Source of the DNA: Lepas anatifera
Lineage: Eukaryota; Arthropoda; Thecostraca; Lepadidae
Reading direction: 5' to 3'
Length of the DNA: 64,000 bases
Assembly: GCA_034440635.1 (NCBI GenBank)
Contig: JAOTON010001030.1
Location: 632,501 to 696,500, forward strand
Part shown: positions 1-64,000 of the stretch, piece after piece
Position numbering within the stretch: position 1 is the stretch's first letter
Layout: each line of letters starts with the position of its first letter
Made by a program: the position numbers and the translations under genes
The notes under the pieces: generated by a model
The model's input: only the letters and a program-made list of their open reading frames with translations
The model's database searches: none
Told to the model about the DNA's origin: nothing

Positions 1-46
1 CAAGAGAGCTGACACCACTAACACAGTCTCCGCCCCCAAAAGTCCA

Positions 47-683
47 ATGCCTGCTTCCGACCCGGATGAGACATCGCCCTCAACACCCACGGCAGAGCCA
101 TCTGTCGAAGCACCAGCTGCATCCCCGCAGCCGGAGGGGAACAGAAGACTCTGTCCTCATGCCTCCTCCATCTGGAGACACAAATCCACAAAGAGCACAC
201 ACACAGAAAAAGATAGAAACAACAAGTAACAAAACAAACAAGCAAACAAGCAAAACTCAAAGTAAGAAACGCAGACTTGCGTCTCCAACAAACTACAAAA
301 CTGGGACGGAACCAACGGAAACAATCGAAAAACAACATCCGGGTCACCCATTCCGGTCCAGTAAAGGCCTCCAACTAGAAATCCCTAGAGTAACAATGAA
401 AACAAATCACCAACAAATAAAACACAACCTCACCGAGCGAGCACGTTCCTTGGAAAACTTGGGACCTGCGCAAGCAGACCTAAGGAGTTCCACGGACCTT
501 AGGCAGCGGATACGAAGACCCACTCCTGCTGACGATAGGAGGCCGTCATATACAGGCGACGCCTATGTGGCAGAAAGGCCAGTTTTCATGAGGCGCTCAC
601 CACCAAGAAACAGCAATGCCCCCCCCGCGAGAGACGCGAAACTGGAACTCCCGTGTTGCCTGGAAAGAGCCAGAAATTTTTGA
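47..683 (+). pseudogene. LINE ORF1-like 3' remnant
   Basis: Two overlapping open frames (47-229 and 66-683) encode Ser/Pro/Thr/Lys-rich, low-complexity protein with no domain I recognise. I assign it to ORF1 of the I-type LINE only from its position directly upstream of the endonuclease frame. No CCHC knuckle of the kind expected in such ORF1 proteins is visible, so either the knuckles lie outside the window or this is 5' linker sequence. The function is not shown by the sequence. Confidence 0.3.
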
Positions 684-764
684 CGGTAGAAGTTGGGAGA
701 CGTAATGAACTGCGTGGGTTTTAAACAAGGACAGCTTTTACACACCTTACTAGTACTTTACGCA

Positions 765-922
765 ATGACACACATTTTACCGTGGAACATGAGAGGTTTC
801 AGGGCCTGCCACACAGAGCTCCATGCGTTGGTAGCTCTGAAGACCCCCGCTGTAGTCGCGTTACAAGAAACCAAGCTTAACACGTGCATTGACGGGGGTC
901 TGAGCCACCTTCGGATTGACGA
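765..922 (+). pseudogene. LINE apurinic endonuclease, N-terminal part
   Basis: The frame starting at the ATG at 765 encodes WNMRG near the start and ALQETKL about 30 residues later. These match the first two conserved blocks of the exonuclease/endonuclease/phosphatase fold (Asn and the catalytic Glu of QET) that nicks target DNA in LINE retrotransposition. The frame is cut off by the inserted GC-capped element at about 923, and the rest of the domain resumes after 1709. Confidence 0.75.
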
Positions 923-1709
923 GAGGGGCGGGTACCCGCCCCCCTAAGATCTCGAGAACCACGGTAGGTAGCGAAAAACGGTAAACGGCGTTGGTTATCC
1001 CATCCGCTTCTCCATCGAAAATATTTGAACCATTTTTTTGTCAGGTCTCATTTAAGGTCACGAGAGGTCAAAACATGCCGTCATAGGGATATCATGTAAA
1101 TTAAGTTTTTCGGTTATTACACCTGAACAAGTAAAGATAGAGCAAAACGATGTGAACTCTATGAATCCTCGCAGCAAGCCGAATCAAATGATATATGATT
1201 TGACCTTGCTAGGTCAAATCAAAGATTTGACCCGACCTGAGGTCAGGTCAGGGTAAAATTATATAAAATGCATACCATTAAAACCGCAAAGCCAAGGCGA
1301 GTCTAATGAAGCTAAAATAAACGCTCTATCATCATCCGTTACTGAGTTTTTGCGTAAAAACCATATTTCCCATGTATTACCAATGGTGAGGTCATGCCTC
1401 CTACCTGACCTTAGGTCATCGATATCAAAAATACCGGAACATATTTTAGAGAACTCGGTGGGCCCCTTATGTGATATTGGTTTCAATTGGATAAGTTCAC
1501 CCTGCTCCGACTTATGCTATCTTAAATTTTTTGAGGTCGGGTCACTTGACCTGTACTGGTGACCTGACCTGAGATGACCTATCCTTAAAATTTTCACAGA
1601 AGTTGCAAAAATGGTGAGGGAAAAGGTATACCAAGTACGGCGGCGCTGCGCGCCGCCGTTTTTCTGCAATCTCCGAAAAACCCGATGGGGGGGCGGGTAC
1701 CCGCCCACC
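923..1709. mobile_element. Non-autonomous DNA element with palindromic GC caps and AGGTCA-rich body
   Basis: Both ends carry the same 16-bp perfect palindrome, GGGCGGGTACCCGCCC (about 926 and 1690). The body holds many AGGTCA/TGACCT half-sites, for example near 1070, 1205-1250, 1390-1420 and 1530-1580. It interrupts the LINE endonuclease frame, so it is an insertion. I found no convincing TSD. The region next to the right cap resembles parts of the elements at 22589-23567 and 37468-39457, so this is a repeat family. The boundaries are good to about 15 bp. Confidence 0.6.
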
Positions 1710-3063
1710 GTCAATGCGCGTGATAAACAAGATCTGCCTTGCCAGCTACATCACTATAAAACTTACCGCAATGATGTTCCTTTGATGACAATTTCCCATG
1801 ACAGAGTGGCAATGTTCATTCATTACAGCGTCCCATCTCACTCGTTTGGCCTGAGAACCAGCCTCCAGGCAGTAGCAGCAACCATAGACTTAGGACAATT
1901 CAAAGCAACTATTGTATCTGAATAGCTCCCTCCCAGTGAAGCTTTTCCGGAGGAGGCACTTAATAATTTAATCCAACAATTACCAACAAATTACATACTA
2001 CTGGGTGATTTCAACGCACACAACACAATGTGGGGATGTCCCCGAACGAATAGGCGAGGCCGACGCCTCGAAGAATTAATCCACCGTTTTGATATGTGTG
2101 CTCTCAACACAGGGCACCCAACACACATTTCATTACCGTCAGGGGCAACATCGGCAATCGATCTGTCCCTTTGCTCGCCCTCACTGACCGACCGTTTTAA
2201 GTGGCGAACGCATTCCCATCCATGCGATAGCGATCACTGCCCAATCTGGCTGTGGTCTGAAACACCGCATCCGGGCAGTAGAACGCCGCAGTGGAACCTG
2301 CAGCGGGCTGTCTGGGAAGGTTTTACCTCTGACTGTATTCTTGATTTTATACCTGACGAGAGTAAAACCACTACTATGTTTGAGGAAGAGATGCGCGCGC
2401 AGATAATCGGCTCTGCACAGACGTTTATCCCCGAGAATAGCTCCCTACCACGGCGTATCCCCGTGCCCTGGTGGATGGGAGATTGCCAGCCTACCATCAA
2501 AGAACGCCGGCGGTGTTTTAAGACGTTTAAGAGAAGACCTACAACAAGCAATTTGCTACAATATAGACGCGCCAAGGCCTCAGTAAGACGTACTGTAAGA
2601 GATGCCAAGCGGCAGTCATGGCAAACATACATCAACACCATCAACAGGCTCACACCACTAACAACTATTCGGCGGCGGGTTCACCGACTGTCAGGACGCA
2701 GTTCTCCGATACCTTTGCCCTGAACCCGCCGCGAAAACTGGCTGAACCCAGCGGCGCCGTTAGAAATCCTACCGAAGTGGCAAATATTTTCGGTAGGGCT
2801 TGGGTAGCTCGTAGCGGATGGGGTGCGATGATCCGAGGTTTGCTCGTCATAAGCGGCAGAGTGAGCGTTGTCCAGTGAATTTTAGCTCATCTGATAACCT
2901 CTCCTTCAATGAGCCCTTCACAATGGCAGAATTCCACACAGCACTCTCACGAGCGAGGAGCACAGCTGCTGGTCCAGACAGCAAAAAAACATCAGGAAGC
3001 GTTCTGCTACTGCCTTGCTATCTTCTTTTAACTCGCTATGTGCTACACATGACTTCCCCAGTG
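1710..3063 (+). pseudogene. LINE endonuclease C-terminal part, linker and RT N-terminal part
   Basis: The frames resume after the inserted element. A segment near 1990-2030 encodes LLGDFNAHN, the GDFN block of the endonuclease. About 2220-2240 encodes DSDHCPI, which carries the catalytic SDH block. The long open frame 2028-2723 continues through a basic linker to about codon 230. After a frameshift, 2870-3030 encodes an acidic/Phe-rich segment ending in AAGPDS, the usual entry to the LINE RT (normally GPDG). The sequence is cut at 3063 by the hAT insertion and resumes at 10572. Confidence 0.75.
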
Positions 3064-3071
3064 CCTGGAGA
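3064..3071. repeat. Left TSD of the 7.5-kb hAT element
   Basis: The 8 bases CCTGGAGA directly precede the left terminal inverted repeat. The same 8 bases follow the right one at 10572-10579. An exact 8-bp duplication is diagnostic of hAT insertion. Confidence 0.95.
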
Positions 3072-3869
3072 CAGTGGCGTAGCCAGGGGGGGGCCATTGG
3101 GCCATGGCCCCCCCTTTGGCACCGAAAGGTCTGCTAACGGGGAAGCGACCTAGCCGCCGGTGACGAAGTCACCGGCGACTAGGTCGCTGGGCAACGAGAG
3201 CCTTTTCCCATTAGCGTCAGAAAAGGGGATTAAATATACCAACCGCCCCCTAAATTCCGCTGCTTGTCAACAATTAATCAAGCGCGAGGAATACGACGTG
3301 TTACAACTCGCGCGCAGATCGCGTTTGTCGGCTCATTCAGCGAATGGAGCGTCTGCGGCGGGTTACCCTGAGCGTGAACCGCCCGAATATTTTTTAAGAA
3401 ACTGCCGCCAGAGGCGCTGCCAGGGAGTAATGCCTGATTCCGCCACCATACGGGGGTGGCGCTAGTAGTGCATATAAGATTAGAGGCCATAATATATTTC
3501 TAAGGTTTTTGGAAGACCCATATGCTTGCTCAGGAGTGAATTTGTTAACATTTACTAAAAATAATTATGCGATGTTGTTTCACTGTTTTTATTAGATGCA
3601 GGAGCAATTAGAAATAAGCACTCCGGAAGTATCTAGTTAATTAATTTTGATCATAGGTAGTGTTGTCGCGTGTCAACTTCCGGTCTCTTGACGTGGTAGT
3701 AGCGGCGGAGGGGCGGAGGTGCATCGCATCGTGAATACATATCGCCTACTATTTGGTATATCAGTGATCTTTCAGTGGCGCGAATGCAGTTGTGGGACCA
3801 CTGAGACGTGGAAGATGGATATCAGGAAATATTTCAAGCAGGTGAGTACCTAACCCAGCTGATTTTCCT

Positions 3870-4030
3870 TCTCCGGTGCGTAGCCAAGCGCTTAAGGAAG
3901 CTTTTCTCTACGGAAATTTCGAGTTTCAAGACAAATTATATATTGAGTACCGGGTTTTCCGGCATGCTTTACAACTTTGCTATCTCAGTTAAAATCACGT
4001 TATAAAGATGGCACATTCCCTCTAAATGCA
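3870..4030 (+). mobile_element. MITE-like repeat, copy 1
   Basis: About 130-150 bp here match, as the reverse complement and with roughly 85-90% identity by eye, the segment 20266-20420. Shared landmarks are ATATTGAGTACC, CTATCTCAGTTAAAATCACG and CACATTCCCT. Two copies in different host elements show a dispersed repeat. The termini were not resolved. Confidence 0.6.
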
Positions 4031-4706
4031 ACTACCCTTATTTTCATCGTACCGTCATCGTAACGGCTTTCCTCGTAACTGTGGCCGTGGCCTTATCCGA
4101 AAATCCATAGTTTGCTACGAAATGCAGTGTCGGTGGGTGTTTTTATTGCTTGATATATTTGGAAATATATTCAAGCAGCACACTGTGATATTCATCGCAA
4201 TAATTATTTCCATTTTTAAACAGTGCACAATGTTAATCATCCCTAATCTAGCTGCATCCAAACTGCCTCAGATTCAATAATTTCAGCGCGGTAATGTCAG
4301 GGCCCGTACTAATGCTGGCCGCGGCTGCGCTGATCAGTTCCGATCAGTTGGAAAGGCCAGGTGTGGGGTCGGTGCCTCTGCATGAACGCGACCGAGGTGT
4401 ACAGCTATCTGTCAGCTACCCCGCTCCGGTCGCCTGGTCGCTAATGGGAACAGCCTCTGACTTTGGGGGGGGTAGGGCGCTTCAGCCTCTGACTCCGGGA
4501 CCTCAACGGAGCCTCATGCCTGGCTGAAAGTTACCATATACCCAATGAAGAATTAGTTGAAAATATTGGTAATTGGAGACTTTCTGAGAATATTCAGCAC
4601 AACTTCCTCGTAAAGCTATATTCATAGACTGTGTAAACCATTAATATAATCTCGCAGCGTTCAAATGCTCGCTGTGAGGACTCTCCGTTCTAACTTCGTT
4701 CCACGG
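4031..4706. other. Unassigned 5' region of the hAT element
   Basis: There is no recognisable gene. Short open frames (4026-4280, 4294-4527) lack domain features. The stretch 4295-4520 is GC-rich and may be a separate repeat, but I cannot identify it. Confidence 0.4.
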
Positions 4707-4916
4707 GGCAGGGTGGCTCAGTGGCTTCGTTGCCTATCTTCAGATCGGACGGCATGGAGTATCGTGGGTTCAATCCCCGGGGCGGGAAACCACCTTCCGT
4801 GTCCGATCTGATCCGGTGGGGAGGATCCTTTAACACCCATGCCAATACTCCCCGTAATTGGGCAAGTGTGCCCGTTGGGAGGGGCCCTAATCAAAATAAA
4901 AAGATAAAAAGTAACT
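4707..4916 (+). mobile_element. tRNA-derived SINE, family 1
   Basis: It begins with a tRNA-like head: an A-box-like TGGCTCAGTGG near 4714 and a B-box-like GGGTTCAATCCCC near 4767. These are the internal pol III promoter. An unrelated body follows and the element ends in an AAAATAAAAAG-type A-rich tail near 4900-4916. The extra length and the tail argue against a functional tRNA gene. Confidence 0.65.
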
Positions 4917-5904
4917 GATGCCTGGCTATATCCCTGTTACGGTATGATAGCGTAAATACTTAGAAACTTTACCGCTCAAATTTGGGCATTGCATCCACCC
5001 CAATATTTTTTCAAATGAACCAGTCCCATTGTTTGTAAAATGCTCTTTCGGGAGGTATAAAATTTCGAGGAGCAAAATGTAAGTGTCTGGGCTCTACATG
5101 CTCGACAAGATACAGAAAGTGCAATGATAAATTCCAAATTACAAAAAAAGGTGAAACAGGGATTTAGCGGATACAAAATTTGGAATCTACTTATCAGACC
5201 ATCAGAAACGAGAAAAAATCAGGTAGATTGTCTCCTCAATTTCCTATACATTAACTAGAACAGCGTGAGCTGTTGAAGGGTTTCTCGGAAGCCAGTTTGT
5301 CCCTTGTTCAGGGAAGCCGCCGGTACAAGGAGCCGAGTTCATTGAGAACCTAGTCCCTCTCAGGGGAAAACAATACTTGGGTAGAGCACAAATTCTTACG
5401 CAGTGGGCTTTCAGACAATCACAAGTTTTCCGCCGTGCCCCATGCTAGCAAATTACTCAGCGTAAGAAACCCGTGGGATTTTTACACATTTCAGTAAACA
5501 TCAAGGCTGCCCCCCCATTTTTGACGGAGGTGACACTTATGTGTTTGAGTACGTAAATTTGAAACACCCATTCTTCATGCTCTGGGTGTGGCCCTGCGTT
5601 GTCCTCGCTCAATAAAAATTTCCACGACTGCCGATACTTTTAGCCCCCTCCGTCAGAAATCGTCAGAAAAGGCCCGACCCCCTCCTCCTTTGTCCGAAAA
5701 GTCCGAAAATGCCGACTACTATCCGCCTTCAGTGGGTGACGCAATATATAAACAGCCCCTTATCATATTGTCATAACTGAGAGACCCATTTAGCAAAATA
5801 CCCGGGAAAACCCTATTCTCAGCAATCGTTTGCCTGGGAACTCGAAATTCTCGTAAAAAGTATAAACCCCACCTGAAATCAGAGACCGAACTATTCAGAG
5901 ACTG
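4917..5904. other. No gene recognised (inside hAT element)
   Basis: Only short, non-conserved open frames are present (4976-5176 minus, 5588-5776 plus). I see no domain, RNA gene or complete repeat, apart from a LINE 3' end that begins near 5880. Confidence 0.4.
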
Positions 5905-5958
5905 GGCACATATAGCGTCAGCAGCTGAGGTGCCCTAAAACCCCAATCATCATCAAAT
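5880..5958 (+). mobile_element. LINE 3' terminus, severely 5'-truncated copy
   Basis: A GGGCACATATAGCGTCAGCA-like segment is followed by GGTGCCCTAAAAC and an (ATC)n-like tail. The same stem (GGGC..GCCCTAAAAC) ends the LINE at 19330 and the fragments at 14990 and 34480. It is therefore the conserved 3' end recognised by the LINE RT, here as a very short insertion. Confidence 0.6.
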
Positions 5959-6720
5959 CAGATACCGATCCAGGGGGGGCGAAATGCGAGGCTGCTCCCT
6001 CTAAAACCCAAAAGACGCCCTTCTGAGCCTGAAAACGCTCGCCTCAAACCATTTAACACGTCTGCGATGCAAAAAAAATCCGCTAAGGCACCCCGCTCCC
6101 TCAGGATGTGGATACCAGGCGCTCTTTAGATCAAAAGCGGCGTCCTTTAATGGCAAAGTGCTAAGAGAGGGGATTGAAATCTTAGATTCGTCACTGCCTA
6201 AAAGCAGTCACACAGGGTTCACTGCGGTTTTTAAGGCAATTAAATGGTATTCTGCTGTTTGTACGCGATGCTGACATAATGCGAACTTGACGGAGTGATG
6301 TGATTCTCTGGCATCGTACGCAAAAGCACGTGCTATGAAGGTATCTTGCGTGCTACGTGCATAAAGTCCACTACAGGCGATTAATTCATTGTGAGGTTTC
6401 GTCATATGCCTTAAGCGGGACTCGCCGATGAAGGCGATGCCGCCGCTCAGTTCTGTCCGTATATTTACGCTTATTCATTCTGGGCTGGAAAACTTACGCA
6501 TTTGGCCGGAACTTCTCAAATTTTACGCCGTGGTTTCTCGGCGCAAATCAACTTTTATTTCCCCCTGATTCCTCTCCCACCCCGCCCTCCCTTGTGAACT
6601 TGGATAGGACAAAAAATTAACCGCCCAGTCTCCACCGGATTTCTTTTTGAGCTAGTCCTTTAACACGCCGCCGGCCGCTTGTATCTGATGAAATGTGATA
6701 TAATTTTTATCAATATCCCC
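5959..6720. other. No gene recognised (inside hAT element)
   Basis: The sequence has mixed composition and no convincing open frame. The minus-strand frame 6208-6405 has no recognisable feature. I see nothing annotatable. Confidence 0.4.
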
Positions 6721-6721
6721 A

Positions 6722-7065
6722 CCCCGGTAGCTCAGTTGGTAGAGCGTTGGGCTCTGGCCCGCTTCTCAGAAGCATGCAGTGGCAGTACATGTCCAGGCTT
6801 GGGATCGGTTCCCCTGAGACGCTCCGGCGCTCAATAGTTTACCCGACGTAGGTCGGCTGGCAACTGACTGATGAGAGGGTGACCTGAGCGGGGCGGCCGT
6901 CCCTGTGCTTTGTGGGACGTTAAACTTTGACTTCTAAATCAACCCATCATTGTGGGAGCTGCTCGTTCGGGTGGTGGGGTCGGGGTCTCCGTAACAAGTC
7001 CCTTGATGACTAGTGAGACTCCGACTCCAGCAGCTGGACTGGGAACAATTTGGACAAAATTTATA

Positions 7066-7066
<1 letters not shown>
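6722..7066 (+). mobile_element. tRNA-derived SINE, family 2
   Basis: The head contains the A-box-like TAGCTCAGTTGGTAGAGCG, a strong tRNA 5' half. A B-box-like GGGATCGGTTCC follows about 80 bp downstream. The body of about 250 bp matches the copy at 37838-38199 almost throughout (for example GACCTGAGCGGGGCGGCCGT and CATTGTGGGAG). It runs directly into a (TA)n tract, which may be its expanded tail. Confidence 0.8.

Positions 7067-7067
<1 letters not shown>

Positions 7068-7117
<50 letters not shown>
7068..7117. repeat. (TA)n microsatellite
   Basis: About 50 bp of perfect alternating AT directly follow the SINE body. Confidence 0.95.
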
Positions 7118-7118
<1 letters not shown>

Positions 7119-7703
7119 CTAATTTGTTCTCATTCAAATGGATAATTTGGATGGAAATTTGGGGTATGGATACAAACTTCCAACAATTGCCTACAAGATA
7201 AGGGGTTGGATCGGCCTGGTTTAGTTCAGTTGACCAGCAATTAAAATTTATATTATTCGGAAAATGATAAAAACCATGAAGTAAAAAACCGCCGCAGGAG
7301 AAGGACGATGGGTTGATTCAGGAGCATGCTAGAGGTACAGTTGCCGCACCTGCATCTTGCCTTCTCCGAAACCATAATCGAATACACGATCACCGATGGG
7401 GGGAAGTTTTTGGGGGCGTCATCCTGACAAGCGGGGCGGCAAAACCTTTCCGGTCAGCGCCAAAACCTGTCAGGGGCGCCAATTCATGCTTCCTGGGGAG
7501 ATGGGAACCGATATTTCATGGGGAGGCTTCCAATTTTCAAGTATAAGCCGATGATTTTTGGGAGGAGAATGTGCCCCTCTTCCCCCTGGATCCGCTTTTG
7601 CTGGGCTTCAATAACTTCCTAAAGATTTTCTGGTATTTCTTTGTCGATTTTGTTGCTTATTTTCATGTTAAAACCTATCCGTTAGGAAAACTTCTTATTA
7701 TGA
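7118..7703. other. Probable hAT 5' leader/intron region
   Basis: There is no conserved frame. The stretch upstream of the transposase is T-rich near 7600-7690 and again near 7800-7825, and it ends in a good 3' splice-site context (CTATCTTTTCAG at 7817-7828). It may be an intron separating an upstream exon from the main coding exon. Confidence 0.4.
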
Positions 7704-10241
7704 ATGGATTATCATGTGCTCTTCTGTGGCTCCATGGTTGCTGTTTGTTGTGCGTGCAAGTATATGGAAGTATATGGTCTCTTATGCTCTGTCTGCAAAT
7801 ATGCTATCATCATGCTATCTTTTCAGGACAAGCAGCCTGCGGATGAGGAGTCCCGGCCTAATTCCAACGGGAAAACACCGCTGCCACCTCCGTGGATTCC
7901 CGCCGCTGGTGATGCAAGCAATCCGGCAGATGAGAGACCCGCTGTTGGTCCTTGCGATGGAGGACCGCCATCTCAAAAACGTGACTCTGCAGTCGAGGAT
8001 AACTGTGGGCCGTTACCCGCAAAGCGAAGGGCTCTAGTGATAGATGACATCGGAAAGGCAGTGGGAAGTACTGGGCTGAGTGATCAAGATAAACTGTCTT
8101 TGCTTCAGCCGTGGAAAGCACCTACTGGTTTCCAGTGGCCGTTCACAGAAAGAAAGGACAGTGGAAAACTCAGGCGCAAATACCTTGGACCTCAACACTT
8201 TTCGAAGGAATATGATTGTTTTGCGTATTCAGAGTCTCAGAAAGGTGTGTTTTGTACCTCATGTGTCCTCTTTGGCGTCGAGAGTGCTGGTGGAGTGGCG
8301 CTGCAGAGGCTGGTGCGATCGCCACTGCAGAGGTACAGTCATCTTACTGGACGCGATGGCTACCTGACATCTCACCTCCAACATCAGTTCCATGCAGACA
8401 GTGCTATGAAAGCCGATGCATTCAAGCAACAAAAGAAGACTGGTTTGACTGTCGCTGAGGTTCAGAACGACGCGGCAGCAGCGGAACGGAAACGCAATAG
8501 AGCTGTGCTCTCTAGGATTATCAAGGCCATCGAGCACAGCGGCCGTCTCGGACAGCCTCTCCGTGGTCATCGGGATAGTGGCGTGCTAGATACGGGAGGT
8601 GATATCACCTATGGCGAGGGTGTTCTGCGTGCAAATCTAACACTTATGACGGAAAGTGGCGATGCCATCTTGAAGGAACACCTGGAAAGGTCTGCAAAGA
8701 ATGCCACTTACCTGTCGCCACAAACTCAAAACGAGCTGATTGACTGCATCGACAAGGTTGTGAAGCGTGAGATCGTCCAGGAAGTGTCATCGGCTGGCTT
8801 TTTCACCTTGCTTGCAGATGAAACGACAGATGCTGCAGGAATGGAGCAACTTTGCGTGTGCTTAAGGTATGTGCTGCCTGACCTGTCGATCAGAGAACGA
8901 CTGCTAGCGTTTCAGGAAGCGCCAAACCTGACTGGTGCCGGCCTAGCGTCCCAGCTTCTCGAAATTCTAGAAACGCTTGGCATAGACAAAAAGCTTATGG
9001 TCGGCCAAGGTTATGATGGCGCCGCGGCAATGTCCGGGTGCCATAACGGGGTGCAGAAGCACATTCATGACGAGTGTCCTGCTGCATCTTATGGGCACTG
9101 CTTCTCACATGCCCTCAATCTTTGCTTGGTGAAAGGCGCAGATGTACGGGAAATACAGGCTGCTCAGACAACCATGAAAGAAGCCTATGCATTTCTGCAG
9201 GACTCACCGAAACGCCTAAGGATCTTCCAAGAGAAGATCGCGGAACTCTGTCCTGCGACATCACGTGCAAGACTGAAGCGGCACTGTGAGACCCGTTGGG
9301 TCGAGAACCAGGAAGCAACAGTCGCCTTCCAAGAGCTTTACCCAGCAGTTATAGCTGCCGTGGAGGAGATCAGCCAATCAGATCCTCATGCTATGGGCAA
9401 GGCAACTGCGCTCAGCCGGGCTGTGACAGACCCGTCCTTCTTGCTGGCAATGGAAGTCCTGGCAGCTGTGCAGAATGTGACCAGGCCGCTCTCTCGACAG
9501 CTGCAAAGCCCCAGCCAAGATATTTTGCAGGCTGTGCGCAACGTGGACAGTGTCATGGACGTCCTGAAGGACTACAGAAAAGGAGAGAAGTTTGATGAGA
9601 TCTTCACGCAATGTGAAAAGAAGTACGGCGTGGAGGTACTCCTACCTCGTGTGCACGGACGGCAGAAACACCGGGCGAATCCACCTGCAGAAGACGCAAG
9701 GATGTACTATTGGCGCGCGGTGTTTCTGCCGTTCATAGACACGTGCCTCGTACAGCTAGAAGAGAAATTCAAGGCACATCGGGCAAAGGGCTCACAGTTG
9801 TGTTCCCTTCTCCCATCTGTTTGTGTGGAGCGCAGCTTCACAGACATCAACGATGCCGTAGAGATGTATCTGATATTTCTGGACTGCTCACGAGACGCTG
9901 TGCAGTCTGAGTTCGTCACATGGCAAGCGTACTGGCGGCGGCAGGAAGCGACGGAGAGACCCTCAACCGTCATCAGTGCCTTGCGCAAAGCGCGAGACGT
10001 AGGCTGTTTCCAAGCCATCACCACACTGCTGCAGATCTTCGCCACCCTCCCTGTGACGACAGCTAGCTGCGAGCGCTCATTCAGTGCACTGAAGTACTTG
10101 AAGAACTACCTGAGATCCACCATGACTGAGGCTCGCTTGAACGGGTTGACCATGCTGTTTGTGCATAAGGACATTGTGCTTGATGCTAATGCCGTGATTG
10201 AAATCTTTGGTCAGAAAAATAGGCGCCTGAGATTCGTCTAA
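7704..10241 (+). CDS. hAT transposase (TTF zinc finger, DUF4371-like, hAT C-terminal dimerisation)
   Basis: This predicted cut-and-paste transposase has 845 codons with no stop or frameshift. A TTF-type zinc-finger region lies at about residues 140-235 (C172, C184, C187 and the His cluster 224-230) and should bind the transposon ends. The RNase H-like catalytic core holds D372 in ADETTD, D438 in GQGYDGAA and E790 in SCERSFS, at the usual hAT D/D/E positions. The CHxxHxLNLC-like block is at 466-474 and the ETRW block lies downstream. The hAT C-terminal dimerisation region is at about 770-830. The first 40 residues are hydrophobic and Cys-rich, unlike the rest. An acceptor-like AG at 7827-7828 suggests that true coding starts at QDKQPADEE (residue 41) and the first 40 codons are intron. 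Domesticated ZMYM-like proteins share this architecture, but the intact TIRs and TSD here say transposon. Confidence 0.92.
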   Translation: MDYHVLFCGSMVAVCCACKYMEVYGLLCSVCKYAIIMLSFQDKQPADEESRPNSNGKTPLPPPWIPAAGDASNPADERPAVGPCDGGPPSQKRDSAVEDNCGPLPAKRRALVIDDIGKAVGSTGLSDQDKLSLLQPWKAPTGFQWPFTERKDSGKLRRKYLGPQHFSKEYDCFAYSESQKGVFCTSCVLFGVESAGGVALQRLVRSPLQRYSHLTGRDGYLTSHLQHQFHADSAMKADAFKQQKKTGLTVAEVQNDAAAAERKRNRAVLSRIIKAIEHSGRLGQPLRGHRDSGVLDTGGDITYGEGVLRANLTLMTESGDAILKEHLERSAKNATYLSPQTQNELIDCIDKVVKREIVQEVSSAGFFTLLADETTDAAGMEQLCVCLRYVLPDLSIRERLLAFQEAPNLTGAGLASQLLEILETLGIDKKLMVGQGYDGAAAMSGCHNGVQKHIHDECPAASYGHCFSHALNLCLVKGADVREIQAAQTTMKEAYAFLQDSPKRLRIFQEKIAELCPATSRARLKRHCETRWVENQEATVAFQELYPAVIAAVEEISQSDPHAMGKATALSRAVTDPSFLLAMEVLAAVQNVTRPLSRQLQSPSQDILQAVRNVDSVMDVLKDYRKGEKFDEIFTQCEKKYGVEVLLPRVHGRQKHRANPPAEDARMYYWRAVFLPFIDTCLVQLEEKFKAHRAKGSQLCSLLPSVCVERSFTDINDAVEMYLIFLDCSRDAVQSEFVTWQAYWRRQEATERPSTVISALRKARDVGCFQAITTLLQIFATLPVTTASCERSFSALKYLKNYLRSTMTEARLNGLTMLFVHKDIVLDANAVIEIFGQKNRRLRFV

Positions 10242-10571
10242 GACGGCCTAGGGCTCTGGTATGTCCTTGTATGTCAATGCGCTTCATTCATTCATTGCAT
10301 TTGCATGGTATTTTCAATATAAGGGCTTTCAGGCAATACATGTATGTATGACATTAAATATTTTTGGTAGAAAAAACTTTTTGAATTTATTGAGAAAAAA
10401 TATGGATGTTCCTCAAGCAGACTTGTCAATGTAGAACAGGAATGGTTGTTTACGATGCTTCATTTTTTACTGAGAGGAATAATTACCCCCCCCTCCTCCA
10501 AGCAGTCGTATGGTTAACTTTTTTCTTAAGGCATGGCCCCCCCCCTTGACTGATTCCTGGCTACGCCACTG
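10242..10571. other. hAT 3' subterminal region
   Basis: This is non-coding DNA between the transposase stop and the right TIR. It holds AT-rich sequence (10310-10400) and C-rich runs near 10485 and 10540 that mirror the G-rich run just inside the left TIR. Confidence 0.7.
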
Positions 10572-10579
10572 CCTGGAGA
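10572..10579. repeat. Right TSD of the 7.5-kb hAT element
   Basis: CCTGGAGA is identical to 3064-3071. Confidence 0.95.
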
Positions 10580-11290
10580 GATGCAACTATTATCCCGATT
10601 TTAAAACCTGATAGGATGGTAGTGACCCTTTACATTATAGACCTATTGCCCTGACATCGTGTGTTTGTAAAGTGTTAGAACGAATGCTAAACGCACGCCT
10701 AGTGTGGTTCGTGGAGAGCACCGGTTTTTTTTCTCTGAAGCTCAGTGTGGGTTTCGTGCGGGGCGTTCTACCACTGATCATCTTGTATCTTTGGACACAT
10801 CAGTGCGCTGCTCTCTCGCTTTGCGACAGCACGTGTTTGCTCTCTTATTTGACATCGATAAGGCCTACGACACGGCCTGGCGCCACGCAATTTTAAAGAA
10901 AGTGCGAAAAGCTGGTATCAAAGGCCACATGGGATATTTTATAGATAACTTTATGAAACGAGGTAATTTCAGAGCCAGAGTTGGCATTTCCTTGTCTGAC
11001 AACTTCTGCCAGGAGAGCGGGGTAGTCCAAGGAGGCGTTTTAAGCGTGACACTGTTCGGCATTTTGATAAACGACATTTGCGATGTCCTGCCCCCTACAG
11101 TCGAGATGTCGCTGTTCGTAGACGACTTTGCCGTGTGGTTAAGTACCTCCACGTCTATCTCAGCTCAAAGACAGCTAAAAATATGTATTGACCGGCTAAC
11201 CACATGGAGTCTGAAGAACGGTTTTAGATTTTCGACCGAAAAAACCGTGTTCTATGCTTTATCGAAGTTAGTGATGCCACGAAATACGTT
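10580..11290 (+). pseudogene. LINE reverse transcriptase
   Basis: The LINE resumes after the hAT. The segment near 10620-10690 encodes YRPIALTSC-like and KVLERML-like blocks. Frame 10704-11327 encodes CGFRAGRSTTDHL, the catalytic Asp block FDIDKAYDTAW, VVQGGVLSVTLF and the second catalytic block LFVDDFAVWL. FVDD replaces the more usual YADD/FADD. The N-terminal blocks are in a different frame (frameshift near 10700). The RT thumb is missing: after FSTEKTV the sequence passes within about 15 codons into RNase H, an internal deletion. Confidence 0.85.
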
Positions 11291-11942
11291 ATTTTCACCG
11301 ATAGCCTTAGCAGCATTCAAGCTGTGAGTGGTTTCAACCCAAGTGATGGACTTGTTTTAAACATTGTCCTGCGCTTAACCCGCCTCGCCAGACTGGGAAA
11401 GTATGTAACACTGCTGGATCCCAAGTCATGTTGGAATACAATTGAATGAAGTGGCAGACGCAGCGGCCCGACGTGCTTCCCGTAGGCCCTGCAGGCGTGC
11501 GCAACGAATCCCCGCTAGAGATTTGTACCCATATATATGTACTCACCTTCGCAGTGTATGGCAAGAACAATGGAATGATATAATAAATAACAAGTTGAAA
11601 GTTATCAAACCTGAGATCGGTGAGTGGCCATCCTCGCTGCGGCCTAACCGCCGTGAGGAGGTGGCGTTGTGTCGATTGCGGACTGGCCACACGCTGGCCA
11701 CTCACCGATATCTGTTATGCGGCGAACCTCGACCACAATGTCAGCGATGTGCGGCGCCCCTGTCGGTCCGACACGTGCTAGTCTCGTGCCCGGAATATGC
11801 TAGACACAGGTCTTTGCATTTTGGCGTGCACCGGCAGGAGTCCACACTTTTAGAATTGATCGGCCGTGACTCCAGTATGGTTGAACGGGTGCTGTCCTAT
11901 CTTAGAGACATTGACTTTACGATAATATTTGATCCTGGTTAA
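11280..11942 (+). pseudogene. LINE RNase H remnant and C-terminal zinc knuckle
   Basis: Sequence near 11280-11335 encodes FTDSLSSIQAV, the third catalytic block of RNase HI. Frame 11442-11942 opens with NEVADAAAR, the last RNase H block, and carries NRREEVALCRLRTGHT followed by a C..C..H..C knuckle ending in VRHVLVSCP, typical of the C terminus of I-type ORF2. The TDG and E blocks of RNase H are deleted. The RNase H frame is broken near 11330 and 11440. The stop codon is at 11940-11942. Confidence 0.8.
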
Positions 11943-12070
11943 AAGCGTGTGTTGTGGTAGTCAACCGCGCTGATAGGCGCCTGGCGCCGATTTGGCGGGT
12001 CCTCCCTTTCGCTCCGGGGCCTTTCAAGTCTCGGAGCGACGGGGAGGGCCTCCGTTAGACGTCGCACACT

Positions 12071-13092
12071 GGGGCAACTGGGCTTCAAAATAGGCCAAAA
12101 CCTCGTAACTAAAAAAATGCTTTGATTAGGAATACTTGTTTGTGCTCAAATGAAAGCTGTTGCTCTGAACTTCATTACCCAGCCACAAAACATTGGGTAT
12201 CTACACCAGGTCATATCAGATAAACTATTTTTCAAGGTTTATAAATATCAGAATTCGATTTCGTTCTTTCCAGTTTTGCAAACACTCAATGAGACAGAAT
12301 CAGATAAGGCGGGTCCAGCGACGGTTAAAATGTAAGAAAAAAACAAAAGTAATATTTCAAAAACCGATCCGACACATTCAAGGTCATCATAGGTCAGATG
12401 TCCTGCTTAGCCTTCACTCTGGTTCAACTATTAAGTACCACATGATAAATAATGGCACAAATTCACTCTTTCACTATTTGACATCTTTAAGTCCAGTACC
12501 GAACCATATCGAAACTTTTCGGGTCATGTGCGGGAGCTGCATTTATTGAGACAATAATGTTAAGCGCGATTTCAGGGAATGATTACCGTCACTCTTCTCA
12601 TAAAATGAGCACAAACATGCGGAAACAGACAATAAATTAAACTCACAGGGAATGTTCATCAAATCATGCGACCTCTTTTGCATCTTTGTGTAACTCTCCC
12701 ATTTAATATCTCGCGTCCCTTTATCCAGTCTGCTATCCATTAGCCCCGAGAATTCTCCTTGAAGTCGAGGTAAGTTCTTGAAGCAGTCTCACATCCAAGT
12801 ACCCACTCACGCACCATAGAATTATTAATCGTTAGTGGCACTATCTTTCAGCTTATAAATAGGGTTACTCAGGCTCGAAACCTCCGTTGTCATGGGCCTT
12901 CTGGATTTTTATATCATCGGAGATCATGTTACCACGAGGTCATTGGTGATAAGCAGGTACTGGTACTGATCAGTGATTGTCAACTATGGATGTCTTTCTG
13001 GTATGATATTGCCTGAATGCAAGGTGATCTCTATTCCTTGCCTCCTGGGCCTCCTCCATGTATGCTCCTATGGAAACTTTCAGGCTCTCAGT
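12071..13092. other. No gene recognised
   Basis: There are short frames only. The minus-strand frame 12543-12740 begins MDSRLDKGTRDIKWESY and includes a KRSHDL segment. It has a protein-like composition and could be an exon-like remnant of a repeat-encoded protein, but I cannot name it. Confidence 0.4.
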
Positions 13093-13326
13093 CATAAGCG
13101 TCTCCACCGGCAAAGAAGTGGGGGGAGGCAGCCAAACTTCAAAATGACGCTGACAAAAAAACTTTCCACGTTAGGACCAAATACTGTTTGAATTTGGGCT
13201 CCTCGTTGCCTTTTGCAGCGGCTGGTTATAAGAATGTCCGGTTTTATCTCATTTTGACTGAGATCAGGAAATTTTTGGCCAAAATTGGGGGCAGGCCCCC
13301 CTGGCCCCCCGGTGGCGACGCCCCTG
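13093..13326. mobile_element. hAT-like MITE, CGTCGCCACCGG family, copy 1
   Basis: The element is 234 bp with imperfect TIRs (CATAAGCGTCTCCACCGG against the complement of CCGGTGGCGACGCCCCTG). It is flanked by an exact 8-bp TSD, CTCTCAGT, at 13085-13092 and 13327-13334. The body matches 44946-45180 closely. There is no coding capacity. Confidence 0.9.
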
Positions 13327-13470
13327 CTCTCAGTAACATCTTCCTCGTGCATTTGCACCTTATGTATAGTTGCCGGCATGCTGTACCATGGGTACACGTT
13401 TACAAACAGCCTCGCTGTCTCTAGAACATAGGCCGGATACTTCTCAATTGCGATTGTTGATGATGATGAT

Positions 13471-13649
13471 CAGGGGCGTAGCCAAGGGGGGCAGGGAGAG
13501 CCGCCCCTGAGGGCCCGAAGGGTTCCCCTGAGGACACGATTCTGTAACAACCATGACCCTTTTTACCCATCAGGGCCCTTTTGGCGCTGTCGCAGGGGCC
13601 TTTTTTGGGGTGCCGCCCCCCCCCGAGTGAAATCCTGGCTACGCCCCTG
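13471..13649. mobile_element. hAT-like MITE, CAGGGGCGTAGCCA family
   Basis: The element is 179 bp with TIRs CAGGGGCGTAGCCA / TGGCTACGCCCCTG. The 8-bp TSD ATGATGAT lies at 13463-13470 and 13650-13657 (the target was a short ATG repeat, so the TSD is less diagnostic). The body matches 27697-27966. Confidence 0.85.
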
Positions 13650-13657
13650 ATGATGAT

Positions 13658-14930
13658 AGTGCGGGTAATATTAACGAAAACCTTTGTAGCAGATCCAGGC
13701 TTACCCCAGTAACCTCGCTGAACTGTCGAACGTTCCCGAAAGAACGGCGGGTTGTGTTTCCTTCATTAGCTATGCCGTTGCCCCCCCTCCCGCTTTTGGC
13801 TGATCGACGACCAGACTCATGGTAGCACGAAAACATTCCTGTAAATATATTTTGTTTTTTAACAGCGTCCTTCTGGTCGTAGTTTTGAGCTCTCCATGAA
13901 CAAATGGGTGACTCTTCTCTGATCTTCCCTCACCCTCAGTGCGCGTGTTAAAATCGGTTTTTGCACAGATTGACTCTGCCCAGCGTCTTGCATGTCCACC
14001 TTCCCACGTCACGACTCGACCACGGCGCCCTGTCAGCCGTCCTTACTCCAAGTGCCGCGCAACATGAGCCGACGGCCGCCGTAGCCGCCGGCCTCACCGC
14101 ACTACTTGGACTACATTGCCGCACAAAAAGTGACATATCTCCCCTGGGACAACTGATGCCGAGCTAATTTTTTCACGGGTGGTTAGAGAACACAACATGG
14201 CATCACTTCATATAAATTTCTAAGTGAAACTCGCTGTGCGTTTTTTCGCAGGTCTAACAAAGTTTAGGATTTGAGAATAAGTAGGAAGCTTTACATGTCC
14301 TAATAGTTACAAGTACTATCAGGCTCTTATTGTCAAATTTCGTATTTTTCAACCTTGAGTGTCTTCAGGGCGTTCCCAGCTTTCCATTGATATAAATAGA
14401 TAACGGTTTTGTGACTGCGACCATGGTTGATAATGCATCATAAAGTATACCTCATCTCGAGTCAACTTGACGCCGAGCTGCAGCGTGTTTAATGCGCTGT
14501 GTTCCAGCATCTGTGCAAGCGGCTAAAGAAGAGAAAAATGGATACAATTATGCTTTTCCAAGGTTTTGGACATTTCTCTGTCAGAGCCAAATGACTAAGT
14601 CCGATTTTGAAGATGTCAAAATTGGAGGTTTTGGCCGGTTTTGGAGGCCATTTGCCCCAGTGTGCGTCGGGCTTGGGTCCGGCGTCTAGGCTGCCCCCGC
14701 GCCCCCGGACCCCTGGGTCTGTTGGCGCGGGGTGGGCGCCGGAAGTGATGCCCCGGCGCCCCCGCGCCGGGCGCCTGCCGGCGCGGTAAACCTGTTTGAA
14801 TCTGTGACCATGCATCCGTGCAGTGAGAATCATAACTACGATGTGAAAGAATCACTCTTTAATGTAAATATAAGTTCACTTTAGACGAGACTTTACTTTC
14901 CCCTAAAGACAGACAAAATTATAAGCTTTG
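13658..14930. other. No gene recognised; GC-rich block inside
   Basis: No domain-bearing frame is seen. A very GC-rich stretch at 14650-14790 contains overlapping GGCGC/GCGCC inverted motifs and open frames on both strands, which are expected from its composition. The rest is AT-moderate and unassigned. Confidence 0.4.
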
Positions 14931-14934
14931 ACTG

Positions 14935-14997
14935 CAGAGAAGTGTTATGGGCGCTATATGACCTCGCAGGTTGGCGCGCCCCTAAAACACAATAATC
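14935..14997 (+). mobile_element. LINE 3' terminus (truncated copy)
   Basis: GGGCGCTATATGACCTCGCA-like sequence is followed by GCGCGCCCCTAAAAC and an (AATC)n tail. This is the 3' end of an I-type LINE. A second, 5'-truncated LINE begins directly after the tail, so the tail probably served as its insertion target. Confidence 0.65.
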
Positions 14998-15000
14998 AAT

Positions 15001-15200
15001 CAATGTGTATGCATTTCTGTCGCCGTAGATCGTGCCCTGACATCAGCCTCCGTTTGTACGGTCGAAGAGTCCCAGCCGTGCCGGAGGTAAAGTTTCTTGG
15101 CATGACACTGGATAAGCGCTTGACATACGCACCACATATATCACTGTTGAGTGACAAGTGTTTTAAACTCATGAATGTGTTAAAAATGATCTCTTGCACA
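15001..15200 (+). pseudogene. LINE RT thumb fragment
   Basis: The frame encodes MCMHFCRRR, then VPEVKFLGMTLDKRLTY and a KCFKLMNVLKMIS segment. FLGMTLDKRLT is the conserved block at the RT thumb of I/Jockey-type LINEs. It is cut by the insertion at 15201 and continues at 17652. Confidence 0.8.
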
Positions 15201-15631
15201 CAGGGGTTGGCACTGCCCACTACCCACTGCCCGTTTTTTTTGTTTTTTTAGTGGGTTTTTTAATGGATAAAACCCACCCGGGTTTTTCATAAACCATTTT
15301 CTAGATGCCCCTGAGTAAACATTTTGTCTTTTTTGCTATTCGGATCACTTGTAAAGCTACTAAGCCGTGGTATGTGTCTAATATGCCAAAGTTTGGCAGA
15401 ATTGGTACCATATGCCACCTCATACAACCCGCTGGAAAAATGCATTTGGAAATTATTGCTATCTTACCGGGAAAATAATTCCTAAGAATCCGCATGTCGT
15501 CCAAATTGCACATTGTGCAACACCAATTTCTATCATTGTTTTGCCACCGGTAAAGGGTGCTGGATAAGACCAATACCGTCTCTGAGTATGCCGTTAGTTT
15601 TGTCTGCATCATGCAGATTTTTTCCATAATT

Positions 15632-15634
<3 letters not shown>

Positions 15635-15711
<77 letters not shown>
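15635..15711. repeat. (TA)n microsatellite
   Basis: About 76 bp of perfect AT alternation. Open frames of repeated Tyr-Ile on both strands are artefacts of it. Confidence 0.95.
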
Positions 15712-15713
<2 letters not shown>

Positions 15714-15838
15714 TGATCCATAAACATCACTGCAGGGTCAAAATATGCCAAATTACTAGTGCATTCTGAGATTGTGACTCTGACTGACTTTGACCGGAGA
15801 CACACAAATAGTTTATTTGTCCAGCTCATGGAACATCT

Positions 15839-15929
15839 AAGGCGTATGGTGGTGTAGTCACATCGTGCTGTACTCCAGGCGCGCAGCCTCTGGAGTACAG
15901 CACGATGTGACTCCACCACCATAAGCCTT
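15839..15929. repeat. Near-perfect hairpin with about 40-bp arms
   Basis: The arm at 15839-15878 is the reverse complement of 15890-15929 with about two mismatches, around an 11-bp GC-rich loop. Such cruciform sequence may be a MITE end-to-end fusion. Confidence 0.85.
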
Positions 15930-16074
15930 CTCTGGAGTACAGCAAGGTGAGGCGACTGCCTCTCCCCTTGGCTGAGCTTAAGCACTGTAAGGGCTTCCCG
16001 CACGTCCTCCTGTCGTTTTCTGAGTTATGTTCCCCAATTTGATTATGAGAAGACGGACACTATCACAATGTTTG

Positions 16075-16700
16075 TCTCGGAGACTCTCAATAGCAAGTCT
16101 CAGGGGCCCAAGCGTTGGTCTGGCAGGGCCCACCAAAATTTTGAATTGGGGGCCCCGGATTCGGCTATCGGTTCACCAGAGTTTATCTCTGGGCTCCAGA
16201 CTTGGTCTCTTGGAGCAGCCCCAAAAGTTTTCCTGAGGTTTCTAGAGTTGGTCTGGAGGACCCTCAAGAGTTTACCGCGGGGGGCGCCCAGGGCTGGTCT
16301 CTGAGGGCCCCCAGTGTTGGTCTCGGTGGGCCCAAGAGTCTGACTGTGGGGATCCGAAAAAGTTTTTCGGGGAACCTAGGGCTGCTCTCGGATGGCCTTT
16401 AAGAATTTGCCTCGGGGTCCTCAGAGTTGGTCTCCGAGGCCTTCGAGGGTTTGTCTCGTGGGCCCATAGAGATGGTCTCGAACTTGGCTTAAAGTTGGTT
16501 TCGGGGGTCCCTAGATTCGGTCCTTGGGCTCCCCAGAGCTGGTTTCGGGGGACCCCAAGAATTGTTTTGGGGCCCCCAGTGTTGGTCTTGAGGACCTTCA
16601 AGGGTTTGGTTTGTGGGGTCCCTAGAGCTAGTCTCGGGGATCCCAAGACTCGTTCTCGGGCGTCTCATTAGTTTTTTTCTGGCGGGAGGGGAGGTTTTCT
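16075..16700. repeat. Degenerate tandem repeat field (about 30-bp units)
   Basis: Repeated TTGGTCTC / GGGGGCCC / AGAGTTGGT words recur every 25-35 bp with heavy divergence. The open frames here (16027-16402 plus, 16272-16646 minus) are by-products of the repeat. Confidence 0.6.
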
Positions 16701-17640
16701 CTCAAGGCGCTGCCAATTTTTCTCTAGACTGCCCAAAGAATTAGTCCTGGGGGCACCTCAGAGATGGTCCCCAGGTCACAAAATAATAAAAAGGATACCA
16801 CGCTTTATTTAGCTAGATAGGCAAGGAAACAACCAGGGTAGGCAAAAACAGCCAATAAAAGTCACGTGAACCACACCGACTCACTCCACAATCCCATCAG
16901 CCACCGCTGACGTTTTTTTTATTTTCATCAGCGATCGTTGCACTTGGGGCCCCGTGCAGTGCCCCCGAGCCTATATCCACGCCCCCTTCCCCCTGAGCAA
17001 ATAATGGATGCGCCCCTGCTATGCTCTGAGAATTGTGATCTGGCCTTTATTGATGTACCGGACTAAGATTTCCAGCGCTAGCATTTGTCCGTGAGGAATA
17101 TGAGCTACTGATTTAGAAAAAGTGAAAGCAAATTCCTGTGGGGCGCGGTGGTGTGGTGCTTGTCGCACTTGCTTTCCACGGGGTCGCCCGGGTTTACGTC
17201 CGGTGAATTTCTTGAGTAGGGAGAATCCGGCCCCTAAGAGAAAACAGTAACAAGAGTCGACGAGGCCGTATAATCATAGCAATGGGTGAGTTGATAAGCC
17301 CCAAAAATTGTTATTCTGGTCAAAAGTGGGTTCATTTTCTTATCCATGGGTGCCCGTAAAACTATGAAGGGTTCTGCACGCTGTCATCAATCGGGTACTT
17401 CAGAACAGCTTGGGGAATATGAGCTTCTTGTCCCCTCCGCCTCCTGAGGCAGACTGATAGGCAACGATGATATTGAAAGCATCAAGGGTCTTAATGCGTG
17501 CTCAAACAATGGGATGAATCTAGAAACGGTGTGACGAGAATGCTACAAAACAAAAATAAAAACCCGGAAAAAACCACAAAAAGACCCGCAAAAACCCAGG
17601 CTCGCGGGCTTTTTACAAAAAACCCGGGTTTTTTCCAACC
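16701..17640. other. Remaining hAT-like interior, no gene
   Basis: No gene is recognised. A tRNA-like head may occur at 17138-17215 (A-box-like GGTGGTGTGGTGC, B-box-like GGGTTTACGTCC), suggesting a decayed SINE. Confidence in that is low. Confidence 0.3.
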
Positions 17641-17651
17641 CTGCTCGCACA

Positions 17652-19212
17652 TTGTATGGCGCTGAGAGAGTGTCACTTATTCGACTGTACCGTGCCCTGA
17701 TCAGGTCTGTCCTATATTACGGCCCAGTAGCATACGACAGCGCACTTAACAGCTTCAAACAGACCCTACAGGCTGTTCACCATTCCCGCATGAGAATAGC
17801 GACGGGTGCGTTCAGAACCTCCCGCAGAGCCAGTCTACTCGTCGACCGCCAACGAACTGCCGCTAGATCTTAGACATAAAAAGTTAGCACTCGCATCCAC
17901 CTGTCAGCTAGACACGACTTCACGTGGCGAGATCTGTATTTCACTGACTGCCGGCACCGGCCGCACGGCTGACCTGCCCACCGGTCCGACCCACACATAG
18001 CCTCCGGCAGCACCGCTCACCAGACACGCAAGGGCGCACCCAGCGCACCCACTGACAACACCAGCAAAATTCGTCAACATCCCTCCCACCCAACTCACAA
18101 ATGGATATTTGATGAGGTGTTAACAGCCCCTCTCGGAACAGTACTACGCTCGTCCTCACTTGCACTCTGGACACGCGTCTTACAATGGCTTGAGGGTTCT
18201 GAAATAAATCTGGAACAGATCGCTGAAACTAGACCGCAGCGCATAGAACCGTGGCGACTCACTCCTGCCAAATGCGACTTCGACTTGCTGCGCTACAAAA
18301 AGTCCTCGATTCTGCCCACAGAGTTCTTAAACTTAGCTCTGCACAAAATAGGAACCTACATAGAACACAGACCTTTCTATACCGACGGCTCTAAGGGCGC
18401 TAGAGGCGCCGGCAGTGCCTTCATGGGGGATGGTATCAGCCGGGGCTTTAGTTTGCCGGCGACTGTTTCAGTTTTTACCACGGAACTTAACGCTATTTTG
18501 CGCGTTTTACGACACATCAGACGCACCCCTGAAGAACGATGTATTATTATAACAGACTCAGCAAGTTCTTTGGCAGCCCTTCTGTCTCACCACACACAGC
18601 AGAACTGGCTCGTGCTGACGATCCGAAAGCTTCTGACAGTGATTGTCTCCCGAGGTACTGACGTGTGTTTTCGTTGGGTGCCGAGCCACGTTGGCATTTT
18701 AGGAAATGAACAAGTTGATAAATTAGCAAAAGATGCGTGTCAGTTGCCCCCCTTCGCACAGCTTAAAAATTCCAGCAACAGACTTCAAACCATCGTTTAA
18801 GATATTAGTAGATGCTGAGTGGCAGACCAGGTGGACTGCGGAGCCAGATTGCTTTTTGAAACGTCTGCTTCCATCGATTAAACCCTGGGAGTCGAGCAGC
18901 AGGAGAAATAGAAGGGAGGAGGTAAGCCTCACTAGGCTGCGAATAGGCCACTGTTACGCGACACACGCCCATTATCTACTTAACACCGCCCCCAAGCAAT
19001 GTTCGCACTCTGACAGCCGCCTCACTGTGCAGCATGTTTTATCTGCTACTGACAGTTGCGACCAGCTGAAACGAAGTCAGCTCCGATTCTTTCCATCGGT
19101 TCCGCTGATACAGATCTTAGGCGATGACCCACTCGTAGCTACTGCAAAAGTTTTGTCTTACCTGAGGAAAGAAGATTTTGACGTAGTATATACACCCATT
19201 AGAGATTCTTAG
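17652..19212 (+). pseudogene. LINE RT C-terminus, RNase H and zinc-knuckle region
   Basis: 17652-17873 encodes LIRLYRALIRSVLYYG and a following helical segment, the end of the RT. After frameshifts near 17875-18110, frame 18117-18800 carries a full RNase HI domain: FYTDGSKG, TELNAIL, IITDSASSL and WVPSHVGILGNEQVDKLAK, with all catalytic acids present. Another frameshift near 18760 leads to 18733-19212, which holds NRREEVSLTRLRIGH and the degenerate C-terminal knuckle. RNase H would remove the RNA template during target-primed synthesis. The copy is dead because of the frameshifts. Confidence 0.85.
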
Positions 19213-19335
19213 ATTTCACACACTCTGTATAACCCACCTTAGCTAATAACAACAATCCTAGGATAATGTAATACAATACTGACGGGCACGTATAGCCTCT
19301 GCAGCTGCAGTGCCCTAAAACTCTAATCATCATCA

Positions 19336-19689
19336 TCGAAGACCGAGCCTTCACGATGTCGTCAGCACATGCTGATACTGCCTACGCCTGTCCTGCAATA
19401 TGTAATCCTTTCATTCTGTTGTTTCGGCGAATTTTATCCAAAAGCTGCCCGAAAGCTCAAACGAATAAGTCATTAGATTACCTTGCCTGCAGCACCTTTT
19501 GTAGCTTTATTGATTTAGATAAGTGTCGGTAATATGTAGCCTGTGGGAAAGACCACGTAGTCCACGTGCACCATTTTTACTCACTCTGTGACACTGTGTG
19601 GTGTGTGAACCGGCGTTACTGTGAGGCTTTCTTCTTTCAACTCCCAGCTCATCAAATCTAAAGTGCGCTCAAAATTTGTGGTCACAAGG
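19336..19689. other. No gene recognised
   Basis: A short stretch between LINE remnants with no conserved frame or repeat end. Confidence 0.4.
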
Positions 19690-20660
19690 TGACCGCTTTT
19701 CTTTGTTGATTTCAAGCGTTAATCAAATCGTAAAAGAGTTTTGTATTGTCTCCGATGAACATGCCAGTTTAAAAAAGATGTGCTCAGACTTAATGACGGT
19801 TCTTAGAATCTTACGTCGACGGTTCGCCAGCGCTCCAGAGATGATGTTGCAGGCAACATTTAACAATGTGGTAGGTCTATAGCTTTTGACTGAACATTTG
19901 CGCCGATCCTTCCTTGGTATGAGACATATCAAGCATCTTAAAGAGGGAGAAGGTTTGATCACCACTCTGCACGCTGTTTCTCAAGATACGGAACAAGACT
20001 AATTTGAGACTGTTCCAAAACAATTAAAATAATTCAGCAGAGCAGTTTGACCCTGGACTCGTTCCATTTTTAATTTTTCTTTTTACATTATGCTCTTCAA
20101 CGGTTGCAGGTTGTTTTGAACAGTTTATTTGTGTATCACCTAGTGCAACAAGTTGCTCAAGCCCAGGTGCCCTGTTATTTCTCTCAAGTCTAGATCTGGG
20201 CATTTTCCGAACACTTTTTTTAATTGCTTACGGAAACGTCGACTATTTCAGCCTGACCGCTTAAAGGGAATGTGGCACCTCTATAACGTGATTTTAACTG
20301 AGATAGCCAAGTTGTAAAACATGCCGGGAAACCTGGTACTCAATATATCATTTGACTTGAAACTAAAAATTTCCGTGGAGAAAAGCTAAAAACCTGAAAT
20401 GTATCCCAAATCTACCCCAGCCAGTGCAAGGAGCATAATTATTGTTTCCGCTCAGCTTGACATTTTTCCACGTTGCAGAAGTATGCTAAAGGTCTCTCGC
20501 CTTGCTCATGCCATCCCCCTCTTGACCCAATAGTTGTTCCGTGGAACTTTCTCAGTCGCATAAGCTCATGTTCCTTCTTTGCTGCATCCAAGCGTGTTCT
20601 TTTCTCAGTGTTTTGTGACAGATTGAGATCATTTTCCAGTTCCACTATTCATAGGCGGCG
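19690..20660 (-). pseudogene. L1/Tx1-like LINE fragment, minus strand
   Basis: Read on the minus strand, 20645-20439 encodes RLRKFHGTTIGSRGGWHEQG followed by YFCNVEK, the conserved linker of L1-type ORF2 (usually RSRxKWxExGEKxxxYFxxLE). Near 20110-20020 comes an NGTSPGSNCSAELF-like segment (the KSPGSDG..AEFY block). Near 19900-19780 comes SYRPTTLLNVACNIISGALANR, the RT entry block. Stops and frameshifts separate them, and a MITE copy lies at 20266-20420. This is a different LINE clade from the two I-type elements. Confidence 0.75.
20266..20420 (-). mobile_element. MITE-like repeat, copy 2
   Basis: This is the reverse complement of 3870-4030 and is inserted in the L1-like fragment between its linker and RT blocks. 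Confidence 0.6.
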
Positions 20661-21290
20661 GAACGGTGAGGGGGCACCGGGGCACCGTGCCCCCTTGGCC
20701 GGACCAGGAGGGCACCACCATTAGGGTGCCCCCTTAAATTCGGCAAAGATAGCAATGAAGCGGTGCTTGGTCAGGGCTTCCGGAAAGAAACCAAGTTTGT
20801 TACATTTTTCACAGACCCACAAAGTCGAACAGCAAATCCACGCCGGTTTTTCTCAGATATGATATGTATTGCATTTAGAGTCCCCAATCTCATCGTGTAG
20901 CCGCTCCCGTGACGTCAAGGGGAGCGGAACGTGGTCGCTGAGAATGGAAGGCGTCAACAACTGGCCGTCGTGGACAAGGCTTGCTGTTTGAAGTAGATAA
21001 CTGTCCGGCGTAAGTATGTCAGAGATACTTTAAGCTGTTTCCAATGTAGAGCTACAGTAAAGCGGGTAAAACAAAATTCGTTTGAGGAAAAATGTTAGTT
21101 TGGCCTGTAAAGAAGAGCGGAAAATAACTTACTCAAATAGGGAGATATTTTCCCAAGAGGTTTCGGCTCGTTTTCTGTTGATTAGGTATAGTTGCTGAAT
21201 AATATCATCACCAGTAGATTTTTTTCTAGAATCACTTTCTTTAGAAAATACCCTTCTACAAAAAAGTTTTTGTTGATAGGTTTCGGAGTG
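20661..21290. other. No gene recognised
   Basis: A GC-rich GGGGCACC-type segment at 20650-20740 may be the end of a DNA element. The rest has no frame or repeat I can name. Confidence 0.4.
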
Positions 21291-22085
21291 CTGCGGCGAG
21301 GAGCATGTTCATAAGTTGATAAGGTGTAGACTGGCATGTCTCCTCCAATCCGGATGCAAAAATCGTTTGGATTGTATATTCGAGCACAGCCCTTCATCAG
21401 AATCATGTAGGTAATATCACAAATTCTCGGTTACAGTGCAGGCAGACCTTGAATTCGAGGTCTGGCTACACCTACATGATTTCTGATGTAGGGCTATGCC
21501 CGAACATACTATCTAAGTGTTGTTTACATCCGGATTCGAGGTGGCAGGCCAGGGCCCTGTTCACGGCAACTGCTGCTCACTGCTCACGCTTTGAACACCA
21601 CAGCCGCCGCTCTCCGCGGATCAGCGTGTGACGCCACCGATTCAAAGCGTCGGTGTTCACCCGTGAACAGCGGCACCGCAGAAACCACCTCAAAGATGGC
21701 GCCGATTTGCCGAACCAAACGTAAGGGAAGATTTACAGGCGATGATTGTGAACAACATGTGTTGCATTTCATGTGAAAACACACAGTAATTTATGACAGC
21801 AATTCACGACATAAATAAACCCACAACGGCTGCAATTACCGTTACTTGATCGTCTCCCCCGCGCCACTACAGCAAGCAGTTCTTCTGCGCGTGCTGCGCG
21901 CGGCTGCGGCGCGAATATTCCGCCTGCAGACGCGCGCAGGCGCGAGCCGAGAGGTGACGTCACACGCCCCTCCCCTTCTCCCCACACTGCTGGACTCTGA
22001 TTGGCTGTCAGCAGTGCGCGCAGTGGCGAGCCGTTAAATTGTGCACCGTGAACAGGGCCCAGTCTTCACCTTATCAACTCATAAT
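21291..22085. repeat. Long imperfect inverted repeat (foldback), interrupted by a MITE
   Basis: Sequence at about 21300-21440 is the imperfect reverse complement of about 21455-21552 continued at 22060-22085. Matched landmarks are CATCCGGATT, AATCATGTAGGT and ACCTTATCAACT. The dyad centre is near 21447. Removing the insertion at 21553-22059 together with one TSD copy restores continuous pairing, which independently confirms the insertion boundaries. Confidence 0.75.
21553..22059. mobile_element. PIF/Harbinger-like MITE
   Basis: The element is 507 bp with a 14-bp perfect TIR, GGCCCTGTTCACGG, flanked by a 3-bp CAG duplication (21550-21552 and 22060-22062). A 3-bp TSD and a GGSCYTGTT-like TIR fit the PIF/Harbinger superfamily. 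That family usually targets TWA, so CAG is unusual. There is no transposase frame. Confidence 0.75.
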
Positions 22086-22199
22086 GTATTTTCTGCAAAC
22101 TACTCTCCCTCATGAAAATGGTTCCGGCTTATTTAAAATCCCAGAGAGTAAGACCCTCCACGAGATTTTAAATGAAATACACATCCCATAGGGGATATA

Positions 22200-22580
22200 G
22201 CCTAATTTATATTTTGTTTATCCAAAACCATGCAGTTGCAGGTAGTAAGCATATCGTAAGCGGAAAGCAGCCCTTCCCGGGGCTTTTTGGTGTTCGTTGA
22301 GTGGTGTCCAGGCTGGGCGCGTAGTGGAGACGAATTCTGACCGAATTCCGCCGTGAAGAAACAAATGAATGTTGCCTGGCAAAAAGCATTATCTGCTCTG
22401 CTCATGAAAATACTGTTTTTTACCGGCAACAATTCGTCAGATTTTACACAGCAATCGCCAGGCAAAAGGCAGTGTCTGGTCGGCCGTCTACATACTGCCT
22501 ACTGCCCGGGGACAACCATCGCGACGAAAGCGTGAAGATTAGCAGTATGTGGATACTGCGTTTTGCCTGGTTAACCCTCG
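22200..22580. other. Non-coding stretch with short inverted segments
   Basis: GCCTGGCAAAAAGCATTATC near 22374 has an inverted counterpart near 22550-22570 (TTTTGCCTGG), suggesting a decayed MITE. No TSD was identified. Confidence 0.35.
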
Positions 22581-22588
22581 CCCCACCG

Positions 22589-23567
22589 GGGCCATAGATG
22601 GCCCCCACCCCTAAGGTTTTTCAAGATAGCAGAAAAACGACGAAACGCAGCGCCGCGGTTGAGGGCTCTATCTCTCACCTCATCATTTTCCCACCATCCC
22701 TGAAAATGTTTACCCTGGGTCACCCAAGGTCAGGTCACCAGACGAGGTCAACCAAGGTCACTCACTTCAACTTTGAAGCTCTATCAGAGCTACATTTCTT
22801 AGTCGATCAATTTGAAACTTGCTACACTTCATGACTCTTCCAGGGTCTACAACGTGTATATCCGGGATTTTTCGATTTCCTGACCCGAGGTCAGGTCACG
22901 AGGCGACCTCTCCCATTGGAAAAGCACGGGAAAAAGCTGTCTCATGATCTATAAGCCACAAAAATGATTGAAAATGCTCAGACTGCTCAGAACAGCGTTT
23001 TTTGACACCCTTTCACGGATCCCAGGGGTCATATTTGCCCTTTTACTTTTCCAAGGTCATCCAAGGTCACCAGGGGTCAAAAACAGTATTTTGACAATAA
23101 CTTTGGACCTAATTAAGCTCGAGCGCTGAAACAAACACCATCGTGTTTGTCTCGTCACTGGCTTTCATTTGATAAACGGCAAGGTCACTTTCTGACCTTT
23201 CCTGACCTCAGGTCATATTAGGTCACGAGGTGATCTCTGGAGGTCAAACCACTGGCGGGAGATCTTAACGTTCCACATAGCGGAAAAAGGTCTGGCAATT
23301 TCCTATCAAATGTACTTAATCAGATCTCAATAGCTCTAATGGCATAGGAGTTATGTCCAATTTTCTTAGGCATTGCATATTTGAGTGAAAATAGCCTATC
23401 GTGACCTTTCTTGACCTCTGGAGGTCAAACCATTGCCCTGAGCGCTTAAACATGTGAATTAATTTCTTACTGAATTCACGCGAGCTTTCTAATGAACTTT
23501 GCAGATTTTCGCTAACCCCCATATTTTCGGAGTTAGAGGGGGCCATCGATGGCCCCCGGTGGGGCGA
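22589..23567. mobile_element. GC-capped AGGTCA-rich non-autonomous element, second copy type
   Basis: The left end TCGCCCCACCGGGG plus CCATAGATGG mirrors the right end, which contains the 20-bp palindrome GGGGGCCATCGATGGCCCCC followed by GGTGGGGCGA. The body is full of AGGTCA/TGACCT half-sites (22715-22765, 22875-22915, 23040-23075, 23185-23245, 23400-23430). The region next to the left cap (GCAGAAAAACGACG...GCGCCGC) resembles the right-cap side of 923-1709. No TSD was found and there is no coding frame. Confidence 0.6.
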
Positions 23568-24411
23568 AGGTGGCACCGGAGCCCCCGTGGGGCGCGGCTT
23601 AAGGCATGCGTTTCTGCGGGCCGTACTGCCTTTTGACATAACTTATATACGTTTTATGTGAAATATTTACATTTGATTGTTATAATTTTGGTACCATTAG
23701 ACGCGCAATTTCAAGGGATTTCCAGTGATACCAAAAACCAAAAATCGAGAAGTAATGATACATACTGTTTTTTGCCTGCGACGGCAGAATTTAATTTTTT
23801 CAAGAGGCTCTATTCTGGCTGCTTGTCGGGGTCTGATAATTTATGCTAGAGCTCTACAATTTGGTAGGTTGATAGGCGCTTCTACGCCAGACACCCAAAC
23901 TAGAGCCCCGAATCTAAATCCAAAATAGTTTTTGAGAAATTTTAAAGCAAACCTTTTCAATTTTGTATTTTTCATGTTTTTGCTTTTAGAATACGAACTT
24001 AAAATTATTTCCTTTTGAATAAGCAACAAGGGCCAGCTAAGAAAAAAGTTTCGAGCAGTTCAGACCATATTCATCCCGTAAAAACGTGGTATTTCTGATG
24101 CAGGCTAAAAAGCTACTGAAAATTGATGGCCGACTTTTAAATCCGAAATATCAGAATGCACGCTTCAGTTAGCTTAAAGACAGTTACCTAGGGGTAGCTA
24201 GGCCAATTTTATTGGGCCTAGGCATGGTGTTCAGTGCAAAACGTAAAACTTTGGCCTAGTTTTTGCCGTTCTTCTGGAGTATTACATTTTTGCTAATTTC
24301 ATTCAAATCTCAATAACTCGCGATCTAATTGATCGCTTTGACTTTTCATTTCAGGTAATGAAATAGCATTGCTGATTATGATATGAATATATCATAATCA
24401 TATACATATAT
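23568..24411. other. No gene recognised
   Basis: AT-rich sequence with no conserved frame. Short ATATGAATATATCATAATCATA-like palindromic AT sequence precedes the Penelope fragment. Confidence 0.4.
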
Positions 24412-25239
24412 ATGTACATATGTATATTATACCTGCATGGCACAAGCGAGTGCCCTGACCGCTATAAGGCGTCGGTAGTAAGGGCGTATGTACGCAGGGA
24501 TATCAAAACTTGCTCAACATGGACGCTAGTCAACCAGGAAATAAACCGGATCAAGCAATTTCTAGCCAACAACCGTTATCCAGTTGCTATGGTGGGCGAG
24601 GAAGTCAACAAGACACTGTCTAAACACCTCAAAACAAGGCACAGCAGCGGGGCACAAACTAATGGATCTAATCCAACTGGAGAAACTTTTAGCCTTTACT
24701 ACAATAACCAAATGTCCCCCGGATACAAGGCTGACAAACACGCTCTTCGGAAGATTATCCTCAGAAACTGCATACTAGCTCAACCGAACAACAGGATAGA
24801 TCTTAGAATATATTACACCTCACCCAAAACAGCCGCACTTATCATGAAAAACAACCTAACTCGTGACAAGACCAATCTCCAACATACCAATGTAGTTAAC
24901 CAATATACATGCAATATGGAAGACTGCGCGCTCCATCCCGGAAACACTTACATTGGCAACACATCCACAACACTCAGCAGGCGTCTCACATACCACAAAC
25001 AGTCAGGCACACCACTAGAGCACACTAACAAACACCACAGCAGCGCACTCCTCACACGACACACACTCGTAAACAACACGAAAATCATAGCAAGAACCAG
25101 AGATTCCAGAAGACTAGCCATCCTAGAAGCAGTTTATATACGAGAGAAAAACCCAAGACTCAACGCACAAGCAAACGCCAAAGTTTCCTTAGCCTTTTTG
25201 AAGGTCCACGCCTTACTTAATGCAGATAAGATCATATGA
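24412..25239 (+). pseudogene. Penelope-like element, GIY-YIG endonuclease fragment (5'-truncated)
   Basis: The frame has 275 codons. Similarity seems to begin at CPDRYK (residue 14), so the first residues are read-in. Residues 14-60 resemble the segment after the Penelope RT (AYVRR..CSTW). The endonuclease follows: a VVNQYTC segment in the GIY position (161-167), C172, Y180-I-G182 (YIG), R190/R191, H195 and the catalytic-type E239 in AILEA. The domain would nick target DNA for priming. The RT is absent, so this copy is 5'-truncated and cannot move by itself. The endonuclease frame itself is open. Confidence 0.85.
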
Positions 25240-25450
25240 TTTTCTCTGGATTAGGGTGTACCAGTTGGCTCTCCACGAGAACAACGCCGTGATTTATTTT
25301 GGACAACAATTTTGATTCAGAGTGTCTTTCGTTTCAACTGCAGAAGAAAGAGTAAGATGGTGACCTAGATAATTCATTAGTTAGAAATTAAAACAGCATG
25401 GTGACTTAAGAATTTGATTGTTACTTAAATAAGTGTATGGAAGATGTGTG

Positions 25451-25499
25451 GAATTTTGCTGAAGATAGTTTAAGAATAAACCGAAACCGGTCCTAAAAG
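25451..25499 (+). ncRNA. Hammerhead-ribozyme-like motif (degenerate), Penelope 3' region
   Basis: CTGAAGA at 25459-25465 matches the hammerhead core CUGANGA. It is followed by a GTTTA/TAAAC stem and GAAA at 25483-25486. ACC/GGT can then form stem III, ending in GGTC with cleavage expected after C25492. TTTTG before the core partly pairs with CTAAAA after it (stem I, about 4 of 5). Two mismatches lie next to the core in stem II. Penelope elements are known to carry hammerhead ribozymes in their terminal repeats, and this motif lies 210 bp after the endonuclease stop. Activity is uncertain. Confidence 0.4.
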
Positions 25500-25525
25500 T
25501 ATGCTACTCCATAATTTATTTGCTT

Positions 25526-25529
25526 TCTG
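25526..25529. repeat. TSD of the LTR element (left)
   Basis: TCTG is identical to 33247-33250. A 4-bp TSD is usual for Ty3/Gypsy integration. Confidence 0.85.
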
Positions 25530-25639
25530 TGTAAAGTTCCGATTTCCCCAACACTAGTGAGTGGCTTGCAATGGTGTATTCCAGCACATGCCCGCTGGGC
25601 ACGCTACCTCGAGCCAACTGACGCCGGCTGGTCCACACC
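25530..25639 (-). repeat. 3' LTR, distal 110 bp
   Basis: Matches 33073-33182 with a few substitutions. Ends at the target duplication GGTCCACACC (25630-25639), where an insertion begins. Confidence 0.9.
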
Positions 25640-26580
25640 AGGGCAGTTGAATAACGGGTACTTCAAAGTTTTGTACCCAAAGTGATCAGAATCATAGTTT
25701 AGTACCAGTTTTAGTATAGTATACTAGGAATATGCCAAAAATAATACTAGTTTAGTACATTGATATAAGGTAAACACAAACGCCTGCAGCTGGTGACTGT
25801 ATTTGTTTGTACCCAAAACAGGATGGAGAAGCAGTGCATCACATATGCTATTCGAATTATTTTTCGTGTTGTTTTGTCATGTCGGTATTGAGCAGAGGTG
25901 CGATGTCGGCCAGTAGCGTACGCGACCAGTAAATTAATACGACTACGTAGCAGGCATAAGCGGATCCAGGGTCGCAGATCGGAGGGGCGTGTTACGGGGG
26001 CGCCATCCAGATCAAGGGGGCGGCACTTTGGCCGACAAAACCTATCATGGGTATGTCAAATTCTATAGCGGCGCGCCGATTCTTGCATCGGGGGAGGGGT
26101 GCGGTGACATTTCAGGGGGCACCATCGACCCCACAGAGCACCGCCATGAACATTTGAGAGGACGCCGAGGGTTGATTCATTGTCCCTTTTATTAGGACAG
26201 GGGCGGATCTAGGCCATACGTTTGGGGAAGGCAATCTCAGGAAACATTGCGAACATGGTGTCGTTTCGATGACAATCGGCTGAAAGTGGGTACAATTCAG
26301 CCACTTTGGGGACCATGGCAGGGGCGGAAGCAGAATTTTCTCAAAAGAGGCTCGGTTTTCAATTGTAGGGGCCCCCGCTCGTGGTTTTCATTTTTCATAA
26401 ATTGGGCGTTAAAAGTGAACAAATCATCAGGGTGGTGTGTATTTAAACGTAAATAAAGTTTGATACTTATGGGGGACTCCAGGCCAGCTATTGGGACCCC
26501 CGAGACCAGTATCCGTGGCGTTTGGGCTCCTTGAATTTACCTAAGAAACGCCCACTGAACATAAAGGGAGCCCCCTGCTT

Positions 26581-26832
26581 CATAGGCGGATCCAGAATTG
26601 CCAATCAGGGAGGGGGCGCCATCCGTTCCGGGGGGCACCATTTTGAACGGTAAAATCTATCAGGTGGGCGGAAAATTCTATCGGTAGGCGCCGATTTTCG
26701 CATCCTGGTGGGGATAGGAAGCGACATCTTGGGGGGCACCATCGAGCCCTCAGGGGGCGCCGTGACCATTTCAGGGGGCGCCGAGGGTCGATCGGGGGCA
26801 CGTTTCCCCTTGTCCCCCTGGATCCGCCTATG
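26581..26832. mobile_element. hAT-like MITE, CATAGGCGGATCCAG family, copy 1
   Basis: 252 bp, with ends CATAGGCGGATCCAG and CTGGATCCGCCTATG. The flanks CCCTGCTT and CCCTGCGG agree at 6 of 8 positions. Same family as 43274-43510 and 43643-43942. Confidence 0.7.
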
Positions 26833-27049
26833 CCCTGCGGAGGACCTTTGTCGTGCTCAAGGCCAGGCTAACGGTACGCGGTCGCCCTCATCACCTACCA
26901 TCCCCTTAGATCCGCCCCTGGAACATGACGTATTTACTGCTGGATCCGCCTCTGCACTAGGCAAAAACATCCCTTAGAGCTAAAAGCATGAAGGGCGCAA
27001 AGTTGCATGAATTTCAAGCGAATACATTGTGTTTTGCCCATTCGGACTT

Positions 27050-27145
27050 TATGAAAAGTTTGGCCGCTTCTAGGATTCGAACCCACGCCTGAAATGAAAC
27101 CAAAACATGGGACTGGTTTTCACCGTCTAACTCTCTGGTTAATGT
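27050..27145 (-). mobile_element. tRNA-like / SINE fragment (minus strand)
   Basis: On the minus strand, GGGTTCGAATCC near 27082-27071 is a perfect B box. An A-box-like segment is weak. It could be a decayed SINE head or a tRNA pseudogene. I see no complete cloverleaf. Confidence 0.35.
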
Positions 27146-27343
27146 CACGGCTGGCGGTTTTGACCCCGGAAATGAAAATAAAAATGTCCTGGTGTCCATT
27201 TGAACTGCTTTTCGTGAGCCTGCGCGTGGTTTAAGATACCCTCCCGAGGCTCTAGATTGCAAGCTTTTAACATATGTTCCCTATGGACTAGTCGAAAATG
27301 CCAGCCGTTTAGTAGGAAAAACTTTGACCCCCGGGTCCACACC

Positions 27344-27407
27344 GCCCCGTCACCGCAGGTCGGAGTCTAAGCTCCGCCCACAACTCAATGGCAGGCTGAA
27401 CACCACA
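27344..27407 (-). repeat. 3' LTR, proximal 64 bp
   Basis: Continues the LTR after the insertion and ends (minus-strand start) at TGTGGTGTTC, as in the 5' LTR. Confidence 0.9.
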
Positions 27408-27420
27408 TCTCCCCCAAGTC
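27408..27420 (-). promoter_or_regulatory. Polypurine tract
   Basis: On the minus strand CTTGGGGGAGA lies directly upstream of the LTR TGTGG start. This is the expected place and composition for plus-strand DNA priming in reverse transcription. Confidence 0.75.
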
Positions 27421-27579
27421 AAACGTTGCACAGTGGGCCGGCGGGCGCTCAAAAGCGTTTAAAATTAATTACCGTCGAACTATTGAGGCTACATCCGCAA
27501 TATTTTATATCTAGGGTTTTTAGATGCCCCCGAGTAGTTTTCGAGGCTGTTATTGCTGTATCTGCAGCCTATGTCCAGC

Positions 27580-28740
27580 TATTGGCATAATATTACTAGG
27601 ATAATATACATAGTAATATACCCCTCCGGATAACAATTTTCCTTCGCCTTTGGGATGTCGAATAGAGGACATATGTCGGCATTCTGACATTCTGACCAGG
27701 GGCGTATCCAAGGGGGGCAGGGACAGCCACCCCCCCCCCCCCTGAGGGCCCCCTGAGGGCACGGGTCGCGGGAAGCGCGGCTCGCCCGCACTATGCTCTG
27801 TGGTCAAATATGAAATTTCCTACCAGACAGGGCCCTCTTAAGCCCTCTTCAGCACTATTCTGTAACAAGCAGAACCCTTTTTATCCATCAGGGCCCTTTT
27901 GGCGCTGTCGCAGGGGCCTTTTTCGGGGCGCCGCCCCCCCTGAGCGAAATCCTGGCTACGCCCCTGATTCTGACTCTTGGCCGACTCTCTGGTAAACTGC
28001 CAGGTTTGCTTCGTATGCTGCCCTTCAATGAACACAGCAAGTGCTTCTTCGTCCATGTATCGTATTGGGGTATTTGCTGGTTTTCTCAGCATTTTTCTTA
28101 CCTTAGTAGGTCTTGTGGGAGTCACGGTCACGTCTTTGAGAAAACTAGAAAGGCCCTGGCGCTTTGGAGCGTGTGACATTCAAAATCTCTGCGGAGGAGC
28201 AACCAGCCATGAAAGCGGAGGTTCGACGACGTTTGGAGCTACCAGAAAGTGTTCCACATAAACCCACAGGCCGACAAGGACCCCGGCTTGTAGATGGCTG
28301 GTCAAGGTCAACAGGCTCCAATACCCTCGGTGAATCTGCTGCGATGGAACACTCATTCAGCCACTGTTCCTCTTTCTCCAAGAAGCGGTTTAGGGTCCTG
28401 TGACTTGCTTGCCATTTCCGCTTCAGCCTTGCGATAAAAATTGTAATTTTCGACCGCATGTGTCTCTTTTATGCTCACTAAATCCGCCCTGTAATGTGTC
28501 CTTAACATATGACACTTCGTCATCCGCCGCCACTCTGTTGATACCAATATTGCCACGCACAAATTTAAACACATCCCTTCGTGAGATCATTTTTCCCACT
28601 ACAAAACCACAGTTCGCTAGAGCAAGGCACTTTTCCAACTGAGTCAGAGGCCTATTGTTTCTCTGCACCAGACCACTTCTGACTGAAGGAAACGACCGTC
28701 TTATGTTTCGTCTCATCTCAAATTTGAGCTCTCGTGATCA
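27580..28740 (-). pseudogene. Remnant ORF of unidentified repeat-encoded or captured protein
   Basis: On the minus strand, three overlapping frames (28716-28423, 28459-28145, 28179-27967) and a segment after a MITE (27696-27600) read like one frameshifted protein. Features are LALANCGFVVGKMISRRDVF, VDLDQPSTSRG, a SKRRRTSAF basic patch, an EEALAVFIEGQHTKQ helix and, after the MITE, a DIPKAKENCYPE-like segment. It resembles, from memory, a family of uncharacterised repeat-associated proteins in invertebrates, which I cannot name. It lies between the integrase stop and the PPT of the LTR element, so it is either captured sequence or an older insertion. Confidence 0.4.
27697..27966. mobile_element. 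hAT-like MITE, CAGGGGCGTAGCCA family, copy 2
   Basis: 270 bp with ends CAGGGGCGTATCCA / TGGCTACGCCCCTG and an exact 8-bp TSD, ATTCTGAC (27689-27696 and 27967-27974). Confidence 0.92.
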
Positions 28741-29892
28741 GTTCTCGTGCGAAGCGACGTAATCATCTGATGAATTTAGTGTAAAGCGAGTGGCAAACCC
28801 AGGCCAATCTGCATAGTATCTTAAGCCCCGAGCGGTGTTTAGACAATACCCATATTTCCTGTGTAAAGCATTTGACCCAATGTGACCTGGAAAAGATGGA
28901 TTAACTTGCAGGTCTACGAAATAGCTCAGAGTTGTGTTAACCGGGACTCGAGACGAATCCTAAAGGGAAAACTTGCCGACACTTGCCTTAAAAATGAACA
29001 ATTTCTACCATTTGGCTTGTAATAGTGTAATACTATGACCGCGCCCATGCATTGCACTGAACAACAAATATGCCCATAATATGAATTCGGGCAAAATCGG
29101 GCAAAAAGTACTTATAAGGCATGAAAGTAAACACCTTCAGCTACTTTGTGGACCAAGTTTCACTGCGGCACAAGGTGATATATTTTTTAAAACTCTATTT
29201 CAAATATAGTTTGATCAAGTCTATCTCCGTCAGTAACATTACTTGGTAAATTTGCTCCCCATACCTGACCAATACACGAAATGACGTTAAAACATGTAAT
29301 AACATATTTGGAACACTCCGTTCCTAGAAACAAAAGCCATAAAACTGATTTCTAAGCCTTTGAAACGTTGAAAAACACTTGTGAACAAATAAGGAAATTC
29401 AGGCGATAAGAACGCTCCGAAACGCTTTCGGTAGAAACCTCGTATTCAGACTGTTTCTGCACAGAGTTTTGTAGTCGTCTAGAAAAAATAAGAATGCTAT
29501 CGTGTTCTACATTCAGTTTCGCGCTGATGACTCCCATAAAACAGCAATATTTTTGAACTTACGAAATCTGAATAATAAGCGCGTTTGAGGGTCCGCGGGC
29601 CCACTGTGCGTTGGTAACGTTTGGCTTCACAGGTGAAAACAAAACAAAGTATTGCGTTTGAATATGACCAATGAACTGTCGTCACCTTATCTCCCCCCAA
29701 GACAAACGAAAAAGTTTGGCGGCATTGAAACTCATAAAGGCAGGCAAGTAAAAGGCAAAACCTTTAACTCATAAACCAGTCCTCACGCATACGGAAACAC
29801 GTTACGAATTACGCTGTGTTGGCAGGAAATAATCGCACGATCACTGAGTCCCGCGATTCTCTCATCGATGTGCCGCACTTCATTGTAAACGC
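28741..29892. other. Non-coding part of the LTR element, no gene
   Basis: No conserved frame was found on either strand. The frame 29497-29700 (minus) has no recognisable feature. This may be 3' untranslated sequence of the retrotransposon or foreign DNA. Confidence 0.4.
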
Positions 29893-32800
29893 TTAATCAA
29901 TGTATGTCGCAGTTCGCCAGCGCACACGGAGACGATTCGGCGGGTTGCGCTGCCGATGACTGGAACGCTGTCCAATTCCCGTCTCCGACTCCGTCGCCGG
30001 GTTCACTGATGCTGCAACAGCATCGTCGCCGTCACCGTCGTCGGCAGCGTCGCCGTCACCGTCGTCGGCAGCGTCGCCGGCAGAGGATGACGAGGCCCCG
30101 CCATGGCCGCGGCAGCATGGAGCACTGTCGAGTTCAGGAGAATTGGCAACAGATGTCGCTGGCGGCGGAGGGACTCCGCCCGTCAGCAGTGGTCGGTGCC
30201 GGCGTAGGAAACGCCTGTTCCGCCAGTAAATCCGTCCACTGGCAAGCTTGACCAAGTAGGACCGACGCGCACCGATGTCGACGATCACACCGATCCGGTC
30301 CCACCGCTTCGTAGTTGGGTCTTGAATGTCCACATATGCTTCCATATGCAGACCACTGAGTGGACGAGCCGATGCATCATGACGATCTCTGGCCTTCCGG
30401 CGCAGCTCATCCGCTTTCGCGTCGCAGACGTCAGCTGCGCGTTGCCACTGGTCTGAGAAGGCGCGGTGGTGTGTGGGGATTTTCGTCCGTAGAGGGTGCC
30501 CAAATAATACCTGGGCCGGTGAACGCCCGTCTGCCCGGGGCGTGTTTCGAAATTCAAGAAGTGCAGTGTCAAACAACTCGTCATCTAGGTGGCCACTGGT
30601 GGACGCGACGTGGATCAGCTTTTTCATCGCTTTGACAGCCGACTCTGCATGCCCGTTTGCTCTGGCGTAGTGAGGAGACGATATTTCGTGCCGCACACCC
30701 CACTTGGTGAGGAAGCGGTTGACTGTTGATGAAGTAAACTGCGGCCCGCCGTTTGTCCGCAGAACGCTGGGAACCCCTGTTTGGGAAAACATGTGACGTA
30801 GAACCTTGATGAGGTTAGAGGCGGAAGCTTGTCCGGAGCATTTGGCGACGTAAGGCCAGCCAGACAGGCGATCCACGTACACTAGGTATGTTTTTCCCGC
30901 CGCATGAAAGTAGTCTGCTGAGACGGATTCAAAAACCCTCTCTGGCTTCTGCTCATCCACCCACAGCGGCTCATTGCAGTGACTGGGCAGCAGACGCCGG
31001 CAGCGTTGGCACGAACTGACGACGTTGGGGATGTCGTTATCTATCCCAGGCCAATAGACCGTCTGTCGGGCACGACGTATCGTCCTGTCGATGCCCTGGT
31101 GCCCATCATGAAGGCACGTGAGCACCTCGCGTCGCTGACTGGCAGGTACAACGAGACGGTGACCATAAACAATCAAACCGTCGTCGACGGCAAGCATGTC
31201 TCGAACTCGCCAGTACGGCCGCAGAGCAGGGTCTAGTCCATGCTGGTGGGCTGGAAAGCCTTGGAGCACCACCTGGCGGAGAAGACTGTAGTCTGGGTCT
31301 CGGGAAGCTGCGGCTCGGATTTTTTCGAGATTGCTGTCAACAACCGGTGCGAGGAGTGCACCAGTCTCACTCTCACGAGATGCGTCCAGTCCTGCTAGTA
31401 CAGCGGCATGAAGGATGCCATCATCATCAGATGTCGCCGCTGATTGCTTCGCCTCCAGTAAAGGTGGCGTTGTAGTCGTTGCCATGTTCCGCGCAACGGA
31501 CATGGGAGCTGGCAAGACTTGGGCCTTCATACATCCTGACGTAATATCAGGAGAGGTTGTTCTTGCCGTTGTGACGCTATCAGTCTGCAGAGGAGTGACT
31601 GTGCCCATCTGAGCTGGGAAGTCGTCAGGCAGTATTCCCAGTGAAATGGAATCAAACCAGCTTAGCAGCGTTCCATGTAGATCTTTGATGACGTACACGG
31701 TAACCGACGCCACCCTGGTTCCCAACTCCAGAATTGCGGAAAACTTTCCGATACACTTCAGTGGATTGTTCCCAGCAGCATTAAAGCTCACAGTGTTTTC
31801 AACTGGCTGGAGATGGGCTGTCCTGATTCCGAGAGTAAGTGCCGTCTCCCAACCCATGCAGGTGCCCTCGGCACCCGAATCAGGGCTTATGTTAATGGTG
31901 TCATCGCCGGCTGGATGAGTTATCCGAATCGGAATGGTTGGAGAACGTCGGACGGATAACCCGCGAATGGAGACGTCAGCCAGATTGACTGAAACTTGTT
32001 TGACATCTCCACCGCCACGGTCTGTTGGCTGCCAAGCTGCGCGGTCACGCGACCGCCGCGGGCTATGACCTCTTGGCACCGTGCCCGACTGGAGCCAGCC
32101 CACTGCAGCGGTCTCGCAGGGGCGGTTGTGCCGTGCGTTTGAGGTGGGGCTATGCTCGCGGGCATCGTGCCCGTGTTCTCGGCATCTCCAACAGGTGATG
32201 TCGGCGCCACGTCGGTCAGAGAACCGTCGCGGTGATGGGCTCCTTTGGCGAGGGGTTGCAGATTTTGCACGGTCCCGGCGATGCGCTGACACGCGGGCGA
32301 GTGATGAGTCGCCTCTGATGTCCTGACATGTGGCCTGCGCATTTTCACTCGCACGGCATATTTCAATCGCTTTCATGAGAGTCAGGCTTGGCATTTCGAG
32401 CATTCGCCGGACGGCCGTGTCGTCTCTAGAACCACATACAATCCTGTCCCGGAGCTGGTCGTCTGCACACGTTGAACAGAAATCGCAAAATGCCATGACT
32501 TCCTTTAGGCTACACAGGAAGTCATCGAAAGGCTCATCCGGTTCTTGTTGACGGGAAAAGAACTCGCGCCTGTCGATGATGATGGTCCGCTGACTGCGCA
32601 GATGGCGCTCCATTGCAGCGACGACATCAGGTACGGGCGTGTCGTCATTGATGCCGAGCCCGTACTTGGCAATGCGTGTCCAGTCTTCATCGAGCAGAGC
32701 CAATAGCAGTGCCCTTTGCTCTCGCACGGGGCATGCATTTGCTCGCGTCAACAGCATGTAGCCGTCAAACTTCTCTCTCCAAACCGAGAACTCCCCCAAA

Positions 32801-33057
32801 GAGACACATGAGGAGAGGTGTGGAGGAGGTGCTGCGTTTGCAGGAATCCGAGGCACAACGGCAGACTGATCCGAAGTGGAGTTGGCTATAGCCTGAGGGG
32901 TTAGCGATGGATGTGCGGCTAATGCGGCTTCAAGCATTCTTCCCAGCCGCTCCTCGCGCTGTGCTGATAATTCAGCTTGCTGCACTAGTAACGCTGAAAG
33001 TTTATCGATGTCACTCATTTCGCCCTTTAGCGCCATGTGTAGGCATTCACGAATCAC
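29893..33057 (-). CDS. Gag-protease-integrase polyprotein without RT/RNase H
   Basis: This open frame of 1054 codons begins with a GTG. The first ATG is codon 8 and a second ATG is codon 14. Gag-like N-terminal part: about 1-285. Zinc knuckle: C289, C292, H297 and H302 in place of the usual last Cys. Protease: SPDSGAEGT with D393, ending in LLSWFDSISLGIL (464-475). Integrase: HDGHQG and CQRC zinc-binding block (650-686), core D715, then N769 in RTNGGPQF where Asp is expected, and E805 in NGHAES with the usual 35-residue spacing. A chromodomain/GPY-like tail region lies at about 905-955, then a low-complexity D/A/G-rich end. A typical pol has RT and RNase H between protease and integrase. Here about 100 residues of linker join them in frame, so the loss kept the frame open. 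The N769 codon is AAC, one transition from GAC. The integrase is predicted inactive. Confidence 0.9.
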   Translation of the reverse strand: MIRECLHMALKGEMSDIDKLSALLVQQAELSAQREERLGRMLEAALAAHPSLTPQAIANSTSDQSAVVPRIPANAAPPPHLSSCVSLGEFSVWREKFDGYMLLTRANACPVREQRALLLALLDEDWTRIAKYGLGINDDTPVPDVVAAMERHLRSQRTIIIDRREFFSRQQEPDEPFDDFLCSLKEVMAFCDFCSTCADDQLRDRIVCGSRDDTAVRRMLEMPSLTLMKAIEICRASENAQATCQDIRGDSSLARVSAHRRDRAKSATPRQRSPSPRRFSDRRGADITCWRCREHGHDAREHSPTSNARHNRPCETAAVGWLQSGTVPRGHSPRRSRDRAAWQPTDRGGGDVKQVSVNLADVSIRGLSVRRSPTIPIRITHPAGDDTINISPDSGAEGTCMGWETALTLGIRTAHLQPVENTVSFNAAGNNPLKCIGKFSAILELGTRVASVTVYVIKDLHGTLLSWFDSISLGILPDDFPAQMGTVTPLQTDSVTTARTTSPDITSGCMKAQVLPAPMSVARNMATTTTPPLLEAKQSAATSDDDGILHAAVLAGLDASRESETGALLAPVVDSNLEKIRAAASRDPDYSLLRQVVLQGFPAHQHGLDPALRPYWRVRDMLAVDDGLIVYGHRLVVPASQRREVLTCLHDGHQGIDRTIRRARQTVYWPGIDNDIPNVVSSCQRCRRLLPSHCNEPLWVDEQKPERVFESVSADYFHAAGKTYLVYVDRLSGWPYVAKCSGQASASNLIKVLRHMFSQTGVPSVLRTNGGPQFTSSTVNRFLTKWGVRHEISSPHYARANGHAESAVKAMKKLIHVASTSGHLDDELFDTALLEFRNTPRADGRSPAQVLFGHPLRTKIPTHHRAFSDQWQRAADVCDAKADELRRKARDRHDASARPLSGLHMEAYVDIQDPTTKRWDRIGVIVDIGARRSYLVKLASGRIYWRNRRFLRRHRPLLTGGVPPPPATSVANSPELDSAPCCRGHGGASSSSAGDAADDGDGDAADDGDGDDAVAASVNPATESETGIGQRSSHRQRNPPNRLRVRWRTATYID

Positions 33058-33062
33058 TAATC

Positions 33063-33072
33063 GACCGCGCCA
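33063..33072 (-). promoter_or_regulatory. Primer-binding site (tRNA primer)
   Basis: TGGCGCGGTC on the minus strand directly follows the 5' LTR end (...TTTACA). Position and TGGCGC start fit a Gypsy PBS. The primer tRNA was not identified. Confidence 0.6.
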
Positions 33073-33246
33073 TGTAAAGTTCCGATTTCCCCAACACTAG
33101 TGAGTAGCTTACAATGGCGTATTCCAGCACATGCCCGCTGGGCACGCTACCTCCAGCCAACTGACGCCGGCTGGTCCACACCGCCCGGTCACCGCAGGTC
33201 GGAGTCTAAGCTCCGCCCACAACTCAATGGCAGGCTGAACACCACA
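33073..33246 (-). repeat. 5' LTR, 174 bp
   Basis: Begins TGTGGTGTTC and ends GAACTTTACA on the minus strand (TG...CA). It matches both halves of the split 3' LTR. Very short for an LTR. Confidence 0.92.
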
Positions 33247-33250
33247 TCTG
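33247..33250. repeat. TSD of the LTR element (right)
   Basis: TCTG, matching 25526-25529. Confidence 0.85.
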
Positions 33251-33367
33251 TATAACTATGAACGTCCTTTTCGGAAAAAAACAACGAAGAACAGAAAAAT
33301 AAAATCAGGCTTATAGAAACCAATGGAAGAAAATTCATTAGCCTCAGTGCTGCTGTAAAATTCAACA

Positions 33368-33429
<62 letters not shown>

Positions 33430-33950
33430 AATATATTATATTTTGGAGTAAATGATATGTGGAGCTGGAAATTTTGATATTGAAATTCTTTGTTTTATAA
33501 ATATAAATATGATTTTAGTAAAAGCTTTTCATTTGTACCTTCTCCGTTCCGAGTACATGTCACTGACAAACTCATAATTGACATGGCTGAATAGGGAAGT
33601 TAATTGCGGTCATTTCACTTGGTTATGCTACCCACTTATCTCTAACGGTTTTCGAGTAGTTCATCTGAAAATGTATTTCAAGGCCTTAAAATTATTGGAA
33701 CATGTTTACTTCTTATCCTGGTTTCAAGTACTTAGAATAAATGGAAGTGATTGAAACCTGCGTCTGGGTCGCCGACACAAGTAAATTGAGGCCGATACAA
33801 TGCTTGGTTCGTCTTCCAGAAGCAACTTTATGCCGTGCCTTTTCTGTACAGACATAACACCCGGCGCCGGGGTCGCGGCATAGTTGGCTGAGTTTTACCG
33901 GCCAGCCGCCCAGTCAGTGACCTCCAGACGGGTCACAGGTGTAGGGCTAG
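33251..33950. other. AT-rich stretch, no gene
   Basis: Apart from the (TA)n tract at 33370-33427, no gene or repeat end is recognised. Confidence 0.4.
33370..33427. repeat. (TA)n microsatellite
   Basis: Nearly 60 bp of perfect AT alternation. Confidence 0.95.
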
Positions 33951-33954
33951 TGGG

Positions 33955-34045
33955 AGGGGGTGCAGCGTAGTGGGTTGGTCTGTCTAGGGACCCTGTCTGG
34001 TGATCACCGTTGCCCGGTTCGAATCCAGGGTTGGCCAAGCACAGT
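33955..34045 (+). mobile_element. tRNA-derived SINE-like head
   Basis: An A-box-like TAGTGGGTTGGTCTG near 33970 and a perfect B box GGTTCGAATCC near 34016 are spaced as in tRNA-derived SINEs. No full cloverleaf was confirmed and the following body is short. Confidence 0.5.
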
Positions 34046-34139
34046 TTATTAATTCTTTCAAGGAATAGAATGATGAAGCTGACCTACAAGCTTATGAAGA
34101 GATACATTGCGAATGAAATATCGTTTGCTTTCAACACAT

Positions 34140-34485
34140 TGTTATGCGACTCTTCTGCGCCGGTGGGGCGTTAGCCCTGGCCGCAGGCCGAGTTGGGCTT
34201 TTGTGTCATTCACTTTCCTCCGTAGCCGTTTAGGATTATTGTATAAAATCTATTGCCTTGCCTGTGGATGAGAGGGTTGAGCACTATTTATCATTTTATA
34301 CCCACCTGCTATTTTATGTACCTTTTTATCATAGATGACGACGTAGCCGTGGCTTGACAGGATATCCGTCGTTTTACTACTATCTTTTCCTTTTATATTT
34401 TTATGGGCGCAAAATGACCTCAGTAGTCAGAGCGCCCTAAAACAGAAAAATATACTAAAGATGATGATGATGGAATAAAGAGGTC
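34140..34485 (+). mobile_element. I-type LINE 3' UTR (5'-truncated)
   Basis: Ends with GGGCGCAAAATGACCTCAGT...GAGCGCCCTAAAAC and a (GATGAT)n tail, the conserved 3' signature. The upstream 300 bp is probably 3' UTR and has no frame. Confidence 0.65.
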
Positions 34486-34985
34486 ATTGTGGGCCTGCCC
34501 TCTCCCCCCACTGTCCGTGAAAATTCCCCAATTGCGGTCAAATTGGGGAAAACCTGAAAGTATCAAGCGGCCAGAATCCGACGCGTGTTTTATTCTAGAA
34601 GTGAGGCTTTCTTGTCAGCCGGAGGTGCTAAATTACTTGACCCCTCGACTTGACTTTTTCTGGTGGCAACATTCATGTAAAACCTGAACCCTTTCGCTTC
34701 TGGGTTTATTTTAGTTCTATATTTTGGTCACCAAGTTTATATTTTTACTGTGACCCGGACATACGACTTTTAGCTGTTGATAATGCATCATCAGGAAGCA
34801 GCCGTTCCAACCGCCAGACACTGAATTTGGCAGGACGCTCCCCTAGCATTGTACTATTTTCCACAGCCCAGTCCTATGGAAGACGAATAAAAGCAAGGAA
34901 AATAAGCCGCATCACCGAATTAGGAAGGACAATAACGAAACACCAACGTCGTTTCGTTTTCCCCCTTTAGCCTTACTACCTATCG
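34486..34985. other. No gene recognised
   Basis: Short frames only. The frame 34650-34970 has no known motif. Confidence 0.4.
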
Positions 34986-36097
34986 GGATAAGGTACTTTC
35001 AGAACCTTTCACAGTTAATAATGGAGTCAGGCAGGGTGGTTGCACCTCTCCTCTCCTCTTCAGTATCTACATTGATAGTTTGCTTGATAAAGTACAGTCA
35101 TCGAGATTAGGATGTCACATCAATGATTGTGCTGTTAACGTTCTTGCTTATGCTGACGACGTTGTCTTGTTATCTCCAGCAAGACACGGCCTACAGGAAC
35201 TAGTCACACTCTATGAAAACTTTGCAGTTTGGATGGATATAAAATGTAATGTAAAAAAGACGGTCTGCATGATGTTTCACGGCAAGAAGATGCGACATCT
35301 CTTTGGTCCAGGTAGCAGGACAACCAGCATTGTGTTAGACGGTACCCAGCTTAGTTGAGTCCAGGAATTTAAATACCTAGGCCACATTGTAACTCCGACT
35401 CTTTGCGATGCCTCAGACATATCTAGAGCAAAAAGAGCAGTTTACTTTAGCACAAATAGACTGAAAGCTAAGATTGGCTATGCAAATAAAAAGGACACTT
35501 GCTAAATTGTTCCAAACTTACTGCGGGCATCTGTTCGGTAGTGTGCTTTGAAACATTGAAAACTCTAAAATTACTCTCCGGAAATTTGTGGTGGTGACTA
35601 CTTGGTAAGCCGCTGCATCATAGCAACCATATTATCTGTGACGAATTTGATATTTTTACCTTCGCACTACAGGATGTAAAAAATAAGCTGCTGTTTAAGA
35701 AAGCTCTTTCCACAAGTAACAACTCCATTTTAGCTACTTTGAGGACTAGCAAAGTCTCTCTTGAAGGAATTTTAGCCCAAAATTGCTTGTGTATTAGAAG
35801 AAAATATGGCCTCTTGGAATTAGATTTGGATAGTAGCTCCTACTCAGACATTAGGCGTTGCTTGAGAGGTATGATATCGCACAAAGCTGCAGAAATCAAA
35901 GAAGGCATTGGCTGATTTAATGTCGATTAGGGCTGCCTCAAACAGTGTTTTAGGCAAGTATTATGTATTATATAATGTTTTATGTGTATTTGACTGATGA
36001 ATTCTGATATGCACGTGTACTGGTATTTGAGGTGTATGTGAATGCATGTGTGATATACACCATGAGTATGAAATAAACATTATTATTATTATTAGCT
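34986..36097 (+). pseudogene. CR1-like LINE RT fragment with (ATT)n tail
   Basis: The frame through 35000-35358 encodes NGVRQGGCTSPLLFSIYI (RT block B) and LAYADDVVLLSPARHG (catalytic YADD), then an FHGKKMRH thumb segment. A single TGA at 35356-35358 interrupts it, and EFKYLGH continues in the same frame. A later frame near 35640-35910 encodes more C-terminal sequence. The element ends in an ATT tract at 36080-36097. The YADD motif is intact, but the 5' truncation and stops make it dead. The clade (CR1/L2/Daphne-like) was assigned from motif style only. Confidence 0.7.
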
Positions 36098-36831
36098 ATA
36101 TAGTAGCTATACCTACCAGACTGGAGTAGCATGTGCGTTGTCACCGTTGAAATCGTTATCTCTCGGCACTGAGAGCGAACACGCTGGGCAGCTGGGAGGT
36201 GGTGGTGGATGAGAAGCGTAGCCCGAGACCTCCCAGAAATTATGCTTGCACCTCTTTGATGAAAAAAGTCGGGATTGGTTTCAGTTCGTCTTCACCGGGA
36301 CTCCCTTCCAGTGACACTGGATTTGACAGAGAAGTCCGAGCCACCCCAGGAAAATACCGGATGTTTGAAAGGACACCGGAAAACTGTATATAATTTGGTA
36401 ATGTCCCTGTTCTATCACTGGTTCGGAGAAAATCTGTAAACCTAGGAGTTCTTTGATTCTATCAAATTATTCTATGAAGCGCTGCTTCTGAAGAGCCATA
36501 AAGCGACGATCGTGTTAATAAACTGGATTCCAATAATCAAGGCAGCCTTTTACGCGCGTAAATATTTGGATCGAAGCATGTCTGATATTTATGAAAAATT
36601 AGTGCGCTTGCACCTGGTGACGGACGATCAGCGTGATAATCTTAGGCATGGCCAGGCTATAAGCAAGACTGTGTCTGCGGATAATTTAAAGTGTTTTTGG
36701 GCAATTAATGTTTTAATGCCTGAATTATGAGATCTTCGTTATAAGTCGTCCGTTTCATTAATTTTTCGTCATGTCTGTAACAGGTTTAATCAATTAATAG
36801 GCCGGTGCCTAGATATGCGTGTCCAAGTTGT
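36098..36831. other. No gene recognised
   Basis: Frames 36199-36393 and 36512-36730 have protein-like composition but no domain I recognise. Confidence 0.4.
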
Positions 36832-37635
36832 CACTGGGGCATTCCAGGACAAAACGACCAAAAATATTTCAATTTGACACCACCATGTCCAGAAAAAATC
36901 TGAAACTTTGTCTCCGGGGTAGTGTTGGGCCAGAAACACGCCTGTGAGAATCTTAGCCTCCTCCGACCAACGGTGACCGAGTTATAGCCCGAGGCATTTT
37001 CGGGAGGTCACGTTGTAGACTCATGTTTGATGTTTCATAACTCAACAACGCATCACCTGATTAACAAGTTTTGTATATCATTGAACTCGTCTTGAATTAT
37101 AGTTTATTTTGAAAAAAGAAAATGTTAAAATTTGAAAATTTTTGACTTTTAATTTGTTTGACCTTTTCCTTTTTGACCTAGCTTGACCTTTTCCCAGTTG
37201 AAATTGCCCTTTTAGACACCTCAAAAATGTTTCTTCATAAAATATCTTTGGATAGCAAAAATTAAAAAAAATGCGTTCTTGCTATAAGTTCCGAATATTT
37301 AGCACCTAAGGTAGGTATGTACACGGTTTTTGACCATTGCGGTAGTACAGCCTTATGTTTAACGCCGCAAATATAGCGATTGCTTTTGTAATCGGTCGCT
37401 GGAAATCATACTCCATTGTTTTTACGAAATTTTAATCGTACAAGTATCCGAATTTATGACAATTAACACGCGCCCACCCGAGGGGGTGGGCAACCGGCCT
37501 CCTCAGGTCTCTACAGGTAGTAAAAAAAATACCTTCGTGCAGCGCCACCGTACTCCATCTACCTCTAACACAACATTTTGCAACTTCTGGAAAAATAATT
37601 TAGGTCAACTGGGAGGTGGTAGGTACCGTAAATGC

Positions 37636-37837
37636 TGAAGGCCAGCAGGCAACTCAGTGGTGAGGGGGTGACCTGAGGTAGACGGTCGTCGTTATGCCTT
37701 GTGGGACTTTTAACTTTGTTTCCTTGATTAACACTTTATCGTGGGAGTTGCTCGTTTGGGTGGTGGGGTCAGGGTCTCCGTAAAAAGTCCCTTGATGACT
37801 CTAGTGAGACACCTACTCCTAAAACCGCCTCCTTGCC
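37636..37837 (+). mobile_element. tRNA-derived SINE family 2, 5'-truncated copy
   Basis: Matches the body of the SINE directly downstream (GGCAACTCAGTGGTGAGGG, GGGTCAGGGTCTCCGT) but lacks the tRNA-like head. More diverged than its neighbour. Confidence 0.7.
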
Positions 37838-38199
37838 GCCCCAGTAGCTCAGTTGGTAGAGCGTTGGGCTCCGGCCCGCGGCTCAGAAGCATGCAGTGGC
37901 AGTGCATGTCCAGGCTTGGGATCGGTTCCGCTGAGACGCTCCGGCGCTCAATAGCTTACCCGACGTACATACAGGTCGGCTGGCAACTGACTGGTGAGAG
38001 GGTGACCTGAGCGGGGCGGCCGTCCCTGTACTGTGTGGGACGTTAAACGTTGGCTTCTAAAATCAACCCTTCATTGTGGGAGTTGCTCGTTCGGATGGTG
38101 GGGTCGGGGTCTCCGTGACAAGTCCATTGATGACTTTAGTGAGACCCCGACTCTAACAATCGAACTGAGAACAACTTGTACAAAATGTATAAAAAAACT
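37838..38199 (+). mobile_element. tRNA-derived SINE family 2, full copy
   Basis: Starts with the tRNA-like CCCAGTAGCTCAGTTGGTAG head and continues through the same body as 6722-7066. It sits in head-to-tail tandem with the truncated copy before it. Confidence 0.82.
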
Positions 38200-40087
38200 G
38201 AACTGGCAAAAACTTGGGCAATATTTATAAACAGAAAAACTGCAGCCATTAAAAGTGATAAAAAGGGATTCCTTGTTTCGAGGGAGACGAGGGCAAATGA
38301 ACTTATTAATAATGAACCTTTCAGCCTTAAACGAAAATTTACAAAGATGTCGCGACCTTATCAATAATTGAAACAAGTATAACTTATCCTATGAGCACCA
38401 TTAACTCACACAATTAAATCGTTCCCGGAGATGGAAAATAGTATCGATGCAAGCTGATCCAGTGCAGCACAGCATATGTTTGAGAGGATTCATGCAATGT
38501 AAACAAACGTGTCTGAAAGGCTTTCATTTCCCAAAAAGTAATTTGAATCTGCTCATGTATTCGACAAAATGTCCTGAAATTGTAACGCATTCGACTTGGT
38601 CGCTTGAACAGGTTGCCTCATGATATTTTTACAAGGTGATCATTTCATAGCTGACACGGATCCGAGAATCCCAGATAAATAATGACACAGTGCACTGGGA
38701 GTGATTTAGCTAAATAGCCAGTTTTAATCATTACCGAATATGTTACATACAATCGTTTGGTCGTGTCGCCTTTGAGGTTGCTCAAGGTCACAGTATTTTT
38801 TACGGGAACTAAGTGGAAACCTAAATTTTGTGGCATAATAGGTGACAGAGAAGAGCCGTAGAAAGAAAAGTTCAGCACCATTGGAACACTCTTGTTGAGA
38901 CCCAAACGGATTATGTATCTTATAATATTGCCTAGTCAAATGTCAAAATTAACCTGCTTTGACCTAGAGCCAGGCTTAGGTCTGTATGGTAAAAAGAATA
39001 TTAATCAAACTGCAGTGGCAAGTCAGACACGACAATGTAAAAATACAACCTCCATCGCAATTCTCGACAATTCTCAATTCTCGCAAGTTATCAAAATTTA
39101 CCAATCGCCCCATGCATTTCTAATGGAAAGATCATGACCTTTGCCCTGCTCCCGGTTATCGATATAGAAATCCTGCTACGAAAAATTATCTTGCTAGGCG
39201 ATCTTACTATGTAATGCGATTCTAACCACGATAGGCTAAATTTGATATGATTTATGCACCTCCCAAAGTTTGAGGTTAGGTCTCTTGACCTGGGTTGGCG
39301 GTCTGACCTGGTATGACCCAGACCTAAAATTTTGCCAGAAGCTGCAAAAATTTCGAGTTAGAGGTACATGAAGTACGGTGGCACTGCGCGAAGGTGTTTT
39401 TTTACTACCTGTGGAAACCTGAGGAGGCCGGTTGCCCACCCCCTCGGGTGGGCGCGTGTTAATTGTCATAAATTCGGATACTTGTACGATTAAAATTTCG
39501 TAAAGACAATGGAGTATGATTTCCAGCGACCGATTACAAAAGCAATCGCTATATTTGCGGCGTTAAACATAAGGCTGTACTACTGCAATGGTCAAAAACC
39601 GTGTACATACCTACCTTAGGTGCTAAATATTCGGAACTTATAGCAAGAACGCATTTTTTTTATTTTTGCTATCGAAAGATATTTTATGAAGAAACATTTT
39701 TGAGGTGTCTAAAAGGGCAATTTCAACTGGGAAAAGGTCAAGCTAGGTCAAAAAGGAAAAGGTCAAGCAAATTAAAAGTCAAAAATTTTCAAATTTTAAC
39801 ATTATTTTTTTTCTTCAAAATAAACTATAATTCAAGACGAGTTCAATGATATACAAAACTTGTTAATCAGGTGATGCGTTGTTGAGTTATGAAGCATCAA
39901 ACATGAGTCTACAACGTGACCTCCCGAAAGTGTCTCGGGCTATAACTCGGTCACCGTTGGTCGGAGGGGGCTGAGATTCTCACAGGCGTGTTTCTGGCCC
40001 AAAACTACCCCGGAGACAAAGTTTCAGATTTGTTCTAGACATGGTGGTGTCAAACCTTGGTCGATCTGTCCTGGAATGCCCCCACTG

Positions 40088-41740
40088 TGAGGGCACACAA
40101 ATACAGGCATGAATGCACTTTGGGATTGCTATTTATTCGCTAAAGCGAAATTGGTCCCGATTCTTTTCCTGTGGACATGTGAGTTGAAAGAAAAGTCCAA
40201 CCGCACACGTGTCCTTTGCCCCTCTAAGATGATTTAAAACGAAGCAAGCCAAAAAGTTATAAATCTGCATGCTGCTCAACACCGTTTATTAGACATTGTC
40301 TGTCACTTAAAATCGGCGAGTAAGCATTTATCTCTGGGCGGTAAATGGATACCCATTTTTTCAAAGTCGAAGTAGGTGAAATTGGAAAATTTCGTGTCGC
40401 TGACCGCACGATAAAGTAGTAATGGGTTTATGAAATATACGGTTAAAAAATCCCCTAGCACATTTCCCGTTGATGAGATGGACCCCATTAAACATGCCCC
40501 CCTTGGATGAAAATGTTGCGCCGCCACTGCCACTTTTTCTTGCCAAAGTGTTTCCTTCCGCTTGCGTCCTTCCTTTGCCCTTGTCTGTAAATGATTGTTT
40601 CCGTTCCAATCTTAACATCAGTGTTTCCCATAAGAGAGCGTCATTAACTGTGAACAAAAGCTCGGGTGCATTTCTCAGGCTATCTCTGAAATTGCTTGCA
40701 TGAACCGGAACCATATATTGATCAACGAACTCACCTATGCCACTGCGAATCCTTTCAGAGGAGGCTTGATCCTTCAAAAGAGAGGTGTTAATTCATGCCA
40801 ACCGGGGCCTTTTGGCTGTTGGTTAAGACAAATATTAAGGGAACCAATGAATGGTCTGTACGATACCCAGGGTGAATATTTATCTTAATCACCGCCACGG
40901 ATAGGCAGGTCGAAATCGCAAAGAAATCTAGTCTAGAAATCTAGAAAGAATTGCTTAAAAGTTGGATGGTACCGTTTTCAAGTACATTTCTTTTTCACCT
41001 GGGCCCCATTTCATAAAAAGTGTAACTTACGCTAATGCGTAGAAGTAGCACAATACAGCGCAGAAAGTGAACAATACACCACAGTCTTGTGGCATAGAAA
41101 TGAAGCGTGAAATACAACTACTTGAAAAATTAGGCTGGTGTAATACGCTGCTCGGGAATGCAGCGTATAAAATACACAATCCTGTTTCATAATCAATCCT
41201 AATGTTGAAATATAGCAGACAACATGTACGTTGAAGATGTAAAACACTCTTGAAAAGCTATGCAAAAAGTAACAGCGCAACTTTTATCAGCCAATGATGG
41301 AAAACATGAAAATATATAAAAATTTTCTGAAATTTCGAATCTCAGGTAAAGCTATTGTGAAGGACAAAAAGAGTCACGAACTTACAAGAAGCTTTTAGGT
41401 GTTCAAGCTCTTGCTTGCATAAGTTTGAAGTGGCAGTTACTCATGTCAAACTGAGCTGATATAAAGTTCTCTGGCCATTTGGTTCGGCAGCAAATGATGA
41501 TAGCCTGTGACGCAAATACACAGCAAAGCTGACATTGATTTTTTGCTTTGACTTTGTGCCGTAATTATTTTTTTACAGTCTAGGGAGTACAGAACTCCAG
41601 ACAGGCTGGCACCGACACGGTTATATGGAGTCTGTGAAGGTTAATAATTTAATTTAGAGTGACTGTAGCATACAAAATCCAAGCTTCTCCACCGAGCCCT
41701 CTGGCCTAAATGATGGAAGGAGACAAACACGGGACAATGC
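40088..41740. other. No gene recognised
   Basis: The minus-strand frame 40777-40361 (138 codons) starts MKDQASSERIRSGIGEF and shows no motif I know. It could be a fragment of an unrecognised gene or repeat. No repeat ends are seen in this 1.6 kb. Confidence 0.4.
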
Positions 41741-42522
41741 ATGAACGCCCTCAGTGCGTGCCCCGATAGGTATCGACGGGGCGTGATCCGCACCTATGTA
41801 AGAAGAGCTCTAAACACCTGCAGCAGCTGGGAACTTATTCACAAAGAACTCAGTCACGTAAAGCAAATGCTCGTAAACAACAGCTACACGTGTCATGACA
41901 TCGATGCGGAAATCAAAACTGCATTGGAGAAGTTTCACCCAAACCGTGCACATGACGTTCAAAACAAAAAGACCGACATACCAGAAAATACGACTCACAA
42001 ACTGTTTTATAAAAACCAAATGACCGCGGCATACAACGAAGATGAAACAGCCCTAAAGAATATTCTAAAAAGGAACATCAAGCCTAAAGAGGGACACAAC
42101 ATCAAAACAATCATATACTACAAGTCTGCTAAGATCGCCCAGATTGTAATGTGCAACAACCCAAAAAACAACAAAGACAAGCTCCTAAAAGCACCAACGT
42201 GGCATATCAGTATAAATGCCCGTATGGAGATTGCAAGCTCCAGTCCACGTCTAGCTATATAGGACACACAACAACTACGCTCTCTCGGAGACTCACCTGC
42301 CACCTACAAGCCGGTGGTCCACTGCTAAATACCAAACAGAAACACCAACGCCAACTCACCAGACAGGACCTCAACAGCAACACCGCAACCTTAACAAAGG
42401 AAAACAACATGAATAGACTGCAAATTCTCGAGGCTGCCTTAATTATGGACCGAAATCTCAGAATGAACAACCAGCTGGATCATTACGGCATAATAACCCT
42501 TAGCAGCGCCCATTTGGGTTAA
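41741..42522 (+). pseudogene. Second Penelope-like GIY-YIG endonuclease fragment, frameshifted
   Basis: Frame 41741-42262 encodes ACPDRYRRGVIRTYVRRAL..CSSW and a YKNQMTAAYNEDE segment, colinear with 24450-24750. A frameshift near 42180-42200 moves the rest to frame 42151-42522: NVAYQYKCPYGDC (GIY position with paired Cys), SYIGHTTTTLSRRLTCH (YIG, Arg, His) and QILEAALIM (catalytic-type Glu). The RT is missing. Divergence from the copy at 24412 is high, so the two are separate families or old copies. Confidence 0.85.
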
Positions 42523-43134
42523 GGGGTGGCATGCTTCGGTACTCCACCGCGAGTTCCTTGGATTGCAATCTCGTTATGTATATCTACACGAGAAGTCTTC
42601 CATATGAAACAGCACGATCATTAATTTTCTGTCGTGAAAAGCGTTCAATATTCCCACTTGTAATGATCGAATTCTTGACCGTTTAAACACAGCCCCGTTC
42701 AAGTAGCCTGGCATTTTGTGGCGGTGACGTCATCGCCGCGATGCCGCAGGCGTTTTGGGCTTGACGTATTGGCAAACTGGGTATATTTGACATGGTCTGT
42801 AAAGCTTGTTAATGACTGCAAGATGTCAAAAATGGCTTAGTTGACAAGTTTGATCATATTTCTAGCCAGTACAGAGTTTCTGCAGCCCTAAGACCGGCCT
42901 GCACGGACTTCAGGGCTTTTTCGCAGTGATGTTCCGTTGCTCTTAAGAGTCATTATCAGTGTTATAGCATTGTAATTTCATCCTTCACGTCATCGTTGCT
43001 TAGATGAAAATACGAATTACGGGTCTTTCCAATGGAGGTTTCTTAGCGAGACGAACAAATTGTTTGAGGTACCGCGCGGTTGCGGGTTCAGGACTTATTT
43101 TGGGGAGGCTAAAAAACTCAAACCTCCCCACTGC
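42523..43134. other. No gene recognised
   Basis: No frame or repeat end was identified after the Penelope fragment. Confidence 0.4.
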
Positions 43135-43638
43135 CAGTGGCGGATACAAGGGGACTAGGGCTCAAGCCCCCCAATGTTAGTGTCTAGTAAATGCTTAGGC
43201 TGATGCTGATGTGAGGCAATGGCGAGGAGGCTCGAACGCCCTTGCACATACTCCAAAGTCCTGTACCCGCCACCATACGCGGATCCAGGATTGTCGATCG
43301 GGGGCACCTTCCGGGGGCGCCATCCGGACCAGGGGCCGCCACTTTTGACCGGCAAAACCTATAAGGTGGGCGCAAAATCTTATCGGTGGGCGCCGATCTT
43401 CGCACCCTGGGGGGTGGGAAGCGACATTTCAGGGGGCACCATCGACATTTCAGGGGGCGCCGAGGGTCGATCGGGGGGCACGGCCCCTTTGCCCCCTGGA
43501 TCCGCCTATGCCCGCCACTGTCCCCGCCATAGCCTCCGAACAGCCTTTTCTTATATAGATATTAGTAGACATCTCGGAAGGGTCCCCTCGAAATTTAGGA
43601 GGTTCGTGAGCCACATAACCTCCTTATATCCGCCACTG
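43135..43638. mobile_element. DNA element with CAGTGGCGGATA ends, host of a MITE
   Basis: Left CAGTGGCGGATAC and right ATATCCGCCACTG are inverted. Flanking 8-mers do not match, so the TSD is lost or the ends are from different copies. It contains the MITE 43274-43510. Confidence 0.5.
43274..43510. mobile_element. hAT-like MITE, CATAGGCGGATCCAG family, copy 2
   Basis: 237 bp with an exact 8-bp TSD, CCCGCCAC, at 43266-43273 and 43511-43518. Ends CATACGCGGATCCAGG / CCTGGATCCGCCTATG. The body shares GGGGGCGCCATCCG and related words with 26581-26832. Confidence 0.9.
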
Positions 43639-43642
43639 GTAC

Positions 43643-43942
43643 CATAGGCGGATCCAGGGGCAAAAGCCAGGGCGGGTGTTCCCCGATGGGCCCTCAAGGT
43701 CACGCCTGAAATGGTCACAGTGCCTCCTGAAAGGTCGATGGCGTCACCTGAAATGTCGCTTCCCATCTCTCCCCCTCCACAGCATGCGGAAAGCAGCGCC
43801 CGCCGATAGAGTTTGGCGCCCACCTGATGGGTTTTGCCAGCCAAAAAATGACGCCCCCTGGTCCGAATGACGCCCCCTGGTCTGGATGACGCCCCCTTCC
43901 GGAAAGAATGCCCCCCGACCGGCAATCCTGGATCCGCCTATG
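43643..43942. mobile_element. hAT-like MITE, CATAGGCGGATCCAG family, copy 3
   Basis: 300 bp, with ends CATAGGCGGATCCAGG / CCTGGATCCGCCTATG. Flanks ACTGGTAC and ACTAGTGC agree at 6 of 8 positions, the two differences being transitions. The body is in the opposite orientation to copy 2. Confidence 0.78.
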
Positions 43943-43950
43943 ACTAGTGC

Positions 43951-44945
43951 CCTGTATATATAAACAGCCCAAATACAATAACTTTGGGTAAAATTTTATC
44001 ACATTTACGGGTTTCAATGGGGACAGTCAAAGGCGTAGCTAGGGAATTGTTTTTACGGGGGGATAGAAGTGGTCCGGCAATGATGACAAGGGGAAGAGTT
44101 GGTACTCTGCCGATGTAGGAGACAAGGGGCACTTGGTCCTCCAATAGCCAATGGGGAGCACATCCCACGTCCATGCTGCTTTCGACGCCCATGACTGCAA
44201 CTGTTAGAGCGATCGGCACGTGTTGCATTTAGGTCTTGAGCAGCGGCTATAATCCGGCTCTGAGTTGCGATCTTTCCTACTATCGTTACTGTTTCCGTAT
44301 TTGCCCAAAGCCACTCCCCTTCACCCCTTATGTCGTTTCATTGGTTTTTATTCTCGCTCGGTCCTGTCATGTTTCTCTTTTACAGTGTTGCGGCCTAGTA
44401 AAAACCGTATTAGGATTGCCAGACTAGTATATTTCTAGTATAACATACCAAAGCTACTAGATTTGTCAGCATATTTCACTTCGCAGACATTGAAGTGCAA
44501 AGAAGTGTATTCAATGGCTCTTTTCTTTAATATCTAAACTTAATTTATCCAAAAAGCTTAAATTTTAACCCTCAAAATAAGGAGATGTTTCCTTTCTTAG
44601 TGGATACCAAGAAAACAACCAAAATTTTACTAGTAGAAAACTTGAACCAACCTGGGATTCTAGGGCCTTGGTTTAAACATAGGTTTTAGTCCTTGTCTTT
44701 TACCTTTAATAATAATGAAGTTGTAATCTGTAAAGCCTGTGTATAAACATATTATTAATGCCTGATGATGGTGGATGTATTTATCACCGAAACGCTGTAA
44801 AGGAACCTAAGAAACCTACTTTTTCTTTGGAAACGGATAGAAGAAAAGTGGTACGGAGAAAAGATAAATAACAGAAAAATAACATAAAGCTGAATTTGCC
44901 CTAGTTTTTAACTTAACTTGTATAAAAGAGCAATTACTGCCTATA
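43951..44945. other. No gene recognised
   Basis: Apart from a hammerhead-like core at 44762-44797, I find no frame with features. Confidence 0.4.
44762..44797 (+). ncRNA. Hammerhead-like core motif (weak)
   Basis: CTGATGA (44762-44768), a GGTG/CACC stem and GAAA (44789-44792) have the order and spacing of the hammerhead core. AC/GT could close a small stem III. Stem I pairing was not found, so this may be chance or a decayed Penelope terminal repeat. Confidence 0.25.
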
Positions 44946-45180
44946 CATAAGTGTCGCCACCGGCAAAAAAGTGGGGGGCCAGCCAAACTTCAACCTGATG
45001 CTGACAAAAAACTTTCAACATCAGGACCAAAAACTGTTCGAATTTGGGCTCCTCGCTGCATTCCGCAGCGGCTGGATATAAGAATGTCCGGTTGTCTCTC
45101 ATTTTGACTGAGATCAGGAAATTTTTGGCCAAAAGTGGGGGGGGCCAGGCCCCCCCTGGCCCCCTTTTCCGACGCGTATG
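44946..45180. mobile_element. hAT-like MITE, CGTCGCCACCGG family, copy 2
   Basis: 235 bp with an exact 8-bp TSD, TGCCTATA (44938-44945 and 45181-45188). The body matches 13093-13326 closely. Confidence 0.92.
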
Positions 45181-45814
45181 TGCCTATATATTCTAATAAA
45201 TAAATAAATAAATGAATTAATAATTTTTTCATATATACAGGAAAATAATCAAAATTAAAAAAGAAAATAATCAAATGCAAATACGCTCTGGCTTTCAACA
45301 AACAATATATATATATAGGTATGTAAATGTCGATATATTGGGTACCTACCCACTTGCTTACACTTGCGCTCGGGCTGCAGGGGCACAGAAAAGCTTTTCC
45401 CTCTAAACCCCGCTGACTTTCGTTGAAAAAAACAAACTGTTTTTCACTGCTTTTTAGTGTTGCTGCCATCCTCCCCACAGCCTACCACTTAGATCTACCA
45501 CTTGTAAGTGATACTACCTGCATGATGGTAGGGGCTTGCCTTACTCACCAATCCTTTGAGTATTGTTTTAATTTCACGATGCCATCACCGCAGTTTTTTC
45601 GGGTAGACCCACCGATGGAATTATACTCAGGGCCTAGGTAGGTACATACGTACCTTTCGAGGTTTCTCCTCTTCATGTGCTTGGTCGGCAACAGAAAAGT
45701 GCGAGAAATGTTGGTATCTGAGGTATAATCAAACTATCTGAGGTACAATCTGAGGTATCAAACTGAGCTAGAGCCGCGGAACAGCCTGGTAAGAAAACAG
45801 GTGATTGGGAAGCT
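45181..45814. other. No gene recognised
   Basis: AT-rich then mixed sequence. The frame 45423-45641 has no recognisable feature. Confidence 0.4.
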
Positions 45815-46822
45815 GCACTTCTGGCACGGGGTGGTCTTCTCCCCTCTGGCTCAGACCCCCTTCTGGCTCGGGGTGGTCTTCTCCCCTCTGGCACGGGGTG
45901 GTCTTCTCCCTTCTGGCTCGGGGTGGTCTTCTCCCTTCTGGCTCAGGGTGGTCTTCTCCCTTCTGGCTCGGGGTGGTCTTCTCCCTTCTGGCTCGGGGTG
46001 GTCTTCTCCCTTCTGGCTCAGGGTGGTCTTCTCCCTTCTGGCTCGGGGTGGTCTTCTCCCCTCTGGCTCAGACCCCCTTCTGGCTCGGGGTGGTCTTCTC
46101 CCTTCTGGCTCGGGGTGGTCTTCTCCCCTCTGGCTCAGACCCCCTTCTGGCTCGGGGTGGTCTTCTCCCTTCTGGCACGGGGTGGTCTTCTCCCTCTGGC
46201 TCAGACCCCCTTCTGGCTCAGGGTGGTCTTCTCCCCTCTGGCACGGGGTGGTCTTCTCCCTTCTGGCTCAGGGTGGTCTTCTCCCTTCTGGCTCGGGGTG
46301 GTCTTCTCCGCTCTGGCTCAGACCCCCTTCTGGCTCGGGGTGGTCTTCTCCCTTCTGGCTCGGGGTGGTCTTCTCCCCTCTGGCTCAGACCCCCTTCTGG
46401 CACGGGGTGGTCTTTTCCCTTCTGGCTCGGGGTGGTCTTCTCCCCTCTGGCTCGGGGTGGTCTTCTCCCTTCTGGCTCAGGGTGGTCTTCTCCCTTCTGG
46501 CTCGGGGTGGTCTTCTCCCGCTCTGGCTCAGACCCCCTTCTGGCTCGGGGTGGTCTTCTCCCTTCTGGCTCGGGGTGGTCTTCTCCCCTCTGGCTCAGAC
46601 CCCCTTCTGGCACGGGGTGGTCTTCTCCCTTCTGGCTCGGGGTGGTCTTCTCCCCTCTGGCTCGGGGTGGTCTTCTCCCTTCTGGCTCAGGGTGGTCTTC
46701 TCCCTTCTGGCTCGGGGTGGTCTTCTCCCCTCTGGCTCAGACCCCCTTCTGGCACGGGGTGGTCTTCTCCCCTTCTGGCTCGGGGTGGTCTTCTCCCCTC
46801 TGGCACGGGGTGGTCTTCTCCG
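45815..46822. repeat. 25-bp minisatellite
   Basis: The unit is CTGGCTCGGGGTGGTCTTCT plus CCCTT, about 25 bp, with variants in one C/T, G/A and a shorter CTCAGACCCCCTT unit. About 40 units. A block of roughly 210-225 bp is duplicated (46303-46515 and 46516-46740), giving higher-order structure. Because 25 is not a multiple of 3 and the unit has no stop on this strand, all three plus frames stay open for over 320 codons. These are not genes. Confidence 0.95.
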
Positions 46823-46972
46823 GCCGATATTTTTGGGGGTTTGTTTTTACCGTTAGGCCGTGGTTTTGTAAATTATCCACACTCATTTGAAAAAAATTAG
46901 GCGCACTGCACCTTTTGTATGGTGAAATCGGTTAATGTGTGAAATATACCCACTGGTCACGGCGCACTATCT

Positions 46973-47359
46973 TTGTTGTATAGGACAATTGTAGGAGACA
47001 CATGTGGCGAAGCCGGAACATTAGCCCACAACCATGTTAACATGCCAGTCAAAATGTACCGCGACGCTTCGCCAGTCGGGGTGGGGGCATCGTTCATAAA
47101 TTTCGTAATGGGACAGAAATGCCAATCGCCTTCGCTTCCAGGACCCTTTCACCGGCTGAGACGAAATATGCTCAGATAGAACACGAGGCCCTTGCAATAG
47201 TGTTTGGAGTTAAACGCTTCAGTCAGTACATCTTAGGACGGAGAATAACCATCGTGAGTGATCACCGCCCTCTATGTCAGTCCGACAACAGCAGTGCCAT
47301 CTGTAGCGGCACCCCGATTGCAGCGCTAGGCGCTGCTTTTTGAGCATGTATGACTATGA
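46973..47359 (+). pseudogene. Ty3/Gypsy RNase H remnant
   Basis: Two frames (46973-47179 and 47119-47343) give a DASPVGVGA-type start, then PIAFASRTLSPAE, YAQIEHEALAIVFGVKRF and IVSDHRPL, the conserved RNase H blocks of Gypsy pol. Frameshifts lie near 47110 and 47275. The sequence is cut by the hAT-like insertion at 47360, and the remaining RNase H/integrase resumes after 51920. Confidence 0.85.
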
Positions 47360-47944
47360 CAGGGGCGCAACCAGAGCTTTGGTATGGGGGCACACCACTT
47401 TTGAGGGGCACGCTGGGAGAAAAGGGACACTTTTTAACGTAACCTAAAAAACTTACTAAATCTTTCTTTATATCAACTTTTGGGTACCGTTGGTTCAAGA
47501 AAAATGCTAATCAGGCATTGAGGGAGAAGGAAAACTCAATTAAAACTGGAAAAAGATAAAATTCACTGAAATCTCATGAAAGTAGCCAAAACATGACTGC
47601 TTTGGAAAGATTCAAGGACAAATCAGCCAACTCATGCAAGTACTTTACATCAGAGAAATCAACGCAGCCTGTGATATCTGTCACTATGGGGGCGTTCCAG
47701 CACAGATCGACCAGGTCCCTACATAGCAAAGTCTCGGATTTCGTTTCAATTTCGTTCATTGGGTTGTCAGGAGCGTGTAATCTTGATAAGATATTATTTA
47801 TTTCCTCAGACGTACGGTTCGGAGTTAAAGCTTGAAGAAAATCGTGAAAATCGCCGATTTCGTCAAAGCATGGTGATATACAACAATTATTTTCGACCTT
47901 AACTTTCTTTTCTTAGCTTCAAGTGATACAGGGTTAGATTGAGC

Positions 47945-48650
47945 AGGGTTGCGGACCAAAGTACGTAAGGAAGAAGTTCGTATGCCTAAAGTACGTACGC
48001 AAAAGTACGTATGGCTAAAGTACGTATAGATAAAGTACGTACGTGTATAATAATCGTAATGGAAAAGGTTCGTATGGAAAAAGTTCGTACGGTTTAAAGT
48101 ACGTAGGGGTAAAATGTTCGTAATGGAAAAAGTTCGTATGGAAAAAGTTCGTACGGGTTAAAGTACGTAGGGGTAAAATGTTCGTAATGTAAAAAAGTTC
48201 GTACGGGTTAAAGTACGTAGGGGTAAATCCGAGTGGGTTGCGGACCAAAGTACGTAAGGAAGAAGTTCGTATGCCTAAAGTACGTACGCAAAAGAACGTA
48301 TGGCTAAGTGCGTATAGATAAAGTACGTATGTACGTGTATAATAGTTGTAATGGAAAAAGTTGGGATGGAAAAAGTTCGTACGGGTTAAAGTACGTAGGG
48401 GTAAATCCGAGTGGGTTGCAGACCAAAGTACGTAAGGAAGAAGTTTGTATGCCTAAAGTACGTACGCAAAAGTACGTATGGCTAAAGCACGTATAGATAA
48501 AGTATGTACGTGTATAATAATCGTAATGGAAAAAGTTCATATGGAAAAAGTTCGTACGGGTTAAAGTACGTAGGGGTAAAATGATCGTAATGTAAAAAGT
48601 TCGTACGGGTTAAAGTACGTAGGGGTAAAATGTTCGTAATGGCGGTGCCA
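47945..48650. repeat. GTACGT-rich tandem array, forward orientation
   Basis: Three or more units of about 180-290 bp, each starting near TTGCGGACCAAAGTACGTAA and built of 12-bp-scale words AAAGTACGTA / AAAGTTCGTA. The palindrome GTACGTAC and TACGTA recur throughout. Confidence 0.85.
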
Positions 48651-48725
48651 GGTTAAGGTAATCAATCACCTGCCCGCATCTCGCCGGGCTTTCAAATAGC
48701 TTGAGCGCAGTGGCGGATATCTATG

Positions 48726-48822
48726 ACCATTGGCCAGGGGCGTCGCCACCGGGGGTCCTGGCGGACCGGGCCCTCCCGCTCTCGGAAAGTGGCGGGGAGG
48801 GGCCAGCCCCCGCTTTTGGACG
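48726..48822. mobile_element. Left end of a CGTCGCCACCGG-family MITE (truncated)
   Basis: CAGGGGCGTCGCCACCGGGG near 48735 matches the terminus of the family at 13093 and 44946. The rest is replaced by the array that follows. Confidence 0.5.
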
Positions 48823-49300
48823 TACTTTTGGCATATAAGTTTTATACCCTACGTACTTTTGGCATACGTGTTTTATACCCTACGTAAATTTTCTTACGAA
48901 CTTTTGCGTACGTACTTTTGGCATACGAGTTTTATACCCTACGTACATTTGCTTACGAACTTTTGCGTACGTGCTTTTGCGTGTACGTACTTTTGGCATA
49001 CGAGTTTTATACCCTACGTACATTTGCTTACGAACTTTTGCGTACGTACTTTTGGCATACGAGTTTTATACCCTACGTACATTTGCTTACGAACTTTTGC
49101 GTACGTACTTTGCGTACGTACTTTTGGCATACGAGTTTTATACCCTACGTACATTTGCTTACGAACTTTTGCGTACGTACTTTTGCGTACGTACTTTTGG
49201 CATACGAGTTTTATACCCTACGTACATTTGCTTACGAACTTTTGCTTACGAAGTTTATCTATACGTACTTTAGCCATACGAACTTTGGTCCGTAAATCGA
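48820..49300. repeat. GTACGT-rich tandem array, inverted orientation
   Basis: About 60-bp units (CGTACGTACTTTTGGCATAC, then GAGTTTTATACCCTACGTAC, then ATTTGCTTACGAACTTTTG) repeat with deletions. Words are the complements of those in 47945-48650, so the two arrays can fold together. A unit length near a multiple of 3 leaves a 233-codon open frame (48730-49431) that is not a gene. Confidence 0.85.
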
Positions 49301-50410
49301 TTGAGCATGTAACAACCAAAGTTAGAGAATCTCGTTTTTTCGAAACTTTCAAAATTTTTAGAGATGTTTTGGCCATTTCTTCAAACGATTTTTTGAAAGT
49401 GGGCCAGTGGTTCACGTTGAAGGTATTATAGCAAAAGTGGGCACCTATATCTCCTTGTTTAGTGGAGTCACTTATTTTTTGCGTTCTGGACTTTATCAAT
49501 GTGTAATTAGCCATAGAATGACGCCATGTGTGCAAAAATCGGCCGCACGGCCGCCCGGCCGTTGTCGGCGCAGACGCCGGTGTGTGGGCACAGGCAGTAG
49601 ATCGACTCGGCAGCGTATAAACTCTTGCAATCGTGATTAAAGGTGGGAAATAAAAGCAGAAAAACACGTGTTCAACAAAAATGTGAAATAAATGCAATTT
49701 TGATTCGGTTAAGGGCCTACGACTCGCCCTACCATAACGTTGCCCATAAAATCGATTGCGGATCTTGGTCATACATTTGGATTCTGAAAATGAAGAGACT
49801 CGTGCATTTCTGCAACCTTGGTCTGTTTGGCGGTTTGAAACGACATCGTATCCAACAAGGATGAACCTTGGCCGCAGTTGTGCAGTCTCCGCCCTGGTTT
49901 GTGCGTCAGTGCTTTTATGACACGCGCGAGGTGTCAGATGTCCAGTGCTCATGAAGTTGGGAGCACATCTTTCACAGTTAGTATGACATTGTTACTTGGG
50001 CAGTAGGGTGTCGAATGAAGATAAGGTATGACTTCAAGGTGGCTACTTCGCTTCGGACGCCAGTTTTCTACTGTCGGTGTTGGTGTTCACACTTGTGTGC
50101 GACATAGGAGTGGTAGAATGCCACGGGAGAAGAGGACTTATTGTGCGGACAAGAGGATCTACTTTTTCCAGACTTGGTCCCGGCGCTAGTCCCGGCACCG
50201 GCAGGCCTCACCTGGTCCTGGCAAGACCCAACGTGGTCCTGGCATTGGCCCCGGCAAAAAATTCGGGTTAAAAGAATAAAATTTTCAGCCTTGTCTCTTA
50301 CGTTTCAACCAGTGACTTCAATTTTCTGTTTCAGCCATGAATGAGATGTAATTGTTTTATTTCATTTCATTTGTGAATGGAACTTATTACAACTAGATTA
50401 TTACATGCAT
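49301..50410. other. No gene recognised
   Basis: The minus frame 49952-49218 (244 codons) is partly array translation and has no domain. A GC-rich patch with CGGCCGCACGGCCG-like palindromes sits at 49540-49580. Confidence 0.4.
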
Positions 50411-51625
50411 GGTCTATGGGCAGTTCAGGGGCTTCAAGTCAGTTCAGGGGGCAAGATCAAGTCAGGGGCGCTACATCAGCTCAGGTATCCCTCACCAGCT
50501 CGGGGCCCAATCAGTTCAGCAGCCCCAGAGCTGCCCAGGGAACACCAGGTCGGCCCATAAGGCACCAGACCAGCATCGGGGACAAGGAATCAGATCTGTG
50601 GTCCCCGACCAGCTCGGGGCCCAGGTCAGCTCGAGGGTTCCATATTAGCTCAGGGGGGCACCAGACTAGCTCAGAGGGCACCAGATGGGCTCAGAAGGCA
50701 CAATGATGACTCAGGAGGCACCAGATCGACTAAGGGGGCATTAGTTCAGCTCAGAGAGCAATATATCTGCTCAAGGGGCACCAGATCGATCAGCTCGGGG
50801 GCCTAGATAAGCTCCTAGTCCCCAGACCAGAGCGGGGGCCTAGATCAGCTCAGGGAGCACCATATCAGCTCAGAGGGCAAGGGATCAGCTCAGTCTTCCC
50901 CGACCAGCTCAGGGGCTCTCATCAGCCTCAGTGGGCCCACCTCAGCTCAGGGCCCCAGAGCTGCTGAGAAAATTACCTAATAAACTCAGGAGGCCCAGGT
51001 CAGCTTAAAGAGTACCGGATTGGTTTCAGGGGGCACCAAACTAGCTCAGGGGGCACGGAACTAGCTCAGCACAATAATGGCTCAGGAGGCACCAGATTGA
51101 CTCAGGGGGCATTAGTTTAGCTCAGGGAGCAACATATCGGCTCAGGGGGCACCAGATCGATCAGCCCAGGGACCCAGATCCGCTCCTAGCCCTCAGACCA
51201 GAGCAGGGGCATAGATCAGCTCAGGAACCACAAGATCAGCTCAGGGTGCACCAGACCAGCTCATGGGGCACCTGATCATCTAAAGAGACATCAGTAACCA
51301 GCTCAGGGGGCACCTGATCAGTTCAAGAGGCACCATATTGGCTCAGGGAACAATAGATAAACTCCGGGAGGCACAAGATCAGCTCAAGAGGGGGGGCAAA
51401 TCAGCTCAAGGGGTACTAAAACAGCTAATAGGGCATCATGCAAGCCCTGAGGCATCAGACTAACGCAGATAGCATTAGATAAGCTCAAGAGGCAAAGTCA
51501 TTTCCTCAGGGGGCACCAGATTGACTCAGGTGGTACCAAATTAGCTTAGAGGGCACGTGATCATCTCGAGGGGCCACGACGTGCTAAGTGGGCACCAGAT
51601 GAGCTCAAGGGGCACCAGATTAGCT
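50411..51625. repeat. Degenerate tandem field, CAGCTCAGGGGGCACCAGAT-like units
   Basis: Words AGCTCAGGG, GGCACCAGA and CAGATCAGCTC recur every 23-27 bp over about 1.2 kb with strong divergence and local duplications (for example 50700-50830 resembles 51070-51200). No coding value. Confidence 0.75.
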
Positions 51626-51928
51626 CCGTCCGTAAGATTATTGGCGACGATGAGGCATTAGCTGGAAACGGATTACGTACCCATACTCTTCCTAGGGGCT
51701 TGGAAAGGCGATAGAATACCCTACCAGACCAGCAAAGGCACTTAATTGTCAAACAATAGTTTTAATGGCAAAATGCAGTCTAGTTCCATCTAGGTGCAAC
51801 GGCGTAGGGCACTAAATTTCGAGCGGCACGGCCCAAACGGGATGTACCGCCTAGCGATCAAAGGGCACTCCGGCACCGATGGGGGCACGTGCCCCCTCTG
51901 CCCGCCTGGCTGCGCCCCTGGACTATGC

Positions 51929-53415
51929 GATTGAATTTATATTTGGAGCCAAAATCTTCCAGCATCCACAAAGGCAGACATTGCCAGCTGGCACGACTGC
52001 AATGACATTGGAGGTGAGGGAGAGCCAGTGGTGGCCTGGTTAGACGAAACGCTCCCAGTCGCGGCGGAACGAATAGCGTGGACCACAGCCACAGACCCGG
52101 GGCTCGGGTTGGTCTTGGGATGCGTGCGGTCAGGAATTTGGCCAAAGAAATCGGAAGATAGTAGGACTTCAGCCTTTTTGCAGCTTAGGGAGCGACTAGT
52201 TGTAACAGATGGCTGCCTTCAAGTGGGGGGGGGGTTTGTAATTCCTCATAAATCCAGGGCTCAGCTGTTAAGGGAGCTGCACATTGGACATATGGGAGTA
52301 TGTAAAATGAAGTCGCTGGCTCGTGGATTCCTCTGGTGGCCAGGCATCGATGAGGAAATCGAGAGGGTGAGCCAGACTTGTGTTGAATGTCAAAATCATG
52401 CACAGATGCCAAAACCTAGCATCGCTCATCCATGGGTATACATACCATGGATGGATGCATGCTCAGGATCCCTCAGCTCCGTCAGCATGCTGAGGGGGCT
52501 GAGTGATATGCGGAGGGGATATATCCCTCCGGGCCGTGGGACAGAATTCACATCGATTTTGCATCTCTGTATGGCAAAGCGTTTCTAGTGGCGTTAAATG
52601 CCTTCTCAAATAGGCCGTAGGTGGAAGAAATGTGTGGAACGAGCGCATCAAAACGATAGAAGCCCTGACAAAGAATATTTGCCTCACATGGGCTCCCAAA
52701 ATGTTCTGGTGTCCGACAATGGCCCACCATTTACCTCTGATGAATTCGACAGGTATCTAGAGTCTCGAGGCATCTATCATCGTCGGACGCCACCGTATTG
52801 TTCAGCGCAGAACGGCCAAGCGGAATCCGTGGTTGGCACCGTGAAAACCTTTCTGAAGCAAGTCCTTGCCGGCCGCCGCCGCCGAGCGATTGGGCAGTTT
52901 CTCGCGCGGTATCGCATCACGCCGCGCACCGCCGCAGCCGCCGAGCGCCGGCCCAAATGATGCTCGAAAGACTGCCCCCAAACAAGCTGACACTGTTGAA
53001 GCCGTCTCTGTCATATCGCATGCAGAGCTTCGAGCCGTTCGATGCCTCCCGAGGTTTCCAACCGGGAGACCGAGTGCTGCTGCGCGACTTAAGACCAGGT
53101 TCGTCTCAGAAGTGGGGACGGGGTCAGGTGGTCAGTCGAGCTGGTCCTCTTGTCTACGATGTCACCGTAGATGACAGGCAGCGTCGAGCGCACTTAGATC
53201 ATCTTTTACCAGATCGCTCGCGACAGGCGGTAGAACTGATCCCAGCACGGAACTTTCATCGGGAGTCGGAATCGACTGGTATCGCATTCCCACCAGAGCC
53301 AGCCGTCTCAGAGCGTGAACGGGAGAAGCCGGCGGATAGTTCGACTCGAGAAGACGCGCCGGGTGAAGCGGCTGAATTTCCCAAAAGAATAAAGAACAAG
53401 CTGGCGCAGCCTTGA
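51929..53415 (+). pseudogene. Ty3/Gypsy integrase region (continues 46973-47359)
   Basis: Frame 52028-52588 carries the linker, an HIGHMG...ARGFLWWPGIDEEI...CVECQ zinc-binding block (H,H,C,C). The catalytic core is frameshifted: the first Asp block (HIDF) lies in another frame near 52545-52560. SDNGPPFTSDEF (second Asp) and NGQAES (Glu) are in frame 52598-52960. Frame 52798-53415 then holds a PGDRVLLRDLR and GPLVYDV GPY/F-like C-terminal domain and the stop at 53413. Frameshifts make it non-functional. Unlike the LTR element at 25530, its second catalytic Asp is present. Confidence 0.85.
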
Positions 53416-54918
53416 TACTCAGTTGTAGTGATGTGAAGGCATTAATTTAACGACTTGCATTGCCGGATTTATTAGTTCTATCCGTTAAAGGATAAAGTGC
53501 GCGTTGCTCAGTTCGAGTCATTCTTATTTCGACAGTGTTGTGTTGGATGGCTCAAAGGTAACTGTCTTGGAATCAGTTACGAGGAAGTCAGTTAGTCAAC
53601 TGGCGCATCTTTGCAGGTTGCAGGCTGGTTTCAAGGTAGCATATTATTGTTGTCCTACATTGATTTATCTGTTTTCCCTAAACGGATCAAAGTGTGGTAT
53701 ATGCGCTGGAGGCGCGCCGGCCTCTGCCCGCTGGAGACGGGCCTGCGTGCGTGTGCGTGGTGGCGGACCTGTGCGGAGCGTGCCAGTCTGCTTTGAGCTT
53801 TTGGTGCAAATACATCAGTCTTGTTTTCCATTTTTTTCTATTCCTGACAGAACCAATTTAACAAGAGCTCACTGTTCCCTCTCCAAGGCCATGGAGATTT
53901 CAGCCCCTTGTGGAGGAGGCGGATCTCAAAAAAGTGGACGTCAAAAAGTAAAAGTGGACGTCACGATGTCAAAAAGTGTATGTCTGGGACGTCAAAAGTG
54001 ACGGTATACGGGACAGGAGGTGTTAATGTTTAGGCGTGTTTTTGTATGTTTTGGATGATGAGGTATAAAAAAGCACATGGAAAGAAAGGGGCCGTAATTT
54101 TTGTTCATACATTACGTCACCCTCGGGGGGTGTAGAGAATGAACAAAGAGCTTGGCCGAAGCGTGACGTGTTATGACGGAGGGGGTCGGAAACACATCGT
54201 AAAAGCGTGACGTAATTTATGAACGGCCCCTAATAGAAACAATACCCAGGCTGTCATAATGTTCAAGCGCTGCCACCAATGAGGTGATCGAAGGAAATTG
54301 ACGTCTAGCTCAAGCCCCACTACGCCTGCGCCGCCCACCAATTTTATGTGTTTGGACTTCTTTAAAGCTCACGTGCTGAACGTGACTTTAGTATTAGCGA
54401 TTATGAATGCGTATAACTTTCTTTATTGACTAGTTTGAAACATGAAATGGATTTGGATATATCAATGAAAATATATTTGGATAGATATCACTCTACTTCC
54501 TCTTGGTAACCTCTTTTAGCTAAATCTTTTTATTTGTATTCGTTTTCATTGTTGGTGCAAATCTAACAGGTTCAATCCTGCACAAAGTATTAACAGCTCG
54601 TACGTCGGTTTGGCTTTGCGCTAATTCGGAGACCTTTTATTGCCAACATGAAAAACGGAACATGGGCTTATTAGCTATTTTCAGCCGAAATAAGATCAAG
54701 TCCATTATTTTCAACGTAGGCCGCCCCTGTTACCACCTCAGTCTGGAATTGAACCAGGTTTTTGTTTTACTGTTTTCTTTTGTTACTTATGCTGGACAGG
54801 ATTGGCAGCTGGGCCGACGTTCAGGCAGGGCGTGCCGTTGCCTTGGGTGGCGGACTTACCCAGACGTGTGCGCATGCGCTGAAATGGACGAACATCTGAG
54901 CGGCCGCCTGTCCGGCAG
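53416..54918. other. Possible Gypsy 3' UTR/LTR, then unassigned or intronic sequence
   Basis: The first several hundred bases after the integrase stop may include the 3' LTR, but no second copy is in the window to define it. Sequence up to 54918 may be intron of the gene whose exon follows. The frame 53504-54001 has no recognisable domain. Confidence 0.35.
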
Positions 54919-55092
54919 CCTTCCACATATTCGGGCCCATGGGCAAGCTGGCTATTGAGGTGATCCAGATCGGATTCCTGTTCGGCATCGCTGTGAGCTT
55001 CTTCGTGATCGCCGGAGACCTCGGCCCGAAGATCCTGGCACAACTATTGGACGTGCCCTACAGCGACAGGTTCCGCGCCGTCTTCCTCATTG
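54919..55092 (+). CDS. Probable exon of an SLC38A10-like amino-acid transporter
   Basis: The frame encodes AFHIFGPMGKLAIEVIQIGF, then FGIAVSFFVIAGDLG and PKILAQLLDV. This matches the style of transmembrane segment 3 and its flanks in SLC38-family (amino acid/auxin permease fold) proteins, closest in my memory to SLC38A10 (AFH..G..GK...E...IG...G...F.V.GDLG). Such proteins move neutral amino acids across membranes. The hydrophobic segment spans about residues 10-30. An in-frame stop lies upstream, so the exon should begin at an acceptor AG; the best candidate is CCGGCAG ending at 54918, though its pyrimidine tract is poor. The likely donor is G|GTCAGT at 55092/55093, at the start of a tandem repeat. 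No other exon was found in the window, so it may also be a pseudogene fragment. Confidence 0.6.
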
Positions 55093-55440
55093 GTCAGTCC
55101 ACCCCGTCTCTGTTCAGGGCCGTCTTCCTCATTGGTCAGTCCCGCCCCTCTCTGTTCAGGGCCGTCTTCCTCATTGGTCAGTCCACCCCCTCTCTGTTCA
55201 GGGCCGTCTTCCTCATTGGTCAGTCCACCCCCTCTCTTCAGGGCCGTCTTCCTCATTGGTCAGTCTTCCCCCTCTTAGTTCCGTCCATCTTTTTCATTGG
55301 TCAGTCTGCCCCTTCTCAGTTCCGTCCATCTTTCTCATTGGTCAGTCTGCCCCCTCTCATTTCCATCCGTCTTTCTCATTGGTCAGTCTGCCCTCTCTCA
55401 GTTCCGCCCATCCGTCCCATTGCTCAGCCGTCTCTGTCTC
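55070..55440. repeat. 42-bp minisatellite derived from the exon end
   Basis: The unit is about 42 bp: TTCAGGGCCGTCTTCCTCAT followed by TGGTCAGTCCACCCCCTCTC and TG. Around eight copies run from 55070, the later ones more diverged (CCGTCCATCTTTTTCATTGG). The first copy overlaps the 3' end of the SLC38A10-like exon, and each copy repeats its putative splice donor. 42 is a multiple of 3, so it stays open in frame with the exon (to a stop at 55484). Confidence 0.9.
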
Positions 55441-55484
55441 TCAGTCCTCTCCTTCCTCGTTGCTCAGTCTGCGCCCCTTCCTGA

Positions 55485-55885
55485 CGTGTGATCCACTCTG
55501 TGGGGGATGGGGGTAACGGTCAAGTCAAGTATTAACCGCGTGACGCTCATAAAAATATAACTCTGTTTTGTATTTGTATTTATTTAATTCATTGGCCACG
55601 GGATGACCCCAATAAAAGGCAAAGTAGATGACATAAAGCACTGTGTGGAGTGTGTGGGTGTAATCGGAAAAATTCCCAACGGGCTGAGTAATATCTTATT
55701 TTAAGGCTTGGTTTACTATAAGGTATAAGTTCACAATAGGGTTTGACATGAAAATCATTCTATTCTTGCACTTGATTTTCAAGCTCAATTTGAATTTTCG
55801 CGAACCACAATACACCGGCAATCATTTAAAATCTCATCTCGCCTATCTCATGTGATATTATCGCGATCAACTTACACTTTACACT
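55485..55885. other. No gene recognised
   Basis: An AT-rich spacer between the 42-bp and the 40-bp repeats. Confidence 0.5.
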
Positions 55886-55887
55886 AT

Positions 55888-58800
55888 GCATTCGGTTGTA
55901 ACAGTGGCCTGTCGTGTGGTCCACTCCATGGGTGTGTGTAACAGTTTCCTGTCGTGTGGTCCACTCCGTGAGTGTGTGTAACTGTGGCCTGTCGTGTGGT
56001 CCACTCCGTGGGGGGGTGTAACATTGGCCTGTCGTGTGGTCCACTCCGTGGGTGTGTGTTACAGTGGCCTGTCGTGTGGTCCACTCCGTGGGGGGGCGTG
56101 TAACAGTGGCCTGTCGTGTCGTTCACTCCGTGGGTGTGTGTAACAGTGGCCTGTCGTGTGGTCCACTCCGTGGGTGTGTTACAGTGGCCTGTCGAGTGGT
56201 TCCACTCCGTGGGGGGTGTAACAGTGGCCTGTCGTGTGGTCCACTCCGTGGGTGTATGTAACAGTGGCCTGTCGTGTGGTCCACTCCGTGGGTGTGTGTT
56301 ACTGTGGCCTGTCGTGTGGTCCACTCCGTGGGGGTGTAACAATGGCCTGTCGTGTGGTCCACTCCGTGAGTGTGTGTAACAGTGGCCTGTCGTGTGGTCC
56401 ACTCCGTGGGGGGTGTAACATTGGCCTGTCGTGTGGTCCACTCCGTGGGTATGTGTTACAGTGGCCTGTCGTGTGGTCCACTCCGTGGGGGTGTAACAGT
56501 GGCCTGTCGTGTGGTCCACTCCATGGGTGGGTGTAACAGTGGCCTGTCGTGTGGTCCACTCCGTGGGTGTGTGTAACAGTGGCCTGTCGTGTGGTTCCAC
56601 TCCGTGGGTGGCTGTAACAGTGGCCTGTCGTGTGGTCCACTCCGTGGGTGTGTGTAACAGTGGCCTGTCGTGTGGTCCACTCCGTGGGGAGGGTGTAACA
56701 GTGGCCTGTCGTGTGGTCCACTTCGTGGCGGGTGTAACAGTGGCCTGTCGTGTGGTCCACTCCGTGGGGGTGTAACAGTGGCCTGTCGTGTGGTCCACTC
56801 CGTGGGGGGGTGTAACAGTGGCCTGTCGTATGGTCCACTCCGTGGGTGGGTGTAACAGTGGCCTGTCGTGTGGTCCACTTCGTGGTGGTGTAACAGTGGC
56901 CTGTCGTGTGGTCCACTCCGTGGGGTGGGGTGTAACAGTGGCCTGTCGTCTGGTCCACTCCGTGGGTGTGTGTAACAGTGGCCTGTCGTGTGGTCCACTC
57001 CGTGGATGTGTGTAACAGTGGCCTGTCGCGTGGTCCACTTCGTGGGGGGGGGTGTAACAGTGGCCTGTCGTGTGGTCCACTCCGTGGGGGGGTGTAACAG
57101 TGGCCTGTCGCGTGGTCCACTCCGTGGGCGGCTGTAACAGTGGCCTGTCGTGTGGTCCACTCCGTGGGTGTGTGTAACAGTGGCTTGTCGTGTGGTCCAC
57201 TCCGTGGGGAGCGGGTGTAACAGTGGCCTGTCGCGTGGTCCACTCCGTGGGGTGGGGTGTAACAGTTTCCTGTTGTATGGTCCACTCCGTGGGTGGTGTG
57301 TAACAGTGGCCTGTCGTGTGGTCCACTCCGTGAAGGTGTGTAACTGTGGCTCGTCGTGTGGTCCACTCCGTGTGGGGGGGGTGTAGCATTGGCCTGTCGT
57401 CTGGTCCACTCTGTGGGTGTGTGTAACAGTTTCCTGTCGTGTGGTCCACTCCGTGGGTGTGTGTAACAGTGGCCTGTCGTGTGGTCCACTCCGTGGGGGT
57501 GGGGTGTAACAGTGGCCTGTCGTGTGGTCCACTCCGTGGAGTGTGTGTAACTGTGGCCTGTCGTGTGGTCCACTCCGTGGGGGTGTAACATTGGCCTGTC
57601 GTGTGGCTCCACTCCGTGGGTGTGTGTAACAGTGGCCTGTCGTGTGGTCCACTCCGTGGGGGGGGGGGTGTAACAGTGGCCTGTCGTGTGGTCCACTCCA
57701 TGGGTGGGTGTAACAGTTTCCTGTCGTGTGGTCCACTCCGTGGGTGTGTGTAACAGTGGCCTGTCGTGTGGTCCACTCCGTGGGTGGCTGTAACAGTGGC
57801 CTGTCGTGTGGTCCACTCCGTGGGGTGTGTAACAGTGGCCTGTCGTGTGGTCCACTCCGTGGGGGTGTAACAGTGGCCTGTCGTGTGGTCCACTTCGTGG
57901 CGGTGTAACAGTGGCCTGTCGTGTGGTCCACTCCGTGGGGGGGTGTAACAGTGGCCTGTCGTGTGGTCCACTCCGTGGGTGGGTGTAACAGTAGCCTGTC
58001 GTATGGTCCACTCCGTGGGGGGGTGTAACAGTGGCCTGTCGTGTGGTCCACTTCGTGGGGGTGTAACAGTGGCCTGTCGTGTGGTCCACTCCGTGGGGGG
58101 TGTAACAGTGGCCTGTCGTCTGGTCCACTCCGTGGGTGTGTGTAACAGTGGCCTGTCGTGTGGTCCACTCCGTGGGGGTGTAACAGTGGCCTGTCGTGTG
58201 GTCCACTCCGTGGGTGTGCGTAACAGTGGCCTGTCGTATGGTCCACTCCGTGGGTGGGTGTAACAGTGGCCTGTCGTGTGGTCCACTCCGTGGGGTGTGT
58301 AACAGTGGCCTGTCGTGTGGTCCACTCCGTGGGTGTGCGTAACAGTGGCCTGTCGTATGGTCCACTCCGTGGGTGTGTGTAACAGTGGCCTGTCGTGTGG
58401 TCCACTCCGTGGGTGTGTAACAGTGGCCTGTCGTGTGGTCCACTCCGTGGGGGGGGGTGTAACAGTGGCCTGTCGTGTGGTCCACTCCGTGGGTGTGTGT
58501 AACAGTGGCCTGTCGTGTGGTCCACTCCGTGAGTGTGTAACAGTGGCCTGTCGTGTGGTCCACTCCGTGTGGGGGGGTGTAACAGTGGCCTGTCGTGTGG
58601 TCCACTCCGTGGGTGTGCGTAACAGTGGCCTGTCGTGTGGTCCACTCCGTGGGTGTGTGTAACAGTGGCCTGTCGTGTGGTCCACTCCGTGGGTGTGTAA
58701 CAGTGGCCTGTCGTGTGGTCCACTCCGTGGGTGGGTGTAACAGTGGCCTGTCGTGTGGTCCACTCCGTGGGTGTGTGTAACAGTGGCCTGTCGTGTGGTC

Positions 58801-61800
58801 CACTTCGTGGGGGGCGTGTAACAGTGGCCTGTCGTGTGGTCCACTCCGTGGGTGTGCGTAACAGTGGCCTGTCGTATGGTCCACTCCGTGGGGGGGTGTA
58901 ACATTGGCCTGTCGTGTGGTCCACTCCGTGGGTGTGTGTAACAGTGGCCTGTCGTGTGGTCCACTTCGTGGGGTGTGTAACAGTGGCCTGTCGTATGGTC
59001 CACTCCGTGGGTGGGTGTAACAGTGGCCTGTCGTGTGATCCACTCCGTGGGTGTGTGTAACAGTGGCCTGTCGTGTGGTCCACTTCGTGGGGGGGCGTGT
59101 AACAGTGGCCTGTCGTGTGGTCCACTCCGTGGGTGTGCGTAACAGTGGCCTGTCGTGTGGTCCACTCCGTGGGGGTGTAACAGTGGCCTGTCGTGTGGTC
59201 CACTCCGTGGGGGTGTGTAACAGTGGCCTGTCGTGTGGTCCACTCCGTGGGTGTGTAACAGTGGCCTGTCGTGTGGTCCACTCCGTGGGTGTGCGTAACA
59301 GTGGCCTGTCGTATGGTCCACTCCGTGGGTGTGTGTAACAGTGGCCTGTCGTGTGGTCCACTCCGTGGGTGTGTAACAGTGGCCTGTCGTGTGGTCCACT
59401 CCGTGGGTGTGCGTAACAGTGGCCTGTCGTATGGTCCACTCCGTGGAGTGGGTGTAACAGTGGCCTGTCGTGTGGTCCACTCCGTGGGTGTGTGTAACAG
59501 TGGCCTGTCGTGTGGTCCACTCCGTGGGTGTGTAACAGTGGCCTGTCGTATGGTCCACTCCGTGGGTGGGTGTAACAGTGGCCTGTCGTGTGGTCCACTC
59601 CGTGGGTGTGCGTAACAGTGGCCTGTCGTATGGTCCACTCCGTGGGTGGGTGTAACAGTGGCCTGTCGTGTGGTCCACTCCGTGGGTGTGCGTAACAGTG
59701 GCCTGTCGTATGGTCCACTCCGTGGGTGGGTGTAACAGTGGCCTGTCGTGTGGTCCACTTCGTGGGGAGGGGTGTAACAGTGGCCTGTCGTGTGGTCCAC
59801 TCCGTGGGTGTGTGTTACAGTGGCCTGTCGTGTGGTCCACTTCGTGGGGGGGGTGTAACAGTGGCCTGTCGCGTGGTCCACTCCTTGGGCGGCTGTAACA
59901 GTGGCCTGTCGTGTGGTCCACTCCGTGGGTGTGTAACAGTGGCCTGTCGTGTGGACCACTCCATGGGTGGGTGTAACAGTGGCCTGTCGTATGGTCCACT
60001 CCGTGGGTGGGTGTAACAGTGGCTTGTCGTGTGGTCCACTCCGTGGGTGTGTGTTACAGTGGCCTGTCGTGTGGTCCACTCCGTGGGTGGGTGTAACATT
60101 GGCCTGTCGTGTGGTCCACTCCGTGGGTGTGTGTAACTGTGGCTTGTCGTGTGGTCCACTCCGTGGGGAGGGGGTGTTACAGTGGCCTGTCGCGTGGTCC
60201 ACTCCGTGGGGGTGGGGTGTAACAGTTTCCTGTCGTATGGTCCACTCCGTGGGTGTGTAACTGTGGCCTGTCGTGTGGTCCACTCCGTGGGGGTGTGTAA
60301 CTGTGGCTCGTCGTGTGGTCCACTCCGTGTGGGGGGGGGTGTAGCATTGGCCTGTCGTCTGGTCCACTCTGTGGGTGTGTGTAACAGTTTCCTGTCGTGT
60401 GGTCCACTCCGTGGGTGTGTGTAACAGTGGCCTGTCGTGTGGTCCACTCCGTGGGGGGGTGTAACAGTGGCCTGTCGTGTGGTCCACTCCGTGGGTTTGT
60501 GTAACTGTGGCCTGTCGTGTGGTCCACTCTGTGTGGGGGGGTGTAACATTGGCCTGTCGTATGGTCCACTCCGTGGGTGGGTGTAACAGTGGCCTGTCGT
60601 GTGGACCACTCCGTGGGTGTGTAACAGTGGCCTGTCGTGTGGTCCACTCCGTAAGTGTGCGTAACAGTGGCCTGTCGTATGGTCCACTCCGTGGGTGGGT
60701 GTAACAGTGGCCTGTCGTGTGGTCCACTCCGTGGGTGTGTGTAACAGTGGCCTGTCGTGTGGTCCACTTCGTGGGGAGGGGTGTAACAGTGGCTTGTCGT
60801 GTGGTCCACTCCGTGGGTGTGTGTAACAGTGGCCTGTCGTGTGGTCCACTCCGTGTGGGGGTGTAACAGTGGCCTGTCGTGTGGTCCACTCCGTGGGTGT
60901 GCGTAACAGTGGCCTGTCGTATGGTCCACTCCGTGGGTGGGTGTAACAGTGGCCTGTCGTGTGGTCCACTCCGTGGGTGTGTGTAACAGTGGCCTGTCGT
61001 GTGGTCCACTCCGTGGGGTGTGTAACAGTGGCCTGTCGTGTGGTCCACTCCGTGGGTGTGTGTAACAGTGGCCTGTCGTGATGGTCCACTCCGTGGGTGG
61101 GTGTAACAGTGGCTTGTCGTGTGGTCCACTCCGTGGGTGTGTGTTACAGTGGCCTGTCGTGTGGTCCACTCCGTGGGTGGGTGTAACAGTGGCCTGTCGT
61201 GTGGTCCACTCCGTGGGTGTGTGTAACTGTGGCTTGTCGTGTGGTCCACTCCGTGGGGAGGGGGTGTTACAGTGGCCTGTCGCGTGGTCCACTCCGTGGG
61301 GGTGGGGTGTAACAGTTTCCTGTCGTATGGTCCACTCCGTGGGTGTGTAACTGTGGCCTGTCGTGTGGTCCACTCCGTGGGGTGTGTAACTGTGGCCTGT
61401 CGTGTGGTCCACTCCGTGTGGGGTGGGGGGTGTAACATTGGCCTGTCGTCTGGTCCACTCTGTGGGTGTGTGTAACAGTTTCCTGTCGTGTGGTCCACTC
61501 CGTGGGTGTGTGTAACAGTGGCCTGTCGTATGGTCCACTTCGTGGGGAGGGGTGTAACAGTGGCTTGTCGTGTGGTCCACTCCGTGGGTGTGTGTAACAG
61601 TGGCCTGTCGTATGGTCCACTCCGTGGGTGGGTGTAACAGTGGCCTGTCGTGTGGTCCACTCCGTGGGTGTGTGTAACTGTGGCTTGTCGTGTGGTCCAC
61701 TCCGTGGGGGGGGGTGTTACAGTGGCCTGTCGCGTGGTCCACTCCGTGGGGGTGGGGTGTAACAGTTTCCTGTCGTATGGTCCACTCCGTGGGGTGTGTA

Positions 61801-64000
61801 ACTGTGGCCTGTCGTGTGGTCCACTCCGTGGGGGGTGTGTAACTGTGGCTCGTCGTGTGGTCCACTCCGTGTGGGGGGGTGTAGCATTGGCCTGTCGTCT
61901 GGTCCACTCTGTGGGTGTGTGTAACAGTTGCCTGTCGTGTGGTCCACTCCGTGGGTGTGTGTAACAGTGGCCTGTCGTGTGGTCCACTCCGTGGGGGGTG
62001 TAACAGTGGCCTGTCGTGTGGTCCACTCCGTGGGTGTGTGTAACTGTGGCCTGTCGTGTGGTCCACTCTGTGTGGGGGTGTAACATTGGCCTGTCGTATG
62101 GTCCACTCCGTGGGTGTGTGTAACAGTTTCCTGTCGTGTGGTCCACTCCGTGGGTGTGTGTAACAGTGGCCTGTCATGTGGTCCACTCCGTGGGGGGGGG
62201 TGTAACAGTGGCCTGTCGTGTGGTCCACTTCGTGGGTGTGTGTAACAGTGGCCTGTCGTGTGGTCCATTCCGTGTGGGGGGTTGTAACATTGGCCTGTCG
62301 TGTGGTCCACTCTGTGGGTGTGTGTAACAGTGGCCTGTCGTGTGGTCCACTCCGTGTGGGGGTTGTAACATTGACCTGTCTGTGGTCCACTTCGTGGGGG
62401 GGTGTAACAGTGGCCTGTCGTGTGGTCCACTCCGTGGGTGTGTGTAACAGTGGCCTGTCGTGTGGTCCACTCCGTGGGTGTGTGTAACAGTGGCCTGTCG
62501 TGTGGTCCACTCTCTGGGAGTGTGTAACAGTGGCCTGTCATGTGGTCCACTCTGTGGGAGTGTGTAACAGTGGCCTGTCGTGTGGTCCACTCCATGTGGG
62601 GGGGGTGTAACATTGGCCTGTCGTGTGGTCCGCTCTGTGGGTGTGTGTAACAGTGGCCTGTCGTGTGGTCCACTCCGTGTGGGGGGGTGTAACATTGGCC
62701 TGTCGTGTGGTCCACTCTGTGGGTGTGTGTAACAGTTTCCTGTCGTGTGGTCCACTCCGTGGGTGTGTGTAACAGTGGCCTGTCGTGTGGTCCATTCCGT
62801 GTGGGGGGGGTGTAACATTGGCCTGTCGTGTGGTCCACTCTGTGGGGTGTGTAACAGTGGCCTGTCGTGTGGTCCACTCCGTGGGTGTGTGTAACAGTGG
62901 CCTGTCGTGTGGTCCACTTCGTGGGTGTGTGTAACAGTGGCCTGTCGTGTGGTCCACTTCGTGGGGGGTGTAACAGTGGCCTGTCGTGTGGTCCACTTCG
63001 TGGGGGGGTGTAATTGTGGCCTGTCGTGTGGTCCACTCCGTGGGTGTGTGTAACAGTGGCCTGTCGTGTGGTCCACTCTCTGGGAGTGTGTAACAGTGGC
63101 CTGTCGTGTGGTCCACTTCGTGGGTGTGTGTAACAGTGGCCTGTCGTGTGGTCCATTCCGTGTGGGGGGTGTAACATTGGCCTGTCGTGTGGTCCACTCT
63201 GTGGGTGTGTAACAGTGGCCTGTCGTGTGGTCCACTCCGTGGGTGTGTGTAACAGTGGCCTGTCGTGTGGTCCACTTCGTGGGTGTGTGTAACAGTGGCC
63301 TGTCGTCTGGTCCACTCCGTGTGGGGGGTGTAACATTGGCCTGTCGTGTGGTCCACTTCGTGGGGTGTGTAACAGTGGCCTGTCGTGTGGTCCACTCCGT
63401 GGGTGTGTGTAACAGTGGCCTGTCGTGTGGTCCACTCCGTGGGTGTGTGTAACAGTGGCCTGTCGTGTGGTCCACTTCGTGGGTGTGTGTAACAGTGGCC
63501 TGTCGTGTGGTCCACTTCGTGGGGGTGTGCAACAGTGGCCTGTCGTGTGGTCCACTCCGTGGGTGTGTGTAACAGTGGCCTGTCGTGTGGTCCACTTCGT
63601 GGGGGGGTGTAACAGTGGCCTGTCGTGTGGTCCACTCCGTGGGTGGGTGTAACAGTGGCCTGTCGTGTGGTCCACTCCGTGGGTGTGTGTAACAGTGGCC
63701 TGTCGTGTGGTCCACTCTCTGGGAGTGTGTAACAGTGGCCTGTAGTGTGGTCCACTCCGTGGGGTGTGTAACAGTGGCCTGTCGTGTGGTCCACTCTGTG
63801 GGGGGGTGTAACATTGGCCTGTCGTGTGGTCCACTCTGTGGGTGTGTGTAACAGTGGCCTGTCGTGTGGTCCACTCCGTGGGTGTGTGTAACAGTGGCCT
63901 GTCGTGTGGTCCACTCTCTGGGAGTGTGTAACAGTGGCCTGTCGTATGGTCCACTCCGTGGGTGTGTGTAACAGTGGCCTGTCGTGTGGTCCACTCTCTG
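55888..64000. repeat. 40-bp minisatellite, over 8.1 kb, open at the window end
   Basis: The core is TAACAGTGGCCTGTCGTGTG followed by GTCCACTCCGTGGGTGTGTG (40 bp). Length varies (about 36-43 bp) through a G-run/GT linker. About 200 units fit in the window and the array continues beyond 64000. Each unit contains the near-palindrome GTGGTCCAC and the small hairpin CCAC-TCC-GTGG. Point variants (CGTATGG, CGCGTGG, AGTTTCC, GGCTTGT, GGCTCGT) mark sub-blocks. The minus strand lacks stops in all three phases and 40 leaves remainder 1 on division by 3, so minus frames cycle through three 13-residue patterns (HTHGVDHTTGHCY, THPRSGPHDRPLL, TPTEWTTRQATVT) for up to 1896 codons. These frames have no initiation context or non-repeat sequence and should not be called genes. 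Confidence 0.97.

What the first reader, a model, noticed from the sequence alone, without database searches (positions are those of the whole stretch)
54919..55440. Minisatellite that appears to have amplified a host exon end and its splice donor
The SLC38A10-like exon runs straight into a 42-bp tandem repeat whose unit contains the last codons (VFLI) and the sequence G|GTCAGT. If the donor is the first copy, seven or so further identical or near-identical donors lie downstream, each in frame because 42 = 3 x 14. Splicing could choose among them, adding 14 residues (FRAVFLIGQSTPSL type) per unit to the transporter. A length-variable, self-duplicating splice site would be a novel source of protein variation.
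Basis: partly seen in the sequence, partly recalled or inferred. Interest (0 to 1): 0.8.

Follow-up and report, generated by a model that had tools for sequence, protein, structure and literature searches.

The report
Repeated splice donor in transporter gene
In an arthropod-like genome a short repeat has copied the end of one exon of an amino-acid transporter gene together with its splice signal, but gene structure and family comparison suggest that the cell normally uses only the first copy, as in similar cases already described in lancelets and humans.

Summary
An SLC38A10-like exon (54919-55092) ends inside the first unit of a 41-42-bp minisatellite that contains the exon's last 23 nt plus the donor G|GTCAGT. 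Eight units keep the donor; two decayed units follow. The frame claim is only partly right: of 7 further donors, 4 (nos. 2, 3, 4, 6) are in frame and 3 are not. A pseudogene is unlikely: five colinear exons on the same contig join into 229 open codons with GT-AG sites, and the only other genome match was weak. The next exon begins 10,478 nt after donor 1; about 96% of that intron is tandem repeat, and a second array (40 bp x 240) ends 36 nt before the acceptor. Donor 1 gives 38 residues from TM3 to TM4; 86 of 87 measurable homologues, mostly vertebrate, have 37-39 and none has more. Donors 2-4 would give 52, 66 and 80. Best reading: donor 1 is the working site and the rest of the array is intronic, like amphioxus "mirages" and the human IFI6 minisatellite. 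No RNA data were available, so minor in-frame isoforms remain open. New member of a known kind.

The parts
54919..55092 (+). SLC38A10-like exon (here called exon 3, 174 nt, acceptor ggcag|CC, ends ATTG|GTCAGT, phase 1)
   Evidence: tblastn E 5e-9 with recalled human SLC38A10; Pfam Aa_trans E 3.5e-5, 23.1 bits, just under the cut-off of 25.6, for the exon alone; 55% to Ladona fulva P0107, 84-86% to P0001/P0002; match C971:687415-687600
55070..55481 (+). 41-42-bp array: 8 units with intact donor (55070-55399) and 2 decayed units (55400-55481); unit = last 23 nt of exon + 19 nt of intron
55093..55098 (+). donor 1 GTCAGT: proposed working 5' splice site
   Evidence: spacing 38 as in the family; same exon end inferred in P0001/P0002 from their peptides; phase matches exon 4
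55135..55224 (+). donors 2, 3, 4 (55135, 55177, 55219): in frame, would add 14, 28, 42 residues
55259..55387 (+). donors 5 (+166 nt, out of frame), 6 (+207 nt, in frame), 7 (+248, out), 8 (+289, out)
55480..55520 (+). detached relic of the 40-bp unit, between the two arrays
   Evidence: local alignment
55897..64000 (+). 40-bp minisatellite filling most of the same intron; continues beyond the window to coordinate 65534 (240 copies). The acceptor of the next exon lies at 65570/65571 (G000:C971:698070/698071), apparently in a decayed last unit

Best explanation
This is a mirage-type minisatellite in intron 3 of a working-looking SLC38A10-like gene (exon numbering is mine). Shown by sequence: a 42-bp segment holding the last 23 nt of the exon and the first 19 nt of the intron is repeated in tandem, with a near-identical group (units 2-4) next to the exon and more diverged units downstream. 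Inferred: the near-identical units are the younger ones, turnover is by slippage or unequal exchange, and donor 1 is used constitutively. Donor 1 restores a normal transporter (FRAVFLI-G-LCFLIVLPLSL). The seven other donors lie in the intron and are normally silent decoys, removed with it.
For: Donor 1 spliced to the next exon gives a 229-codon open frame over five exons, all GT-AG. The TM3-TM4 spacing is then 38; of 87 measurable homologues 86 have 37-39, one has 33, none is longer; the three named insects among them have 37, 38 and 38. Pfam Aa_trans bits: donor 1 113.3, donor 2 107.0, donor 4 100.7 (donor 3 not scanned). P0001 and P0002 diverge from each other right after FFLCGE, as at a G|GTGAG donor, and P0001 shows no repeat within 13 residues, which suggests the donor is older than the array. 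Exon 6 of the same gene also ends in a GTCAGT donor. In amphioxus, Adh3 data and globin RT-PCR suggested that mirages do not disturb regular splicing (passages of PMC3087553; similar statement in PMC3902484).
Against: All eight donors have the same TTG|GTCAGTC core, so intrinsic strength does not favour donor 1. The 13-nt core TCATTGGTCAGTC is invariant in 8 of 8 units (permutation p 0.0056), which a pure decoy model does not predict; with all 10 units the longest run is 4 (p 0.20). The site is mediocre: 17% of 3,146 GT sites pair with U1 as well or better. The homologue set was gathered with a human query and is mostly vertebrate and partly redundant. The Pfam differences are small and largely what any insert would cost. 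No transcript was available. The 5' exons were not found.
Confidence: 0.77

Rival explanations
1. Several in-frame donors are used, as reported for human IFI6, giving transporter isoforms with 14, 28 or 42 extra residues in the TM3-TM4 loop. Each in-frame donor among the first four recreates the same FRAVFLI|G junction, so only the loop grows; repeat number would vary between individuals.
For: Donors 2-4 are identical in core and in frame, with no stop codon. IFI6 transcripts are said to use two downstream repeat units as donors (introduction of PMC4526556). The donor core is invariant in 8 units. Units 2-4 are 93-95% alike, so probably young.
Against: None of 87 measurable homologues has a longer spacing; Pfam score falls with the insert; 3 of 7 extra donors shift the frame; amphioxus mirages were reported with regular splicing.
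Confidence: 0.18
2. Nothing special to this exon: the region is so rich in minisatellites that arrays reach splice sites by chance, with no link to splicing. This is compatible with the best explanation as to use of donor 1.
For: 14.6-16.2% of 248 kb of the same contig outside this intron is tandem repeat; 38 strong arrays in the 264 kb examined, this intron's two included. Of the 10 splice sites of five exons, 1 lies inside an array called by TRF and 1 more is 36 nt from one, about the number expected.
Against: The unit is made of exon sequence that P0001 has as an exon end without a second copy within 13 residues, so the array looks seeded at the splice site rather than drifted up to it.
Confidence: 0.4
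3. The exon is a dead or stray copy.
For: No exons 1-2 found in the window or in the readable part of 70 kb upstream, nor in the genome with one arthropod query.
Against: Five colinear open exons on one contig; the only other match of that search was weak, E 0.30; an intron of about 340 kb further on shows that giant introns occur in this gene.
Confidence: 0.03

Closest known systems
Amphioxus 'mirages' (Adh3, globins BflGb6 and BflGb9, and by citation troponin C; likened to them, PGBD5); passages seen in PMC3087553 and PMC3902484
   Same: [quoted passage not shown] both 5' and 3' boundaries can be affected; 10-72-bp units quoted for Adh3
   Different: Closest named homologues here are insects, not cephalochordates; here one intron has arrays at or near both ends and is about 96% tandem repeat
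Human IFI6 (6-16) minisatellite, Turri et al. 1995 (paper not held; known from the citing passages)
   Same: Minisatellite that supplies multiple donors at an exon end
   Different: In IFI6 use of downstream units is reported; here it is untested and part of the units are out of frame
Human internal tandem repeats at exon-intron boundaries (PMC2812944, passages)
   Same: Minisatellites at boundaries can change splicing
   Different: Those lie in recent segmental-duplication paralogues; this gene gave no strong second match in its genome
Intron gain by tandem duplication of proto-splice sites in Drosophila (PMC2891723, abstract and section 10)
   Same: Tandem copies of splice-site sequence in an arthropod
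   Different: Those create new introns; here the intron seems older than the array

Membership tests
[quoted passage not shown]
   Unit = last 23 nt of exon + 19 nt of intron; the boundary is fixed by the family and by exon 4
Mirage (amphioxus-type boundary minisatellite) | Repeat units carry splice signals | tested here: met
   8 of 10 units keep GTCAGT
Mirage (amphioxus-type boundary minisatellite) | Regular splicing undisturbed | not testable with these tools
   No RNA data; indirect support
Mirage (amphioxus-type boundary minisatellite) | Length instability between alleles or somatic cells | not testable with these tools
   One assembled sequence only
Mirage (amphioxus-type boundary minisatellite) | Occurrence in cephalochordates (where described; not a structural requirement) | tested here: not met
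   Best named homologues of the exon among the 120 listed proteins are insects: Ladona 55%, Habropoda 53%, Lygus 48%; no tool named the species, so this is an inference
IFI6-type multiple-donor minisatellite | Several donors actually used | not testable with these tools
   Needs cDNA
IFI6-type multiple-donor minisatellite | Downstream donors keep the frame | tested here: inconclusive
   4 of 7 in frame, 3 of 7 not
SLC38A10 / Aa_trans (PF01490) | Aa_trans domain above the curated cut-off | tested here: met
   113.3 bits against a cut-off of 25.6 for exons 3-7 joined at donor 1
SLC38A10 / Aa_trans (PF01490) | Complete gene with N-terminal exons | tested here: inconclusive
   Exons 3-7 colinear; 5' exons not found

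The most novel reading that the evidence does not exclude
The intron has been rebuilt from tandem copies of sequence around its own two splice sites: a donor-bearing 42-bp array at its 5' end and a 9.6-kb 40-bp array at its 3' end whose unit resembles the branch-point and acceptor region (20 of 24 aligned columns). Because each in-frame donor among the first four recreates the same FRAVFLI|G junction, a changing repeat number could lengthen the TM3-TM4 loop in 14-residue steps without harming the next helix, as a self-duplicating splice site.
Probability: 0.12. Interest if true: 0.75.

Novelty: new member of a known kind. Interest (0 to 1): 0.42.

Why it matters
It shows a splice donor amplified by a minisatellite in a conserved transporter gene of an arthropod-like animal, a kind that in the papers I saw is described for amphioxus and, as a supplier of donors, for human IFI6. 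It offers a natural test of how splicing chooses among eight equal donors spaced about 42 nt apart, and of whether minisatellite turnover can seed new protein length variants or new introns. In the part of this contig that I measured some 15% is minisatellite, so such cases may be common and countable in this genome.

Tried and rejected
Pseudogene or stray exon: judged unlikely. Alternative exon ends at GAG|GTGATC (after 54959) and CAG|GTTCCG (after 55069), which pair better with U1 (-6.8 and -6.1 against -5.0 kcal/mol): rejected because neither ends in phase 1, which exon 4 requires (worked out by hand), and both would remove family-conserved residues. RNA structure masking donors: the array folds no better than shuffles (z 0.76). 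Rfam (gathering scores) and tRNA scans of the window: no hits. PDB sequence search with the exon: no hit. Amphioxus origin, suspected because of mirages: not supported by the homologues. A weak extra tblastn row at C971:719888 (P0106, E 0.023, with stops) was dropped as chance. The 3' array as a copy of the branch point and acceptor: suggestive only (13 of 5,000 shuffles and 2 of 6,705 28-mers of the region score as high), and the direction of copying is open. A survey of other genes for arrays over splice sites was planned with family searches, but these did not complete.

Full report
What is there. The exon at 54919-55092 encodes AFHIFGPMGKLAIEVIQIGFLFGIAVSFFVIAGDLGPKILAQLLDVPYSDRFRAVFLI (the first codon shared with the exon before) plus the first base of the next codon. 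It hits Pfam Aa_trans on its own (E 3.5e-5, 23.1 bits, just below the cut-off of 25.6). It aligns to recalled human SLC38A10 (E 5e-9). Among 120 listed homologues, gathered with that human piece (154 found, 120 listed), the best named matches are insects: Ladona fulva 55%, Habropoda 53% and Lygus 48% identity. Two unnamed ENA fragments, P0001 and P0002, are 84-86% identical. tblastn with all 122 proteins then held found 112 aligned pieces at this exon and none elsewhere in the window at E below 0.1.

The array. Units start at 55070, 55112, 55154, 55196, 55236, 55277, 55318, 55359, 55400 and 55440, with lengths 42, 42, 42, 40, 41, 41, 41, 41, 40 and 42. The first eight carry TTG|GTCAGTC exactly; the last two read GCTCAG. 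Units 2-4 are 93-95% alike; units 6-8 form a second group (85-95%); units 9 and 10 are 66-76% like the rest. In the first eight units 25 of 42 columns are invariant, with a run of 13 over the donor (permutation p 0.0056); with all ten units the longest run is 4 (p 0.20). I read the run as a hint only, since tandem units are not independent.

Frame. Donors 2, 3 and 4 add 42, 84 and 126 nt and donor 6 adds 207, all in frame and without a stop; donors 5, 7 and 8 add 166, 248 and 289 and shift the frame.

The donor looks older than the array. P0001 and P0002 share the peptide up to FFLCGE and then diverge from each other, as expected if both were read through a donor G|GTGAG into different introns. 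Only their peptides were seen, so the donor is inferred. P0001 shows no second copy in its 13 residues after the exon, about one unit; P0002 has only 7 and cannot tell.

The gene. The window is C971:632501-696500 of a 1.04-Gb assembly. A search of that assembly with P0107 gave six matches at E up to 10: five on C971, all + strand and in order (687415, 698058, 699374, 1039252, 1096458), and one weak (E 0.30) on another contig (ten candidates scored). Joined, exons 3-7 make 229 codons without a stop, with GT-AG at every site between them, and score 113.3 bits for Aa_trans. The exon is therefore part of a live-looking gene, apparently without a close second copy, with very large introns (about 340 kb between exons 5 and 6). 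The first two exons were not found, neither in the readable part of the 264 kb examined nor in the genome with one arthropod query (two weak candidates, E 0.4 and 1.5). This remains a gap. The exon numbers are mine.

The next exon and the intron. The acceptor is GTGCTAACACTGGCTGCCGTGACAG|GGCTTTGTTTTCTG at C971:698070/698071, 1,571 bases beyond the window's end. With donor 1 the junction is ATTG|GGCTTT, giving FRAVFLI-G-LCFLIVLPLSL. The intron is 10,478 nt; TRF arrays cover 10,024 of the 10,477 nt that I measured (one base short), against 16.2% of 248,323 bases of the surrounding contig. The second array, 40 bp x 240, ends 36 nt before the intron's end. The stretch between them aligns with the repeat unit, GTGTGCTAACACTGG-CTGCCGTG against GTGTG-TAACAGTGGCCTGTCGTG, with 20 matches in 24 columns; 13 of 5,000 shuffles and 2 of 6,705 28-mers from the region score as well. 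The acceptor thus appears to sit in a decayed last unit, but whether the array grew from it or towards it is open.

Which donor works. The distance from (G/A)DL to LPLxL could be read in 87 of the 122 proteins (the other 35 did not match my expression and were not measured): 33 residues in 1, 37 in 5, 38 in 79 and 39 in 2. Most are vertebrate and many are close relatives of each other; the three named insects have 37, 38 and 38. Donor 1 gives 38, donors 2-4 give 52, 66 and 80. Aa_trans scores fall from 113.3 (donor 1) to 107.0 (donor 2) and 100.7 (donor 4; donor 3 not scanned). This is the main argument for donor 1. It bears on the normal protein, not on minor isoforms. Against it: all donors are equal in sequence and of middling strength, and nothing here measures splicing.

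Base rate. Of the ten splice sites of exons 3-7, one (donor of exon 3) lies inside an array called by TRF and one (acceptor of exon 4) is 36 nt from one; the arrays nearest to the three later exons are 75 to 655 nt away, with none upstream of exons 6 and 7 in the 1.5 kb held. With about 15-19% array coverage one or two in ten is what chance placement would give. A wider survey was not possible because family searches did not complete.

Known cases. Repeats over exon-intron boundaries were named mirages in amphioxus Adh3 and found in globin genes; the Adh3 data and globin RT-PCR suggested normal splicing, and length and somatic instability are reported (passages of PMC3087553). PGBD5 and, by citation, troponin C are further cases (passage of PMC3902484). 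For human IFI6 a minisatellite supplies donors and two downstream units are said to be used (introduction and reference list of PMC4526556; the 1995 paper itself is not held). Minisatellites at exon-intron boundaries alter splicing in human paralogues (passages of PMC2812944). In Drosophila some new introns arose by tandem duplication (PMC2891723, abstract and section 10). In the listings of seven searches I saw no arthropod case of a donor-bearing boundary minisatellite by title and abstract start; most papers listed were not opened, among them a prawn lectin family with variable repeats (PMC7536079), and most subscription papers are not in that library.

Verdict. A well-founded observation and a good idea with clear precedents: a mirage-type minisatellite in an arthropod-like SLC38A10 gene, most likely spliced at its first copy. 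The unusual features are the arrays at or near both ends of one intron and the way the first in-frame donors would recreate the same junction.

Noticed in passing
55897-64000 and on to C971:698034: 40-bp minisatellite of 240 copies, 9.6 kb, filling most of the intron up to 36 nt before its end; TAACA occurs 210 times in the stretch but CTAAC only once, in the piece beside the acceptor.
   Followed up: yes
55480-55520: Detached relic of the 40-bp unit just after the 42-bp array, about 375 nt before the 40-bp array begins.
   Followed up: partly
55112-55276: Units 2-5 also contain a pyrimidine-rich stretch ending in TTCAG|GG, so each could offer an acceptor-like site followed 17 nt later by a donor (by eye).
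   Followed up: no
L023 1646-1663 (C971:1039397-1039414): Exon 6 of the same gene also ends in a GTCAGT donor.
   Followed up: no
L024, L026 (C971:698350-699302), L023 (from 2312) and L025 (from 1948): The next introns also hold minisatellites (44 bp x 12, 56 bp x 5.6, 48 bp x 17.7 and 27 bp x 44.5, the last two cut by the locus end), so introns of this gene are repeat-rich.
   Followed up: partly
47958-49286: Nested arrays built on AAAGTACGTA / TACGTACTTT motifs, in opposite orientation on the two sides of about 48700.
   Followed up: no
7704-10238; 29896-33096 (-); 1926-2720; 10671-11324; 17973-18797; 34936-35355; 51935-52957: Mobile-element remains: hAT-type transposase, LTR-type integrase pieces, non-LTR endonuclease, reverse transcriptase and RNase H (8 of the 10 frames scanned gave a Pfam match).
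   Followed up: partly
P0107 residues 67-95: The Ladona fulva model carries extra residues just before AFHAFG, probably a retained intron, which would place an intron at the same point as the acceptor of exon 3.
   Followed up: no
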